Shown here piece by piece: positions 1 to 64,000 of a stretch of 64,000 nucleotides of DNA; positions within the stretch are counted from its first letter, which is position 1, and the number at the start of each line of letters is the position of its first letter. The translations under genes and the position numbers were made by a program. The stretch lies in assembly GCA_003024785.1 (NCBI GenBank), contig PUQB01000590.1, positions 48,465-112,464 on the forward strand, written 5' to 3'. The notes beneath the pieces were generated by a model. It saw only the letters and a program-made list of their open reading frames with translations, was not told the origin of the DNA and did not search any database. Origin of the DNA: Selaginella tamariscina. Its lineage: Eukaryota > Streptophyta > Lycopodiopsida > Selaginellales > Selaginellaceae.

Positions 1-839
1 CCAAGGCCTTGGCTAAAGTTTGACTTGGTTATGCCATGTTAGGCAAAGTGCTTGAACATCTGCCAACTTGTGAACATGCATGTTTTTCATAGGTCTTAGG
101 GGTTTGTTGGATGGCCCAACTATTGAGTTTGATTTCTTATTCATTTTCTAACATGGGCTTTCATAGGAAAGCGAGTTAGGAAGCCTATTTTCTCTCATAG
201 AGGTGCTTACCTAGTGACATGGTTGACCTAACCTTGGGGTTATCCTAATCCACACCATAACCCTTGGGATAGGGTTAGGGGCAGGTATACTCATTAATTA
301 AACTCACAATACATTGGGGCTAGCATTTGGTGTCATCCCATTTATGTAAACATGAAAACAACTATGGAGGGGCCCATCATGTATATTAATTAGAGGTATG
401 AGGGTGAGAATGTCAGAAACTAAAGGGTCTTTAATCCTTCCTCCCACTAACATAAGTATAGCTTGTGTCTTCAAGACACATCCTTTGTGCCAACTAGACT
501 TTCAACCTGGGGTATGTCACATCCTAAGGGTAATGTTACTTTATTCATTGGTGAATATACACTATTGTGCCAAGGTACACTGCATCCTAAGGGTTAATTA
601 ATTCCTTTCATTTAGTAACCCATTCACATGTATAAAGTTTGTTCGAGTACACATTCCGCTAATAAAGGTTGAAGCATGTCCAAGTTTAGAGTTACAATCA
701 CAATTGAGTAAGGCACACATTTTTGACTTTTAATGTGAGTATTGTTTGTGCCTTTTCATTTATATGGGTTCTCTTTACCAGGGTTCATAGAAAGGGGTTC
801 TAGGTTCACATCTAGTGAGCTATGGAAGTGGCACCAAGT

Positions 840-2300
840 GAACGCTCTTACAAACACATAGGGTATGATCCCCATGGTCATATCATGGTTCAACACTAGT
901 TGAAGATTATGGCAAGCATACGTGCTTGTTTGAATAAGGTGCTAAGCTTTAGGCATCTGCTCAAGGGAGGTTAGGTCTTGTAACCAAGTGAGCTTTCTAA
1001 CTCATTTGTCTAAAGGTGTTCATCCTATGAGTGTGAACATGTCCAGAGGGTTGAACAACCTAAGCTCATTAGTAAAGGCCTTTTCATAGGCATTGGGTTG
1101 TCAAACCTTAGCCTTAGGGGTTTCTTTAATAAAACACTTTTGTTTACTTATTGGCGCACACTCGTGTTATCATTAAGTATTAATTCTAAGTCCTATGGTA
1201 TAGTTTGATAATAAACACTTATGGATCATGATACCCCCTAATAGCTTTCTAGAGGTTGTACACTCTAATGAGAATGATTTTTCCAAGTGTAAGTGATGAT
1301 ACCTTAGCCTCTAATCTTGGGGGGGGGGGGGGGGGTATGTGGGAGCACATGTTTCTTTAACGAGTTAGGGCATGAACTTGTTTAGGTAGATAGCAAGTTT
1401 ACTTGGGTTATCCTCTTAGGGTTTTATAAGCAATCACTTTACAAGACTTAGGTAGGACCCTAATCTCTTGGCCTACTTGAACATCTGAAGTAAACTCTCA
1501 AGTCATTTGGAAAACTTAGTGTTCTTGCTCACGCGGGTGGCCATTTTTGACAGCCACATTTTGCCATGTTTTCAGATTTTAACCCAAAAGGCCAACATGT
1601 GGTAGCACATAGCTGCCAAGTGGTCATCCAATGTCAACACTTTGCGTGAGCAATGTTAAGCCTTATAAGATAATCTTGAGAGTTTGATTCATATGCCCAA
1701 ATAGGCACGAGACTTAGAGTTCTACCCCTAAGTCCCCTAGAGTGATTAGGACAACCCGGTAGACTTTAGGATTTTGCCCTAGGAGACGAAGATAGGCTCA
1801 TGCCCTAACCCCACCAAGGAGACATGCTCTGCACATACCCTATGACAAAGCTAAGGCATCATAACTTACCCCTTGAAGAATTACTCTCATTCATGAGTAC
1901 AATCCCTTTAGGTGATGAGGGGTGCCTTGACCCACAACTAACCCCTAAAGGTTTGTGAGGCCAAGGTATTACCCTAGATCTAGGCTAATATTTAGTAACA
2001 GCATGAGTATGCACTATAGGCAAACTCAAGTGTTCTACTAAGTAAATCTCCTAAGGCTAGGTTTGAACAACCCTAAGCATGTGACCACACGAGTGCTGCA
2101 CAAGAGGGCTTCTACTAACAAGCTTAAGTTGTTCAACCTCTCTACATGTTCACACCTCTAAGGAAAACACCCCTAGCCAAGTGTGTTAATTAACAACCCA
2201 ATTACAAGAACTAACCATCTTTGAGTGGCAATGCAAGCACAAACACGCTTGTTTGATAGAGTATTCAACTCCTTGATGTTTCATGCGACATTGTTTCCTA
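840..2300. repeat. Large imperfect inverted repeat, centre near 1590
   Basis: Two diverged arms of about 700 bp face each other. The left arm (about 895-1580) holds a block around GGTTGAACAACCTAAGCTC (near 1050) and a block near 1250-1310. Reverse-complement versions of these lie in the right arm near 2120-2150 and 1850-1900. The centre is marked by GCTCACGCGGG near 1530 and TTTGCGTGAGC near 1640. The similarity is interrupted by many small differences, so this is an old duplication. I see no coding potential. It could be a decayed foldback element or a rearranged satellite or retroelement relic. The first 840 bp are of the same composition, with CCTAACCTTGGGG-like strings and no recognisable gene. 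Confidence 0.6.
1319..1336. repeat. G18 homopolymer
   Basis: An uninterrupted run of about 18 G. Its length is probably unreliable in any sequencing method. It lies in the left arm of the inverted repeat. Confidence 0.9.
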
Positions 2301-3419
2301 AGATATGGGCTATCTCATAATAACTCTTCAAACTCGAGAGTTACACTTAGTGTCATGAGTGTGGCTCTCAGATGTCAACTTTAGAACCCATCTCTTTAAA
2401 CTCTTAGGAACTTGGTAAAGAAAATCTGTTTGACTAATGAAGATTATTAGACAAAAGAGTTAATTAACTCCTTGGATGTGGTGTACCTAGAAACATCAGT
2501 GTGGATCCGCCAACACTAAGGATAGGTTAATTGTCAATAGTTTTTACTATGACTCCTCTTTACTTGGACATTGATTGTGGTTACCTACCGAACTATGTTG
2601 ACAAACTCTAGGTGTTGAGGAAACATGACTGCTTAGTGCACTTGGGTATATAGTGATAGTTCAACCAGGTGTCATTAGGTATATTGCAGGAAACTCTTAG
2701 TGAAGCTAGCACTTTCATCTAAAAATTTCTTACTTCATTTTTTGTGTCCTAGTTGGGTTATTAGTTAGTTTCGGTGAGTTTGGCATGAGGGTTGACCTAA
2801 ATCCTAACATGAGGTTTGATGTGTCATAGTTCTAACATGGTGGATTGACCACTTGGGTAAAAGATTGTGGATATATCGAAAAAAAGACCCAAGCATAACT
2901 GGTCATCATGACTAAGGGCCTCTTAAAAACTCCAATTGGCCCTTTGCCTAATTGGCTGAAAAGGAAAGGGAAAGGTTGTGACATGATGGGTCATTAAGTT
3001 AAATTCACCATATATATTCCTGTTAAGATGATATTCCATGCTAGCCCAAAAAACGGGGGGAGGGGAGGGGGGACGGCTCTATCACATATATTAAGTAGTA
3101 TGTAGTGAGAGTTCCTAGATTTATAAATGAGCTCGTTATTCTTCTACCGGTGCAAGCTCTAACTTGTATTCTTAAGGCACAATGGGATCTTGGTTGACAT
3201 GTTCTCTTTACTAAGTTTTTTGAGGGTTCACATAAGGTTCTAGAAGTGGCATATATGAGCCATATTTTGGTGCTATGTGGAACTCTTGAATATGAGGGGC
3301 TATGACAAGATAGCCACATCTTAAGAAACAATGTCACATGAAGATGTGACACTAGATTAGATGGCACACGGTACAACGCATGAGGCACACCCTTTGGGGT
3401 TGTGTTTATGGGTTTAATG

Positions 3420-4010
3420 CCATGGGGTTGGATACTCTAACAAACATGCATGCTTATGCTTGCATCAATGTGCTAAGCCTGGGCATCAATTCAAGAGAGG
3501 TTAGATCTCGTAACTAGGTGTGTTATTGGCAAACTTGGCTAGAGGGGGTGTTCTCCTTAAGATCCAAGGGTTGAACAACCTGAGCTCATTAGCAGGAGCC
3601 CTTTTGTGAGGCACTCGCAAGGTATGTCTTAGGGTTATTTAAATTTAGCTTTAGGGAGTTTATACAGCAAAACACTCATGTTCTCATTAAGTACTAGCCT
3701 TAGGTCTAAGGTATGACTTAGCCACTCAAACCCTTAAGAGTTATTCGTGGTTCAGGGTACTTCTTATTGCCTTATAAGTGTTATACTCTTGAATAAAGGT
3801 GATTCCTCAAGGGATAAGTGACGATGCCTAGCTTGTCATGAGGGAGGGTCTTACCTTAAATTCCTTATAATAATTATCCCCGAACCCTAAAGGATAACCT
3901 AAATAGACTTTAGGACTTTGCCCCAAGAGACCTAGACAGGGTTGTCTTGAAAAGATTTAACATTGCTCACATAGGGTGATGGCCACTTGTAACCACATGT
4001 TTCACATGTT
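3420..4010 (+). repeat. Third, direct copy of the left inverted-repeat arm
   Basis: The stretch runs parallel to about 890-1560. Shared landmarks in the same order are CATGCTTGTTTG-like, GGTGCTAAGC, GGTTAG.TCTCGTAAC, GGTTGAACAACCTGAGCTCATTAG, a CATTAAGTACTA block and a GCTCACATAGGGTGATGGCCAC block near 3970-3995 that matches the centre of the inverted repeat. Identity is perhaps two thirds by eye. It shows that the unit is dispersed or tandem rather than unique. Confidence 0.55.
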
Positions 4011-4019
4011 TATACACAT

Positions 4020-5860
4020 GATCTCTTTCTAAGTTATTTTATGTATGTGATAACTTTAACTCTTTCTTTCTTTCTTAAATTATTATATATATGTGATAAT
4101 ACATGAAATTTCTTTATCTCTCTCACTATGTTTGTATATGATAACTTTTTTTAAATTTTTTTCAAATTATTGTGTATGTGATAATTTATTCTCAAGTTAT
4201 TATTATGTCAACTCTCAGGCAACTTAAGATAACAATCGAATGAGGGTTTTTAAGATTTAGAATGATTGTCAAATAGGGTTCAAGAAAATGATCATTAATT
4301 GACACATGTTTAGGATTTAGGATGGCCATTGGATATAATTTAAAATGATCATTAATCGGGCTATTTAATATGGCCATTGATAGATTTAGGATGGATGTTG
4401 ATGGAGAGTTAATGATAATAAACACATAAACACACAAAATAAACTTATTATATAAGATGTGCATTTTTTTACTTTAACAAAAATGCATATTAAATATGAG
4501 AGTGACCACTACACTTTGATGGAAAGTGTGAAATGAGCTATCACTTTAGTACATATTTTAAATGTATTAACTGAAGAAGTAGGCTATAGTGTTGAACTTA
4601 TCATACAGTGAAAAGTAGGTGTATTAACATATGATAAATATGTTAGTTAATTGATTTAAATGTCGCAATATAGTTGGAATATTGTTTAATATTCACATTA
4701 TTTCAATGGTGCTTATTATAAGTAACATTAGGTCAATTAATTTTGAAACCTTAATTAATTATAAGCACGCACTTAGTGTTTAATGTTGGCTAACTTAGCT
4801 ACGTTAGTTAGTTTCTTTGCATGAAGTTATAATGGAGGCTTAGATAAGTAGCTTATGACAATAAAGAAACTTCATTGCATTTCATCTCTGCAATTTTGAG
4901 GTATATGGTGTGTTTTATAAAATATAGAAATGTTTGAAATGTACATTTGCATTTTCAACTGAGTATAAGAGGATTTACATAGTGAAGGCATTAGATACAC
5001 ACATATGCATTTCATTACTAACTCTTTAAATTTGGAAATTAATAACATTGTTTACATAGTTAGATTGATTGATTTGGAACTCTTAACTAATAGGGCTTGA
5101 GTTGAGGGTCTCCACCTCTAATTTGAGCTAAGCAAGCAAGGCAACTTAGTTGTAAATAATGTTTAAAAAATGTTAGTGACACATGAACATTTGAATATAT
5201 GTTAAAAGTTTTACATCTGCTTCAAGAGTCAATATTTAATAGAATTTAGAAGTTAGTTTCATTTTTATATCGTTTCTTGACTTTGCATTATGATTGCAAA
5301 TATGGAAGGATACAAAATATGTGTTCTTCTTTCTTCTGTGGTTTTAATGTAGGATTTATCTTAAGGTTTAATAATGTTTCTTGAATTCAATATCCAAGTG
5401 TTACAATTACAGTGTAAAGTTAAATATTGTTGATCTCCTTTATTGACCCAAAATCCCTAATGTATGGTTCAATATCATTTCTTATCACTTCATTTGTTGA
5501 AATATTTATATTTATATTTTAAAAAGTATTTATATTTATTATTTAAATTAATTATAAATGACTTGGTAATAAATATATATATATGTAATATTAAGAACAT
5601 GAATATTCAATATCAATTTGGTTATGACTAATGAAGTGGTCATAATCATGGCATATAATGATTCAAAAGGATTTAGGTATGACACTCTTGTATGTTGTAC
5701 ATTAATATTGTAATTTAAAACACATTTTAAAACTAGTTAATAATGATAGGAACTGTTTGAATATATTATTTTATTAACTTATGAAATTGTTAGATGTTCA
5801 GAATGAGTAACATTGTATTTATTTTAATATACTAAACTTTGATTTATATCAAAAATAAAT
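4020..5860. other. AT-rich intergenic DNA
   Basis: AT-rich sequence without a recognisable gene. Around 4250-4400 there are short repeated phrases (GATTTAGGATGGCCATTG and relatives) of the same type as the diverged repeats at 43090-43740, so the two places share an old repeat family. Nothing else is supported. Confidence 0.5.
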
Positions 5861-5869
5861 TTATATAAC

Positions 5870-7340
5870 TCATGCACAAGGACTTCCAACACGACCTGAA
5901 GTCCTGTTCTCGACAGCGTAAGCCTGGAAGTAAAAGCGCCAAACGGTAGCCATTGTTGGAAGGACAATACTAAGTCTCATTGGACAAGTGAAAGTAGATA
6001 GTCTGAACATAGAGAACATAAGCTTAAATGGCTCACAACACATAGCATATGTACAACAGCAGCCGGCCTGTTTTGATGCAACTATCAACTATATTGAAAT
6101 GAAGAAGCTAGTGACAGTGAGATCATCCCGGGGCCTCGCAGGTCGCAAAGGCAACATTTGCATCACAGCCATTATGGATGCTGTTTCTTGAGAAGGCTTT
6201 CCAGGTTAACAATGGGGAAATCAAGCACAAAGAAGTCATTAGCAAGACATAAGTGTTTTTGTTTGTAGCAAATGCCCTTTTTAGGCATTTGTCATTGTAA
6301 TAAGGCTTTACTGAATGAAAGGTTTGTTTTTCGCAAATTCCCTTTGTCGGCATTTGCTTCATCATATAAGGTATCTGATATGCCTCTTCCTATGTATGCT
6401 AAGTTCTGAACTAAAACAAATGTAAAAATATGTGTGTAAGTCTAGTAGTTCGGCATTACGTCATTATATAGACCTGAATATGACCTTGTGCAAAGCGTTA
6501 TGCTGATGGATGCTTTGTCTGTTCCATTACTTTGCTCTAGCCTATATATATGTGCACATATATTGGTGTGTATGCATAAATATACATACCGGATTCTGCG
6601 GCACACAAGCGTATGTTGCCAAAGAACAAGTTCCACAAGAACATAACCTTTTAAAAAAGTTCGGCATTGCAACCTGCATTAGAGACAACTTGAGATAGCT
6701 AAAGAAGAGAACATATTCTACTCACAGTCCTGTCAAGGGGAAACGAGTCTGCATATAAGACAAATTCTACATATTAGTGTGTGTATGTCATGCATATAAC
6801 ACAACAGTGTCAAACAAGATATGCATTAGGTGGTGGATACATAAATATGTATGTGCACATGTAGAAAGAGAGAGAGAGAGAGAGGTGTATCCTTCATATG
6901 TATACGTTGCATAATAATAATAACGTATCACATGTATAACTGGGCATGAATCCTGGACCATAGATCTGGTGGTATAATCTACAGGAGGCTGTGAACATGT
7001 GGGCATGGTGCAATCAACAGCGAGTTTAACACAAGGATATAGACCAGTGAGGAGTTTAAGGGGGTCAACGTGATTAACGTGTGCACCATATTTTGTTCTA
7101 ATAATACTTGATTCTTCCGAATGTACTTCAGGTTCTATAACTTTCATCTCAGTCTTAACTTGCTTAGTATCTCTCTCTTCTCTCTCTCTATCTATCTATC
7201 ATCTATATATATTTGTGTGTGTGTTGGCGCGTGTGAGAGAGATATGTATAAATGCATATATACTACACATAATATCAGAATAGATACCTATCTTTCTTCA
7301 ATCTTCTCTTCCTGGATTACTCAGTAGACATAAATAGGAG
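5870..7340. other. Mixed-composition intergenic region
   Basis: Base composition rises here compared with the neighbours and short open frames occur on both strands, but none shows a known domain or convincing codon structure. Two small stem-loops with CAAATGCC/GGCATTTG-type arms lie near 6268-6290 and 6330-6360, resembling duplicated 3'-UTR hairpins. A GA microsatellite lies near 6868-6883 and CT/GT runs near 7170-7230. It may be a transcribed noncoding locus or a gene remnant. I cannot assign it. Confidence 0.3.
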
Positions 7341-7351
7341 TTCATAATTCC

Positions 7352-7426
7352 AATCATAGTTGCAGCCAAAACGTGTTCGGTTCGGCTCGGCTGCATATCC
7401 GAACGCGTTTGGCTGCAACTATGATT
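7352..7426. repeat. Small perfect-looking hairpin
   Basis: Arms 7352-7380 and 7399-7426 are near-perfect reverse complements (AATCATAGTTGCAGCCAAA at the outer ends), giving a stem of about 28 bp with one or two mismatches and a loop of about 18 nt. This could be a miniature foldback, a precursor-like small RNA hairpin or a recent short inverted duplication. No gene overlaps it convincingly. Confidence 0.75.
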
Positions 7427-7940
7427 CCAATATTTATTCAAAAATTCAATGAACACGCATGTTATGTTATCACGCTTTATGTAAGTGTAAGAGTGTGCAT
7501 GTATTGCAAACATACAACAATGACAACCGGATTCTTCCAAATCAATATCAGTATCCGTCTCCGTAAAACAACTATTGGATATGCAATTTAACCGGTACCT
7601 AAAATAATAATAAAAAAAATCAATAGTTTATACCATGTATTAACATATATCTTATATATCTATATCTTACTTCTCGTGACCGCTTCAATAATCTTTTTGT
7701 TCTCCGACACACCTCGGTGAAGATTTCCATGGGTGAGTCTAGCATTTTTAACTTGTTAGTTTTGTCAATATAGTTGCCTAACAAAATAAAATTTAAGATT
7801 AATTAACACTCCCGTGCAATGACAATGGCAACCTGTGGGAACAATATAATAAATTCCTCGTCCGTCATATAAAAAGAACGTATCAAGACACTATGAATTA
7901 TTTACACAAGACGTTAACCTCAATAAACTGTTCAATGTCT

Positions 7941-8637
7941 CTAACCACACACTGGTTTTGGGCACTTGCCAATCTTAATTTGGAAAGTTACTGCGTCATC
8001 ATTGATCTCTACATGCAGCTTCTGGTTGAAAAATATCAGCTTACAACAAACATCGTGTGTTATTAACCATTTAATTGGTTCTAATGTCCTAAACACATAT
8101 GAAAGGATCTTATCAACAATGGCGTCTGAAACCTGCAACCAGTCCTTCCTTGATCCTGTACATCCTATAAACTCAATCCATTAATCCATATTATAACCTC
8201 TAAGAATTATTAAAACTTATTCATCTGTGAGACACACACACACACATTTATGTCCTTAATCAATTTAACATCCATATTTATGTTGGCCGGCACAATGGTC
8301 TTTTATGTGGAACATTTCCGACTTGTACATACAACATAATTATTAAGGTACAATAACCCATGCATGTTCGTAATACACGTATATACATACTTTTTCCCGT
8401 TGAGGAACAGCTATTCCTAACTTCCCTAGTGATTTTCTAAATTCATTCACAACCTTAACCACTAGCTCCTTGAAAATAATCTAAAATTCAAATAAATATT
8501 AATATTGCTGATATATATAACAACTTACTCATTACGAATATAATAATACGACTATTTACATTATGCAGATACCTTCTCAACAAGCTTCTTACCAATCTGT
8601 TTAATTGCCTCTTTATTTTCTCTTCCTCAACCTTCTG
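7941..8637 (-). CDS. Unrecognised host gene, 3' exons
   Basis: Three candidate exons read leftward. The last, about 7941-8125, encodes a stretch beginning DAIVDKILSYVF and ends in a stop. A middle exon at 8391-8468 (ELVVKVVNEFRKSLGKLGIA) is bounded by a good acceptor and donor. A further exon ends near 8637 after an acceptor (GATGACAG) and encodes a charged, coiled-coil-like segment (KVEEE, then KEAIKQIGKKLVEK in a neighbouring frame). The upstream part seems to lie beyond the nested insertion, at 28651-28842. I do not recognise a family. The helical, lysine- and glutamate-rich character is all that can be said. The exon calls rest on splice signals and reading frame only. Confidence 0.3.
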
Positions 8638-8670
8638 TCATCTTTCGGTTTTTCGAAGGTCATACAACAT

Positions 8671-8902
8671 TGTTAGCGTGCAAACTCAAAAGGTTATCAA
8701 ACTCGCTTAGAAACCAACCAAAATTACAGAGAAACAGCTAACCTTTATACTACTTGTGATCTCCATATCTGGCTCTCCTCCTGCGGCCTTACAAGCTTGT
8801 TGTGATCTTCAGATCCATATAAGCAACTGTAGCCTTAAAAGGTTGACCTAAACTCCCTCCATTTTCTCTTGATCTGGCGTTCCATCTTGCAAAACTTCAC
8901 GA
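8671..8902 (-). repeat. 3' LTR of the outer Ty3/gypsy element
   Basis: A 232-bp sequence beginning TGTTAGCGTGCAAACTC on the plus strand. It is nearly identical to 28361-28592 and preceded by the CAACAT target duplication. It is the 3' LTR because the element is read leftward. Confidence 0.9.
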
Positions 8903-9167
8903 GAAGGCCCCCTGTGCAACTTGGCTGGCTAGCAAGCCAAGATGCACACAATGCCTTAAGCTTCCCTTCGACAGCAAAATAGCTTGAGAACGATATTGAT
9001 TCACTGGATTTTTCACCTCTCGACCCTGCAACGTTCGTAGCTTGCAATAACCACTGGGGCTCCACGTGTGAACAACAAAACGGGCCTAACCACCTGGAAG
9101 AAACTTCTTGCTCCAACTCTTGTCCAAACGGCTATCGTAGACAAGGACTAAATCGCCAGGAAAAGAA

Positions 9168-12100
9168 TCACCTTGCTGTTACACTCACATCAAACTTCTC
9201 CTTTTGCTGAAGTTGAAAAGCTTCGATCCTCTCCAAGGCCTCCTTGCGGTCCTCATCCATCTCCAAAAGCTGCATGATGCGAGCTTCAAGATCTTTCAAC
9301 GGATCAGATTGTCGGGAAGTGCTCGTTTGAAAAGTTGGCATCTCCAGTTCCGGTGGCATGATTGGCTCAACTCCATAAACCATTTGACAAGGAGTGAAGC
9401 CGTTCGTTGATTTGAACATCGTCGAAATGCAAAAAGTGCTGGCTAAGCATCCATGTCCAATCTCCTTGTCTTGTGGCCCCAGCTTGGTTAGCACATCCAC
9501 CAAGATCCCATTGCTACGTTCCACAACACCATTACTTTGCGGGTAGTATGGTGTACTTCGCCTGTGCTTGACTGACAGCTTCTTCAACAAGGCCTCCACC
9601 ATTCCTCCGCAAAAATGAGAGCCACGATCAGTCACTATCCCAGTGGACAACCATAGCGACAAACAATGTGCTTCATGATGAAATTTGCCGCTACCTCCTC
9701 CGTGCATGCATTAACTACTGAAGCTTCAACCCAGCGTGAAACATACTCGGTGGCAACAATGATATAGCGCTTCCCTGCCGATGTAATAGGAAGCGGGCCA
9801 ACAAAATCAACACCCCACTTTTCAAAAATTCCTGTGGGTAAAACCGGCTGCAAAGGTCCATGTTGAAGGATTCGCTTCCCATGTGCTTGACAAACGTGAC
9901 AACTTGAAGCCCATGCCTTTGCATCCCCCAAAGCCCAAGCCAATAGTAACTTGCAGTGAGAATTTCCGAGCTGTTCCTGCTGCCGCAAAATGACCGCCGC
10001 AAATGCCATCATGAAACATTTGCAAAAGCCGTGTTCGATCCCCTTCTTCAACTATCCTCTTCAAAACACCATCTTTCCAACGGAAGAACAATAGCACCTC
10101 TAGAAATGTGTAGTTTGCAGCCAATTTTGCTATCTGCTTTCGCTCTGCAGCAGATACCCCTTCGAGAAATTCGCCTGTGGTCAAAAACGTCACAACTCCT
10201 GCAAGCTCTTCGTCTAGGCCCAATCTTTCCACCCTGCTGACTTCCTCCTCTCTAACTAGCTCTAGCATCTCAACCTTGCTACTGAACTTCCCTGCTGAAG
10301 ACCCTCCTTCGATAAAGCATCCACCGCCTCCAAACTACATGCTGTATCTGAAAGATCTCGAATTTGGCTATTAGCTCGAGGACGATCTCATGTAATCGAA
10401 CCAGATTCGGCTTCAGAACTCGAAACAAACCTCGCACTTGCTCACAAACCAGCATTGAATCCCCAAATGCCACCAACTTCCTCACATTCGTCCTCAGCGC
10501 CATTTTGCAACCCAAAATCAAAGCTTGATATTCCTTCATTGTTTGAACTTGCCTCCATCAACAGCTGCGCTCGCTCCTCTGCAATCTCCCCTGTCGTCGT
10601 AAGATAACTCCAGCTCCACCAAACCCCAATTTTGGGCTAAATGCGCCGTCGAATTCCAAAACAAAAATTTCGGGATCCTTAAGCAATGCTGCCACTTTTG
10701 ACGTTCAAACTCCTCAGACACCTCTCCATCCTCGTCCAAACATTCCCGACCAAAACACGCGCCATCTGAGCCCTTCCTTTACTCTCACACTGAAAAACGT
10801 ACTCAAACTCTGCCAACTCGGCCACCCACGCTGCACAACGACCCGACCACCGTGGTTTGCTCACCAAGGACTTCAACGCCGCATTGTCACTCAGAACTAT
10901 AAACTGCCGATCCACTAAGAAATGACGATAGTACTGGCAACCATAAACCAAGGCCAGCACATCCCGTTCGAGTTCTAAATAATGTTCCTCTCCATCCTTC
11001 AGTTGCCTTCCTGCGTACTGAACTGGAAGCAAGCAACCCCCAGCCCCTTTCTGAAGAAGCACTGGACCCGTTCCCAATGCTTTTTTTCAAACATTCAAAC
11101 GCCATCTCACACTCATGTGTCCACTCCAATTCTGCTCGAGCTTGAAGCAACCTATTAAGTGGCCAAGCTATTTCTGCGTATCCCGAAATGAAGCGTCGGT
11201 AATAACTTGCCACCCTAGAAAAGCTCGAACTTATGTTTTCATCGTTGGAACTGGCAAGGCCTTCAGTTTCTCCACCTTGTCCTGCTCTGGCTCAATCCCA
11301 TCTTTTGAAACCACGTGACCAAGCAAAGTTCCCTTAGTGAGGCTGAACTTACACTTGGCTGCATTGAGGCTAGCGCTAGCCTCATCCAACCGTGCTAGGC
11401 AGCCCTGGAGATCCTCTGCATGTTGAAGTCGTCTCCCGTACACACAGAAATCATCCAGAAAGACCCTGACACTCTTACCCAAATATGGCTCGAAGATTAT
11501 GTTCATCGCTCGTTGAAAGGTGGCAGGCGCATTCGTTAACCCGAAGGCATAACACGGTAAGCGAAAGTTCTCCATGGAGTGGTGAACGTTGTCTTCAGCT
11601 GATCCTCCTCCCTGATTCGAACTTGGAAGTATCCAGAGAATCCATCACAAAAGCTGTACATCTCGTGACCTGCAACTTCCAGTAAAATCTCATCAATGAA
11701 AGGTAAGCATTGCTTATCCTTCTTCGTTCCCTTGTTCAGTTTGTCGAAATCCACGCAAAGCCTCCACAAACCGTTCTTCTTCTTGACCATCAACTGGAGA
11801 GACCCACTTTGTGTTGTTCACCGAAAAGATGAAAGCAGCTGTCAACAGCTTCTCAAGCTCGCAGAACACTGCCTCACGCTTCTCAGGCGACAAACGATAA
11901 GGCCTTTGCACCTCCGGCTTCACTCCCTCCTTTAAATCAATCCGGTGCTCAACAATGGACATTTGCCGCAAATTTTGGTACGATGTGGCAAACAACTTCG
12001 GAAACAACTTCAGCACCCCCAAAAGCACCAACTTCTCACGCTCAGACAACTCAGAGCCTAGTGTCTCCCTTAGCTCAGCCTCCAGAACTCGCTCCTCCTC

Positions 12101-13584
12101 CCCACCTTCCACACGGCACAAACGAATTCCACATAATTCCCCTTTCTCTGTAGATTCCTCTTCAAAGATAGGCCCAAGCGAAATGCCTCCAAATTCTTCC
12201 TCCCCTAACTCAACTTCATCCAAAATGTCCTCCTCTTCCAAATCCTCCTCGCCCTCCACAACCACGTCCTCCTCAATACCTAATTGATCTTTCAAAATTT
12301 CCCAAAACCGGAATCACCACCCTTTTGAAACGATCACCAAAAGACATTTTTCCAGTACTCCAGTCGTTCTTTGCCTGAACTTGTCGCAACCAAGGACGTC
12401 CCAGAATTAGAGGATAACCATCACGCTCCAAAGCTAAAACGTAGACCGTCACGACTGAGCGAACACCATGAACATTGATCCCCAAACCCCGCATCATACC
12501 AACTGGTTTAAACTGGACGATCATCAGCTAGCCGAATCATTCTATGGCACTTCTCCAAGGTCAAAGACAATTGCCGTGCAATCTCATGGCTCATCACATT
12601 GATAGTAGCCCCACTATCCACCAAACAACCCATCAGACGAAAACCACGTATCATGACATCAACCATAGGAGCTTGCTCGTCCACATCCGATGCCACATCA
12701 ATTGCACGAACTGGTGGTTTCCTCGACAAAAGTCGTGTGCTAACCCCTGCCTGAACCTCTGCCCGAAGCTTGGGACACAGTGCTAATAGTTGAGGAATGG
12801 AAATATCTGCTTTGACCTTCTGTAGATCCGCAACAATGGAATATGGTTCAACACCTTGACCAATTGCCATATCCTTCAAACCAATCTGCCTCTTAGGAGC
12901 TCTTTGTACCTCACTACGCAAACGAGTGGAGCGTGGCCTTTCCTTCTCATGCGGTGCGTCTTCCATTACTTCCTCGACTGGACGAAAACATTTCCGAGCA
13001 GCCAAAACTTCAGGAACTAAATCCAGTGAATTCACTGCAGCTGCTCCACCTTCAATGACTCCTCCATTACTCGAAGACCCACTAGGTCGAGGCTGTGGCC
13101 CTTTTGACTGTGGGCAATACGTGCTATAGTGCCCCTTTTGCCCACACGTATAGCACGTAATACCCGATAGATCTGTACGTGGAGCTCGTGTGGTTGTGAT
13201 TGTCCTGAGACTTGAACCAACTACAAACTCAACTTAGTCATTGCTTCCACCAATTGATCCATCTTCTCCAAAGCCGGAGAGGGCACCGGTGATGAGACTA
13301 GCAACTGGCTGAGGTTGCCCAGGAACTGGATGGGAAATCCGCACCTGAGCTTTACTCACTTCTCCGACATCCTTCAAAAACTCCTCCTCAGATAGCGCAA
13401 CTCGCTCAGCCGCAACTAACGTGGTCGGCTTTGTCTTTTTCACAAGTGGCCGTAGCTCGCCCGCCAAACCACCAACGAACCTTAGCGTTGCAAACTTTTC
13501 ATTGAAGGACACACTTGCTTGAGTCCCCGCAGTCACACCTGGGGCCTGTGGGTTCACCTTGTCCAACCGTGAAAGAAGTACATA
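9168..13584 (-). mobile_element. gag end and pol of the outer Ty3/gypsy fossil
   Basis: Leftward pieces carry a CCHC zinc knuckle (about 13100-13160), a retropepsin core with VDSGAT (about 12600), reverse transcriptase motifs (FGLTNAPATFQ and FLDDF, about 11450-11560), an RNase H domain (about 10700-11060), an H2C2-type region and an integrase core with VTDRGSHF and YYPQSNGVVER (about 9500-9640). No chromodomain is evident. The order is that of Ty3/gypsy. The region is interrupted several times and is treated as a fossil. The piece between 8903 and 9168 is the tail next to the 3' LTR. Confidence 0.9.
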
Positions 13585-13613
13585 TGCACGTTGTAACTAA
13601 AGTGGGCATGATA
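13585..13613 (+). repeat. Left terminal inverted repeat
   Basis: Begins TGCACGTTGTAACTAAAG and continues TGGGCATGA. It matches the reverse complement of 27985-28014 with a few mismatches and one gap. The preceding TACATA (13579-13584) pairs with TACATG after the right end. Confidence 0.75.
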
Positions 13614-13891
13614 CGTGAAAATGGGAATATAAAATAAATTACTAATTAATACTTAAGTTTTAATTATTAATTAATCATTTAATTAATATGTAATTAAGCC
13701 TTAAATATTAATTAATTAATTAATTAATCCTTCAATAACCTTACTTAGTAAGGAATATTCCTAAAATATCTTAGAATATTCATATTATTCTAAAAATAGT
13801 TTACAATAATGAAGAAATACTATCAAACATAATTACAAATGAAATCATTTTCTTATCAACATGTTAATTTTTTATAAATACTTTCTTTCTA

Positions 13892-14856
13892 TCATACAAA
13901 GAAATCTTTCATTTTGTCTAAATCATCACTCTCCGGATTAATCAAATCATTTTGGTCAATATCTTGATGTTGTTGCCACCACTTAACACTCTCACGAATG
14001 CAATTGGGAGTTGCCATCCTTGTTAATACATAAGATGTGATAAGAGAAGGTCTGCATAAAGGCTCATCTAAAAACTGACGTTCCTTAAGAATAATATTAT
14101 AAAGCGCCCGGTTGCTATCCTTCATTTTATAAAATTCAATATCACGAGAAAGAAAAGCTTCAGGAAATGTATGATACGGTGGATACTGCTCACAAAAATT
14201 TTCGAGATTCTTCTTTCTGAGGCACGTATCCAAGTAGTTCACTAGCTCATCCATGATATCGGTATCAGAATATGGATCGAAAGTGATTGGATGAATACAA
14301 GCAATGTTTTGGTTGAGCATAGCCTTCTGAGGAGAGTCGTCTACTACTAAGATATGTGCATTCTTCGTTATCCTTAAGCGACTGATCTCCCCATGAGTCC
14401 CAATTATTCTTTCATTCTTGAAGAAGTATGGCTTGCTTTCCTTTCTTATATTGTGAAATTCGAGAGGTTTATAACATATTCGCTGGTCAAAAATCCAATC
14501 TTTACGAATCACCTCTTCTGCAACACTACAATGTTTCTTAAGTAAATTCAACAGCGGTGTTAAGTTATGAATCTGCATGCATGACCAAATCCCCACAAGC
14601 GCACCCATCTCCTTAAGCTTTTGAAAGAGACGATCCAACCCTGGACGAAAAATAATATCATATCGAAATTTACCATGACAAGGAATGAAATCTCCTTGTT
14701 TGATTTCTGTTTTTCTATCCTGGGCCTTTGTCGATGAAGCAGAACACCATTGACATCCAACAACACAATATGGCCATGAGTAACATGAGATAGCGTTGCC
14801 TCTTGAATACTTTGCAAATCACTTGTTTGCTCCCTTTCACATTTATCCGTTGCCAC
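13892..14856 (-). CDS. FCP1/NLI-like HAD phosphatase-fold protein
   Basis: The protein resembles the FCP1 homology (NLI-interacting factor) domain of HAD-superfamily CTD phosphatases. From the N-terminus there is LLDVNGVLLHR (motif I region), then a RPGLDRLFQ segment, a VGIWS block, a lysine-bearing mid-region (KPYFF) and VVDDSPQKAML near the expected motif IV, followed by a helical tail to the stop at 13892. In active enzymes motif I is DxDx(T/V). Here the second Asp position is Asn (DVNG), as in some plant relatives, so catalysis is doubtful. One single-base frame change near 14725-14735 separates the first about 43 codons from the rest; it could be an assembly indel. It lies inside the DNA transposon, downstream of and parallel to the ParB-like gene, so it is either a captured host gene or a working part of the element. 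Confidence 0.7.
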
Positions 14857-15315
14857 TATTCGTTGCCTATCCCTTCATCATTTAATTGTACATCATCCTT
14901 ACAAGATTCAGATATTGCATGCGCTGAAGAAATTGATTTCGGAATGAAGCCAATAAAAATGATGATGCAAAAACTGAAGTGGCCCCCATGGTAACGATGT
15001 TTTGAGCTGCATTATTATCCATTTCCTGCATGAACTCTGTCATTCTGACATGTGGCACAAGAAATTGTCGCCAAACCCCTCTCTTACCTCATGGCAATGC
15101 TGAAAATCCATGTTCTCAATTATTTCATTACATCTGCAAAATGATAATTAGCTGACCTTAAAATTATCAAGGTATATTATTTACCTTGTTAATGTGTGAC
15201 CCATGTTTGAACTAAAAGCTTCATTAATCCTTGAGAATTTATTTTCTGTACAAATATAAAAGAAATATACAAAAATGCCTTATGTTACACTCATTTACAA
15301 CTATTCATCACTCTA

Positions 15316-18300
15316 TCAATTCATTATCAATTCTTCTTCGCTATTACCTTCTGAATGAGGCGAAGAAGGTCTAAGCCGCTTGTGAGATGGTTCAAGATCT
15401 TCTGCATCTTCTATTGATGTTTCCATGGGTCCTGGAGTGTGCGAATGTTCTGTACTCCTCGAGATAACTTCCGGTCTAATATCTGATTGATGTTCGTTCT
15501 CAGACTCCGAGATTGAACCAGATTCACCTTCAGAGCTATCGCACTTATCTGGAGGGAACTTTCTCAAATACGCCTTTATGGATTCGTTGGGGTACTCAGT
15601 TGAGACCCAATCTATCCACTTGTTCAGGTCCTCAACCATGGTCTTATCCTTTCAACGGCAAACACACATGTATGCCGAAGGTAACACTCCTTCAAGACGG
15701 ACCCCCTAGTGCAGTAGTCAAAAACCCACGCATCACTGTGAGGACCCCTGATCAAGTTGACGATGCTCCGTGCCGCTTGACTTGTAATGTTTGGATAACG
15801 TACATTGCCGAATACGTCACTCATACCTATCGGTGTATCGGATGGAGGTTCAGGGCCGTTGGAGTGCAAACAGATGCCTGGCCAGTCATTTGGAAGCTTG
15901 AAATTGTTTGGCGCATTCCTAACAACCAAGTGAACAACGTATCAATGCACTTGGGATTAGCATCGTTCATATAAAATCCTGTCCAACGATGTCTATTCTT
16001 CTTGGCGAAGGCGAAGGCAAAAGTATCGGTGACATGAGCAAGAATCAAGAAATAAATACCTGAAAAAGTAGGTATCAGTGAAGAGCGCAAGCATGAATTC
16101 AATAATAAATACCTTCTATGTATATGCTTGCACGGCTAAGTTTCTCCACCAGATCCTCTAGTGCCCTATCTGTCGAAAGATTTTTTGACACCCGCCGATC
16201 CATCACGAACAATTGAAACGGTTTCCTACAAGCAGTGATGTTACCCCATAAAGTCTCCGAATCTAACAACAAACATCTGTAGGGCTTGTCGTGATTCGTA
16301 GCATCCTCCTTTATAAGGTTCAATTCGGTTCTCCGCTGCTGAAGGACTGCCATAAGAGAAGGCGTCATCCCAATGTTCTCCTTTTTGGCGTTGGCGTGCA
16401 ATAGATTCTTGCCTAGATCTTCCGATTGGTTCACCCATTCGACAAGCATATCATCGTTCGTCACATGCAAATATTTGCTACCTCTTCATATGTTGAAGTC
16501 GAGGTCCAACCCAGTTTGTGGCAGTGTATTCCCAACCACTCCTTGAAATGCCTGACCGTCTTCAACTCCATTGCCTTGAGATGAAAAGGAGAGGTTGGGC
16601 TGCTGTTATTAATTTGTAGTTTGCCATCGATCACCAAATCAGCCAAGACTTCCATCTCCTCCATCGTTGTTCCATTTAAAGGCTTCAACCATGTGAGCTT
16701 GAAATCGTTGTCTACATCCTTTGTAGATTGAACAGACTTAGCCTTCGGCGTCTTACTGGGTTTCTTTGCAGACTTTTCTGAGGGCTCCCCTTCACTTGTC
16801 TGCTTCTTCTTCAGTGTTCCTTTTGAAAAGGATTCCATAATCCCCAACCATTTGGCAAAGATCCTATCTTCGGGGCAAGAAATCAACATCATCAGAAATG
16901 ATGTTTCCTTCCCGCCCACCTGGGCAAAATCAACTGCTGCAATTTCTTCAACTCTCTGAGGAAAAAGACAGATTAATATACCGGCGAGATAAATCCCGCC
17001 CAAACAATTTGCTTACCCGGTATTCCGCAGATTGTGTATTCCCTGCGGTAGCTCTTTGTGGTCGCTGAAGAGATTCCCACACGGCTCGCGTGTGTTTAAA
17101 CTTCTCCCATATTTTGCTGTTGTAGTGGTTGGTGTCGGCAGCGTCCCATTCCGCCGATAACTTATGGTACTGCTCGATTGTGAGATTCGGCTTAGCTAAA
17201 AACGCCGATCTTTTTGTCAGCTTCTCACGGGTATGCTCGGAAAGTTTTGTTGCCATCGTTCCTTTGTTGTGTTCATCGAGAAGTCGTTGGGCTGCCGTTA
17301 TTGTGTGCTGGCCACTAATGATGTAGTACTTGATAGATCTTTTATTCTCCGTCTGAATCTTCATGAGTTGTTCTGGTGTTGTGATCCAGACTTTGTCAGC
17401 ACCCTTCCTTCTTTCATAGTATGGACACAAAACAGCATTATGTGGAACGGTATAAGAATTGTCGTCCTTCATCTTCTCCATGAGCTCAGCTACACGTTCC
17501 TGGTTGAGTGGCCTGTAATTGAAGTTTGGGTTGACGCTGCAATATTTAACCCTACAAGGATAAATCTTATCATCCAACATCATTTCCTTGTGACTTATTG
17601 CAGCATGAGATGCCACAGGTGCAGCTGACAAAAACGATTGATGATTTTCTTTTGCGATCCGAATCAACATGTGTGATCCCCGACTGCAGCTGTTCTAGTG
17701 TTCTCGGCACACTCTTCCAGCTCCCGAAGCTTCCTAAGCAAATTGAACGTGATCTGTAGAGAACCTGAGACCGAGCCACCCTCTCAATCTCCTTATGATG
17801 TCGCTGTGTTCTTCTTCAATGTGAAGAGGGAAGATTGCTCCACTTGCTGATTTTCTGTATTGTGAAGCAATATCTCCTGACAATACACCTACTCGATGAG
17901 TCTGAAGATCTTCGAAGTAGACATCCAGATGGATCCCCTCCATAGATGGGCTTTCGTTGAGTTGAAGAAGAACTCCAAGGTCAACATCATTAGTGAACAC
18001 GTGAACGTCATTATCCACAAGTCGACAAAACCACCCGAGATTAATGTTGTAACTGACGACCTCTGGATCCGAGAACGTGACATTGGATGGAACAAGGCAT
18101 ATCTGTCGAGCATCGTCCAATCTGGGTTCGCAGCCTGCTTTCGGGTGCTTGACTAGCGAATCTACTTTCCATTGTTTTGCTTGTCCATGAGATGTGACAG
18201 AGGTTAATTTGACAGCAACCATGGTTGCTCCAATGCGCTTCCCATTTATCTTAAAATATGGCCAAGTTGATTCCAGAATCCCCCTGCCCATCTCTTCTCC

Positions 18301-18417
18301 TGCTCTTGTCTTTAATGTCACTCAATTCCACATCTGAATACAAAAATGATTAGTTCAAGTATCCGAGTATAACAGATTTTATTTTAATTCTTACCCAGAA
18401 TTTGACGACGACTCCAT
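15316..18417 (-). CDS. ParB-like plus DNA-methyltransferase-like multi-exon protein
   Basis: Read leftward, a short first exon may start at 18417 (MESSSNSG, donor at 18395). An N-terminal region of unknown type follows (about 17734-18321). Then comes a ParB/sulfiredoxin-like segment (about 16990-17670) with NPNFNYRPLNQERVAEL and YYIISGQHTITAAQRL, where ParB proteins have R..ELAESI and G(E/Q)RR. A lysine-rich linker follows (about 16750-16830), then a mid-region with LLLDSETLWGN. The C-terminal segment (about 15640-15930) includes DAWVFDYCTRGSVL and CVFAVE, resembling motif I (FxGxG...AVE) of DNA N4/N6 methyltransferases. An acidic tail ends at 15316. The methylase motifs are degenerate, so activity is unlikely. 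Exon joins are uncertain and a few frame changes are present. It is the gene immediately downstream of the larger palindrome array. Domain calls are by eye. Confidence 0.5.
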
Positions 18418-18559
18418 ACTAATGACTCGATCTCCTTGTTTGATCAAATCGTCCTTCTGCAAAATAATACACTATAAATATAAATTATATAAAAACGCAC
18501 ACACACTTGTATAAACCCGAATATACAAAAATAATACACAGAGAGAAGTAGACGTAATT

Positions 18560-18646
18560 AACTGTCCGAAGCTCACATTTGTGTTAGTGCAAAAGAAAGA
18601 TAACATTTCGTTTTAGAACCACCACAAATGTGAGCTCTGGACAGTT
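18560..18646. repeat. Short inverted repeat upstream of the ParB-like gene
   Basis: Arms AACTGTCCGAAGCTCACATTTGTG (split here as AACTGTCC then GAAGCTCACATTTGTG, 18560-18583) and 18623-18646 are reverse complements with a small mismatch, loop about 39 nt. It lies between the first exon of the ParB-like gene and the palindrome array. It could be a regulatory hairpin or a tiny foldback insertion. Confidence 0.7.
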
Positions 18647-18754
18647 TTACATAGATTCCTAGCTTTTACTCGAAATATTATGATAAGATGATAAAAGTAA
18701 ATAAAATGAGATATGCAACTTATATATACTAATACACATATATATTCACATGGA

Positions 18755-20345
18755 AATTAATCTCGCCACCCCTTCAATGCCTCCTGAAAGAGTGGGCGGG
18801 ATTAATCTCGCCACCTTTCTGGAGGCCTTGAACGGGAGTGCGGAATTAATCTTGCCACCCTTCTCGGTCTCAGAGAGAACTGGGCAGGATTTATTTCTCA
18901 CACCCCTTCAGTGACTCCAGAAAGGAGGCGGGATTAATCTCGCCCACCATGTAAGTGATGGTTAAATGAATTTCCCCACCCTTCCCAATTCTCTCCATTG
19001 GTATGTTGAAAACCTTCTACGTCTCAGACAGAAACGTTTGGGATTGGTCCGACTCACCAATGGAGAAAAAAAGGAAGGGTGGCGGGATTCATTCCTCCAA
19101 CAGGCATTGAAGACTCGGCGGGATTAATCCCGCCGCCCAGGGCCTTCACTCGGTCCCTATGCGGCGGGATTAATCCCGCCGGACGCCAATTCCTCGCGGA
19201 ATCGGGCGGGATTAATCCCGCCGCCTAGGCACTTCAGCAGGCCAATGGCGGCGGGATTAATCCCGCCCGATTCCGAGCAGGGAATTGGCGTCCGGCGGGA
19301 TTAATCCCGCCTCCCAGGCCCTTCACTCGGGCCTTAGTCGGCGGGATTAATCCCGCCGAACGCCAATGCCCTGTGCGAAATCTTGCGGGATTAATCCCGC
19401 CGCCTAGGCCCTTCAGGCAGGCCAATGGCGGCGGGATAAATCCCGCCCGATTCCGCGCAGGGCATGCGTACGCGGCGGGATTAATCCCGCCCACCATGTA
19501 AGGGATGGTGAAATTAATCCCACCACCCTTCTCAGTTCCCTCCATTGGTATTTTGTAAACCTTCTCCGTCTCAGACAGAGTTAGTCGGGATTGATTCAAC
19601 ATACCAATGGGGTAATGAAGGTCGGAGATTAATCCGCCACCGGGTAATGAAGGTTCGGAGGCTAATCCCGCCGCCCTCTCGTAAATCATGCGCTCACACA
19701 TATATATTGGCTGCGGCATTTTTGAACAGGGATGGGTGGGGGCGGGATTAATCCCGCCGCTTATATCCTGCGGAAGTGCCTGAGCGGCGGGATTAATCCC
19801 GCCGCCCTCCGCGAAGGGCATGAGCGTGGGGCCGGATTAATCCCGCCGTTCATGTCCTGCGTGAATTCCCTGGCGGCGGGATTAATCCCGCCGCTCTACG
19901 ACAAACCGAAGAGCGGCAGGATTAATCCGCCGCCCATGGCCTGCGTGAGGGGCCTCGGCGGCGGGATTAATCCCGCCGCCCATCCCCTGTAAATGCCCTG
20001 CGCGGAATCCGGCGGGATTAATCCCGCCCATTAGAACCTTCACACAGGCCATTGCCGGCGAGATAAATCCCGCCGCATTCCGCGCAGGGCATGGGTGAGC
20101 GGCGGGATTAATCCCGCCGCCGAGGCCCCTCACGCAGGCCATGGGCGGCGGGATTAATCCCGCCGCTCTTCGGTTTGTCGTAGAGCGGCGGGATTAATCC
20201 CGCCGCCCATAGCCTGCGTGAAGGGCCTCGGCGGCGGGATTAATCCCGCCGCCATGGCCCCAACCATATAGCGGCGGGATTAATCCCGCCGCCGAGGCTA
20301 TAAACCTATAGCGGCGGGATTAATCCCGCCGCTCGAGGGGCTTAG
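18755..20345. repeat. Palindrome array 1 (GGCGGGATTAATCCCGCC)
   Basis: About 20 near-exact copies and several variants of the 18-bp palindrome GGCGGGATTAATCCCGCC, most regularly between 19119 and 20330. Copies often begin every 40-47 bp (for example near 19121, 19162, 19207, 19248, 19295, 19340, 19385), close to four helical turns. The outer part (18755-19100 and 19500-19680) is more decayed. Many copies extend the palindrome to GCGGCGGGATTAATCCCGCCGC. Spacers are 20-28 bp, GC-rich and themselves repeated in both orientations. The array lies upstream of the leftward ParB-like gene. Frames through it read as repeated GGGINPA-like peptides, which is a by-product of the repeat. Confidence 0.9.
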
Positions 20346-21041
20346 CGAGATAAAAACACACACATATATATGTGTGTGTGTATATATATATATTATGTAT
20401 GTATGTATGTATGTATAGGAGTGTACGTGTGTGTGCAAGAGATAGATAAATAAATAAAATTATACAGTACTGGTACACCTAATATATGTGTGTACATAGG
20501 TATATATATGTGTGTATATGTATATCGTGTGTATGCGTGTGAGCGAAACAAATAAAATCATACAGATAAACAAACACACACACACACATATATATACACA
20601 GGAGTGTGCGTGTGTGTGCGAAAGATAAAACTAATAAATAAATAAAATTATACAGATAAACACACACATATATATGTGTGTATATAGATATATAATCTAT
20701 AGAGAAAGAGAGAGAGTCTGTGAATATATAAGCATATATATAAACTAGTGTTGTATGTATGTATATATGTATATAGGTATATATATATGTGTATATGTAT
20801 ATTGTGTGTATGCGTGTGTGAGCGAAACAAATAAAATCATACAGATAAACAAACACACACACACACACATATACATACACAGGAGTGTGCGTGTGTGTGC
20901 GAGAGATAAAACTAATAAATAAATAAAATTATACAGAAAAACACACATATATATATGTGTGTATATAGATATATAACCCATATGAATATATAAGCATATA
21001 TATAAACTAGTGTTGTATACTATTTGTTAATATGCATTGAT

Positions 21042-21091
<50 letters not shown>

Positions 21092-21151
21092 GCAGTGCGC
21101 GTGTGTGTGGGAGAGATAGATCAATAAAAAAAAATTTACAGATACTGGTAC

Positions 21152-21223
<72 letters not shown>

Positions 21224-21401
21224 GCAGTGTGCGTGTGTGTGGGAGAGATAGATCAATAAAAAAAATTTACAGATACTGGTACACATTATATGTATGTATA
21301 TGTATATAGGTATATATATAAGTGTATATGTATATCGTGTGTATGCGTGTGTGTGCAGAGATAAAACTAAATAAATTTATACGCACACTCCTATACATAT
21401 A

Positions 21402-21432
<31 letters not shown>

Positions 21433-21440
21433 GATCTCAC
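20346..21440. repeat. Microsatellite and minisatellite tract
   Basis: Mixed AC/GT, TA and TGTA repeats are organised as longer tandem units. A unit of about 280 bp occurs at about 20490-20760 and again at about 20770-21020, and a shorter unit of about 125 bp occurs at about 21055-21170 and 21180-21300. No coding potential. It is part of the DNA transposon between the two palindrome arrays. Confidence 0.8.
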
Positions 21441-22038
21441 CTGTGTGCACAGCCGCCGCCGCCGATTTCACAGCCGCCGCCTCTTGAAACCCTAAGAATA
21501 TACCTAAACCCTAAAGGAATTAAATATATATTAACCCTAATAAAATATTCCTTCTGAGAATATACTTAAACCCTAAAAAGAATAAAATAAGATTCGTCCT
21601 AAACGAATATTCTTTCATTATATTATTAGCGCGTGCGTGTGCGTGGGTGTATCACATACACCTCAAAAATAAATCATGCAGGGATTTAACATGTGTGTGT
21701 CCATGAGAGTGTTAAAGTTTCATGTGTATCAATACATACATACACATTGCATATATTAATACACATAATATATACATACACACGTGTATACACACAGACA
21801 TACACACATATTAGTACATAATATTAGAGAGACCGAGTACATATTATAGATCATGCATGGTGTATATGTTTGAGAGAAGAGAGACAGTACATATTAACAT
21901 GGATCATGCATGGTGTGTATGTATGAGAGAAAAGAAAGTACACATATATACATACAGAGTACACATATATACATGCACACGTGTATACACACAGACATAA
22001 TACATATTACATGAGTAAATTCATTGTGTTACATATTA

Positions 22039-22075
22039 GGTTTAGGGTTTAGGGTTTAGGGTTTAGGGTTTGCTC
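22039..22075 (+). repeat. Interstitial TTTAGGG telomere-like repeat
   Basis: Five or so tandem copies of the plant-type telomere unit TTTAGGG. Further single AAACCCTAA units (telo-box-like) lie near 21486-21600. In plants such units occur in promoters of growth-related genes or as interstitial relics. Here they lie between the two palindrome arrays. Confidence 0.85.
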
Positions 22076-22322
22076 CCAACAAGCTTAATATAAATATTAC
22101 ACATGTAAATTCAATGTGTTACATACAGTTACACATATTGAGTACATATATCATACATGCGTTGAACATGATGTTTTCAATAAAGAAGCAATCTATTTCT
22201 TCAGTTTGGTTTAGGGTTGTGCATGTGTGTGCATATGTGTTTTTGTAAGTTCTTGTAATGCGTGTGTAAATTTATGATTGTGTTTATATATGTGTGCAAA
22301 ACAAACATCGAATAATTAAGAA

Positions 22323-22760
22323 AATAATATTAATAAACACACTAGGAACATATTTTAATTATACATAATAATATATGATTTTATCTAATATATAGCCATA
22401 TATAGTTTTAATAATATATATTAATTTAATATGATAAAAAGGTTTAATATTGAAATATTCTTGAAATAATAAGAAATTAATTGAGAAATCCCATTAATAT
22501 ATACAAATGTAAATTAAGTACTCAAATAATTAACTAAATTAATTATCATAATCATGTTTAATATTGGAATATTCTTGGAATAATAAGAAAATAATAAAGA
22601 ATATCCCATTAATATAAAGAAGATTAATTACTCAAGTAATTAAGGAAATGATATTAATATATATTTATTAAAACTATATATGACTATATATTAGATAAAA
22701 TGATGTATTATTATGTATAATTTAAAATATGTTCATAGTGTGTATTAATTTAATATTGAT
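22323..22760. repeat. About 100-bp inverted repeat with duplicated interior
   Basis: Arms at about 22323-22425 and 22651-22760 are close reverse complements (shared blocks include CATATTTTAATTATACATAATAAT and ATCTAATATATAG, each only partly quoted here). Between and beyond them a GTTTAATATTGGAATATTC block occurs four times (about 22460, 22555, 22766, 22889), so a unit of about 325 bp has been duplicated (22330-22640 and 22655-22975). It may be a MITE-like or foldback insertion inside the larger transposon. Confidence 0.7.
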
Positions 22761-23039
22761 AATAAGGTTTAACACATGAATATTCTTGAAATAATAACAA
22801 ATTAATTGAGAAAATCCCATTAATATATACAAATGTAGAATAATTACTGTAATAATTAAGAACAAGACTAATTTAATTATGATAATCAGGTTTAATATTA
22901 GAATATTCTTCAAATATTAATAAAATATTAAAGAATATCCCATTGATACTAGAAATGAAAACTAAATACTCGAGTAATTAAGAAAATAATAATAATAAAC
23001 AGACTATGAATATATTTTAAATGATACATAATAATATAT

Positions 23040-23650
23040 CAATTTATTTATTGTATAAGTATATATTTATATATATATATATAATATAATATACTTGAAT
23101 ACTAAGAATGTAGAATATAGTCTAAAATTTCGTAATATTAAACAGCTTGAATCACTTGAATAACATTAAATGCAATTTTAAAATACTCATTGGAACTGGA
23201 GAGTATATATGTCAGAGTGTCGGATATTTGTGTCAACTCATCTTAAATTTTATTTTCTGTTCTTTTAAAAAATTTGAATTTTCTGACATATGTATTGTCG
23301 GTTTGACATGTAAATTTGAAAATGCATTTAATTCCCACTCAAATTCAGATCTGGTTCTTTCTCCGGCAAGGGTTTCTTCATTTCTGTATTTTTCACTCTT
23401 TAGATCTTCTTTTTTCTTCATAGTGATCATCTCAGGGCGAGATTAAATTGGGTGCTATTCTTTATAGGAAAGCACGGCGCCTTCAGTGCTGTTTACAAGT
23501 AAGTATTATAAACAAATTTAAAAATACTTATAAAGATTCACTCTCTTACATTCTCTCTTAAAATTACAATTTAGGGGTTTAGGAATGCATTAGGATTATA
23601 ATATATTTCGTTAGGGATTTATCCCGTTTAAATATCCTTTTAACTTAATA
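23040..23650. other. AT-rich region before array 2, possible 5' leader
   Basis: Contains TA runs and a TC-rich stretch with a GGGTTTCTTCATTTC-like segment near 23365-23390, a composition common in plant 5' leaders. A possible donor (AAG|GTAAG-like AAGTAAG) lies near 23498. No protein family is recognisable in the 99-codon frame here. It may be noncoding leader sequence of the rightward transposase-like gene. Confidence 0.3.
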
Positions 23651-23654
23651 TTCT

Positions 23655-24270
23655 AGGTTAACCGGGCCGGCGGGATTAATCCGGCCATTTCTTTTTGGCC
23701 TCTTCGAAGAGGTGGCGAGATTAATCCCGCCACCATCTCCCGGGCAATGCTTCTCCGCCACTGAAAAAGAGTGGCGGGATTAATCCCGCCGATAACCTTC
23801 TCAACTGATGAAGAGTTACCAGAATTTATTAGAAAGAGTTGTCGGCGGGATTAATCCCGCCAACCATTTTAGGAGGCAGGGAAGGGGTGGCGAGATTAAT
23901 CTCGCCACCACTTCCCTGTTTTAAAGATTTGGGGACAGGATTTATCCGAGATCTCTTTGAAATCATAGTTTTGGAGAGAGTTATGTGCGGGTTTAATCCC
24001 GCCACCCATTCTCCGTCGTAAGAATTGTGGGGGGATTAATCCCGCCTTGGACTCCCTCCGACAAGGAAGAGCCGGCGGGATTAATCCCGCCGCCTCTTCC
24101 TCCTCGGGGGGAGCCGGCGGGATTATTCCCGCCGACTCTCTCCGGCGAGGATGAGTCGGCGGGATTAATCCCCCGACTCTCTCCGAAGGGGTTGAGTCGG
24201 CGGCGGATTAATCCCGCCGACCGTTCCTCGTCGGAGGGATTCGTGGGCGGGATTAATCCCGCCCATCAGT
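23655..24270. repeat. Palindrome array 2 (same 18-bp palindrome)
   Basis: About 12 copies or variants of GGCGGGATTAATCCCGCC, near 23665, 23710, 23772, 23840, 23886, 23984, 24028, 24072, 24114, 24155, 24196 and 24243, the last seven spaced about 41-47 bp. Some copies carry paired changes in both arms: the one near 23886 reads GGCGAGATTAATCTCGCC, still a perfect palindrome. It lies directly upstream of the rightward transposase-like gene, mirroring array 1 in front of the leftward gene. Confidence 0.9.
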
Positions 24271-24401
24271 TGTATTAATCAAACATGAGATATTATCTCT
24301 AAACATAATTATGTTATTGCATATGCATATTATTAAGTAACCGTAATTCAGATTTCTTAGAAATATTGCATAAACAGATGTCATAAATAATACAATTATT
24401 T

Positions 24402-27375
24402 ATGTGCAGGACAATATGTTTAATACTGGAGATAAAGTATTTTTCGGAACAACGAGATAGTTGGCATGGAACTGTGGAAGTTCGAGATAATAATGCATCA
24501 TGTCACAATATTGCCCAAGGATCTTGTGTGTACGTATGGGTGAACACCATTTCAAGCATGTTGAGGTTCTGGAATGGAATTTGAGGAGGATTCTCCTGTA
24601 TTGTGGATTTGGATGAAGTCAAGGCTGACACAGAATATGCAGAGTCACAAACAAATAGTAGCACGAGTTTACCAGATGATGGCTTGCCTGCTGTAATGGA
24701 TGAGGTGATTCTCTTTCTTCGTGAGATTGAAGTCGGAAGAGGCATCATCACAGCTATAAATCCAATGGAAGCAGTGTCAGAAGAGAAACTAGGGTCCGAC
24801 TTCGTGGGTGTAGTTGTGACAGAGGTTTCACCTAATGGCACATTGTATCCTGGATCCCTCGTGAGGTGGCGAACATCTGAATTAAGACGGCAAGATGTTC
24901 AACATATTCTGGGTTGGATTTCAATAATAACAACCCGGAAGAACAACTCATATTTGAAGAGGTTCCTTGCATTGGTCCTATTGTAAGAAAAAGGCGATTC
25001 ATGGGTTGTAGATCTTCCCCTGCAAGTTTCAACAAGAGGGTAAAGATGGATCCTACATCTTCCGAAAGTGTTACGAGCATTTCCACGATTGACTGTTGCA
25101 AGAAGAAGTGTTGTCAGATGGCAGACCGGAATGAAATTACCCAATGTAGACATGTCTTTCGTATGCTCACCCAAAGCAAAGGCATGAGTTTGTATATGCT
25201 GCACTAACTGGGTGTATTGATGGAATGGCCTCGGACACAGGTTATCAGAGTACATCCATGGTATTTAATAAGGTGGCCATCTGCTTCAAAGCTTGGTACA
25301 GTATATACGGGATCCCAAAGACCACGTTCTACCGTCAGAGGGATGAGTGGCTAGATGGAGCGCGAACCTCAGTTCATGGGAACACTGGCTTGGTCAAAAC
25401 CCGCTCTCACATCATGGCAGCCATAGAGATACTCAAGCTTTTGTGGAAGCAAATGCAGACAGGATGCCTCACAAATGCCGAACCACAAATGCAGGGGTCA
25501 GGGAAAATCTCAAGGTTTTACCTTCAATCTACACTCAATTGAAACTGTGTGAACATGTGAACAAGTGCCTCAGTTTGATGGGGCTCCAAGCAATCTGCAC
25601 TGGTACCTTCAACAACATATGGAATACTCATTTTAAGGATGTGGAGATTGCAAAACACTCTAGCTTTTCTAAGTGTGACACTTGTACATCATTGAAGGCT
25701 GCAGAGGCTTGTGCAAAAACCTTGGTGGAGATCACTACCATTCAAAGGAAGATGGAGGCCCACATGATTGCACAACAAACTTGCCGGTCTCAGTACTATG
25801 CACACCGCATGCTTTCTGTGTCACGCCCATCAGAGTACCTGTGCTTGATCCATGACAAGATGGATCATTCAAAGAGCATTCCAAAGCTCTTTGCAACACC
25901 AAAGTGCCTTGGAAATGTCATGAAACTTCCGATTTCATTGACAGGTGTGCTAACAAATGGACAACGGTTGTGAGTCATATGGACACTTTTCACTTCCACA
26001 TTGGTCTAGCGACTCCAATTTCACTATGGGTCGTTAGCCATGTGTTTCAGAAACCTTGAAGCCCACTCACAGACAAGTCCTATCAGTGATCTCAAAGTGA
26101 AGAAACAACACCTTCAACCTTTACATAATGCTCTCATGAACACATCTGCACTTGAGGCTACTTGGGAATATGAGAGGCATTGTCAGCAACCTGCACAAAA
26201 ACAGATGGCCCTGTTGAGAATTCAGGTTCAGTGGAGGGATCTAGCTCAAATAGTGTACATGTGTCCTCAATATCAAATAAGCTTCCTCGTCATTTGCTTT
26301 TACAGATGGATAATTGTGCAGGCGAGAACAAAATAGGTAAATCATTTTACTTAAGGGTTTCTCAAGCTCATACTTACTTTTATTTTCTAGATATGTGCTA
26401 GCATACTTGTCAATGCTTGTTGCCAAGGTGTGTTTGAAACAATCACGCTCAGTTTCCTTATGATTGGTCACACTCATGAAGATATTGATGCGTTCTTCAG
26501 CAAGGTCTCCAACTCTACAAAAAGGACAAGTGCACTTACCTTACTGCATATGATGAATCTTTTTGAAAATTGCATCTCCAAAAAAAAGTTGTGCTTTGCT
26601 TGTGACTGAGGTGCCAGACTTCAAAAAATTTCTCAAGGAGTAATAAAAGAAGGGAGTGATTCTTTAGTTGGTCACCTTGTGCCGCTACAATTTTTTCTCC
26701 ATACGAGATGGTATACCTATTATGCAGTACAAGTTACGGCCATCAGAGCAGGAGTGGTTACCGAAAGAGGGGTTAATGCTCTTCAAAAGTGGAGAGGATG
26801 GAAAGCCACTTCTCCCAGAAGGACAACCAGACCCTATTCCATTGAGTGCCCAGCTCAAGGAACAAGAGGTTATTATTGATGGCATCAAAAAATATGTGGC
26901 ATGGGTTCAAAAATCGATGCCAAAGAATTTTGATAAGGCAACTGGTTACTCAGAACTATATAAGCATGTGGTCAACTATTGGGAGACTGTTGTTCGAGAG
27001 TTGGAAGGGCCTACTGTCACAAGTACAGAATTGTAACACCCTTTTTGGCCTAAAACAAGGTGGCGAGAGGAGATTGAAATGACATCACTGAGCACAGACG
27101 ACATAGAAGCCAGTAGTGATGTGGAAGTGCAAACCCCACATTTTGTTGGACAAAGGAACCAAAAACCTAAAGCATACTTTGATTGCTGCAAGGATCTTCA
27201 AAAACTAATGATGGTTCTCATTACTCCAGATGCGTCATATAATCAGCCTATTTGGATGGGTCAAATTATCGACACACCTGAAGTAATCATAAAAAATAGT
27301 ATTATTAAGGTTGCATGGTTCAAACCACAAAAAGGCGACACGAGAAGGAGAGCGAAAGATATAATGGATGCCTAG
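24402..27375 (+). CDS. DDE/RNase-H-like transposase candidate (DUF7869-like), frame-disrupted
   Basis: Pieces in neighbouring frames form a consistent order. A Tudor/BAH-like start (GDKVFFGT, then WHGTVEV, 24420-24540) is followed by an acidic segment and a CCKKKCCQ cysteine cluster (about 25092). Next come YGIPKTTFYRQ followed by VHGNTGLV (about 25300-25400), a CDTCTSLKAA zinc-binding-like motif (about 25675) and LIHDKMDHSKSIP (about 25847). LLQMDNCAGENK (about 26300) and IGHTHEDIDAFFS (about 26465) follow. The D, D and D/E-bearing blocks fit an RNase-H-fold transposase and resemble proteins with DUF7869 in other plants and animals. A C-terminal PIWMGQII...VAWFKP segment looks BAH-like. Several frame changes and possibly introns interrupt it, so this copy may not be functional. 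It is the only transposase candidate in the 14.4-kb element. Confidence 0.6.
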
Positions 27376-27984
27376 AGAAAACATGGTCTCCCAATCAAAA
27401 AGACCAGCATGTTTATAAATGTTAAATCCATTCGATATGGGTGATGTCAAGAAGCGTTGATAAAGTCACGATTAACAAAACTGCAAGGGAATGTATGTTT
27501 CTGAAGCTTAAGTAAATTACAAAATTATAATATATCATATATTTAATATTCATAATTATTATAAACTCTTTAATAATAGTACCAAATTGTATACTTAACT
27601 ATATAAATTTAAAAAATGATATGGAAGATTGACTATATTATTATAGGATTTTATATATAATTATTACTACTACAAATTTTAATTAATAATGTTATATTTA
27701 AATATTAATATTTTAATAACAACATCAATATTTATATAATGTACCTCTTATGCTTCCTTAATTGTTATATTAGGCAATATATTATATAATTTAATACATT
27801 TCTACTTTTATAATGTTATTAATTTTTGTTCAATGAATGCTATAATTTATTAAAGGTAGAAACAAAATAGAATATTCTAAAGAATATTCTCTTTTCAAAC
27901 ATATATTCTAAAGAATATTCCTTTAATATTAGAAAATGCTAATTAAATAGCTAAAATTGCTAATTATTAAGAAATGGGACTATA
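27376..27984. other. AT-rich right subterminal region of the DNA transposon
   Basis: Noncoding AT-rich DNA between the transposase-like gene and the right end. AGAATATTC motifs recur near 27868-27925, mirroring those near 13757-13790 at the left end. They are candidate subterminal binding motifs. Confidence 0.45.
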
Positions 27985-28014
27985 GCCATGCCCATTTTTA
28001 GTTACAAACTTGCA
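27985..28014 (-). repeat. Right terminal inverted repeat
   Basis: Reverse complement begins TGCAAGTTTGTAACTAAA and continues TGGGCATGG, matching the left end at 13585-13613. It is followed by TACATG. Confidence 0.75.
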
Positions 28015-28323
28015 TACATGAGCTCGCCGTGCAAAAGTCATAACCGATTCACCATCCTTTTGCTGAAGCTTCTCCAATTCCTCAATAACTTGCTCATACG
28101 ACTCAACAACTCCAAAATCACGAAGAAAGGAACTCACGAAGGACGCCCAATCCGACTTGTCAGGTGCCCCCAACTGATCAAACCACTCCCAAGTTGCAGC
28201 ATCAAAGTACACATGAACATGAGAAATCAAGGAAGCCCCCCAACCATGAGCGTGCGCAAAACGTTCATACTCTTCCAAAAAGACACGAGCATCACTACCA
28301 ACAGAAAACACATGATACAACAT
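28015..28323 (-). mobile_element. gag piece of the outer Ty3/gypsy fossil
   Basis: A capsid-type gag segment (retrotransposon gag family) with WEWFDQL, FVSSFLRDFG and VMTFARRA blocks, read leftward. It is cut by the DNA transposon at 28014, and the remaining gag sequence continues at 13584. Treated as a fossil part. Confidence 0.8.
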
Positions 28324-28360
28324 ATGGCTGGTGGAGCTTCCACACTCACCGCACCAAAAT

Positions 28361-28592
28361 TGTTAGCGTGCAAACTCAAAAGGTTATCAAACTCGCTTAG
28401 AACCAGCCAAAATTATAGAGAAACAGCTAGCCTTTATACTACTTGTGATCTCCATATCTGGCTCTCCTCCTGCGGCCTTACAAGGGCTGTCGTGATCTTC
28501 AGATCCATATAAGCAACTGTAGCCTTAAAAGGTTGACCTAAACTCTCTCCATTTTCTCTTGATCTGGCGTTCCATCTTGCAAAACTTCACGA
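28361..28592 (-). repeat. 5' LTR of the outer Ty3/gypsy element
   Basis: A 232-bp copy nearly identical to 8671-8902, followed by the CAACAT target duplication at 28593-28598. It is the 5' LTR because the element reads leftward. Confidence 0.9.
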
Positions 28593-28650
28593 CAACATAC
28601 GGATATTAGACGCAAATAACAGAGAGTGAGAGCTTAATATAAACATCCTC

Positions 28651-28842
28651 TTACCAGTTTAGATCCTTGTACACAGTAGAATCCTTTTTTAATGTCAGGA
28701 ACTTCTCCCATTGGTCGGCGGCAATTTTACGAGTTTGTTTACATTTATTATGAAATGCTAAAAAACCTACCTCTATGATGTTTGGTCCGTTTTCAGAGCG
28801 GGACTTACGAAAAAAACAGTAGGTACCAACTCCATCCTGCAA
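28651..28842 (-). CDS. Unrecognised host gene, upstream exons
   Basis: Two candidate exons read leftward: one encoding DGVGTYCFFRKSRSENGPN and one encoding KQTRKIAADQWEKFL to about 28655, where a GTAAGAG donor follows. The next acceptor in the same orientation would be near 8637, beyond the nested insertion, which suggests that the 20-kb element sits in an intron. No domain is recognised. Sequence upstream (29100-29220) is GC-richer and could be the promoter. Confidence 0.3.
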   Translation of the reverse strand: MQDGVGTYCFFRKSRSENGPNIIEVGFLAFHNKCKQTRKIAADQWEKFLTLKKDSTVYKDLNW

Positions 28843-29626
28843 AAATTAAATTATCAATATTAACAAGTTTATAATTCATAAAGGAAAAATGTAACTTTGA
28901 ATGAGATATTAAAGAAATATGCAGAATTTAAGTAAAACAATATATGGGAAATTAAGAAATATATGTCTTTCTTCATAAAGAATACAATAATAACAATAAC
29001 TTAAAAATGAAATGGTAAAGAAAAATATGCAAATTTTAAGTAACACAATGCATCGAAGACAGAAAAGTACAATACAAATGCAAATTTTAAATAAAATAAT
29101 CGCTGTCACTGCGTATCCGAAGCCAGAAGGAGCTACCTTGTGATTTCCCAGGCGCGTAATTCCAAGGCGCCACGCACGCGACGTAATCGCAACGCAACCC
29201 TAAATCCACAATTCCCGCTCAAAAAACTTGGTCTTATAAACTCTATCCAATCCTAAGCCGTCTAAAATTATTAAATCGTAACCGTCTATGAATACTAAAT
29301 CCTAGCCGTCTATTAACGTATATAAGTTATATATAACAATTCTGCTGTAAACGTAAATACATGTCTAGACATATATATTATCTTATATCGTGTCTGCGTA
29401 CATTTATATATTATCTCCAAAAATCATATATACTCCAACTGCCGCATTAGAATCGTATTATCTTGTTAGATACACTCCTCTGTATGTGTGTGTCGTGTCA
29501 TAGTATACAGCGTTTCCGAGAGAGAGACAGAGATTGCTATCGTTGATCCGTTACGGGGAAGCGTGCATAAATTTAAAAATAATAACGTTATAATAAGTTT
29601 GAATTAACTGTTGTTAGGGTATATTG

Positions 29627-32000
29627 TTAATTTACAGAATACATGTTGGAGAGCATTACATATGCAGCTCCACAGCTGGAATCTAAAGAGAGGAGATTAT
29701 CAGTGACATGGGCTCCAAGTTTGTTCTGGTTTTGGCTTTTACATGCCCCAAGTAACAGGCCCAGTCGAAAGCGTCGGGCTGAAAAAGGCATGCAATTAAC
29801 AAGCTCCCTGGCATGACTTAGATATCCAGCCCTTCCCAACAAATCCACCATGCAAGAATAATGCTGCTTCAAAGGCTCTCATTGTAATCCAAGCACATAG
29901 ACACCAGACAGCACCTCCCTGCATACACCTTACCAACACGACTACACGCAACGAGGAATGACACAAAACAAGACGTAATCCGGCATCTCAACCATCTTCA
30001 TTCTGTCAAACGTTTCCAACGCGTCCATAGTATATCCAGTTTGGGCATATGCAGCTAACATGGCACTCCACGAAACCCTTCCCTGCTCGGGCATGGTATC
30101 AAAGACTTTCCCTGCCAGATGCACGCACCCGCTTCTCGTGTATGCCGTCAACATGGCATTCCATGTAACTGCATCCCGCTTTGGCAGTGATAAAACAGCT
30201 TCTCAGCTTCCTCCGTCTGTCTGTTTTGTGCGTACGCAACCAGCATTGCATTCCAGGAACAAGAAGTTTTATGCAGCATCTCATCAAACATGCACTTGGC
30301 TTCCTCCAGATGCCCTGTTTGGGCATATGCAGAAAGAAGTGCATTCTTAGACACCTCATCTTCATCTTTCTGTGGCATTTTCTCGAACAAACTCTTCGCT
30401 TCCTCTACATCGCCAGCTTGGGCAAACGTAACAATCATCGAGTTCCAGGCAACACCATCGCGATGAGGCATCTCAAGGAAGATTTCCTTAGCCAACTCCA
30501 GCTGACCAGCTTGGAGTATTGTACACCAAGAGACCATGTCACGCTCAGGCATGTTATCAAAGAGCTCTCTAGCCATCTCCAAGTTTCCATCCTTTGCGTA
30601 TGCAGCTTAGCAATGGCATTCCATGATATGAGATTCTTCTGTGGCATCTGGTTGAAGAAACTCTCCGCTTGAGAGATGTACCCATGCTGTGCGTACGCCA
30701 TTAACATGTTGGTCCATCAACCACGTCCCTCTGAGGACTCCTCTCAAAGAGAGACTCTGCTTCTGTTAGGTGACCGTTCTCCGCATTACGCCCACTGCAT
30801 TGCTGTCCATGCAACGAGATCACGCTCCGGCATTTGATCGAACAAAACCTTGGCCTCCTCCAGATGCCCTTTTTGGGCATACGCACAGAGCATGGTGCTC
30901 CAGGAGACTGTATCCCTCTCCTTCATCCCGGAGAAAAGCTCTCTAGCCTCAGCCACATGGTTTGTGCTGTGTATATGCTGAAAGCATTGCATTTGTGGAA
31001 ACCAGGCTTCTCTGCGGCATTTCGTCGAACAACCTCTTTGCATCTTCCAAGTGCCCGTGATGGGCATTCGCAGATACCATCGTGGTCCAAGAAACGGATC
31101 CCTCTCAGGCATTCTTTCGAACGTCTCCGTTGCCATGTCCATCCTACAGAAACTCACATACACCGATAACATCGCATTCCATTGATACTAAGTCCTGTTC
31201 TGGCATTGCATTCAAGAGATTTACAGCCTGATCGACTCCAGTTGACGCAGCAAGCATGGCATTCCATGAAAACAGATCCCACTCTGGCATCTCCTGAAAG
31301 AGTTCGTTCCCGGCATTTCCTGGAAGCATGGTGTTCCACGAGATTATATCCCTTCCAGGCATCATTTTAAAAATCTCTCCAGCTTGGACATGCCTGGAGT
31401 TTAATATATAAGCACTCAGCATGGTATTCCACGATATAAGACTCGGGTGTGACATGCAGTCAAATATCTGTTGGGCTTTCTGTAGTTGCCCTTTAGCGGC
31501 AAAAGCAGAGATCATTGCGTTACAGCAGACAACGTCGACGTGAGGTATTGAATCGAATGCAGTCTTTGCGTTATCTAGATCCCCGTTTCTAATGTATGCA
31601 ACTAGCAAGGCAGTCCAGGAGACAAGATTGGGATGTTGCATACTGTCGAACAGTGCCTTGGCTTCCCGCAGATGCCCTCTTTGGCATATGCAGCAACCAT
31701 AGTAGTCAATGAAATAACGTCAGGATTTGGCATGATATCGAACAGTTGTTTTGCTTGAGTGAAATCCCTATTGCGGATGTACGCACTGAGCATGACATTC
31801 CATGAAGAGGAGGTTTTCGGAGTCGTTTTGTCGAAGATCCGACGGGCGTCCCTTGGGCTCCCACATCTGCTGTACATCTCTATGAGTTTGTTGGTGACTA
31901 TAAGGTCCCCAACGTAGTGGGCAGTAGCTTGAATCCTATTTGCCTCACTCAGATTGCTGCATTTTTGTATGAGCTCAAGGCAATGTTTTCTGTCCATCAT
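29627..32000 (-). pseudogene. S-type pentatricopeptide repeat protein, frame-disrupted
   Basis: At least fifteen PPR motifs of the 31-residue S type follow one another, with repeated phrases such as SWNTMLSAYI, AMLVAYAQ and LFDQMPERD. An N-terminal segment starts at 32000 (MMDRKHCLELIQKCSN) and an E-like C-terminal segment (HYSCMVDLLGRAGYLSHA) ends near 29627. Such proteins bind organellar RNA and often direct C-to-U editing; no DYW domain is seen. The reading frame changes near 31640, 31170, 30800, 30700, 30590, 30150 and 29900, so it is a pseudogene or a gene damaged by assembly indels. It looks intronless, as most plant PPR genes are. The rest of 28850-29600 shows no gene. Confidence 0.8.
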
Positions 32001-32004
32001 ACCT

Positions 32005-32006
<2 letters not shown>

Positions 32007-32054
<48 letters not shown>

Positions 32055-32055
32055 C
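32007..32055. repeat. CT/CA microsatellite
   Basis: A (CT)n run followed by (CA)n just upstream of the PPR start codon; similar CT/CA tracts occur near 34070-34105. Confidence 0.85.
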
Positions 32056-32548
32056 GGCCTGTACAATTAAGTATTGTATTTACTATATGTCATGTGTCTA
32101 GTTTATTAAGTACTTGGACTAGTAGCATAACCCGAGCATTGGCCAAGGGATAGAATGAATAAGTGGGAGGAATGATTCACCCAGGAAGGATTAATAGTCA
32201 GATAATATATATTACTACAAAGGCAAACATCACGTGGATGCCAGCTAACACTATATTTTGAATTCTCTAAAACTAAAGTTTAATATTTCAAATTTGGAAA
32301 GTAAACAAAATCATTGACGCAACGCACACATGTACAGCCACAGAAAGAATATTGTTGTGTGTATATTAAACAATTGTATAAGCTTACCAAGTATGCTTAG
32401 GACAAAATGCACATCTCAAAAGCGCAAAGGAAGACCCTTCCAGAGCATCATCCTATCCTATTACGTCCGAGTATTTTCCGACGGTGTCTATGTACCATTT
32501 CCTACTTCTTTAAGTCAGAATACAATATGCGCGCGTAATCACGTACCC

Positions 32549-34073
32549 TTATTCCTGTTTCTCCAAGGTCCATACCTCCTTGCATAATGTGAGCTCCTCC
32601 TTGTCACCATCATCGTAAAGTATCTATATTACATACGGTGTGTTATGTATGCATGTTGTGCTTGCGTGATTTACACGTACCTGATGTTTTCCCAGAGCTG
32701 CATTGAAATGTACGATTCTGCCACTGTAATACCTGTTTGACAGATGACATTAAGATAAGCTAGTTATATGAATCGTAAAATCACGTACTTCTGATCGAGA
32801 GGCCACCACACTCGAACTCTATGCCCCGGCAAAGGTCCATCTTTAATGAACCCTCGTAAGCACAACATATACACACAAAAGAGAGAGAGAGAGAGAGAGA
32901 GACCTGGAGGTTGCGTGGCCGTTTTTTTACGATGTGGAAAGACCCGAGTCAACTGCATAAAGTTCATGAACAATGTACATATCCATCGTTACACGCAAAC
33001 ATACACGCGCACAGATACACACATTCACATAAGTAGCTTACCGGAAGCATTCCTCTTGCAAATGATCTTTCTCCACAGCTTTTTTGGTAAGTTTGGAGCC
33101 AAGTACACCTTTGCAACTCGCAGCCCCACATTGACACTGCTGCTCTGTACCGAATTGGATATATCTGCACAGCAGTTTACAGAGATGCGTGCGTGTGTGT
33201 GTGATAAATCAAGTAACAACCTTGTTACTTACTGGTAATCGTAAGTTACTTGCTGGCCTTTCGGAATGCTGGCGATGGCGAAAACACCAATTCTGACCTC
33301 ACCATCGCACTCCCTGGAAACACCTCCTTAGTAGGGAAAGACAAGAAGATTTACAAGTTAACCAAACCATTTACGTAGTTCTGCGTTGGGTTCGCAACAG
33401 TGATTGATGAACGAGAAATATTACCCTTGTATGTTGCGTCAATTACCACGTCGCGACTGACTTCGCACAGATAGAAATTTGTTTCCCCACATTCTTTCAT
33501 TGCCCACAATCTTTCCTCGCACATCTTGTCATCAATCACTAATCAAGGTTTAAGAAGCCTCATATATTCATAAATATACACGTGCATGTATATGTGTGTG
33601 TGCACAAACACATGCATGTCCATGTACCTTCACCGACGTACTCAATCAGAAAATCGGCTCTTGTGATGTCTTCATCCGCAAACACCCCCCATCCGCAGCC
33701 TTCTGTCTGCGGATCGTATGCAAGAATCAAAAGAGCTCACTCTGTCTATGTATACATATAAACATACATACATATATAAATCTACGTACCTCCGCAAGTT
33801 TCAGTTTCCGACCGGCAAGCTTTTGAAAAGGAAGATTTTCACAGCGACCATCACAAGCACAATCAAACGTACAGCTGGTATACAACATCCTGCGAAAGGA
33901 AAATGTATTTTCTGAGCTCTAAAACACTAGCTGCATTTACCTGCATATACAATTCGATCCACACTGTTGCAATTTGCAAGAGCATTGCATACCCTCATCT
34001 TCAGCTTTCTTTCGAGGCTTCTTGATCAAATACACGTCTGGAAATAACCACCAATAGGTTAGATCCCTCCCTC

Positions 34074-34104
<31 letters not shown>

Positions 34105-35142
34105 GACAACGACACAAAATAAAATAAAGTACTTCGTTTTATGTGAAGGAATTGAGGTGCTCTTGGGTCGTGCTTTTCCGAACGTTTGCACCAAGAAGGC
34201 GGCAGTTGAAAATCACAAGGCTCAGTCCGGAGGGGAAGCCGCTGCATCGCTACAAGCGCATCCCTAGTGACTTCTGCATTGTATCATTTGGTATCAAACA
34301 AAGAATTCAACCTGTACATTTCCAACTCACACGCACAAATGCGCACCTGGAAACCATTTATACTCTTGCTGCTGCCCCTTGCGTCTCCGAGCCACAACCC
34401 GCACTGCGATATGAACAGAACTGGCAAACCTAATCGAGCGATCCGAAGAGAATAGCTTGCGGCGAGTTGATTTTGGCGGTCTTCCTCTCTTTCTCGGGAT
34501 TGCTTCCCCGCTATCTACTGGAACCGATGGTAGATCCAAAATACTTACAATAATCGGCCTACCTGTCTTTCTCGGACTTCCGCGCTATCTACTGCTGAAT
34601 CCGGCTTCCTCGACGGCCTTCCTCTCTTTCCCGCCTCTGCTTCCACGCTATCTGCTGGAACCGATGATAGATCCGAAAAAAACTTCAAACAATCAACCTA
34701 CCTGTCTTTCTCGGCAGTTCCCGGTATTTGCTGCTGAATCCAAAGAGACCTGCTTCTGAAGAATCGACATTGGGTGCATTCGTCTATTTGCTTCCGCGCT
34801 GCTTGTCGACGATGAATCCCTGCCACGACACCTCCTCAGCGCCTTCTCAAAAGCTCCATTCACCATAGCCGCATTATCTACTACAACCAGGGAGGAACCT
34901 GAAGAGAGCTTACTGTGATTCAGCTTCGGCGGCATCATTTCTGCTTCCCCGCTGCTTGACGAAAACGAGCTCCTATTCTCGCTCGCCATAGCCATGCTAT
35001 CTACTGCTAGAACTGATGACGCATCTGACTTACAATGGTTCAACTCGGCGGGCCTGCCTCTCTTCCTCCGGATTATGATCTTCTCACTGCTTGCCGATGA
35101 CGAATCCGTGCGCAGCCCCTTGTGCACAGCCTTGCTCGCCAT
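32549..35142 (-). CDS. SET-domain histone methyltransferase, ASH1/ASHR3-like
   Basis: A multi-exon leftward gene. Exon 1 (34702-35142, MASKAVHKG) has an AT-hook (RRKRGRPAE). Two more AT-hook segments (GKRGRPSRK near 34630, RKRGRPPKS near 34490) look like duplicated exons. Then come RNVYLIKKPRKK and a cysteine-rich AWS/pre-SET (33941-34037 and 33790-33889, CSCKLQQCGSNCICR, CDGRCENLPFQ). The SET domain follows (33628-33706 TEGCGWGVFADEDI and EYVGE; 33350-33538 ETNFYLCEVSRDVVIDAT; 33238-33313 RIGVFAIASIPKGQ and TYDYQ), then post-SET CQCGAASCKG (about 33060-33160). The C-terminus is Tudor-like (VRVWWPLDQK, YYSGRIVHF, ILYDDGDKEEL), ending at 32549. ASH1-type enzymes methylate H3K36. One base seems missing near 33415, where an N-H-C-C-P-N-type motif continues in another frame. 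The order of N-terminal exons is uncertain. Confidence 0.85.
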
Positions 35143-35433
35143 AGCGGCGAAGCTTAGAGCTTCTCAGAAACCCTAGCTATGGCCTACAAGTTGAAACCGA
35201 GCGGGAAGATCCCATTTTGAAATTATTGTACAATTTTAAACTTCAGATTTCCCCCTGAAATACGATTACCGTTATATTCCAACAGTTTCAACCCAATTAT
35301 TATCTCAAGAGTCCAGAACACAAATGTAGGACAAGGTATATTCTCTTGCCCTTAATCGCCCTTTATTTCGTAAGGTTATTCCTTATCTACGTTTTAGGGA
35401 TTTTGAAATTAGGGCTTTGAAGGGTTAGGGTTT
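35143..35433. promoter_or_regulatory. Shared divergent promoter interval
   Basis: A 291-bp interval separates the start codons of the SET gene (leftward) and TFIIIA (rightward). Near 35420-35432 it contains a GGGTTAGGGTTT telo-box-like string just before the TFIIIA start, an element common in plant genes of the translation machinery. A short CCCTAGC string lies on the other side near 35171. A bidirectional promoter is inferred from geometry only. Confidence 0.5.
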
Positions 35434-37412
35434 ATGGAGAAGAAGACGGCTACGAATCTGAGAATGCTGAAGAAAGCACCAGCTGCAGCGATGGCTCGAT
35501 CGGAATCAGAGAAAGAAAGAGGCGATGGCGGATTGAGCAGCTGTTATGAATCTGGTGGCGGCAGGGATGGCGGATTTTTTTTTCCTCCGAAGATGAACAG
35601 ACAAGCAGTGATTGCAGCAGTAGCAGCAGTGCCGATGAGGATGATGCTGCTTAAATCGAAGCGTAAATCATACTCTTGTCACGTTTGCGGTAGAAAAACA
35701 CGCAAGGCATCCCTGCTCAAGCAGCATCTTCTCACGCATTCCAATGAGGTGAAATATAATGTGTGTGTGTGTGTGTGTGGGTCTATATATGAAGAGGAAG
35801 AGGAGGATAGCTCTCGCATTTGTTTACTCTTTACATTATGTTACACTTTTGTCAACAAGGAGCATTATATTAGTGTATTACATTTGGATAAATTGTGTTT
35901 ATAGAATTAACTTAATTTGTGCAGAGACCATTTATATGCCCGGTCGAGAAGTGCAAATCAAAATATAAGACGAAGTTTCACCTGGACAGACACATGATCT
36001 CAAAGCATGAAGTTCGAGTAGAACGTTATGCGTGTTCGTTTTCAGGCTGCACATACACAACCAGCAATTCTGACCTTTTCAAACGTCACAGTAATCTTCA
36101 CAAGGAAAAGGGTAAACTGGAGCGTCACAGAGATAAAAGTTCTGATGTTAAGAAGCCACATGTGTGTCAAGAAGAAAATGGTAAAGCATTCAAATACCCT
36201 TCTCAGCTGCGTTACCATCATGAAGAAAAACATAGCGGTGAGTATATCATTACATCTATGTTACTCTTAAACATTAGATCTCTCTAATATATCTATAAGT
36301 TTTCCTATGTACAGTATATATTAGTTTATTATACCCTGATGGTGCCAAGCTATAAACAGTCTGCCTAACACTTTATGGGTATGGTTAAAAAGCTGGGTGA
36401 TAAAGATAGATAAGATAACATGCGTGTATATACAAGTATCCTAAATATCTGTATATTTTATAGCTTGACTACAGATACCGTTAAGTATACTATATACTAC
36501 ATTTTTAGTATATACGTATCCGAAGTGAACACTGGACCAGAGTAGTATTGAGGTGGGTGACTACCTCAAGAAGTCCCGGGGCAGGAAAACACCGGATCCC
36601 ACAAAAGCGACCAGAATAGTATTGGGATGGGAGACCACTCAAGAAGTCCTGGTCTTTTTGGTAAATATGGAATTAAATCGTACACATCGAATAAATTTAA
36701 TACTAACCGTGTTAACTTTTATTACATATCTTTTCCTTGAACAGGGCAACTGTATGTGGATGTTATGTGCTCTGAGCCTGGTTGTGGTGAGCATTTTGAT
36801 CATCTTGGCGATTTATCACAGCACATGAGAACGCACATAAGTACGTGTTTTGTGAAGTTTGCGGGAAAGTTTGTTTAAGGGCAAATATTAAACGCCATTA
36901 CCGGAGTCACGACAGCAACAAGGAGACTAAAGTACCGATAAACTGTCCTTACGCTGAGTGTTCACGTACGTATGGAGAGGTTAGTCGTGTGCGCCCGTGT
37001 GTGATAGAGGGATAGAGATGTATGGTTGTTAATGTTTATTCAATTTTGCAGGAAAGAAACCTGAGGAAGCATATTAAGATTGCCCATCTTGGTTTCAATC
37101 CGTATCAATGTTCACGGAAAAACTGTGGGAAGTGGTTTGCATGGAAACACGTTAGAGACCATCATGAGAAGGCTCTTCACGTATCTGTAAGCATATCTTA
37201 AATGCACCATGTATACAGACACATTGTGTATGTGTATGTGCATGTGATATGGTTTTTATATACAGGCTGATTTCCTTGATGAGGATTTGAAGGCCTCGAA
37301 AAGGCGAGAACGGAAGAACAAGGGTGGTAGAAAGCGGAAAGTTACACAAATAGAGGACATGTTTGTTAAGCGCCCATGCGTAAGCCATAAACCCCTAATA
37401 ATAATCAATTAA
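35434..37412 (+). CDS. Transcription factor IIIA (5S rRNA gene and 5S RNA binding)
   Basis: TFIIIA binds the internal control region of 5S rRNA genes for RNA polymerase III and also binds 5S RNA. Exons: 35434-35748, 35925-36237, 36745-36979, 37052-37186 and 37266-37412, all with GT-AG borders. Eight C2H2 fingers are visible (nine is usual in plants), including YSCHVCGRKTRKASLLKQH, FICPVEKCKSKYKTKFH and YQCSRKNCGKWFAWKHVRDH, with a basic tail (KASKRRERKNKGGRKRKV). The fourth finger (CQEENGKAFKYPSQL) lacks its second cysteine. One base appears missing near 36840 (MRTH then KYVFCEVCG in another frame), likely a homopolymer indel. The intron 36238-36744 contains the 5S-rRNA-mimic cassette. Confidence 0.92.
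36509..36660 (+). promoter_or_regulatory. Plant 5S rRNA mimic (P5SM) cassette exon in TFIIIA
   Basis: A 152-nt potential exon lies between an acceptor (TTTTTAG, to 36508) and a donor (TTTTG|GTAAAT, 36661). It contains two 5S-rRNA-like blocks. The first runs about 36530-36580 (CCGAAG, GAGTAGTATTG, GGTGGGTGAC, AAGTCC). The second runs about 36591-36652 (CACCGGATCCCA, GAATAGTATTGGGATGGGAG, AAGTCCTGG). In plants this cassette adopts a 5S-like fold. Ribosomal protein L5 binding promotes its skipping, and inclusion introduces a premature stop, giving feedback control of TFIIIA. Here inclusion shifts frame (152 nt) and meets TGA seven codons in (after CCG AAG). The mechanism is established for the family; the duplication of the core is seen here. 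Confidence 0.88.
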
Positions 37413-38823
37413 TTAATTAATTGATTAAAGAATAAACGTTTGAGCTTGATACAGCATTAATAGGCTATTTTCACACAATGAAGAATACAAGAAAATCTAA
37501 AATGTTGTTTACAAGTAACATGTATCATGTTGATCGATATTGAAAACTATATATATAATCATTTGAAACGCCAAATCTTTAAAGATCACAAACTAATGAA
37601 AGTTTTATTTTCTCACACGCTGGTGAAGTACGCACTCATAGGCTCTCATGTGTGTTTTTGTATGTTTACCACATGCACATGCTTATGTACATTAAAGAAA
37701 AACATATAAAGACTGTTCATTTGGTTTCAAGTCATGTAAGACTGCCGGATATGCTTTTGTACATTTTGTTCTTTCTGTAATCAAGCAGTATAAAATTGTC
37801 TTGTAAGACACTGGTGTTCATGCATACTGTGAGTGTGACTTTGACAAACTTAACAGTTTATACACACATATGTATGTGCATATGTAAACGAAACGTACAG
37901 ATATTTTCAGTGGATTAGAGTTAGGTGGATCTGAAAAAGCAGAAACTTCTAGGGGCGGTGGCACGTGGTGAAGTGTTGAATTTGAGGGAGGTCTTATTTA
38001 GCGGCCACAACTAGACATACGTACGCACATACACATGCAGGCCGTCCTTAAACACATTCACGTTTTTCTGGGCCTTTCACATCAAAAGTGAACGATTTGA
38101 GAATCTTTCACTCAAGGTACAAAGCCTACAGTCTTTTCACATGAGGTGTTACTTTTCTTCTGGATAATGTTTTATATAAATTCATAATATAATTCTTCAT
38201 TAATTATTTATTTTATTAAAAACTTAGCCTCACTTTAAAACACCTGCAAGATTGTGACCCCGGAGGATGTTTGGATATATACTAATGTTAAAACTTTAAA
38301 TTAAAATAAACGTTGCGGCATATTCCGAGGTTTATACCGTTTAGGGCGGACCTTAAGCGGCTACAACCGGGGAAGGCGGTGACTAGGGGAGGCATCGAGC
38401 CCTTCAAAATCCTTTCTTTTATGGTAAACCGAGTACTTAAGATTTCTTGTTTGTGAATTCCACGTATTTTCGTACTCCGTATGTGAGCATTGTAGTACTT
38501 TGTGTAATTCACCTGTACTTTGCCATGATTAAATCCGTAATTAATTACTTGCAAGTCAAATCAAGACGGAGGCGATTCATCATTCCCATGAGCTTCAATT
38601 TCAGATTACTAAAGATGGTCCTGCAGTAAATCTTTCTCTATTTTTTAACGCCCTCCAAGCTGGCTGCAGTAAACATAAAGCTGCTCCTGTAGAAAATCTT
38701 TAAGGATTCTTACCTTTTATATAAGCTGGAGCAGGTTACATCCAGGTAATAACTATCTTGTCACCAAACACAGTATAATTACATGGATACCTTTAGAATG
38801 ATTCTGGAAGGCTAAAGAAAAAC
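37413..38823. other. Intergenic region between TFIIIA and FEX
   Basis: No gene supported. It would hold the TFIIIA 3' end and the FEX promoter. Short frames lack family resemblance. Confidence 0.4.
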
Positions 38824-40432
38824 ATGGAAGCTCAACAAAGAGGAGAAGTAGAGCTTCACAATGAACAGATGTCGGATTACGATACACTGTCTCCGGTTCC
38901 GCTATCTCCTTATGGAAGTCAACCCCACCGGATCCTGGTTTTGTGACACCTCGCACCCCGGAGCTCGAACCGGTCTCTCCTGTGTCTCCGTATGTCGGTA
39001 TTGCTCTAGAGGAGTTTATGAATCCCACACACACTCTAGAGTCAAATACCAACAAACCGGTAACGTGTACACATACACCTACACAGACACATATCTAGTT
39101 TATATCTTTCTTTGCAGAAGCAGGAGCTGCCTTTTGGGACTGGAGACTGCGTCGATTCTCGCCCATTTCGCAACATTTGGAGTCCTCGGGTGAGTATCGA
39201 GCAGGAAATATAATATCAATATAAAACACAGCTGTAGTCAATCTATAGCGCCTAAGTCATTGTTTATCTTGTTACGCTTCCTTGTTTTGATTTTGGTCGT
39301 TTGTACTAAGGAAGTGTGTATGTCCAGGTGCTGATACGCTATGGTTGGGGAAGCTGTTTGACGATGTGGGGCACGTAACAAGTGGTCACACTGCACTGTT
39401 CCACGACCTTCCAGCAAATATGGTATGTGAAACTATTTTCAACTAATTCTCTATTTTATAATTATAATTCATATTTCTTTTATGCAGCTGGGGTCGTTTT
39501 TTATGGGTTGGGTTGGCTTTGTAATGAAGAAGGATATTGCACATTTCTCAGAGCCTTTGGCCATAGGCCTTTCTACGGGACTTATGGGGAGCATTACAAC
39601 TTACTCCTCATGGATTGTTAAGTTAATTAGGTTTATGACTAAAGGATCTTGGTTAATAGGCATATGTGGCATTGTCATTGGTAAGTTAAACCCCGTTTAA
39701 TATATATTTTGTGTGGTGTGTATATACGATATTATACAGGGATGATGTTGTCGATGGCATCCTTAATGGTTGGAATGGATACAGCGCAAGGCCTACGTGG
39801 CATTATAGTCCGCCACGTAGGGCCCAAGGTGGAAGCTGACAATGTCTCAAGGAAGATTAAAAGCTTTATATTTTTTATGTCCACGTCAATATTGCTATGG
39901 ACGTTGTTTGTGGTGCTGGCAGTACTGGACAGTGATGACCTGGAAAGAAGAACGCTGTGGTTAGCGTGCGTGTTTAGCCCACCCGGGGTTTGGTTAAGGT
40001 GGCTACTTAGTAAAACGTAATGGTCAAGGCGTTTACAAAAAGGGTAGTATGGTTTCCATGGGGTACACTCTCTGCAAACCTTCTTGCTTGCATTGTAGGC
40101 TTCACTCTGTCCGTCGTCCACCTTGCGGTATCCATTATATATACGTATATATACATTCTTTATTAATATATTTATATTAATATATATAAAAAACATATTA
40201 ATACTGTTTGCAGACGGGGGACAAAATGTGGATAGGAGCAGTACAAATAGGAACTCTGGGGTGTTTAAGCACGGTATCTACATTTGTAGGGGAGGTTTAC
40301 AATTTTAGCAAGGCAGGTGAGCTTAGAAGAGCCTATCTTTACACATTTATATCACTTATATCGGCCTCCATCCTTGGAATTATTTTCTATTCCTCGATTG
40401 TTTGGGCCAGAAACTATCATGTTGTAATTTAA
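38824..40432 (+). CDS. Fluoride export protein FEX (two fused CrcB/Fluc domains)
   Basis: FEX is a plasma-membrane fluoride channel/exporter in plants and fungi, made of two CrcB domains. Exons: a hydrophilic N-terminus (MEAQQRGEVELHNEQMSDYD, 38824 to about 39059), SILAHFATFGVLG to 39192, VLIRYGW...HTALFHDLPANM to about 39422, the first CrcB core (39488-39679, LGSFFMGWVGF and GSITTYSSW), a linker and helices (39739 to about 40127, VWFPWGTLSANLLACIVGF) and the second core (40214-40432, GTLGCLSTVSTFVGEV to the stop). The GSITTYSSW and CLSTVSTF motifs are the CrcB signatures that line the two pores. Single-base frame changes near 38935, 39345 and 40018 interrupt an otherwise well-conserved gene and look like assembly indels. 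Confidence 0.85.
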
Positions 40433-40442
40433 ATCTATACTA

Positions 40443-40480
40443 TTTTCTCACGTGTGTGTGGTGTGTGTGTGTGTGTCTGT

Positions 40481-40514
<34 letters not shown>

Positions 40515-40525
40515 AGAGAGAACGT
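40443..40525. repeat. GT/GA microsatellite
   Basis: A (GT)n run followed by (GA)n immediately after the FEX stop codon; probably in its 3' UTR. Confidence 0.85.
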
Positions 40526-40639
40526 GGAAACAAGGATAATGTAAATCAAATTGTAAGAAAGTCCAGATATACACTATTTTATTTCTCATCACATTGCATA
40601 ATTTAAAAGCATATTCATGTGTTTCATTCTTAGTTATCA

Positions 40640-43000
40640 AAACTTGTAAAAAGTTCTATATTTCACACATAATTTACATTATATATAATTATATGTTTAT
40701 AAATATGGTTTTTTTCTCCCTAAAATCTAATTATTATTACCATACTTTGAATTATTAACATAGTTTAGATAATTGAATATTTAATATGAATATATATAAT
40801 GTGTACTTTAGTAGTTTTGTTTAAGAAAATATTAAAATATAATAATATCTAGTTAGAATATATCTGTAGTATATATTTTATTATTAATATATTTAAAATT
40901 TTATGATTAAATTTTAATAAAATTTAAGATTAATAAAATTAATCTAATTAAAACATATTTTGATATAAAAGCAATATCTAAGCTTTCTTATATTATTTAT
41001 AATGTTATTAAGACATTCAATCTACTTTATACGCACGTAAATATATATGATATAATAAATATATTATCAAATTAGCAAAATTATCATAAAAAAACTTAAA
41101 ATATAAAAACTAAGCCTGTGACGAAACAAAAGCTTCAAAATGTTTGAAACATAATGAAATTTATTTTAAATAGTAAAATAAAAGATAATCACATAATTGG
41201 GTTTGTATAAGTACAAGAATTATGTGATCTACTGCAACGAAACGGACGCTTCGTTATATCTTAATTTATAATATGAATTCTTCTTTTTTCGGATTAACGA
41301 GAAAATTGGAGGGATTTGAATTGTTTTCTTTCAAGTCCTCTCTATCAAAAGGAAATATAATTTTGAATAATAATCCTCAGCACATTTTTGTAAGCATTTC
41401 CCGTGTATATAAATGTATATATAAAACATTAACATATACATATATTCATATTTTTTTATTGATTCTTTTATTTAAATTATTTATATTTAAGTTTTCTAAT
41501 GTACCAACATCAACTTATGGATGTACACAAACTAAAGAAAAGCGTATATTTAGAAAAATGAACATTATTCATTATCGTGTCTTTCCTCTTTGTTTGTAAT
41601 TAGAGAAAGAATTCACTATATATGTCGTGTGTAAAATAATTAAATTTACTCATATGTATTATGTATATATGTGTGGATATATACATGTGTGTGTGTGTGT
41701 GTGTGTTATATAAAATAATAGATATATAAAAAATAGATGGACACAATAAATAATGAAATAAATGTATACTCAAAAGTAAAAAATATGACTTATATATAAT
41801 GAGAAATTTGTACACTTTGTATATGAATTTTATTAAATATAAATTATTGTCCCAAATATAAACTACTAAGTTATAAATTATTCTTGAAAATAAATTTTTA
41901 TATATGTTATTCCTCGAAATATAAATTATATAAGTTTTGAATATAAATTTTCATATTCAAGAAAAAAAAACATTCACCATACCTAAGTTCAGATATAAAT
42001 TAATATTATTTATCCATGATTTGCATTACCTTCTTTTGTTTATTCTTATTAATTAAAATCAATTTAAATTACTTAAAGTTAATGAGGTTCTTATCTATGA
42101 ATACCTTATTTTTTTTTCAAGTAGGAGGGTGATTATTTTGCACGCCAATTTTTACACACACTGCACATGAGGAGATTGTAATCATACATACTATATCCAA
42201 AGTATTAATGTTTTTCAATAATATATCTCCTCAGTATTTTCTTTAGTGCCAGAGTAGAATATGAGATAGATGAAACATATCATTTTAATAAGGTTTAGTA
42301 AGTGATTTTGATTGAGATAAAAGGATATATTAAAATGGAATAGTAATGATAGTTAATTGAGTTTTTGCTTATTAGTGAGTTTTGTAATCACATTTTAAAT
42401 AATGTATAAAAAATAATATAAAATCAATGTGAAAACCAATGTACAAACTAATGTTTACATATGTGTTCATGGAAGATATATATATTAGTTATTTACATTT
42501 GTACAAAAATACACATATAAATTTACAACCAAAACAATCTACATAATATCCATTCATTTATTCTTATTTAGAATACCATGTCATGGCTAGTTAATTGATT
42601 GTGACCTTTTTCTAATGTTCTTTGTAATTTTTCACATGCTAGTTCTTCTTTTTTTTTTCTTGCGTGTAATTTCTTCCTTTGGAGTTTCTATTGAATTTTA
42701 CTTGCTGATACATTCTTGTGTTTTTGGGCTGCTTTTTATTTTTTTCTTTTCTTTGGCAAAGATTTTTTAGTTACATAAACTTTGTCATATTCATAACCCT
42801 TTGATTTGTTTCACTCCTATTTTCTAGGACCTTTTATTCGTCTTTTTAATCACTATCATCATTCACCTTATTACTTACTTTTTCTTCATTCTTAGTTTTC
42901 ACACGTTATGTTTGATTCTTTTTCGAACTCAAAAGTTTCTGTAAAATGCAATGACTTAAGGAGATTTGCCAATACAAATTTATATACACAAAGTATTAAT
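40640..43000. other. AT-rich gene-poor DNA
   Basis: Strongly AT-rich sequence with TA runs and one GT microsatellite near 41684-41708. No gene, RNA or intact repeat recognised. Confidence 0.5.
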
Positions 43001-43012
43001 GACTTAATCAAC

Positions 43013-43740
43013 CTCAACACCAAAGACTTTCTCATAAAGTCTTTGGCACTAAGGACTTTACATGAGAAAGTCCTTGGTGCAGAAGATTTTATTTGACAAG
43101 TTGGATTGGGCCATGTGAATTTATAATTTAAGTGGCCATTAAATGGAGCCATATGCATTTCAAATTTATAATGGTTGTTGGATGGGGTGTATATAAAGAT
43201 TCTTAGCATCAAGGGTAGTTTAGAAAACCTTGGAAAGGGAGTTTAGGATAATCATTGGATGATGTCACGTGAGTCTAAAATTTAGGTGGCCATTGAATGG
43301 GCCACATGCATTTAGGATTTATGTTGGTTTATGAATTATAAAGAAAGTTTAGAATATTCGTCAGATGGGACCACATTTAAGTGGCATTTAATGAGACCAC
43401 ATACATTTTAAATTTATGACGGCCATTAAATGGCTCATGAGAAAACCTTTAACATTGAGGATTATGAGAAAATCTTTAGTGTTAAGGATTTTATGAGAAA
43501 ATCCTTGCCACCGAGGATTTTATTAAACACATCGGATAAGCTATGTCGATTTAGGATTTAAGTGGCCTTTGAACTGAGAGTTTTTTTAAAAAAAAATTTA
43601 ACCAGCCAAGTGGTTTATAAAGGGAGTTTAGGATAACATTTGGATGGGGCCACGTGGGTAAGATTTAAATGGCCGTCAGATAGACCACATGCATTTAGAA
43701 TTCATGATGGCCATTAAATGGATGTTTAAAAATATAATTG
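43013..43740. repeat. Diverged short repeat block with paired small hairpins
   Basis: Two short hairpins open the block: CCAAAGACTTT/AAAGTCTTTGG near 43020-43046 and AAGGACTTT/AAAGTCCTT near 43053-43077. A phrase of about 65-75 bp containing TAAGTGGCCATTAAATGG and CACATGCATTTAGGATTTA then recurs five or more times in decayed form to 43740, alternating with GAGAAAATCCTT phrases. Related phrases occur at 4250-4400. Confidence 0.6.
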
Positions 43741-43769
43741 TTAAATAGATTATAAAGGCAATTTAGTAT

Positions 43770-44272
43770 TGTCATAACCTATCAAGGGTGATTAAATATG
43801 AAAGAATAAAAGTAAAAAAAGAAAGAAGAATTGTATTTAATGAAGAATTACATAAATAAGAATAATTTTAAGAGAAAAATCGAATGAAATGAAAACTCAA
43901 ACGATTAAACATAACTTGTGTTGAACGCTCTAAAAGAAAACATAATATAGAGGCTCCTTTATATAGTGACACATTGGTAGTGAAATTGAGAGTTGCAACT
44001 CAAGTTGGAACTTCAATTGAAATTGAGAGTGAAAACTCCAATTAGAACTGATTATGGCAATGATGGTGAACATGGTAGTGGCATCAGTAATGGAACTGAT
44101 AAAGGCACTAGTAGTTGAACTATAGTGGCACTGGTAATGATAGCAACTATAATGATACCAATGATAATAATGATGACAGTGGCAGTGCTAGTGATGATGA
44201 TGGTTATGGTTCTGGTCCAGGGGTTCGAATATCCTAAGGTACAAAATTTATCTAACTGGTGAAATTATGACA
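43770..44272 (-). repeat. LTR of the decayed Ty3/gypsy fossil
   Basis: About 503 bp with matching short inverted ends TGTCATAA and TTATGACA. The adjacent inner tract GGCAAGGGGGATAG (sense strand) fits a polypurine tract, which identifies this as the 3' LTR. Confidence 0.7.
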
Positions 44273-47200
44273 CTATCCCCCTTGCCATGACGAGCACCAT
44301 GTGTCTAAGGACCTAACTGACCAGGATATTGGTGATGGAAGGCATCTACAAGATTTGAAGCATGTTGAACGTTGTTGACATGTTCCCAGCTATGTTCACT
44401 TGGTGGATAGTCAACCCAATCAACAAGATAATACATGCATCCATTCTGAAGTTTGGAGTCAAGGATGGAAGCAATTTAACTTAGGTTCACCAGTGATGGT
44501 GATAACCAGTGGTGGAGAGTAATTCATCATGTCTTAGCTGGAAGATGATATGGTTCCAAAAGAAAAACATGAAAAATAGAATGGAGTCGCACATCAGGTG
44601 GTAGCTTGAGTCGGTAAGTTATTAAATATGTCCACTCAAAAATTGAAAAAAAAACTTAATCGTTGGTAGTCCAACTTATCACAAGGTCATATGAATGGCA
44701 AGTGACATCAAAGAAGCCAAATCTTGTCACCTAATTGGAAATGTGTCAAGATTAATTTGTCGTATGTTGGTAGGCTTCTTGAGAGCACATGCAAGGTGGT
44801 GATGAATATCCTTGTGAACTGACTAAAATTGTTTAATTCGATCATATACAACATCATTCACTACAAGAATTGAATAACACTAACGTGGATAAATACCTTA
44901 AGTGACAAAAAATAATGAGTGTCTTGTATACACATGCTCAAATTTGTTGTATGTGAATTCAATTGATGGCAACAAGTTGTCCTTTCGATGAGAAACAAAA
45001 CACCACAAGTATTGCTCTAAGATTTGAATTGTTCTCTATATTTGATTATTTGTTTAAAGGTGTTGTGTAGTTGAAAGCCCTCGATGTTAAGCAACTTGAG
45101 GAAAGCACACTAGAACTAGGAGACAAAGTGTGGACCTTGATCACTAATGACATCATCCATGAAGATAAAAAATCTCCTTGTAATAAATCTGCTACATCTA
45201 TACATGTGAAGGTCTTACAACATGGTAAAAAGTGTGCATCACAATGACAATAACTGCATCAAAACTGTGAGAAATAGGGAGCTCTGTAAGAGGGATTTCT
45301 ATGGTTGTTTAGCAATCAAGAGAGGTTGGAGAAGACTAGTTGAGCAATGTTGAAGTAGCTTTGTTCGCTAACATGTGTCATAAGCTCATACAAATTGCTC
45401 GATGTATAAAAGTCATTACAAACATGGACAACATGAATGCAAAGTTCTCCTTCTACTATATAGAGTTGGTAATGATGGTACAAGAGGTCATCATGCAAGT
45501 GGTACTTTGCATAGCATGTGTGTGCATCCATCCTAAGGTGGTTGACCACATCCCATGTAAAGTCTTCTTATGATTGGGTTACCTTGATTTGACTAGTCAA
45601 ACTGTCATCAAGTGGAGCTGGAAACTGCGACAATGCCATAACTTGGAAGTAATTGAAATTGAAAAGGACTTGCTTCTGATTGTTGAGGATAGGGTTATTA
45701 AGAATTACACCATGAGAGTGTATTTGCCTTATTATGGAGACACCCAACCTATGCATCAGTATGAAATTGAAAACTAAAAGTGATAAAGTCCACCATGCTT
45801 AACGATGATTCAAACCCCCTGATGTTTGAGTATTACATATTCTTGTGGTCATTATATACAGTCACAACATGTGGGGAACCCTCTAGGTAACGAAACCACT
45901 CCTTAAAAGAGTCCAAGATTAACAACAATTCCTTGTTAAAGATGTCGTAGTTAAGCTTTGTTAGTGTGAATTTTTATGTGGAATGTAACTTGATGTAACA
46001 CATTGTCAGAAGCCTCTTGCAATAGAACAACACCAATTATGTAATCTGAGGTGTTAACTTCCACAAAGTATGCTAATGCAGGATCTAAATGAACTAAAAT
46101 TGGAGCAAACACGAACACAAATTTTAGGAACTGAAATGCATTCTCAGTTGCAGTAGACCACTAGAATGATATGTTTTTTTATAGCTAATTTGGTGAGTAG
46201 CAATGCAATCTTCGCAAAATCGTTGATGAAACGTTAATAAAAGTTCACAAATCCTAGGAAACATTGCATTTCATGTATACACCTTGGTTATTCCCAATTA
46301 AGGATAGTTCATACCTTTGTGAAATCCATTTGAACACCATTTATATAAATGATATTACCAACAAACTCTACCTCTAATTGGTCGAAAGAGCATTTCTTCA
46401 ACTTATTAAATAATCTATGCTCTCAGAGTCTTTGCAACACATGTCGTACTTGTTATCATATTCTTTTAACATTTTCAAGAATATTAATATCATCAAGAAA
46501 AAAACAAATAAAAACAAATAAATCAAGGAAGTCATGGAAGATGTCATTTGCCATGTGTGAAAGATAGCTGGAGCATTTGTGAAAATAAATGGCATAATGA
46601 TGTACTCGAAATGTTTGTAGCAAATACAGAAAGTGGTCTTCCACTTGTCTCCCTAGCAAATCCTGACAAGGTTGTTAAGTTAATTTTGGTGAAGAAGTAT
46701 ATTCAAGAAAGTCGCTCCAACATTTCTGATATTAATGGGAAATGGTGTCAATTTCACACTATGACCTTGCTCAAACCACAATAGTCAAAAATCAAGTGAA
46801 GACTCCCATCTTTCTTGGAGACAAAAAAAACAATAGCATCGGTTGGTGAATGCGAGTGACAAATAAAATTGATGAAAAGGTTTTCTTTAACATATGCTCG
46901 TAAAGTCTCTATTTTTGTAGACAAAAGGCCATAGATTGGTCTGTATGGAAATTGTTTGCCATCCATGAAATCAATGGGGCAATCATACGATAATGAATTT
47001 GTAGCTTGGCCCTTCTTCTTATCAAACACATCTACAAAGTCTTGGTACTTAGTAGGAAGCACTATTAAAATCTTCTTTATAAACATGTTGAACATATGAA
47101 GAGTGACAATAAACACATAAGGGATCTTGTTGATTAGCATCATAAAACTACTTCAATGTTATGTGTGAAATGTTAATAATTGGATCACAGACTTGAAGAG

Positions 47201-48100
47201 GAGGATGAGAGGCATGCATTAGTGATGCATCAAAGTTACACAAATCATATGTCTTTCAATTGATAACATGGTTTATTAACTGTAACTATGGAAGTTCGAG
47301 GATGATTTGGCACTTCGAAGATGAAATCATGTTGAAGAAGATGACATAATGATATCCAAATGCTTTGATTTCCAATTGTTTAGACTTCATCATAACATGA
47401 TTAGATTTGATTAATCATTTGTTCACCACCTTGACTCGAGCATGTAAACAAGTTGGCTTCAAGACAATACCGTGGAAAACAACAAGCTCCCAATAAATGA
47501 AATTCACTTTCCTCCATTGTCCATGAGTTCTTGTTCCTTACAAGAAATGATAGACAGTGAAGACTTGACATAATCATTTATGTAAAATGCTTTAACAGTC
47601 CCAGATGATAAAATGGAACCTAAGTGTTCTAGAATGAGTGACAACAATCTATGTCAATATTGTGGAGATTTGAACCATGATTCGGAGCATTGTCACCATC
47701 ATCCAAATCGTGTCAAGCCTATATTGTGAATTGAATTGTACAGCCTGGAAACGATAAGAACTAGTCAAAGTAGGAATCGTTTAATTGTTAAATAAAGGTG
47801 TTTCAATGGTTGAAAGTCATTGATGGTGGCATTTGTCCAACTCCATTGATTAAGGTGCATTTCTTCCTCCTTCGTGGGCAATGGCAAGAACAATGTTGTG
47901 GGGAAACTGCAGCTTGATCGATGCTCTTGGAGACGATTGTAGCAATGAACAATCATATTGCTGGCCAACGTGAGAGAGGTGGAATTCAATCTAGCATGAG
48001 AGTAGCAAATCTTTGACATCGTCCAAGAAATGTTCCTGCAAGGCCGCATCATCCCAAGGAATGTTAATTGCAATCATCTAGAACTCAGCTGCATATGCCG
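43770..48100 (-). mobile_element. Decayed Ty3/gypsy fossil
   Basis: A leftward reverse transcriptase region is recognisable around 46400-47150 (DVFDKKKGQA, FPYRPIYGLL, FFVSKKDGSLHLIFDY, FTNAPAIFH). The 3' end is marked by an LTR (43770-44272) preceded in the sense direction by a purine-rich tract, GGCAAGGGGGATAG. No matching right LTR is found, so the element is truncated or its 5' end is too decayed. It is heavily broken and clearly old. Integrase and gag assignments (44300-46300 and 47150-48100) rest on position only. Confidence 0.7.
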
Positions 48101-51100
48101 TTGCTAACCTTGATCCTTGGCGAAACTATTGAAGTTTATTAATGACAGTGTATTTTCGATCCATATTCACAAAATGTTGCTCAAATTTTATAAAACTCAA
48201 AAGGATTGGGTCATGGTTTTTAAAGAGTATAATAAACCATGAAAGAGTGGTTTAAAGAGGAAGGAACTAAATAATCCCACCTTCGCAACATCCATGGAAT
48301 ACTACATTAGTTGCATAAGGACTCATAGTTTTACATGGTTCAAGAATCCACAAAATTCTGAACATGGTGGATTTCACCATGTTAATTCATAAAGATACTC
48401 AACACTGAGGTTTTTTAAAATACAATTGGCCGACTGCTTTATAAAGTTAATTAAAAAATTAATTCATTAACATTGAGATTAATATAAGATTGCATTTCTC
48501 ATACCCAGAAATTGTATAACCTCGGTGCAAAGGGTTTCCAATTTATGACATAAGTTGTTTGGCCTTTCTACTTGTTAATTATTGACATTCCTTGGTGCCA
48601 AAGACCATATTCAATGTCCAAAATGAAGGTTGATAGGGATATGAGACTCATGTTTTAATGCAATTGTGTAATAAATATGTCCCCCTTTGTTGCCCTATTG
48701 TGATATTATAGTGTGGGTGTAGGCCGGTTCATTATAGACATGTTTATTCTATAGGTAATATAATCCATGCATAGCTATTTAGGAAACATGTAGATAAAGT
48801 TCTTAAAGACTTGTCTAACCCTTGGCATGTCATTGAAGGTACAAATTTGATGCCTAAGGAGATTGAATTTTAAAAAGAGTGGGGTTCCTTAAACCCACTA
48901 GGACCACCCCTTACAAGGACTAAGTTGAACATTTGAACTACACCCCTTTCCAGAAATATCTCGGAAAGTAAGAAAGTTAAGGCAAGTGAGAAATCTCTAA
49001 CAAGGTGACAAGAATGTTCCATCTGATAATTTAATGAAAGACGAGCTTTTTAAACATGAGATAAAGCAACCATTGGAGTAGGTAGTCTTATCATGACAAA
49101 GGTTTATGTAAAACATGTAGTGTCATGATTTTCTAGTACCCCACATGTTTCTACAATAAGTTGCAAAGTGAAAGAACATACCCCAATCACAATTACATGC
49201 CTTATATACATATGTATTATGTGTTTGTTTGTAAAATGTAATTGGATTGTGATGGAAACATATTCATCCCTAAGCTGACACTTTAAACATATAAAGTTAA
49301 TGCATTTTTCTTTAGGACACATGTTGGAAGTTAATTGTGTCATTTATATTTTAAGTTCTTACTATATATAATTAAATGGTATTACATGAATTCTTTATAT
49401 AATTATTACAAATAGTAAGGTTTCTAGAAACTCCTTAACAATAAAAATAATTTATCGATTCAAAATTGATAATTATCTTGTTATTACAAGGGTTGCTCAT
49501 ATTAAGTTATGTATACTCTCTCTTTTTCATTAAATAAAGTTGTAATTATGGTGGTTTTACATAATCATAATAAAGTAAAAATAATATAATTAATTGAGTT
49601 TTGATTAATTATACATATGCTAGAATAAAGGACTTTTTGTATTTTAAACTTTAAAAATACATATAAACTATTCATAATAAATGTGCTTACTTATTTTGAG
49701 ATAAATAAATATGTGCATCATGCATGACTTTGTATAAAAGAAGTGAATATATATTATTTCAATAAGAAAATATTTAATAATTACATAAAACAATATGTGT
49801 CATTCAAAATAGTACACTTTAAAAATAATTTTTAATGAAAAATTAACATTTGTTACTTGTTAAGTTTGTGAAACTTAATCACATTAACATACTAAATGCA
49901 AAATATATATATATATATTAACTATATTTTTATTAACTTAAATTCATGAAGTATACACATGCACATAATATTAATACAAATGTAATGATTTTACATATGT
50001 AATCAAAAATAAAATAAAATACTTAAACTTTTTAAAAGCTATGTTTTATAATTAAACAGATGTTATCTAGACATAAAATGCAAATACAAATACAAGGGTT
50101 TGTGTACATATAACCGTTTTTAGGAAGTACAATTATATTTATCCTATGTATAAATATATTAAAATGAAATAATTGATTTATTAATCCTTAATAATTGTAT
50201 TCACTACCAATATTAAGGTACTCCTAATTAAAAATAAACATATGAATGATAAATTTTATTTAAATTTAGATTATATATATGGCATAAAACACATTTGATA
50301 ACTCTGACGTCTAATATAGCATACACAAACACACATATATATAAACACTAAAAAGTCAATATATTTTGATTGTATTTTCTAAAATGATTAAATTGTCAAA
50401 CTTCATATAAATTTTATTTATACAAGAATATTTTAAAATACAAATAGTAAATTGTGTATTTTACCTCTCTTTATAGATACATGCATTATTAATTTGAATA
50501 TTAAATACATAATGATATATTTATTAATTACGCCATTACTTGAGATAATAATTATTAATAAGGCAAAATGTATATACATATGGGCATAGAAAAACATTTA
50601 TAATTTCTTTAATATACAACTTTATGTATGTGAAATTTGTGAATTCATTTTTTATTTATATATAGTATTTAATATCACAATAAGAATCTAATCACATAAA
50701 TCAATCAATGTTGTTATTTGAAATGCTTTGTCATAGCATACTTCTTCATAAATTAGTAATAAATAAAGAATACTTAATTCAATAATATCGCTTTTTCTCA
50801 TGTTGAACAATTACAAAAAAAAAAACATTGTATATTATTTGATATTTATTTAACTTGGTCATTGCTTATATTTGAAAATTTTCATATTTAATAAGTTTAA
50901 TAAAATTTTAGTACTTAAAAGGAAATATAAGTCACAAGTTGGTTTTGAATGTAAATAATTATAAGAAAATGATTTAAAACTTATCAATGTTAAAACATAT
51001 CAATATAATTGATTGTTTATTGTGTATATCCATCATATTTATTAGTCTTTTTTTTAGTAAGGTAATAAACTTTTAATTAGATCGTCTTATTTTTCTAGCT

Positions 51101-53890
51101 TTAATCATTTTTTAAAAACTTTTATATTGAATTATTAAAAATTACACTTTTTGTTATTTTTATTTTAATAAATAATTTCTTTTCTATGGCAATACCTCAA
51201 TATCATTTATTTAGCAAAGAAAGTAAGCGTTAAGTAATAAAAGAAAACAAATATATATTTTCATAAATTTTAATATTTTTATTTTAATATTTAAATCAAA
51301 AGTAAAATTTAGTTTAAAATGAAAATCTTTATTGATTTTAAAATTATAATTATAGTATGGATAAACTTGTCCATTTATAAATACTAATATTTTAAGATAC
51401 ACTTTTTATTGTATATTAATAATTTTTCTTTTGCATACTAGATTATCCTTATTATAGTTATCTTATAATTAATATAGATTATCTTTAATAATACATTTAA
51501 CATTATATCTTCATGTTAGTGAAGTGGCAAAATATTTTAAATTCTTTTATAATGAAAATGAAATTGATTATGGAGAAGATTTAAACTTTCTTTTTCTCTT
51601 TATATACATGTTAAAATATAAATAAATAATTTTGATATAATTAAAGCAAACATGTCCTAGGGTCCATGGTTTATTTGTCCGAGCAATAAAAAATAATAAT
51701 GAAAATAATTATATAAGAAAAAATTAAGAAGTGTATATACATACATGCATATATATTGATTTAACAATTTTATAATGACATATTTTAAATGAAACTAATA
51801 TATTATAAATCAAAACATATATTAAAAGTAAGGATGAAAATGTCATTTTAATGTTTAGTATATACATATGTCAATTTATATATATTAATATAAATATTTA
51901 TTAAATATAAAAGATTAAGCTAAATTATTTAAGATTTAATAGTATTTATATTTTAAAAAGAAATATTTATATATATATAATATTCGTTGTATGAACCCCA
52001 CAATTAAATATGTTTATCTACCACACTTAACTTAAAAATAACATAAAATAATGAAGCAAACACGAAAAATCCAAGTTATTCTAAATATTTTATAAAATAA
52101 AAAAAAGGAATAAAAATGGTTAGAAAATCTCATATACATCTTATTACGATAAATAAAGTTATATTTACTAGGGTAACCTACATATTTACCGTAATTAATT
52201 TTCATTTAATAAATAATTAAATTGGGACATACCAAATTATGAATCATTTAATATAATGTTCTTAATAAATAAATTAAATAAGAACATACCAAGTTAAAAA
52301 TCATTTAATTAGAAGATATGTTTCCTAAAATATTTATTATTTGGAAATGAGTCTTTCAAAGATGTTATAAAAATTGTTGAGTGGATTTTAGAGAACTTGA
52401 GTTTATAAAATTCAGAAATATTGTTTAATATATTTACTGACAGTAAATGAAATGTATGTGAGGGAAGAAGGGAATAAATTTTATAAAGTTTATTTAAAAT
52501 AAAAGTCTTTTGAAAAAAATTCTTATCAAATGAATTAAATCATATTTTAAACTACAACAGAAGAACATTATAATAATTCTTAATTTAGTATGTCCTAATT
52601 TAATTTACTTATTAAAAACATTATATGAATTAATATTTAATATGTTTTTATTGTTTGTACACTACATAAGCAAGTTATGATAATAATAATATAAAATAAA
52701 CATCTAGAACATCAATATATATTAAATTATTATTAAAATATACCCTATATTTTATAAAGTTAAACCATGCCAAACAAGAATTATAAACCACTTGAAATTT
52801 TTAATAATAGTTAAAAATTTATTAATCATAATTATCAATAATTAAGTAATATATTGAAATATGATCATTTTTTCATAAATAAACTCATTGATCTTACAAT
52901 ACTTAAGAAGTTAAAAACTTATAAAAATGCATAAATTAACAAAACACACTACAATTGTCATATCTTATTATATTTTTAAAATTAATCTACATTATTAATG
53001 AATATTTATTTATAATCGGATCAGTTATTAGTAAAAATGGGGGAAATTTTTTACTAAATTTAATTGATAAAATATTTATTAGGATAAAGGAATATCTAAA
53101 GAAATTTATGAAAAATAAATGTGGTAAATAAGTGTGTAAATACATTTTTATATTAATGTACATGGTATTATTAATAATATTGTTTTTTTACATGTGCAAT
53201 ATATAATAAAATATATGTATATACATAAGTTTTTCTACTTTTTCTAAATTAAATCATTCACTTTATTTAGTAAAACAAAAATTAACATAAATAGAGAAAA
53301 AGATATTAACGATGTCTTCATATATTATTTATTACACATTGTATATAGTATAGTAAGTATATTGCAATACATATTAATTGTATCATAAGTAATTGTAAAT
53401 GCTAACACATATCCTCTCAATTAAAAGCATACAAATGTTATATTTTATTTTTATTCTGTGTTAGATAATATAATGATAAACATGTCTCTAATGAATACTT
53501 GTTTTAACATATTATCATTATATTATTTATATGTTTCTTATTGTATTAACTAATAATTGTACATATTAAAAGTTAGTTATGCTCGATCCAAAATTTGTAT
53601 ATATTTCAATTGTTAATCCTTAGGTTAATACAACAAGATGAAGTGGCAATGCCACATGTCAATGTGTCCAATGTATTGTATGAAGGCTATATAAATTTTA
53701 CATTAATATTAACATATAGGAAATTTGGAAAGTAACCCTTATATATCATTAAATTACCTTGATTTTCTTTTTAAAATATGAAAAATAACCTACATCAAAC
53801 CCTTCAAATATTAATTAAATAATAATATATGTAATTAGGTCGTGATTTAACAAAGATTTGGGTTTTAATTCAATTTGCTTAAAAAGTTAA
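48100..53890. other. AT-rich DNA, nothing recognised
   Basis: The first kilobase still resembles decayed repeat DNA. From about 49300 on the sequence is extremely AT-rich with only short open frames. No gene or named element can be supported. Confidence 0.5.
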
Positions 53891-53899
53891 AAAATGTTT

Positions 53900-54090
53900 A
53901 TTAATATAGAAAAGTTTCATGTATAAAATCATTGTTCACACATTACAATAAACATTTCACAATTAATATTTAGGGATTTCGTCCTTATAATATCTCTTTC
54001 TATATATATCACTTATCTTATTCTAAAATTAAAGATAAGATTTTGTTTTAACCATTGCTATGTGAGAGCATTTACAAGTTATTTTATTCA
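53900..54090 (+). repeat. Left copy of a diverged direct repeat
   Basis: Shares a series of blocks with about 63030-63205: AAAATCATTGTT.ACACA, GGGATTTC.TC, a TATATATA tract, CTTATCT..TCT, TTAA(A)GATAAGATTTTG.TTTA.CCATT. The two copies lie about 9.1 kb apart, on either side of the decayed retroelement-like region and the chromodomain element. Confidence 0.5.
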
Positions 54091-56506
54091 TAAGACAAAA
54101 ATACGTTCAATAAATAAAATATTATAATCATAAATTTATATTACTAATTATTATAAAGAGATACCAAGTGTGGAGACTTACTTTTTCTTTGAAGATTCTC
54201 TCTTCATGCATTATTCTCTGTTGTCTTACCCTCTTTAACCCTCTTAGCCCTAACTAAATTTTGTCCTTTCATGCCTCTTCATACTAACCATCATAATTAT
54301 TTGCTTCATGTATAGTCTTACCATCGTAGGATTCTTCATGTCGACATAGGATTTTTTTATACACAAGATTTTCTTTCTATTTTTTTCTTACGAGTTATTC
54401 CTCCATTGTAAGGAAGTTTTTATATGCAATGTTTTTACAAGTATATTTTTGTCTTTAAACTATTTTCACCTTGAATCTTGCAGTGTCCTCACTGCAACTA
54501 TCCTACTTCTTCCTTCTAATGTTGATCTTCATGGTATGCTGGATTCTCTTTTTTTGTACTTTTAAAAGTTGCTCTTCTTTTTTCTTAAGTTCTTATTTGA
54601 AAGTTAATACATAGTCTAAGAGTTATAGCATTTCAATTCTTTCATTCTGTTCCTTAGGTTTCACCATTTTTTTCTTTTTTTATTATTGAATAATTTTCTC
54701 TTCTTGTTATTAAATAGTTTTCCCTTCTTGTTTTTTTGGCTTATTTTCTATATTCACTTGCTCGAAAAGATTTGTAATATACACATATGTATATTCTGCA
54801 AGTTGTTCTTACAAATCAATCTCATATAGAATTGTTTTATAAAAAATTTCTTGTAGTCCTACCTATATTCTTTTTTTTGTTAAATAATTTTTTTTTACTT
54901 TCTTTCAGCATTATACAAATGTCTATATTTGTTAAGACTTTCAAATTAAGATATATTTTCAAAATTTTTACCTCTTCTTAATCATATAATCATTAAACCA
55001 ATCGTATCTTCTAAAACAAGAGGTTGATTTTTCTTTTTAACATACCTCTTTAGTGTATTATAAATCATTGGTTTACTTTCTTCTTTCAACGTCATTTTTC
55101 ATGTTCCAACTAATAGCATGGTATATTCAATATTTTTTTCATTTCATTTAAAAACAATGAATGACACCTTCTATTTATATATATGGTGACTCCTCTCACT
55201 ATGTCGACATGCTTAACACTTCTCTAATATGCCATTGTTAAATTAAAAGAGCATGTTCAATAGGTCCTAAACCCATTTTCTTGAATAAAATTAACTTGTA
55301 ATCCTCTATTTATAAGAGCTCCTTTTATCTTATTTCTGCCAACATATATTGTATTACTAGGTATATGCATATCATAGTCATTTTCTTTTTCATAATACTT
55401 TTTTACTCGATGAATTTCATGCCATGCATAATAGATAAAGATTTTGGAATAATATTCAACATTTTTAAATTTGATTTTTAATATATGGGCAATGTTATTA
55501 ATTATCTCAATGTAATTATGATTTCTTAACTTAGTACATCTGAGTCATTGATTATACTACATCATTTAAAATTTATTTCACCAAAATACTCTGTTTTATA
55601 ATGATACTCTATTTTACATAAATATTCTTTTCTTTTTAAATATTCTTTATATTAAATCTTTTGTATCTACGTTAGTTGTTGCTCATGATCCAAAATATAC
55701 TAAGGATATCTCATTTTTGGATATGGATTTTCATTTCTTCTTTTGTTTGTTATTTTGTGATAAATACACAAAATTCATTTCTTCTCTATGAGGAATTCAT
55801 CTTTTTTTTTAAATAGGTTATTGCTTTCACGATAGGTTGATTTTCCACATTAATTAATTGAGCTCCTTATTTTGAGTAAAATGTTGATTCCTAAAACAAT
55901 TTGGAAAAATGTCTTTTTTCCCACATGTATAACAAATAAGATTAATCAAATTTCTTATTTTACTTCTCTTTGTTTATAATAATTTTGATTTTTATAAAAA
56001 TTCTTTTTAAATATGATCTTTTTGGTCTGTAAAACTTCTCATTTTTGCATTTTTTTTATGCTTCTTAAAATGATGTATATATTCTTATATAGTTTTAGTC
56101 TTTTTTTACAAATATTTCTAACTTCTCTAATGCTCTTTGAGTAACTCTTCTTTTTTAAAATAATTTTTAAAAGCTTCTATAACTTTTTCATAATCTTTTC
56201 CTAACTCATAATACTAATCAAATGCATTTTCTTTTAATGTGTAAGGAAATATAAAAAATTATCTATATTACTTACTTTATACAACATTTTCAATTTGTAA
56301 AAATTATCTTTTAGGATTTTTCTTTTTTCTATGAAAAATATTAGGTACATCAATATTCCTCTCAAAGTCCAGGGAAAAGTGTCATATTAGACATTCTAAT
56401 GGGCTTTCTTTACCACCTTCATCCACTATCATGAGAATTTCTAAGAGATTCTCTTCCCAATCTACTAAGAATTCCTCTTCTTCAAAGAATTCTTCCAACT
56501 CCTCTA
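54091..56506 (-). mobile_element. Very decayed retroelement-like region, left part
   Basis: T-rich on the plus strand. Read leftward it shows a lysine-rich stretch, a zinc-knuckle-like TCGKK segment near 55910-55930 and an acidic gag-like stretch (EELEEFFEEEEFLVDW, 56455-56505). The right remainder would be 62683-63030. It may be an old LTR element or an integrated pararetrovirus. It is much broken and the family call is weak. Confidence 0.3.
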
Positions 56507-57168
56507 TGTCAAGCCACGATCCAGGAACTAGGAAGAAAGTAGGATTTCAAGAACAAGAAGGCTTGACTCGGAGCAGGACAAAGAGCAGGACAGGAACTAG
56601 GAACTCAGGAGCAAGACCAGGCGCAGGACATGATCCAGGAGCAAGACAGGAACAGGATAAAATCTGGGAGTAAGATAGGAAGGTGTAGGACAGGATCCAT
56701 GAACAAGACATAAACAAGACAGGATCCGGAAGCAAGACAGGAGCAGGATAAGATCCAGGAGTAGGACAAGATCCAAGAGCGAGACAAGAGCAGGACAGGA
56801 TCCAAAAACGAGACAAGGAAAGAACAAGAAGCAAGGAACAAGATAAGAACAAGACAAGACAAGATTGATCGTAGTAAGATTGGTGTTGATAGTATCTGAT
56901 TGTACAACAATTAGGTCGGAGCTTTTATGCTCACAACTCCAAGAGCTAATCTAGGCATGAGTGCTAAAAGTGGTTGCATGCATCTAAAAGTGGCTGCATG
57001 CATGCAGAGGCTAAGATGAGTCCACATGTCCCTTATCTTCTAGGCATATCCTGTAGGAATATCTGCAACCGTATCCTGTATCCGGAATCCCTATAGGAAT
57101 ACCTATAGGAATATCCTGCAACCCGTATCTTGTATCCGGAATCCTGTATCCTATATCGGATTGTGACA
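56507..57168 (-). repeat. 3' LTR of the chromodomain element
   Basis: 662 bp. It contains a run of imperfect tandem repeats of the type GGATCCAGGAGCAAGACAGG between about 56570 and 56850, and repeated TATCCTGTATCCGGAATCC phrases near the right end. It is longer than the other LTR, mainly from different repeat counts. Confidence 0.85.
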
Positions 57169-60100
57169 GCACCTCCTCCTTAAAGACGAGTTCCACGTCT
57201 TGGGACCTGGTTAGTAGGATAATGCCGATGGAAGGCAGCAACCTTAAAAGAAGCATGGAGTAAATTGGATGCAGGTTCCCAAGTGTGATCAGTAGGCAAA
57301 TAACCTTTCTAATCCACCAAGTATTGGGTTGGCGGCGATGAAGACGAGAATCAAGGATGGTTGCAACTTCGTACTCAGGTTCATTGTCAATGACCACAGG
57401 AGGGAGAGGAGAAGAAGCACGACCGGGAAGAAAGAAGAATGATACGGCTCCAATAAGGAGGTGTGAAACACAGGATGAAGTTTCACCGTAGATGGTAACT
57501 TGAGTCAGAAAGCTATAGGATTGACCTCCACCACAATCTGTAAGGGCCAATCGTTGAAAATCCAACTTAAAAGAAGGCCTGTTGTGCGAATATGTCGACG
57601 AAGAAGCCACACGAGATCACCAATTTTGTATGTAGGTGCCGATTGACGGTGAGCATCAGCATGATGCTTGTATCGTCCTGTGCCTGCTGAAGATGAACCC
57701 AGAGATCATCCTGTACCTGACGAAGATGCGGAGACAATCTGTACTGCATGAGCAGAAGAAGGAGAAGCGGGAGGAGCAAAGTCAAAACGTGGATGGTGGC
57801 CTGTAAGAGCAAAGAAAGGTGTCTGTCCTATAAATGCGTGACGGAGTTGTTGTAGGCAAACTCCGCCTTGGAAGAAGTCCAACCAGTTGTCCTGTTGTAA
57901 CTGATGAAGTAACGAAGGTAATGTTCCAAGGTTTGAATTGTGCATTCGGACTGCCCATCAGTGGATGATATCCTGAAGAAGATCCACTTTAACCTATAGA
58001 CTCCGAAGAAGCTTGCCAAAACTTGGACATGAATTGTGAACCTCGATCGGAAACAATGCTCTCAGGAAGACCATGATGTCGGAACACTTCACAAGTCACC
58101 AACTCAGCAGTGACCTGTAGCTGTCTTGTTGCAGGGTAGAAATGAGCCTGCTTGGTGAAACGGTCAACCACCACAAGAATTGCATCGAATCCACGAGGAG
58201 GAGGAAGATCTATGAGGAAATCCATAGAAATGGATTTCCAAGGAGCAGAGGAATAGGAAGAGGACGAAGAATACCAGAGGGACATGAAGGCATCTTCGAC
58301 CTGTAAGTGTCACAGCTTGTACAAACCTTTTCCACAAAACCTTGCAACCCAGGCCACCAATAGTGCGAGTCACCAACTCCACTATCTTGGCCACACCAAA
58401 ATGTCCTGTAGCCGGGGTATCAAACAATCCTATACCACACGAGTCCTGGAAATACGAATAGGAACATACATGAGACCTTCCCGGTATGGAGTCCATCATG
58501 TATGGCGACAACTTGTAGTCTGAACGGGAACTGGAGGAAGAGGAACTTGCAATGTCAGGATGAATGTGTGAGAACACATTCTTTACCAAGTCGTTTGTAG
58601 CCAACTGCAAACGGATGTCCTGTAGGAGTGTTGAATTTGCTGGAGTCTGATGAACCTGTAGTGCCGCAAGTCGGAATTGATCAGGACCCAACAACACTTG
58701 TCTTTGACAGTCATTGCAGGATCGTCGGGATCGGTGCAAGGAAGAGCGCCTAGACAATGCGTCCGCCTTGCCATTTCGAAAATCGGGCCTGTAGATGATG
58801 ACGAAATCAAAATGTGATAGGAACTCCGCCCACCTAGCCTGTCGCAGACTGAGAACTCGAGCCGTTTGAAAATACTCCAGGTTCTTGTGATCCGTAAGAA
58901 CTTGTACAGGATGCGCACACCTTCCAGGAAATGCCGCCACTCCTCGAACGAATCCACAATGGCCTTGAGTTTCTTGTCATGAATCTCGTAATTGATCTCC
59001 ACCGAAAGGAACTTACGAGAGTGAAAAGCTACAAGATGAAGCAACTTGTCTTCTCAACTTGTGATAGGACGGATCCTACTACAAAATCCGAGGCATTGCT
59101 TCAATGAAGAAAGGAGAAGGGTCAGGATGTGCTAAAATCGGAGCTTGTGAAGGTCCTTGAGTGTTGTGAATGCATATTCCGCCTTGTCGGACCAAGAGAA
59201 AACCCTCTGCGCTGGTTTCGTGAGTGGAAGTACACGCTTGGAGAAGTCCTGTATGAACCGCCTGTAGAAGTTTGCAAAGCCAAGGAAACATTGTACATCT
59301 CGTACAGACTTGGGCCTCTCCCACTCCACGATGGTCTTCACCTTGTGCATGTCCATGGAAACGCAGCAGGAGAGACGATGTAGCCCAAGAACTCCACGAA
59401 TCCCTGTTGAAAAAACACTTCTCCAACTTCGTACAGGCCATGCTCGCGAAGCCGCTGTAGACCTAATCGTACATGCTTGTCATGTGCCTGGTTTGGAGAA
59501 AATCAAAATGTCGTCGAGGTAATCACCACAAACTGGTCCAAGAAGTCACAAAAGATGTCGTTCACCATGTGTTGGAACACGGCTGGGGCATTGGTAAGGC
59601 CAAAGGCATACCGTGTACTCGAAGTGTCCATACCTTGTACGAAAGGCAGTCTTCCACTCATCGCCTGGACGAATCGTACAAGGTTGTAGGCCCCTCGTAA
59701 GTCGATCTTCGTGAACACCTTTTCCTCGCAGCCGATCGAGAAGTTCCAGGATCAATGGCAACGGGTACGATTCCGAATGGTGACTTGATTCAAACCCCTG
59801 TAGTCCACAACCAAACGTAAACTCCCACCTTCTTCTTGACAAAAAGATAGGTGCTAATGAGCGGATGCCAAGTTGTCCTCGATGTACTGACGAAGAACCT
59901 CCAACTCTGTGGGTGACAATGCATAAATCGGTCCGAACGGTGGAGTCTTTCCTTCCGCAAGATCAATAGGACAGTCGTAGGACCTGTGAACAGGAAGAAC
60001 TGCAGCCTTGTGCTTGTCAAAAACGTCCTAAAGAGTGATACTTGGATGGTAGGGAAGAAGGAGGAGAAGGAGGAGAAGGAGAAGGAGAGGAGAAGGAGAT

Positions 60101-62104
60101 TGAAAAACAGGAGAGTCAGATACAGGAAAGGTAGAAGAGGACGTAGGAGTTACTTGAAAGGCAAAAAGGTGGAAAGGAGCAGGATCAGTGGCAAGTTCAT
60201 GCATGGTAGTGGTAAGAACTCGGAGGAGAGGAGGGAGCTGTGACTGAAAAAGAGGAAGGATCTTGGGGGTGGAACAGAAGCAGAGTAACAGAAAGAGGGG
60301 ATTGGAAAAACCTGTGTGGATGACGAGTGTACAGGATTGGAAGAATCCTGTACAGGAGTCCGTGGTTGCGCAGGAGTGGGAAAGCCTGCGATGTGCTGAC
60401 GAACCAACAGGAGGTGGATCCTGTTGAGGAGGAACCTTCGACACTGATACAGGATTGGAAGAACCCTGTACAGGAACCGCAAACTTACAGGAGTGGAGAG
60501 AGCCTGCGGATGTGCTGAGGAACTGACATGAGGTGAATCCTGTCGAGGAGGAGTCTTCAACACTGGTACAGGAACAGGCACGGTCAATCCTGTAGCTTGT
60601 ACTGCCTCAGATACTAAGGATGTATCCTGCACAGGAAGGTACAGGATTGATCCTAGCTGTCGAGAGGAAAACGTGAGCTAGACCTCCAGTCGATCTGCGG
60701 ATTTGCAACAACGAACCATGGCATGCCCAAAATGATGGGAGTCGACCGAGTCTTGATCAAGTTGAAGGAAATTGAACAGTTGAATGTGCCATGACTGCAG
60801 AGAGAGGTTCGGTAGCATGGGTAACTGCGCCAGAAGCAATCAGACGCCCATCGGCCACCTCTACAGGAACTGCACGCTTCAACTTCACCACCGAAATGCC
60901 ATGTTGAGTTGCAAAAGTGTCATCCATGAAGCATGCATTTGCACCAGTGTCTAACAGGGCAAACTCCTTGAGCTCTCGATTATTAAGATGAATGTGTACA
61001 GGAAACTTAAGTGATGGAATGGTATGAGCAGCACCAATGGAGCCTGCACCTACGTCCAACTTCGCGGCTCCTAGACGAAGTGGACATTGAAGTTTTCCGA
61101 CTGAACTTCAGCTTCAACTTCACGCGTCTTGAACTTCCTGGCTTTAATAGGACATCTGCCACCTTGTGTCCTGCTTCACCACAATACAAGCATAGGTTCT
61201 CACGGCAACGTTGCTTCTCAGCGGAAAGAGAGCCACGCTTGGATTTCTCAACCTCCATAGGAACTACTCCAGAAGGTGGTGCAGGAACATGTACCACAGC
61301 TGCAGGATTGGTTTGCAGGAACTTGACGGGATCTTTCTGACGACGCTCGAACAAACGGTTGTCGCAACGAACAGCTTGTTGCATGATCCGCTAATGTTTG
61401 GGCATCGGTAACGTAAGAGAAACGTCCTCAACCCAAAACGGAAGTGTTCGATCAATGCAGTCTCGTCCCATGGAATGTTCGTGCAAAGTTGCTGAAATTC
61501 GGATGCATAGACGGAAGCTGGTCGGGATCCTTGAGTGAGCTTCCGTAACTTCGTGCATGCGGAACGGTACTTATCAGGATCTCCAAACAGGCTTCAAAGG
61601 CAGCCACGAAACCTTCAAAGTCTTCCATCAATGGGTCGTCACGCTCCAGCAAGGGGCAACCCAAGCCCGTGGAGATCCACTTAGTAAGGATGCCAAAAGC
61701 CACCTTTTGTGCATCAGTCGAGTAGCGGCGTGGTTGCATGCGGATCAAGAGCCGGATCTGATTCAGGAAACCTTGAAATCGGCACGATTGCCACTGAACT
61801 TTTCTGGCATGCTAATCTTCGGCTCCGAAGAAAAGTTCGATGAAGAGGGAACCACGATGCCTGAGAGAGAGCCTGCGCAGCAGCCTTGGAGGATGCATCA
61901 GCATGCATGTGCCGCATTGGTGGAACCTTGCAATGGTGACCACTTGGCGCAAAGTGGCCAGCTCATGAAGCAACATTTGGTTCGCGTTGAAAGTGCTCAA
62001 AATCAGCCATGATCTATGAAAGAAAAAGGAGGAAAACGAAGGAAAAGAATCAAGAAAAAAAGTAGCTGGAAAATGGAGAGCTATGAAAGTAGTTACTATC
62101 AAAC

Positions 62105-62682
62105 TGTCAAGCCACGATCCAGGAACCAGGAAGAAAGTAGGATTCCAAGAACAGAAGGCTTGACTCAGGAGAGGACAGAGAGCAGGACAGGAATAGAACT
62201 CAGGAGCAAGACCAGGCGCAGGACAGGATCCAGGAGCAAGATAGGAAGGCGCAGGACAGGATCCATGACAAGACAGGATCCGAAAGCAAGAAGGAGCAGG
62301 ACAGGATCCAGGAGCGAACAGGAGCAGGACAGGATCCAGGACGAGACAGGAAAGAAAAGAAGAAGGACAAGATAAGAACAAGACAAGACAAGATTGATCG
62401 TAGTAAGACTGGTGTTGATAGTAACTAATTGTACAATAATTAGGTCGGAGCTTTTATGCTCACAACTCAAGAGCTAATCTAGGCATGAGTGCTAAAAGTG
62501 GTTGCATGCATCTAAAAGTGCTGCATGCATGCAGAGGCTAAGATGAGTCCACATGTCCTTATCCTCTAGGCATATCCTGTAGGATATTCTGCAACCGTAT
62601 CCTGTATCCGGAATCCCTGTAGGATTATCCTGTAACCCGTATCATGTATCCGAAATCTTATATCTTGTATCGGGTCGTGACA
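62105..62682 (-). repeat. 5' LTR of the chromodomain element
   Basis: 578 bp matching 56507-57168, with fewer copies of the GGATCCAGGAGCAAGACAGG-type repeat (62165-62350). Confidence 0.85.
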
Positions 62683-63029
62683 CTCTGTTGTTATAATATG
62701 ATAGTTTGTACTGTAGTGTATATCCATCACACCTTTAATAACACTTTCTTCTATTTGATTAATGAGTCTTAATAATAGCTTCTTGCCTATAATTGGCATA
62801 TCTATTTGCTCTGCACAAGCAACCTTACATATTATTTATCTCTTACTAGAGATGGATTATAATTATGATACCTTCAAGGCTCCATTCATCATTATATATA
62901 CACTTCTCTTTTTTACTTAAGTTCTACTTATTTCAAAGTTGTTTTCAAATGTATTACTTTTTACTTAAGAATTTTATGAATTCCTACACAACAATGGTGA
63001 AATCCCTTTGTGATCATCATGTGGTAACA

Positions 63030-63205
63030 TGATAAAGTTTTTATGTGTAAAAATCATTGTTTACACACTATAAAAAATGTTTTTTTAGTTAATTTTGGGA
63101 TTTCATCTTTTTAATAACTTTATATATATATATATTATATATATATATATATATATCTTATCTCATCTTTAAAGTTAAGAATAAGATTTTGCTTTAGCCA
63201 TTTTT
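63030..63205 (+). repeat. Right copy of the diverged direct repeat
   Basis: Matches 53900-54090 block by block, with an expanded TA tract near 63120-63155. Together the copies might be the ends of the older element around the chromodomain element, or just two dispersed repeats. Confidence 0.5.
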
Positions 63206-64000
63206 GTCAGAGTTTTTACCTGGTGCCACAAAGGCGGCTTGTTAGAGCTTAAACCCCAGCTGACCAAGTCCATAACGAGGCTTACCTTGTGAATCAGGAT
63301 ACGTAGATTAGCCGAAGTTATAGGTATCGTTCCTAATTTGGTGTGGTTGAGGTGGCCGGAGCAAGGCCTCAACCACTATTTCTACGGAACGTGAACTCGG
63401 ACAACATCTTTGAGCTTGCGAGCAGGTTTTTGGCCCAAGGAGTTTGAATAACTTCTTGGAAGTGATGTAACCTTATCACAAAGGCGAAATCCTACCAACG
63501 ATAAGGATAGTCTAACCCAAAGGTGGGATGTACCCATGTCATATGGAAGTTTGGGCAGCACAATAGAGGGTTGCGTTTTAATGACACAGCTTAACTTGCA
63601 CCGGTAGGAGGTTAACGAGCTCTCTTTTGAACCCAAGAAGCCTCACTACATATACTCTACCTTATTTATGTGATAGAGCCTCCCCACCTCGTTTTCCTAA
63701 GTAAGTGGGTTGGCATGGAAATGCCAACCCTTAATGAAATGAGATGCCTAACCCTAACCCTAACCTTAACCCCTAAGAGGGTAACCCTAGTGTTAGGTCA
63801 ACCCTAGGGTGTTCCTAACCCTTTTTTGATAAGCTATATTAGAAAAACCTAATGTCGATTAGGGAAGAATTTTCTAGAAGGTAAGTACTAGTTTCACCTA
63901 GAGTTTCTTGTAAATATTTAATGACACCCAACCAGACCATCACTAGATACTCAAGTGCACTAAGTGGGCATGTTCCTATTACATCTAGGGTTTGTCAAGT
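63206..64000. repeat. Repeat DNA with CCCTAA-like strings
   Basis: The sequence resembles the repeat type at the window start, including CTAACCCTAACCCTAACC near 63750 and a perfect small hairpin GGGTTGGCAT/ATGCCAACCC near 63707-63731. No gene. The CCCTAA strings are degenerate and not a telomere. Confidence 0.4.

Follow-up and report, generated by a model that had tools for sequence, protein, structure and literature searches.

The stretch of DNA that we analyzed (64,000 nucleotides of Selaginella tamariscina; hereafter, the window) contains a 14.4-kb DNA transposon that is inserted in the gag of a Ty3 element. The left arm of the transposon carries an FCP1/NIF-like gene and an orphan gene, both on the minus strand; the right arm carries a predicted transposase gene on the plus strand; and two arrays of palindromes lie between them. 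The features, in order of their start positions, are as follows.

12511..13233, minus strand: gag-pol portion of the interrupted Ty3 element (zf-CCHC zinc knuckle above the cut-off, aspartyl protease below it)
13580..13583, no strand: left target site duplication, ACAT (defined by uninterrupted gag copies that align to a query with a single ACAT)
13584..28015, no strand: complete DNA transposon, 14,432 bp (common left end, empty sites, borders)
13584..13610, plus strand: left terminal inverted repeat, ATGCACGTTGTAACTAAAGTGGGCATG (end comparison among copies)
13875..15092, minus strand: FCP1/NIF-like gene (approximate borders, mapped by hand from copy L026, which has a 406-aa open frame)
15319..18321, minus strand: orphan gene spread over several exons or frames (frame readings, with neither homologue nor profile support)
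18796..20329, no strand: left palindrome array, 27 sites of the GGCGGGATTAATCCCGCC type, upstream of the minus-strand genes
20350..23660, no strand: central spacer between the two palindrome arrays, A+T-rich and microsatellite-rich
23670..24262, no strand: right palindrome array with 12 sites, located upstream of the predicted transposase gene
24416..27508, plus strand: predicted DUF7869 transposase gene, two exons (Pfam PF25273, open copies, spliced length, and fold; 3′ end approximate)
26337..26390, plus strand: putative transposase intron, 54 bp, GT...AG, with an in-frame TAA (from sequence)
27987..28015, minus strand: right terminal inverted repeat (end comparison among copies)
28016..28019, no strand: right target site duplication, ACAT (same basis as the left one)

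The element ends in ATGCA...TGCAT inverted repeats (ATGCACG-TTGTAACT-AAAGTGGGCATG versus ATGCAAGTTTGTAACTAAAAATGGGCATG; about 29 aligned columns with two single-base gaps). A query in which a single ACAT joins both flanks aligned without interruption to 15 gag copies over 274 of 274 nt at 98 to 100% identity, six of them at 100% (the listing has 17 rows, these 15 and the two halves in the window). These empty sites define a 4-bp duplication, ACAT, and not the TACATA/TACATG flank proposed in an earlier note on this DNA; the borders given there, 13585..28014, were right in substance and are corrected by one base on each side, to 13584-28015. The split gag described in the same note was also recovered: with the duplication counted once, a single frame (199 aa) runs through the junction and stays open over all 600 nt tested, while 1, 2, 4, or 5 extra bases at the junction leave an open frame of 110 to 128 aa, and 3 or 6 do not shorten it. 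Elsewhere in the window, an integrase match at 9171-9710 falls below the cut-off.

The left end is present in 30 of 30 loci (including that of the window) with differing flanks, and right ends were located in 19 of the 24 further copies tried. Empty sites were found for two additional copies, one of them nested in a further copy of this element. The target duplications read at loci are ACAT, ATAT, and ATAA. Taken together, the shared left ends with differing flanks, the right ends, and the intact gag copies establish that the 14.4 kb is a single mobile unit, as the earlier note had inferred; both lookups that it suggested, for further copies that share these ends but not their flanks and for related gag copies that lack the insert, had a positive outcome. 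Gene searches imply at least 356 element positions among the matches listed, and a DNA search of the genome with the left end, by a method that passes over simple repeats and very common words, gave 0 matches. Many copies are near-identical, and the element was most likely active recently enough to leave them.

Both the predicted transposase gene and the FCP1/NIF-like gene have frame breaks in the window. Gap openings outnumber mismatches in 12 of 13 copy comparisons (the exception is L061, 38 to 39), and in each of the 13, over half of the single-base gaps, as a raw proportion, adjoin the same base. In view of both observations, we do not read the frame breaks as proof of pseudogenes, and the pattern would suit assembly errors.

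The gene of the right arm, with its start placed at the first ATG of the frame, encodes 1021 aa in the natural copy L073 and is open in copies L072-L074. The spliced natural copy L059 matches Pfam DUF7869 (E = 1.6e−46), and a structure model of the protein has an RNase H-like fold, both of which agree with the DDE-like gene noticed earlier in this arm. The acidic residues D484, D637, and D677/D679 of the natural copy fall in alignment columns that show either no variation or at least 90% conservation across 47 rows; E at 676 adjoins D677/D679, and the third acid of the triad is ambiguous by sequence and model. We predict that the DUF7869 protein is a DDD transposase with an RNase H-like fold. 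Among the 120 homologues listed, the named ones are from Physcomitrium, mussels, oysters, corals, sea urchin, and others, and most rows are nameless. The term DUF7869 was not found in the literature searched, none of 26 pattern matches in viral contigs was confirmed, and Foldseek against viral models gave no match at E < 0.001. DUF7869, a domain of unknown function in plants and invertebrates, is now linked to a mobile element whose ends and target duplication are proven.

The element is most likely a Sola1-like giant transposon, a placement made by shared features. The Sola superfamily, in the part of its description available to us, has 4-bp target duplications, a DDD transposase, and some elements of >15 kb, and is present in the moss Physcomitrella (PMC10741241). 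Our element shares the 4-bp duplication (15 empty gag sites and two further empty sites) and, by sequence and model, the DDD transposase with its RNase H-like fold. By the definitions in the same partial text (PMC10741241), we rejected CACTA/EnSpm (the ends here are ATGCA, not CACTA or CACTG), Mutator/MULE (the duplication is 4 bp, not 7-12 bp), and Tc1/mariner (the duplications are ACAT, ATAT, and ATAA, not TA).

In the left arm, the FCP1-like gene that had been proposed there matches Pfam NIF (PF03031) above the cut-off in the open frame of L026 (E = 7.3e−12) and in the window (E = 1.7e−9). The catalytic motif of FCP1/SCP (NIF) phosphatases is DxDxT, and the corresponding position reads DVNGVL, with N in place of the second acid. 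The protein had no match among solved structures at E 0.01. Across 30 copies, the gene varies at 10 sites (1 synonymous and 9 non-synonymous), too few to infer selection.

The orphan gene had been called ParB/methyltransferase-like, a resemblance seen by eye (a ParB-like motif near 17300-17600 and a methyltransferase-like motif near 15650-15720) that no search backed. For ParB, profiles, homologues, solved structures, phage tblastn, and fold gave no usable match; ParB profiles from Pfam, NCBIfam, and PHROGs did not recognize the gene, and the same held for ParB_N in its own genome. The sub-threshold matches are unrelated: a PHROG of unknown function (E = 0.064), one phage place (E = 7), and the Pfam-type entries DUF6942, HOOK, IL31, Cys_rich_VLP, and RecJ_C (E = 0.02-0.7). 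The amino-methyltransferase motif is [DNS]PP[YFW]; none of the three sense frames of window positions 15200-18500 or of L055 positions 1-2500 contains it, and an active methyltransferase is thus unsupported.

Upstream of both transcription units, the window element contains 39 near-copies of the 18-bp palindrome GGCGGGATTAATCCCGCC, mostly ~45 bp apart (27 in the left array and 12 in the right one, at a tolerance of 3 mismatches). With at most 2 mismatches allowed, the 16-nt core of this palindrome matches 37 times versus 0.00 expected from 100 shuffles, which substantiates the central palindrome arrays reported earlier. Within the window arrays, cores are ~92% and spacers ~29% identical. The genome (300 Mb) holds 27,128 exact copies of GGCGGGATTAATCCCGCC. 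Judging from the gene models, the arrays are probably non-coding, and we infer that the palindromes are candidate binding sites for a regulator or an anti-silencing protein.

We propose that the ~14.4-kb element is a giant cut-and-paste transposon, most likely of the Sola1 type and recently active, and that its palindromes are docking sites of a dimeric protein, likeliest the orphan gene product; we consider this joint explanation probable. The DUF7869 transposase, as sequence and model suggest, would cut at the inverted repeats and join the ends to a target with a 4-bp stagger. The arrays would lie in promoter-proximal DNA of two divergent transcription units, and the protein bound there would most likely be the orphan product, the positional counterpart in algal Sola1 being that of the ParB-like accessory protein. 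Once bound, the orphan product could coat the regulatory DNA of the element and either keep it expressed (VANC-like anti-silencing) or autoregulate it. The FCP1-like protein would be cargo and may act on the transcription machinery.

The algal counterpart is Sola1-1_Ec32 of Ectocarpus, 21.5 kb long, which, in the available part of its description, has, on the opposite strand from its transposase, a gene for a ParB-like and DNA methyltransferase protein; that text proposes that algal ParB-methyltransferase proteins of transposons bind and mark their own DNA (PMC12477816). Both are giant DNA transposons with an accessory gene opposite the transposase, as gene order and strands show for the plant element. 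One is from a brown alga and the other from a plant, however; ParB and methyltransferase of the plant element are without search support, and palindrome arrays and an FCP1-like gene are unmentioned in the available description of the alga's. The earlier statement that no plant transposon with this gene set had been described thus needs qualifying by a close published analogue, although that analogue is from a brown alga. Arabidopsis VANDAL elements have a MULE transposase and VANC motifs of 8-9 nt, and the accessible text lacks the term palindrome (PMC5735166). Like our element, they repeat a short motif in tandem outside the coding regions and encode an additional protein besides the transposase; the likeness is one of layout.

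In the same transposon, the palindromes could instead be sites for a host transcription factor (e.g., of E2F type, with GGCGGGA half sites) that turns both units on in dividing cells, with the orphan gene unrelated to them. The arrays do lie upstream of both units, and each arm, GGCGGGAT, differs from the E2F-type motif, GGCGGGAA, by a single base. Yet the central ATTAAT is conserved as much as or more than the arms (1.7-2.0 bits versus 1.5-1.8 at inner arm positions, with 2.0 also reached by the G and C at the ends of the core), which half-site binding would not require, and we regard a host factor as unlikely. It is likewise improbable that the arrays are structural or recombinational and non-regulatory (hairpins or satellite-like expansion), spread by slippage and gene conversion. 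While tandem repeat finder units of about 45, 90, and 177 bp and array lengths that vary between copies fit such an origin, slippage alone would leave spacers as alike as cores, whereas pairwise identity in 7 arrays, including that of the diverged copy L078, is 0.87-0.96 for cores and 0.29-0.37 for spacers (compared ungapped).

Partition or bridging, in which a ParB-like protein on the ~39 palindromes at 45-bp spacing would hold copies or excised circles together, recalls SopB on the F plasmid, whose parS/sopC has twelve 43-bp repeats with ten 16-bp inverted repeats in the accessible text (PMC6238139). The element shares an array of ~45-bp units, each with a 16-18 bp inverted repeat, and the ParB-like motif seen by eye would agree; F is a bacterial plasmid, however, whereas the plant element has no proven ParB, the ParB profiles found no match, and general Pfam scans of the element's frames revealed no ParA-like match, which makes this reading quite doubtful. 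Lastly, nothing favors the view that the 14 kb belonged to the retroelement ancestrally or was pieced together from unrelated repeats; the 15 uninterrupted gag copies rule this out, and it also conflicts with the left end shared by all 30 loci and the self-nested insertion, leaving it next to no probability.

We tentatively consider that the orphan product is a diverged ParB type that binds the 18-bp palindrome and forms a self-marking, parS-like system keeping copies unsilenced or clustered; we see this as possible rather than probable. A Sola1-type element with an opposite-strand accessory gene is already known, and what is new here is the palindrome arrays upstream of both transcription units. 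No target sequence of the ParB accessory proteins of giant transposons was found described in the literature searched. The plant element combines an opposite-strand gene, as in the alga, with a concrete candidate target, present in 39 near-copies in the element and 27,128 exact copies in the genome, so that the self-binding proposal becomes directly testable. If it is true, an element-encoded self-marking system would occupy about 27,000 sites in a plant genome, and the ParB accessory proteins of giant transposons would have a concrete target sequence.

The element at positions 13584 to 28015 is mobile, with shared ends, a target duplication, a gene set and palindrome arrays. The borders that the earlier note had claimed for it are real: it starts with ATGCA on the left and closes with TGCAT on the right, and its two ends are imperfect inverted repeats that align across about 29 columns. 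The check that the note had proposed, for other copies with the same ends in different surroundings, was also positive. A search of the genome with the FCP1-like protein gave at least 141 scored places at 97 to 100% identity (6148 first-look candidates), and all 30 loci compared, the window included, have a common left end at a near-equal distance from the FCP1-like gene and differ in their flanking DNA. Right ends were found at the expected distance in 4 of 4 copies and then in 15 of 20 (24 further copies searched); this search left out 3 of 23 considered copies (contig ends), plus loci L007 and L014. At locus L006 (1145-1175), about 30 bp separate the right end of one copy from the left end of the copy that follows, so that two elements stand almost head to tail.

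When both window flanks were joined by one ACAT (274 nt), 15 places matched this query over its full 274 nt at 98 to 100% identity (100% in six places); both window halves were matched too. The 15 places represent related retroelement copies without the 14 kb, as the claim of an insertion into a gag gene had implied, and identify the target duplication as ACAT. If this duplication is counted a single time, one frame stays open over the junction through all 600 nt tested. Of the matches in the surrounding retroelement, the zinc knuckle passes the cut-off and the protease and the integrase fall below it; together these are consistent with a Ty3 gag-pol. Downstream of the insertion lies a pentatricopeptide repeat frame (31147-31719, minus strand; Pfam PPR, E 4.4e-23), which fits a plant host.

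Some other copies have their own duplications. Copy C862 is nested in another copy of the element at the equivalent of window 22350-22353 (duplication ATAT), and copy C527 lies within a repeat whose uninterrupted form is window 57036-57043 (duplication ATAA). This target repeat, with CAGGAGCAGGACAAGATC-type units, is present twice in the window, in the 57036-57043 region and at 62179-62562. Copies L017, L027 and L029 also have left flanks that match the element itself. Both flanks are known for 20 copies (window included), and 8 of these have an exact 4-bp duplication, versus 6 of 380 in the mismatched-flank control; 4 more match if one end-base slip is allowed, 2 agree in 3 of 4 bases and the other 6 have no match. 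Because L028 and L030 share one right flank, at least one of these two pairings may be wrong.

The element is abundant, and many copies are nearly identical. Pieces of the DUF7869 transposase gene and of the orphan gene each matched at least 150 places at 98 to 100% identity (4547 and 5020 first-look candidates, respectively). Pooling these lists with that of the FCP1-like gene (places clustered within 3 kb) gave at least 356 element positions on at least 267 contigs. Gene pairs recur at the expected offsets: at least 44 FCP1-orphan pairs (2.9-3.1 kb) and at least 20 FCP1-DUF7869 pairs (10.7-12.3 kb) among 141 matches listed, and at least 29 orphan-DUF7869 pairs among 150 matches listed, versus 0 in wrong-side and wrong-strand controls. 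The FCP1 frame differs from that of copy L026 by 0 to 6 substitutions per 1,206-1,218 aligned nt in the 30 best-scoring loci. Older partial copies are also present: on contig C1, the three single arrays that were sampled are element parts at about 80 to 95% identity. In comparisons of window 13584-28015 with L031, L034, L055-L059, L061-L063 and L065-L067, gap openings outnumber substitutions or come close to them, and more than half of the single-base gaps adjoin the same base (a raw proportion); many frame breaks may therefore stem from the assembly and not from real decay.

Features of the element
about 13875-15092, minus strand: FCP1/NIF-like gene
about 15319-18321, minus strand: orphan gene
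16984: additional single palindrome site
18796-20329: left palindrome array, 27 sites at ≤3 mismatches, 22 of 26 spacings 40-51 bp
23670-24262: right palindrome array, 12 sites at ≤3 mismatches, 8 of 11 spacings 40-51 bp
24416 to about 27508, plus strand: DUF7869 transposase gene

The central spacer of the element, between the two arrays, holds 4.7 exact copies of GGTTTAG (22039-22071), a different register of the plant telomere unit. In copy L056, the N-terminal part of the transposase (1858-2499, plus strand) has a sub-threshold match to TNP1/En/Spm Transposase_23 (E 0.065).

The FCP1-like frame encodes 406 amino acids in copies such as L026, whose protein matches Pfam NIF (7.3e-12). Phosphatases of this family carry a DxDxT motif; DVNGVL replaces it here, and the protein is a candidate phosphatase that may or may not be active.

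The earlier note had also called the orphan gene ParB/methyltransferase-like. By eye, RVKYCSVNP...YYIISGQHTITAAQRL resembles a ParB N-domain, and VFDYCTRGSVLKECYLRHTCVFAVE resembles methyltransferase motif I. Neither assignment was supported by searches of the protein database, of Pfam, NCBIfam and PHROGs profiles, of solved structures or of phages, or by fold prediction (pLDDT 35.7). A ParB_N profile run on the whole genome gave the gene no support and detected 11 of 14 controls, and the [DNS]PP[YFW] motif is missing from all three sense frames tested. The orphan gene is therefore not classed as ParB.

The palindrome core GCGGGATTAATCCCGC occurs 37 times in the window at ≤2 mismatches, every time within the element (shuffled control, 0.00), and of the two arrays one lies directly upstream of the minus-strand genes, the other directly upstream of the transposase gene. 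Genome-wide, the exact 18-mer is found 27,128 times versus 0 for its reversed control. On C1, where all of the first 100 listed places lie, these form 11 clusters (counted by reading), 6 of which consist of two sub-arrays 3-4 kb apart, as in the element. The window element has 22 exact palindromes and the middle parts of copy C693 have 31, so that the total would correspond to roughly 900-1,200 element equivalents, or, were these full length, about 4-6% of an assembly of 300.7 Mb.

In 7 arrays taken from 6 sequences (window, L055, L056 and L076-L078), pairwise identity is 0.87-0.96 in cores, a value raised by choosing sites on core likeness, versus 0.29-0.37 in spacers, whose likeness is somewhat underestimated by ungapped comparison; the L055 set includes one stray site distant from its array. 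Conserved cores between drifting spacers are the pattern that selection on the sites would be expected to leave. Under our preferred reading, a dimeric protein would bind the palindromes near both promoters. Alternatively, the palindromes may be sites for a host factor, or they may be structural repeats. They could also form a parS-like bridge: PMC6238139 describes, for the F plasmid site, twelve repeats of 43 bp that include ten inverted repeats of 16 bp. For transposition itself, the predicted DDD transposase would pair both ATGCA ends, cut them and join them to a 4-bp staggered target.

In the open-licence papers searched, we found no mention of DUF7869 and nothing that combines a giant transposon, ParB and a moss genome; a query for ParB-like proteins with eukaryotic and plant DNA transposons turned up a paper on Ectocarpus (PMC12477816). 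We rate the element as most probably a Sola1-like giant transposon, a known type, here in a variant that carries a module of palindrome arrays together with an FCP1-like gene. Homologues of the DUF7869 protein include named ones from the land plant Physcomitrium, and Sola elements have been reported from moss (PMC10741241). The Ectocarpus paper puts forward the idea that a ParB-methyltransferase may bind the transposon that encodes it and mark it. VANC proteins of Arabidopsis, according to PMC5735166, remove silencing and bind to short motifs, which are tandemly repeated in the non-coding DNA of VANDAL transposons. The Selaginella element would combine VANC-type motif binding with the idea of self-marking by a ParB-methyltransferase.
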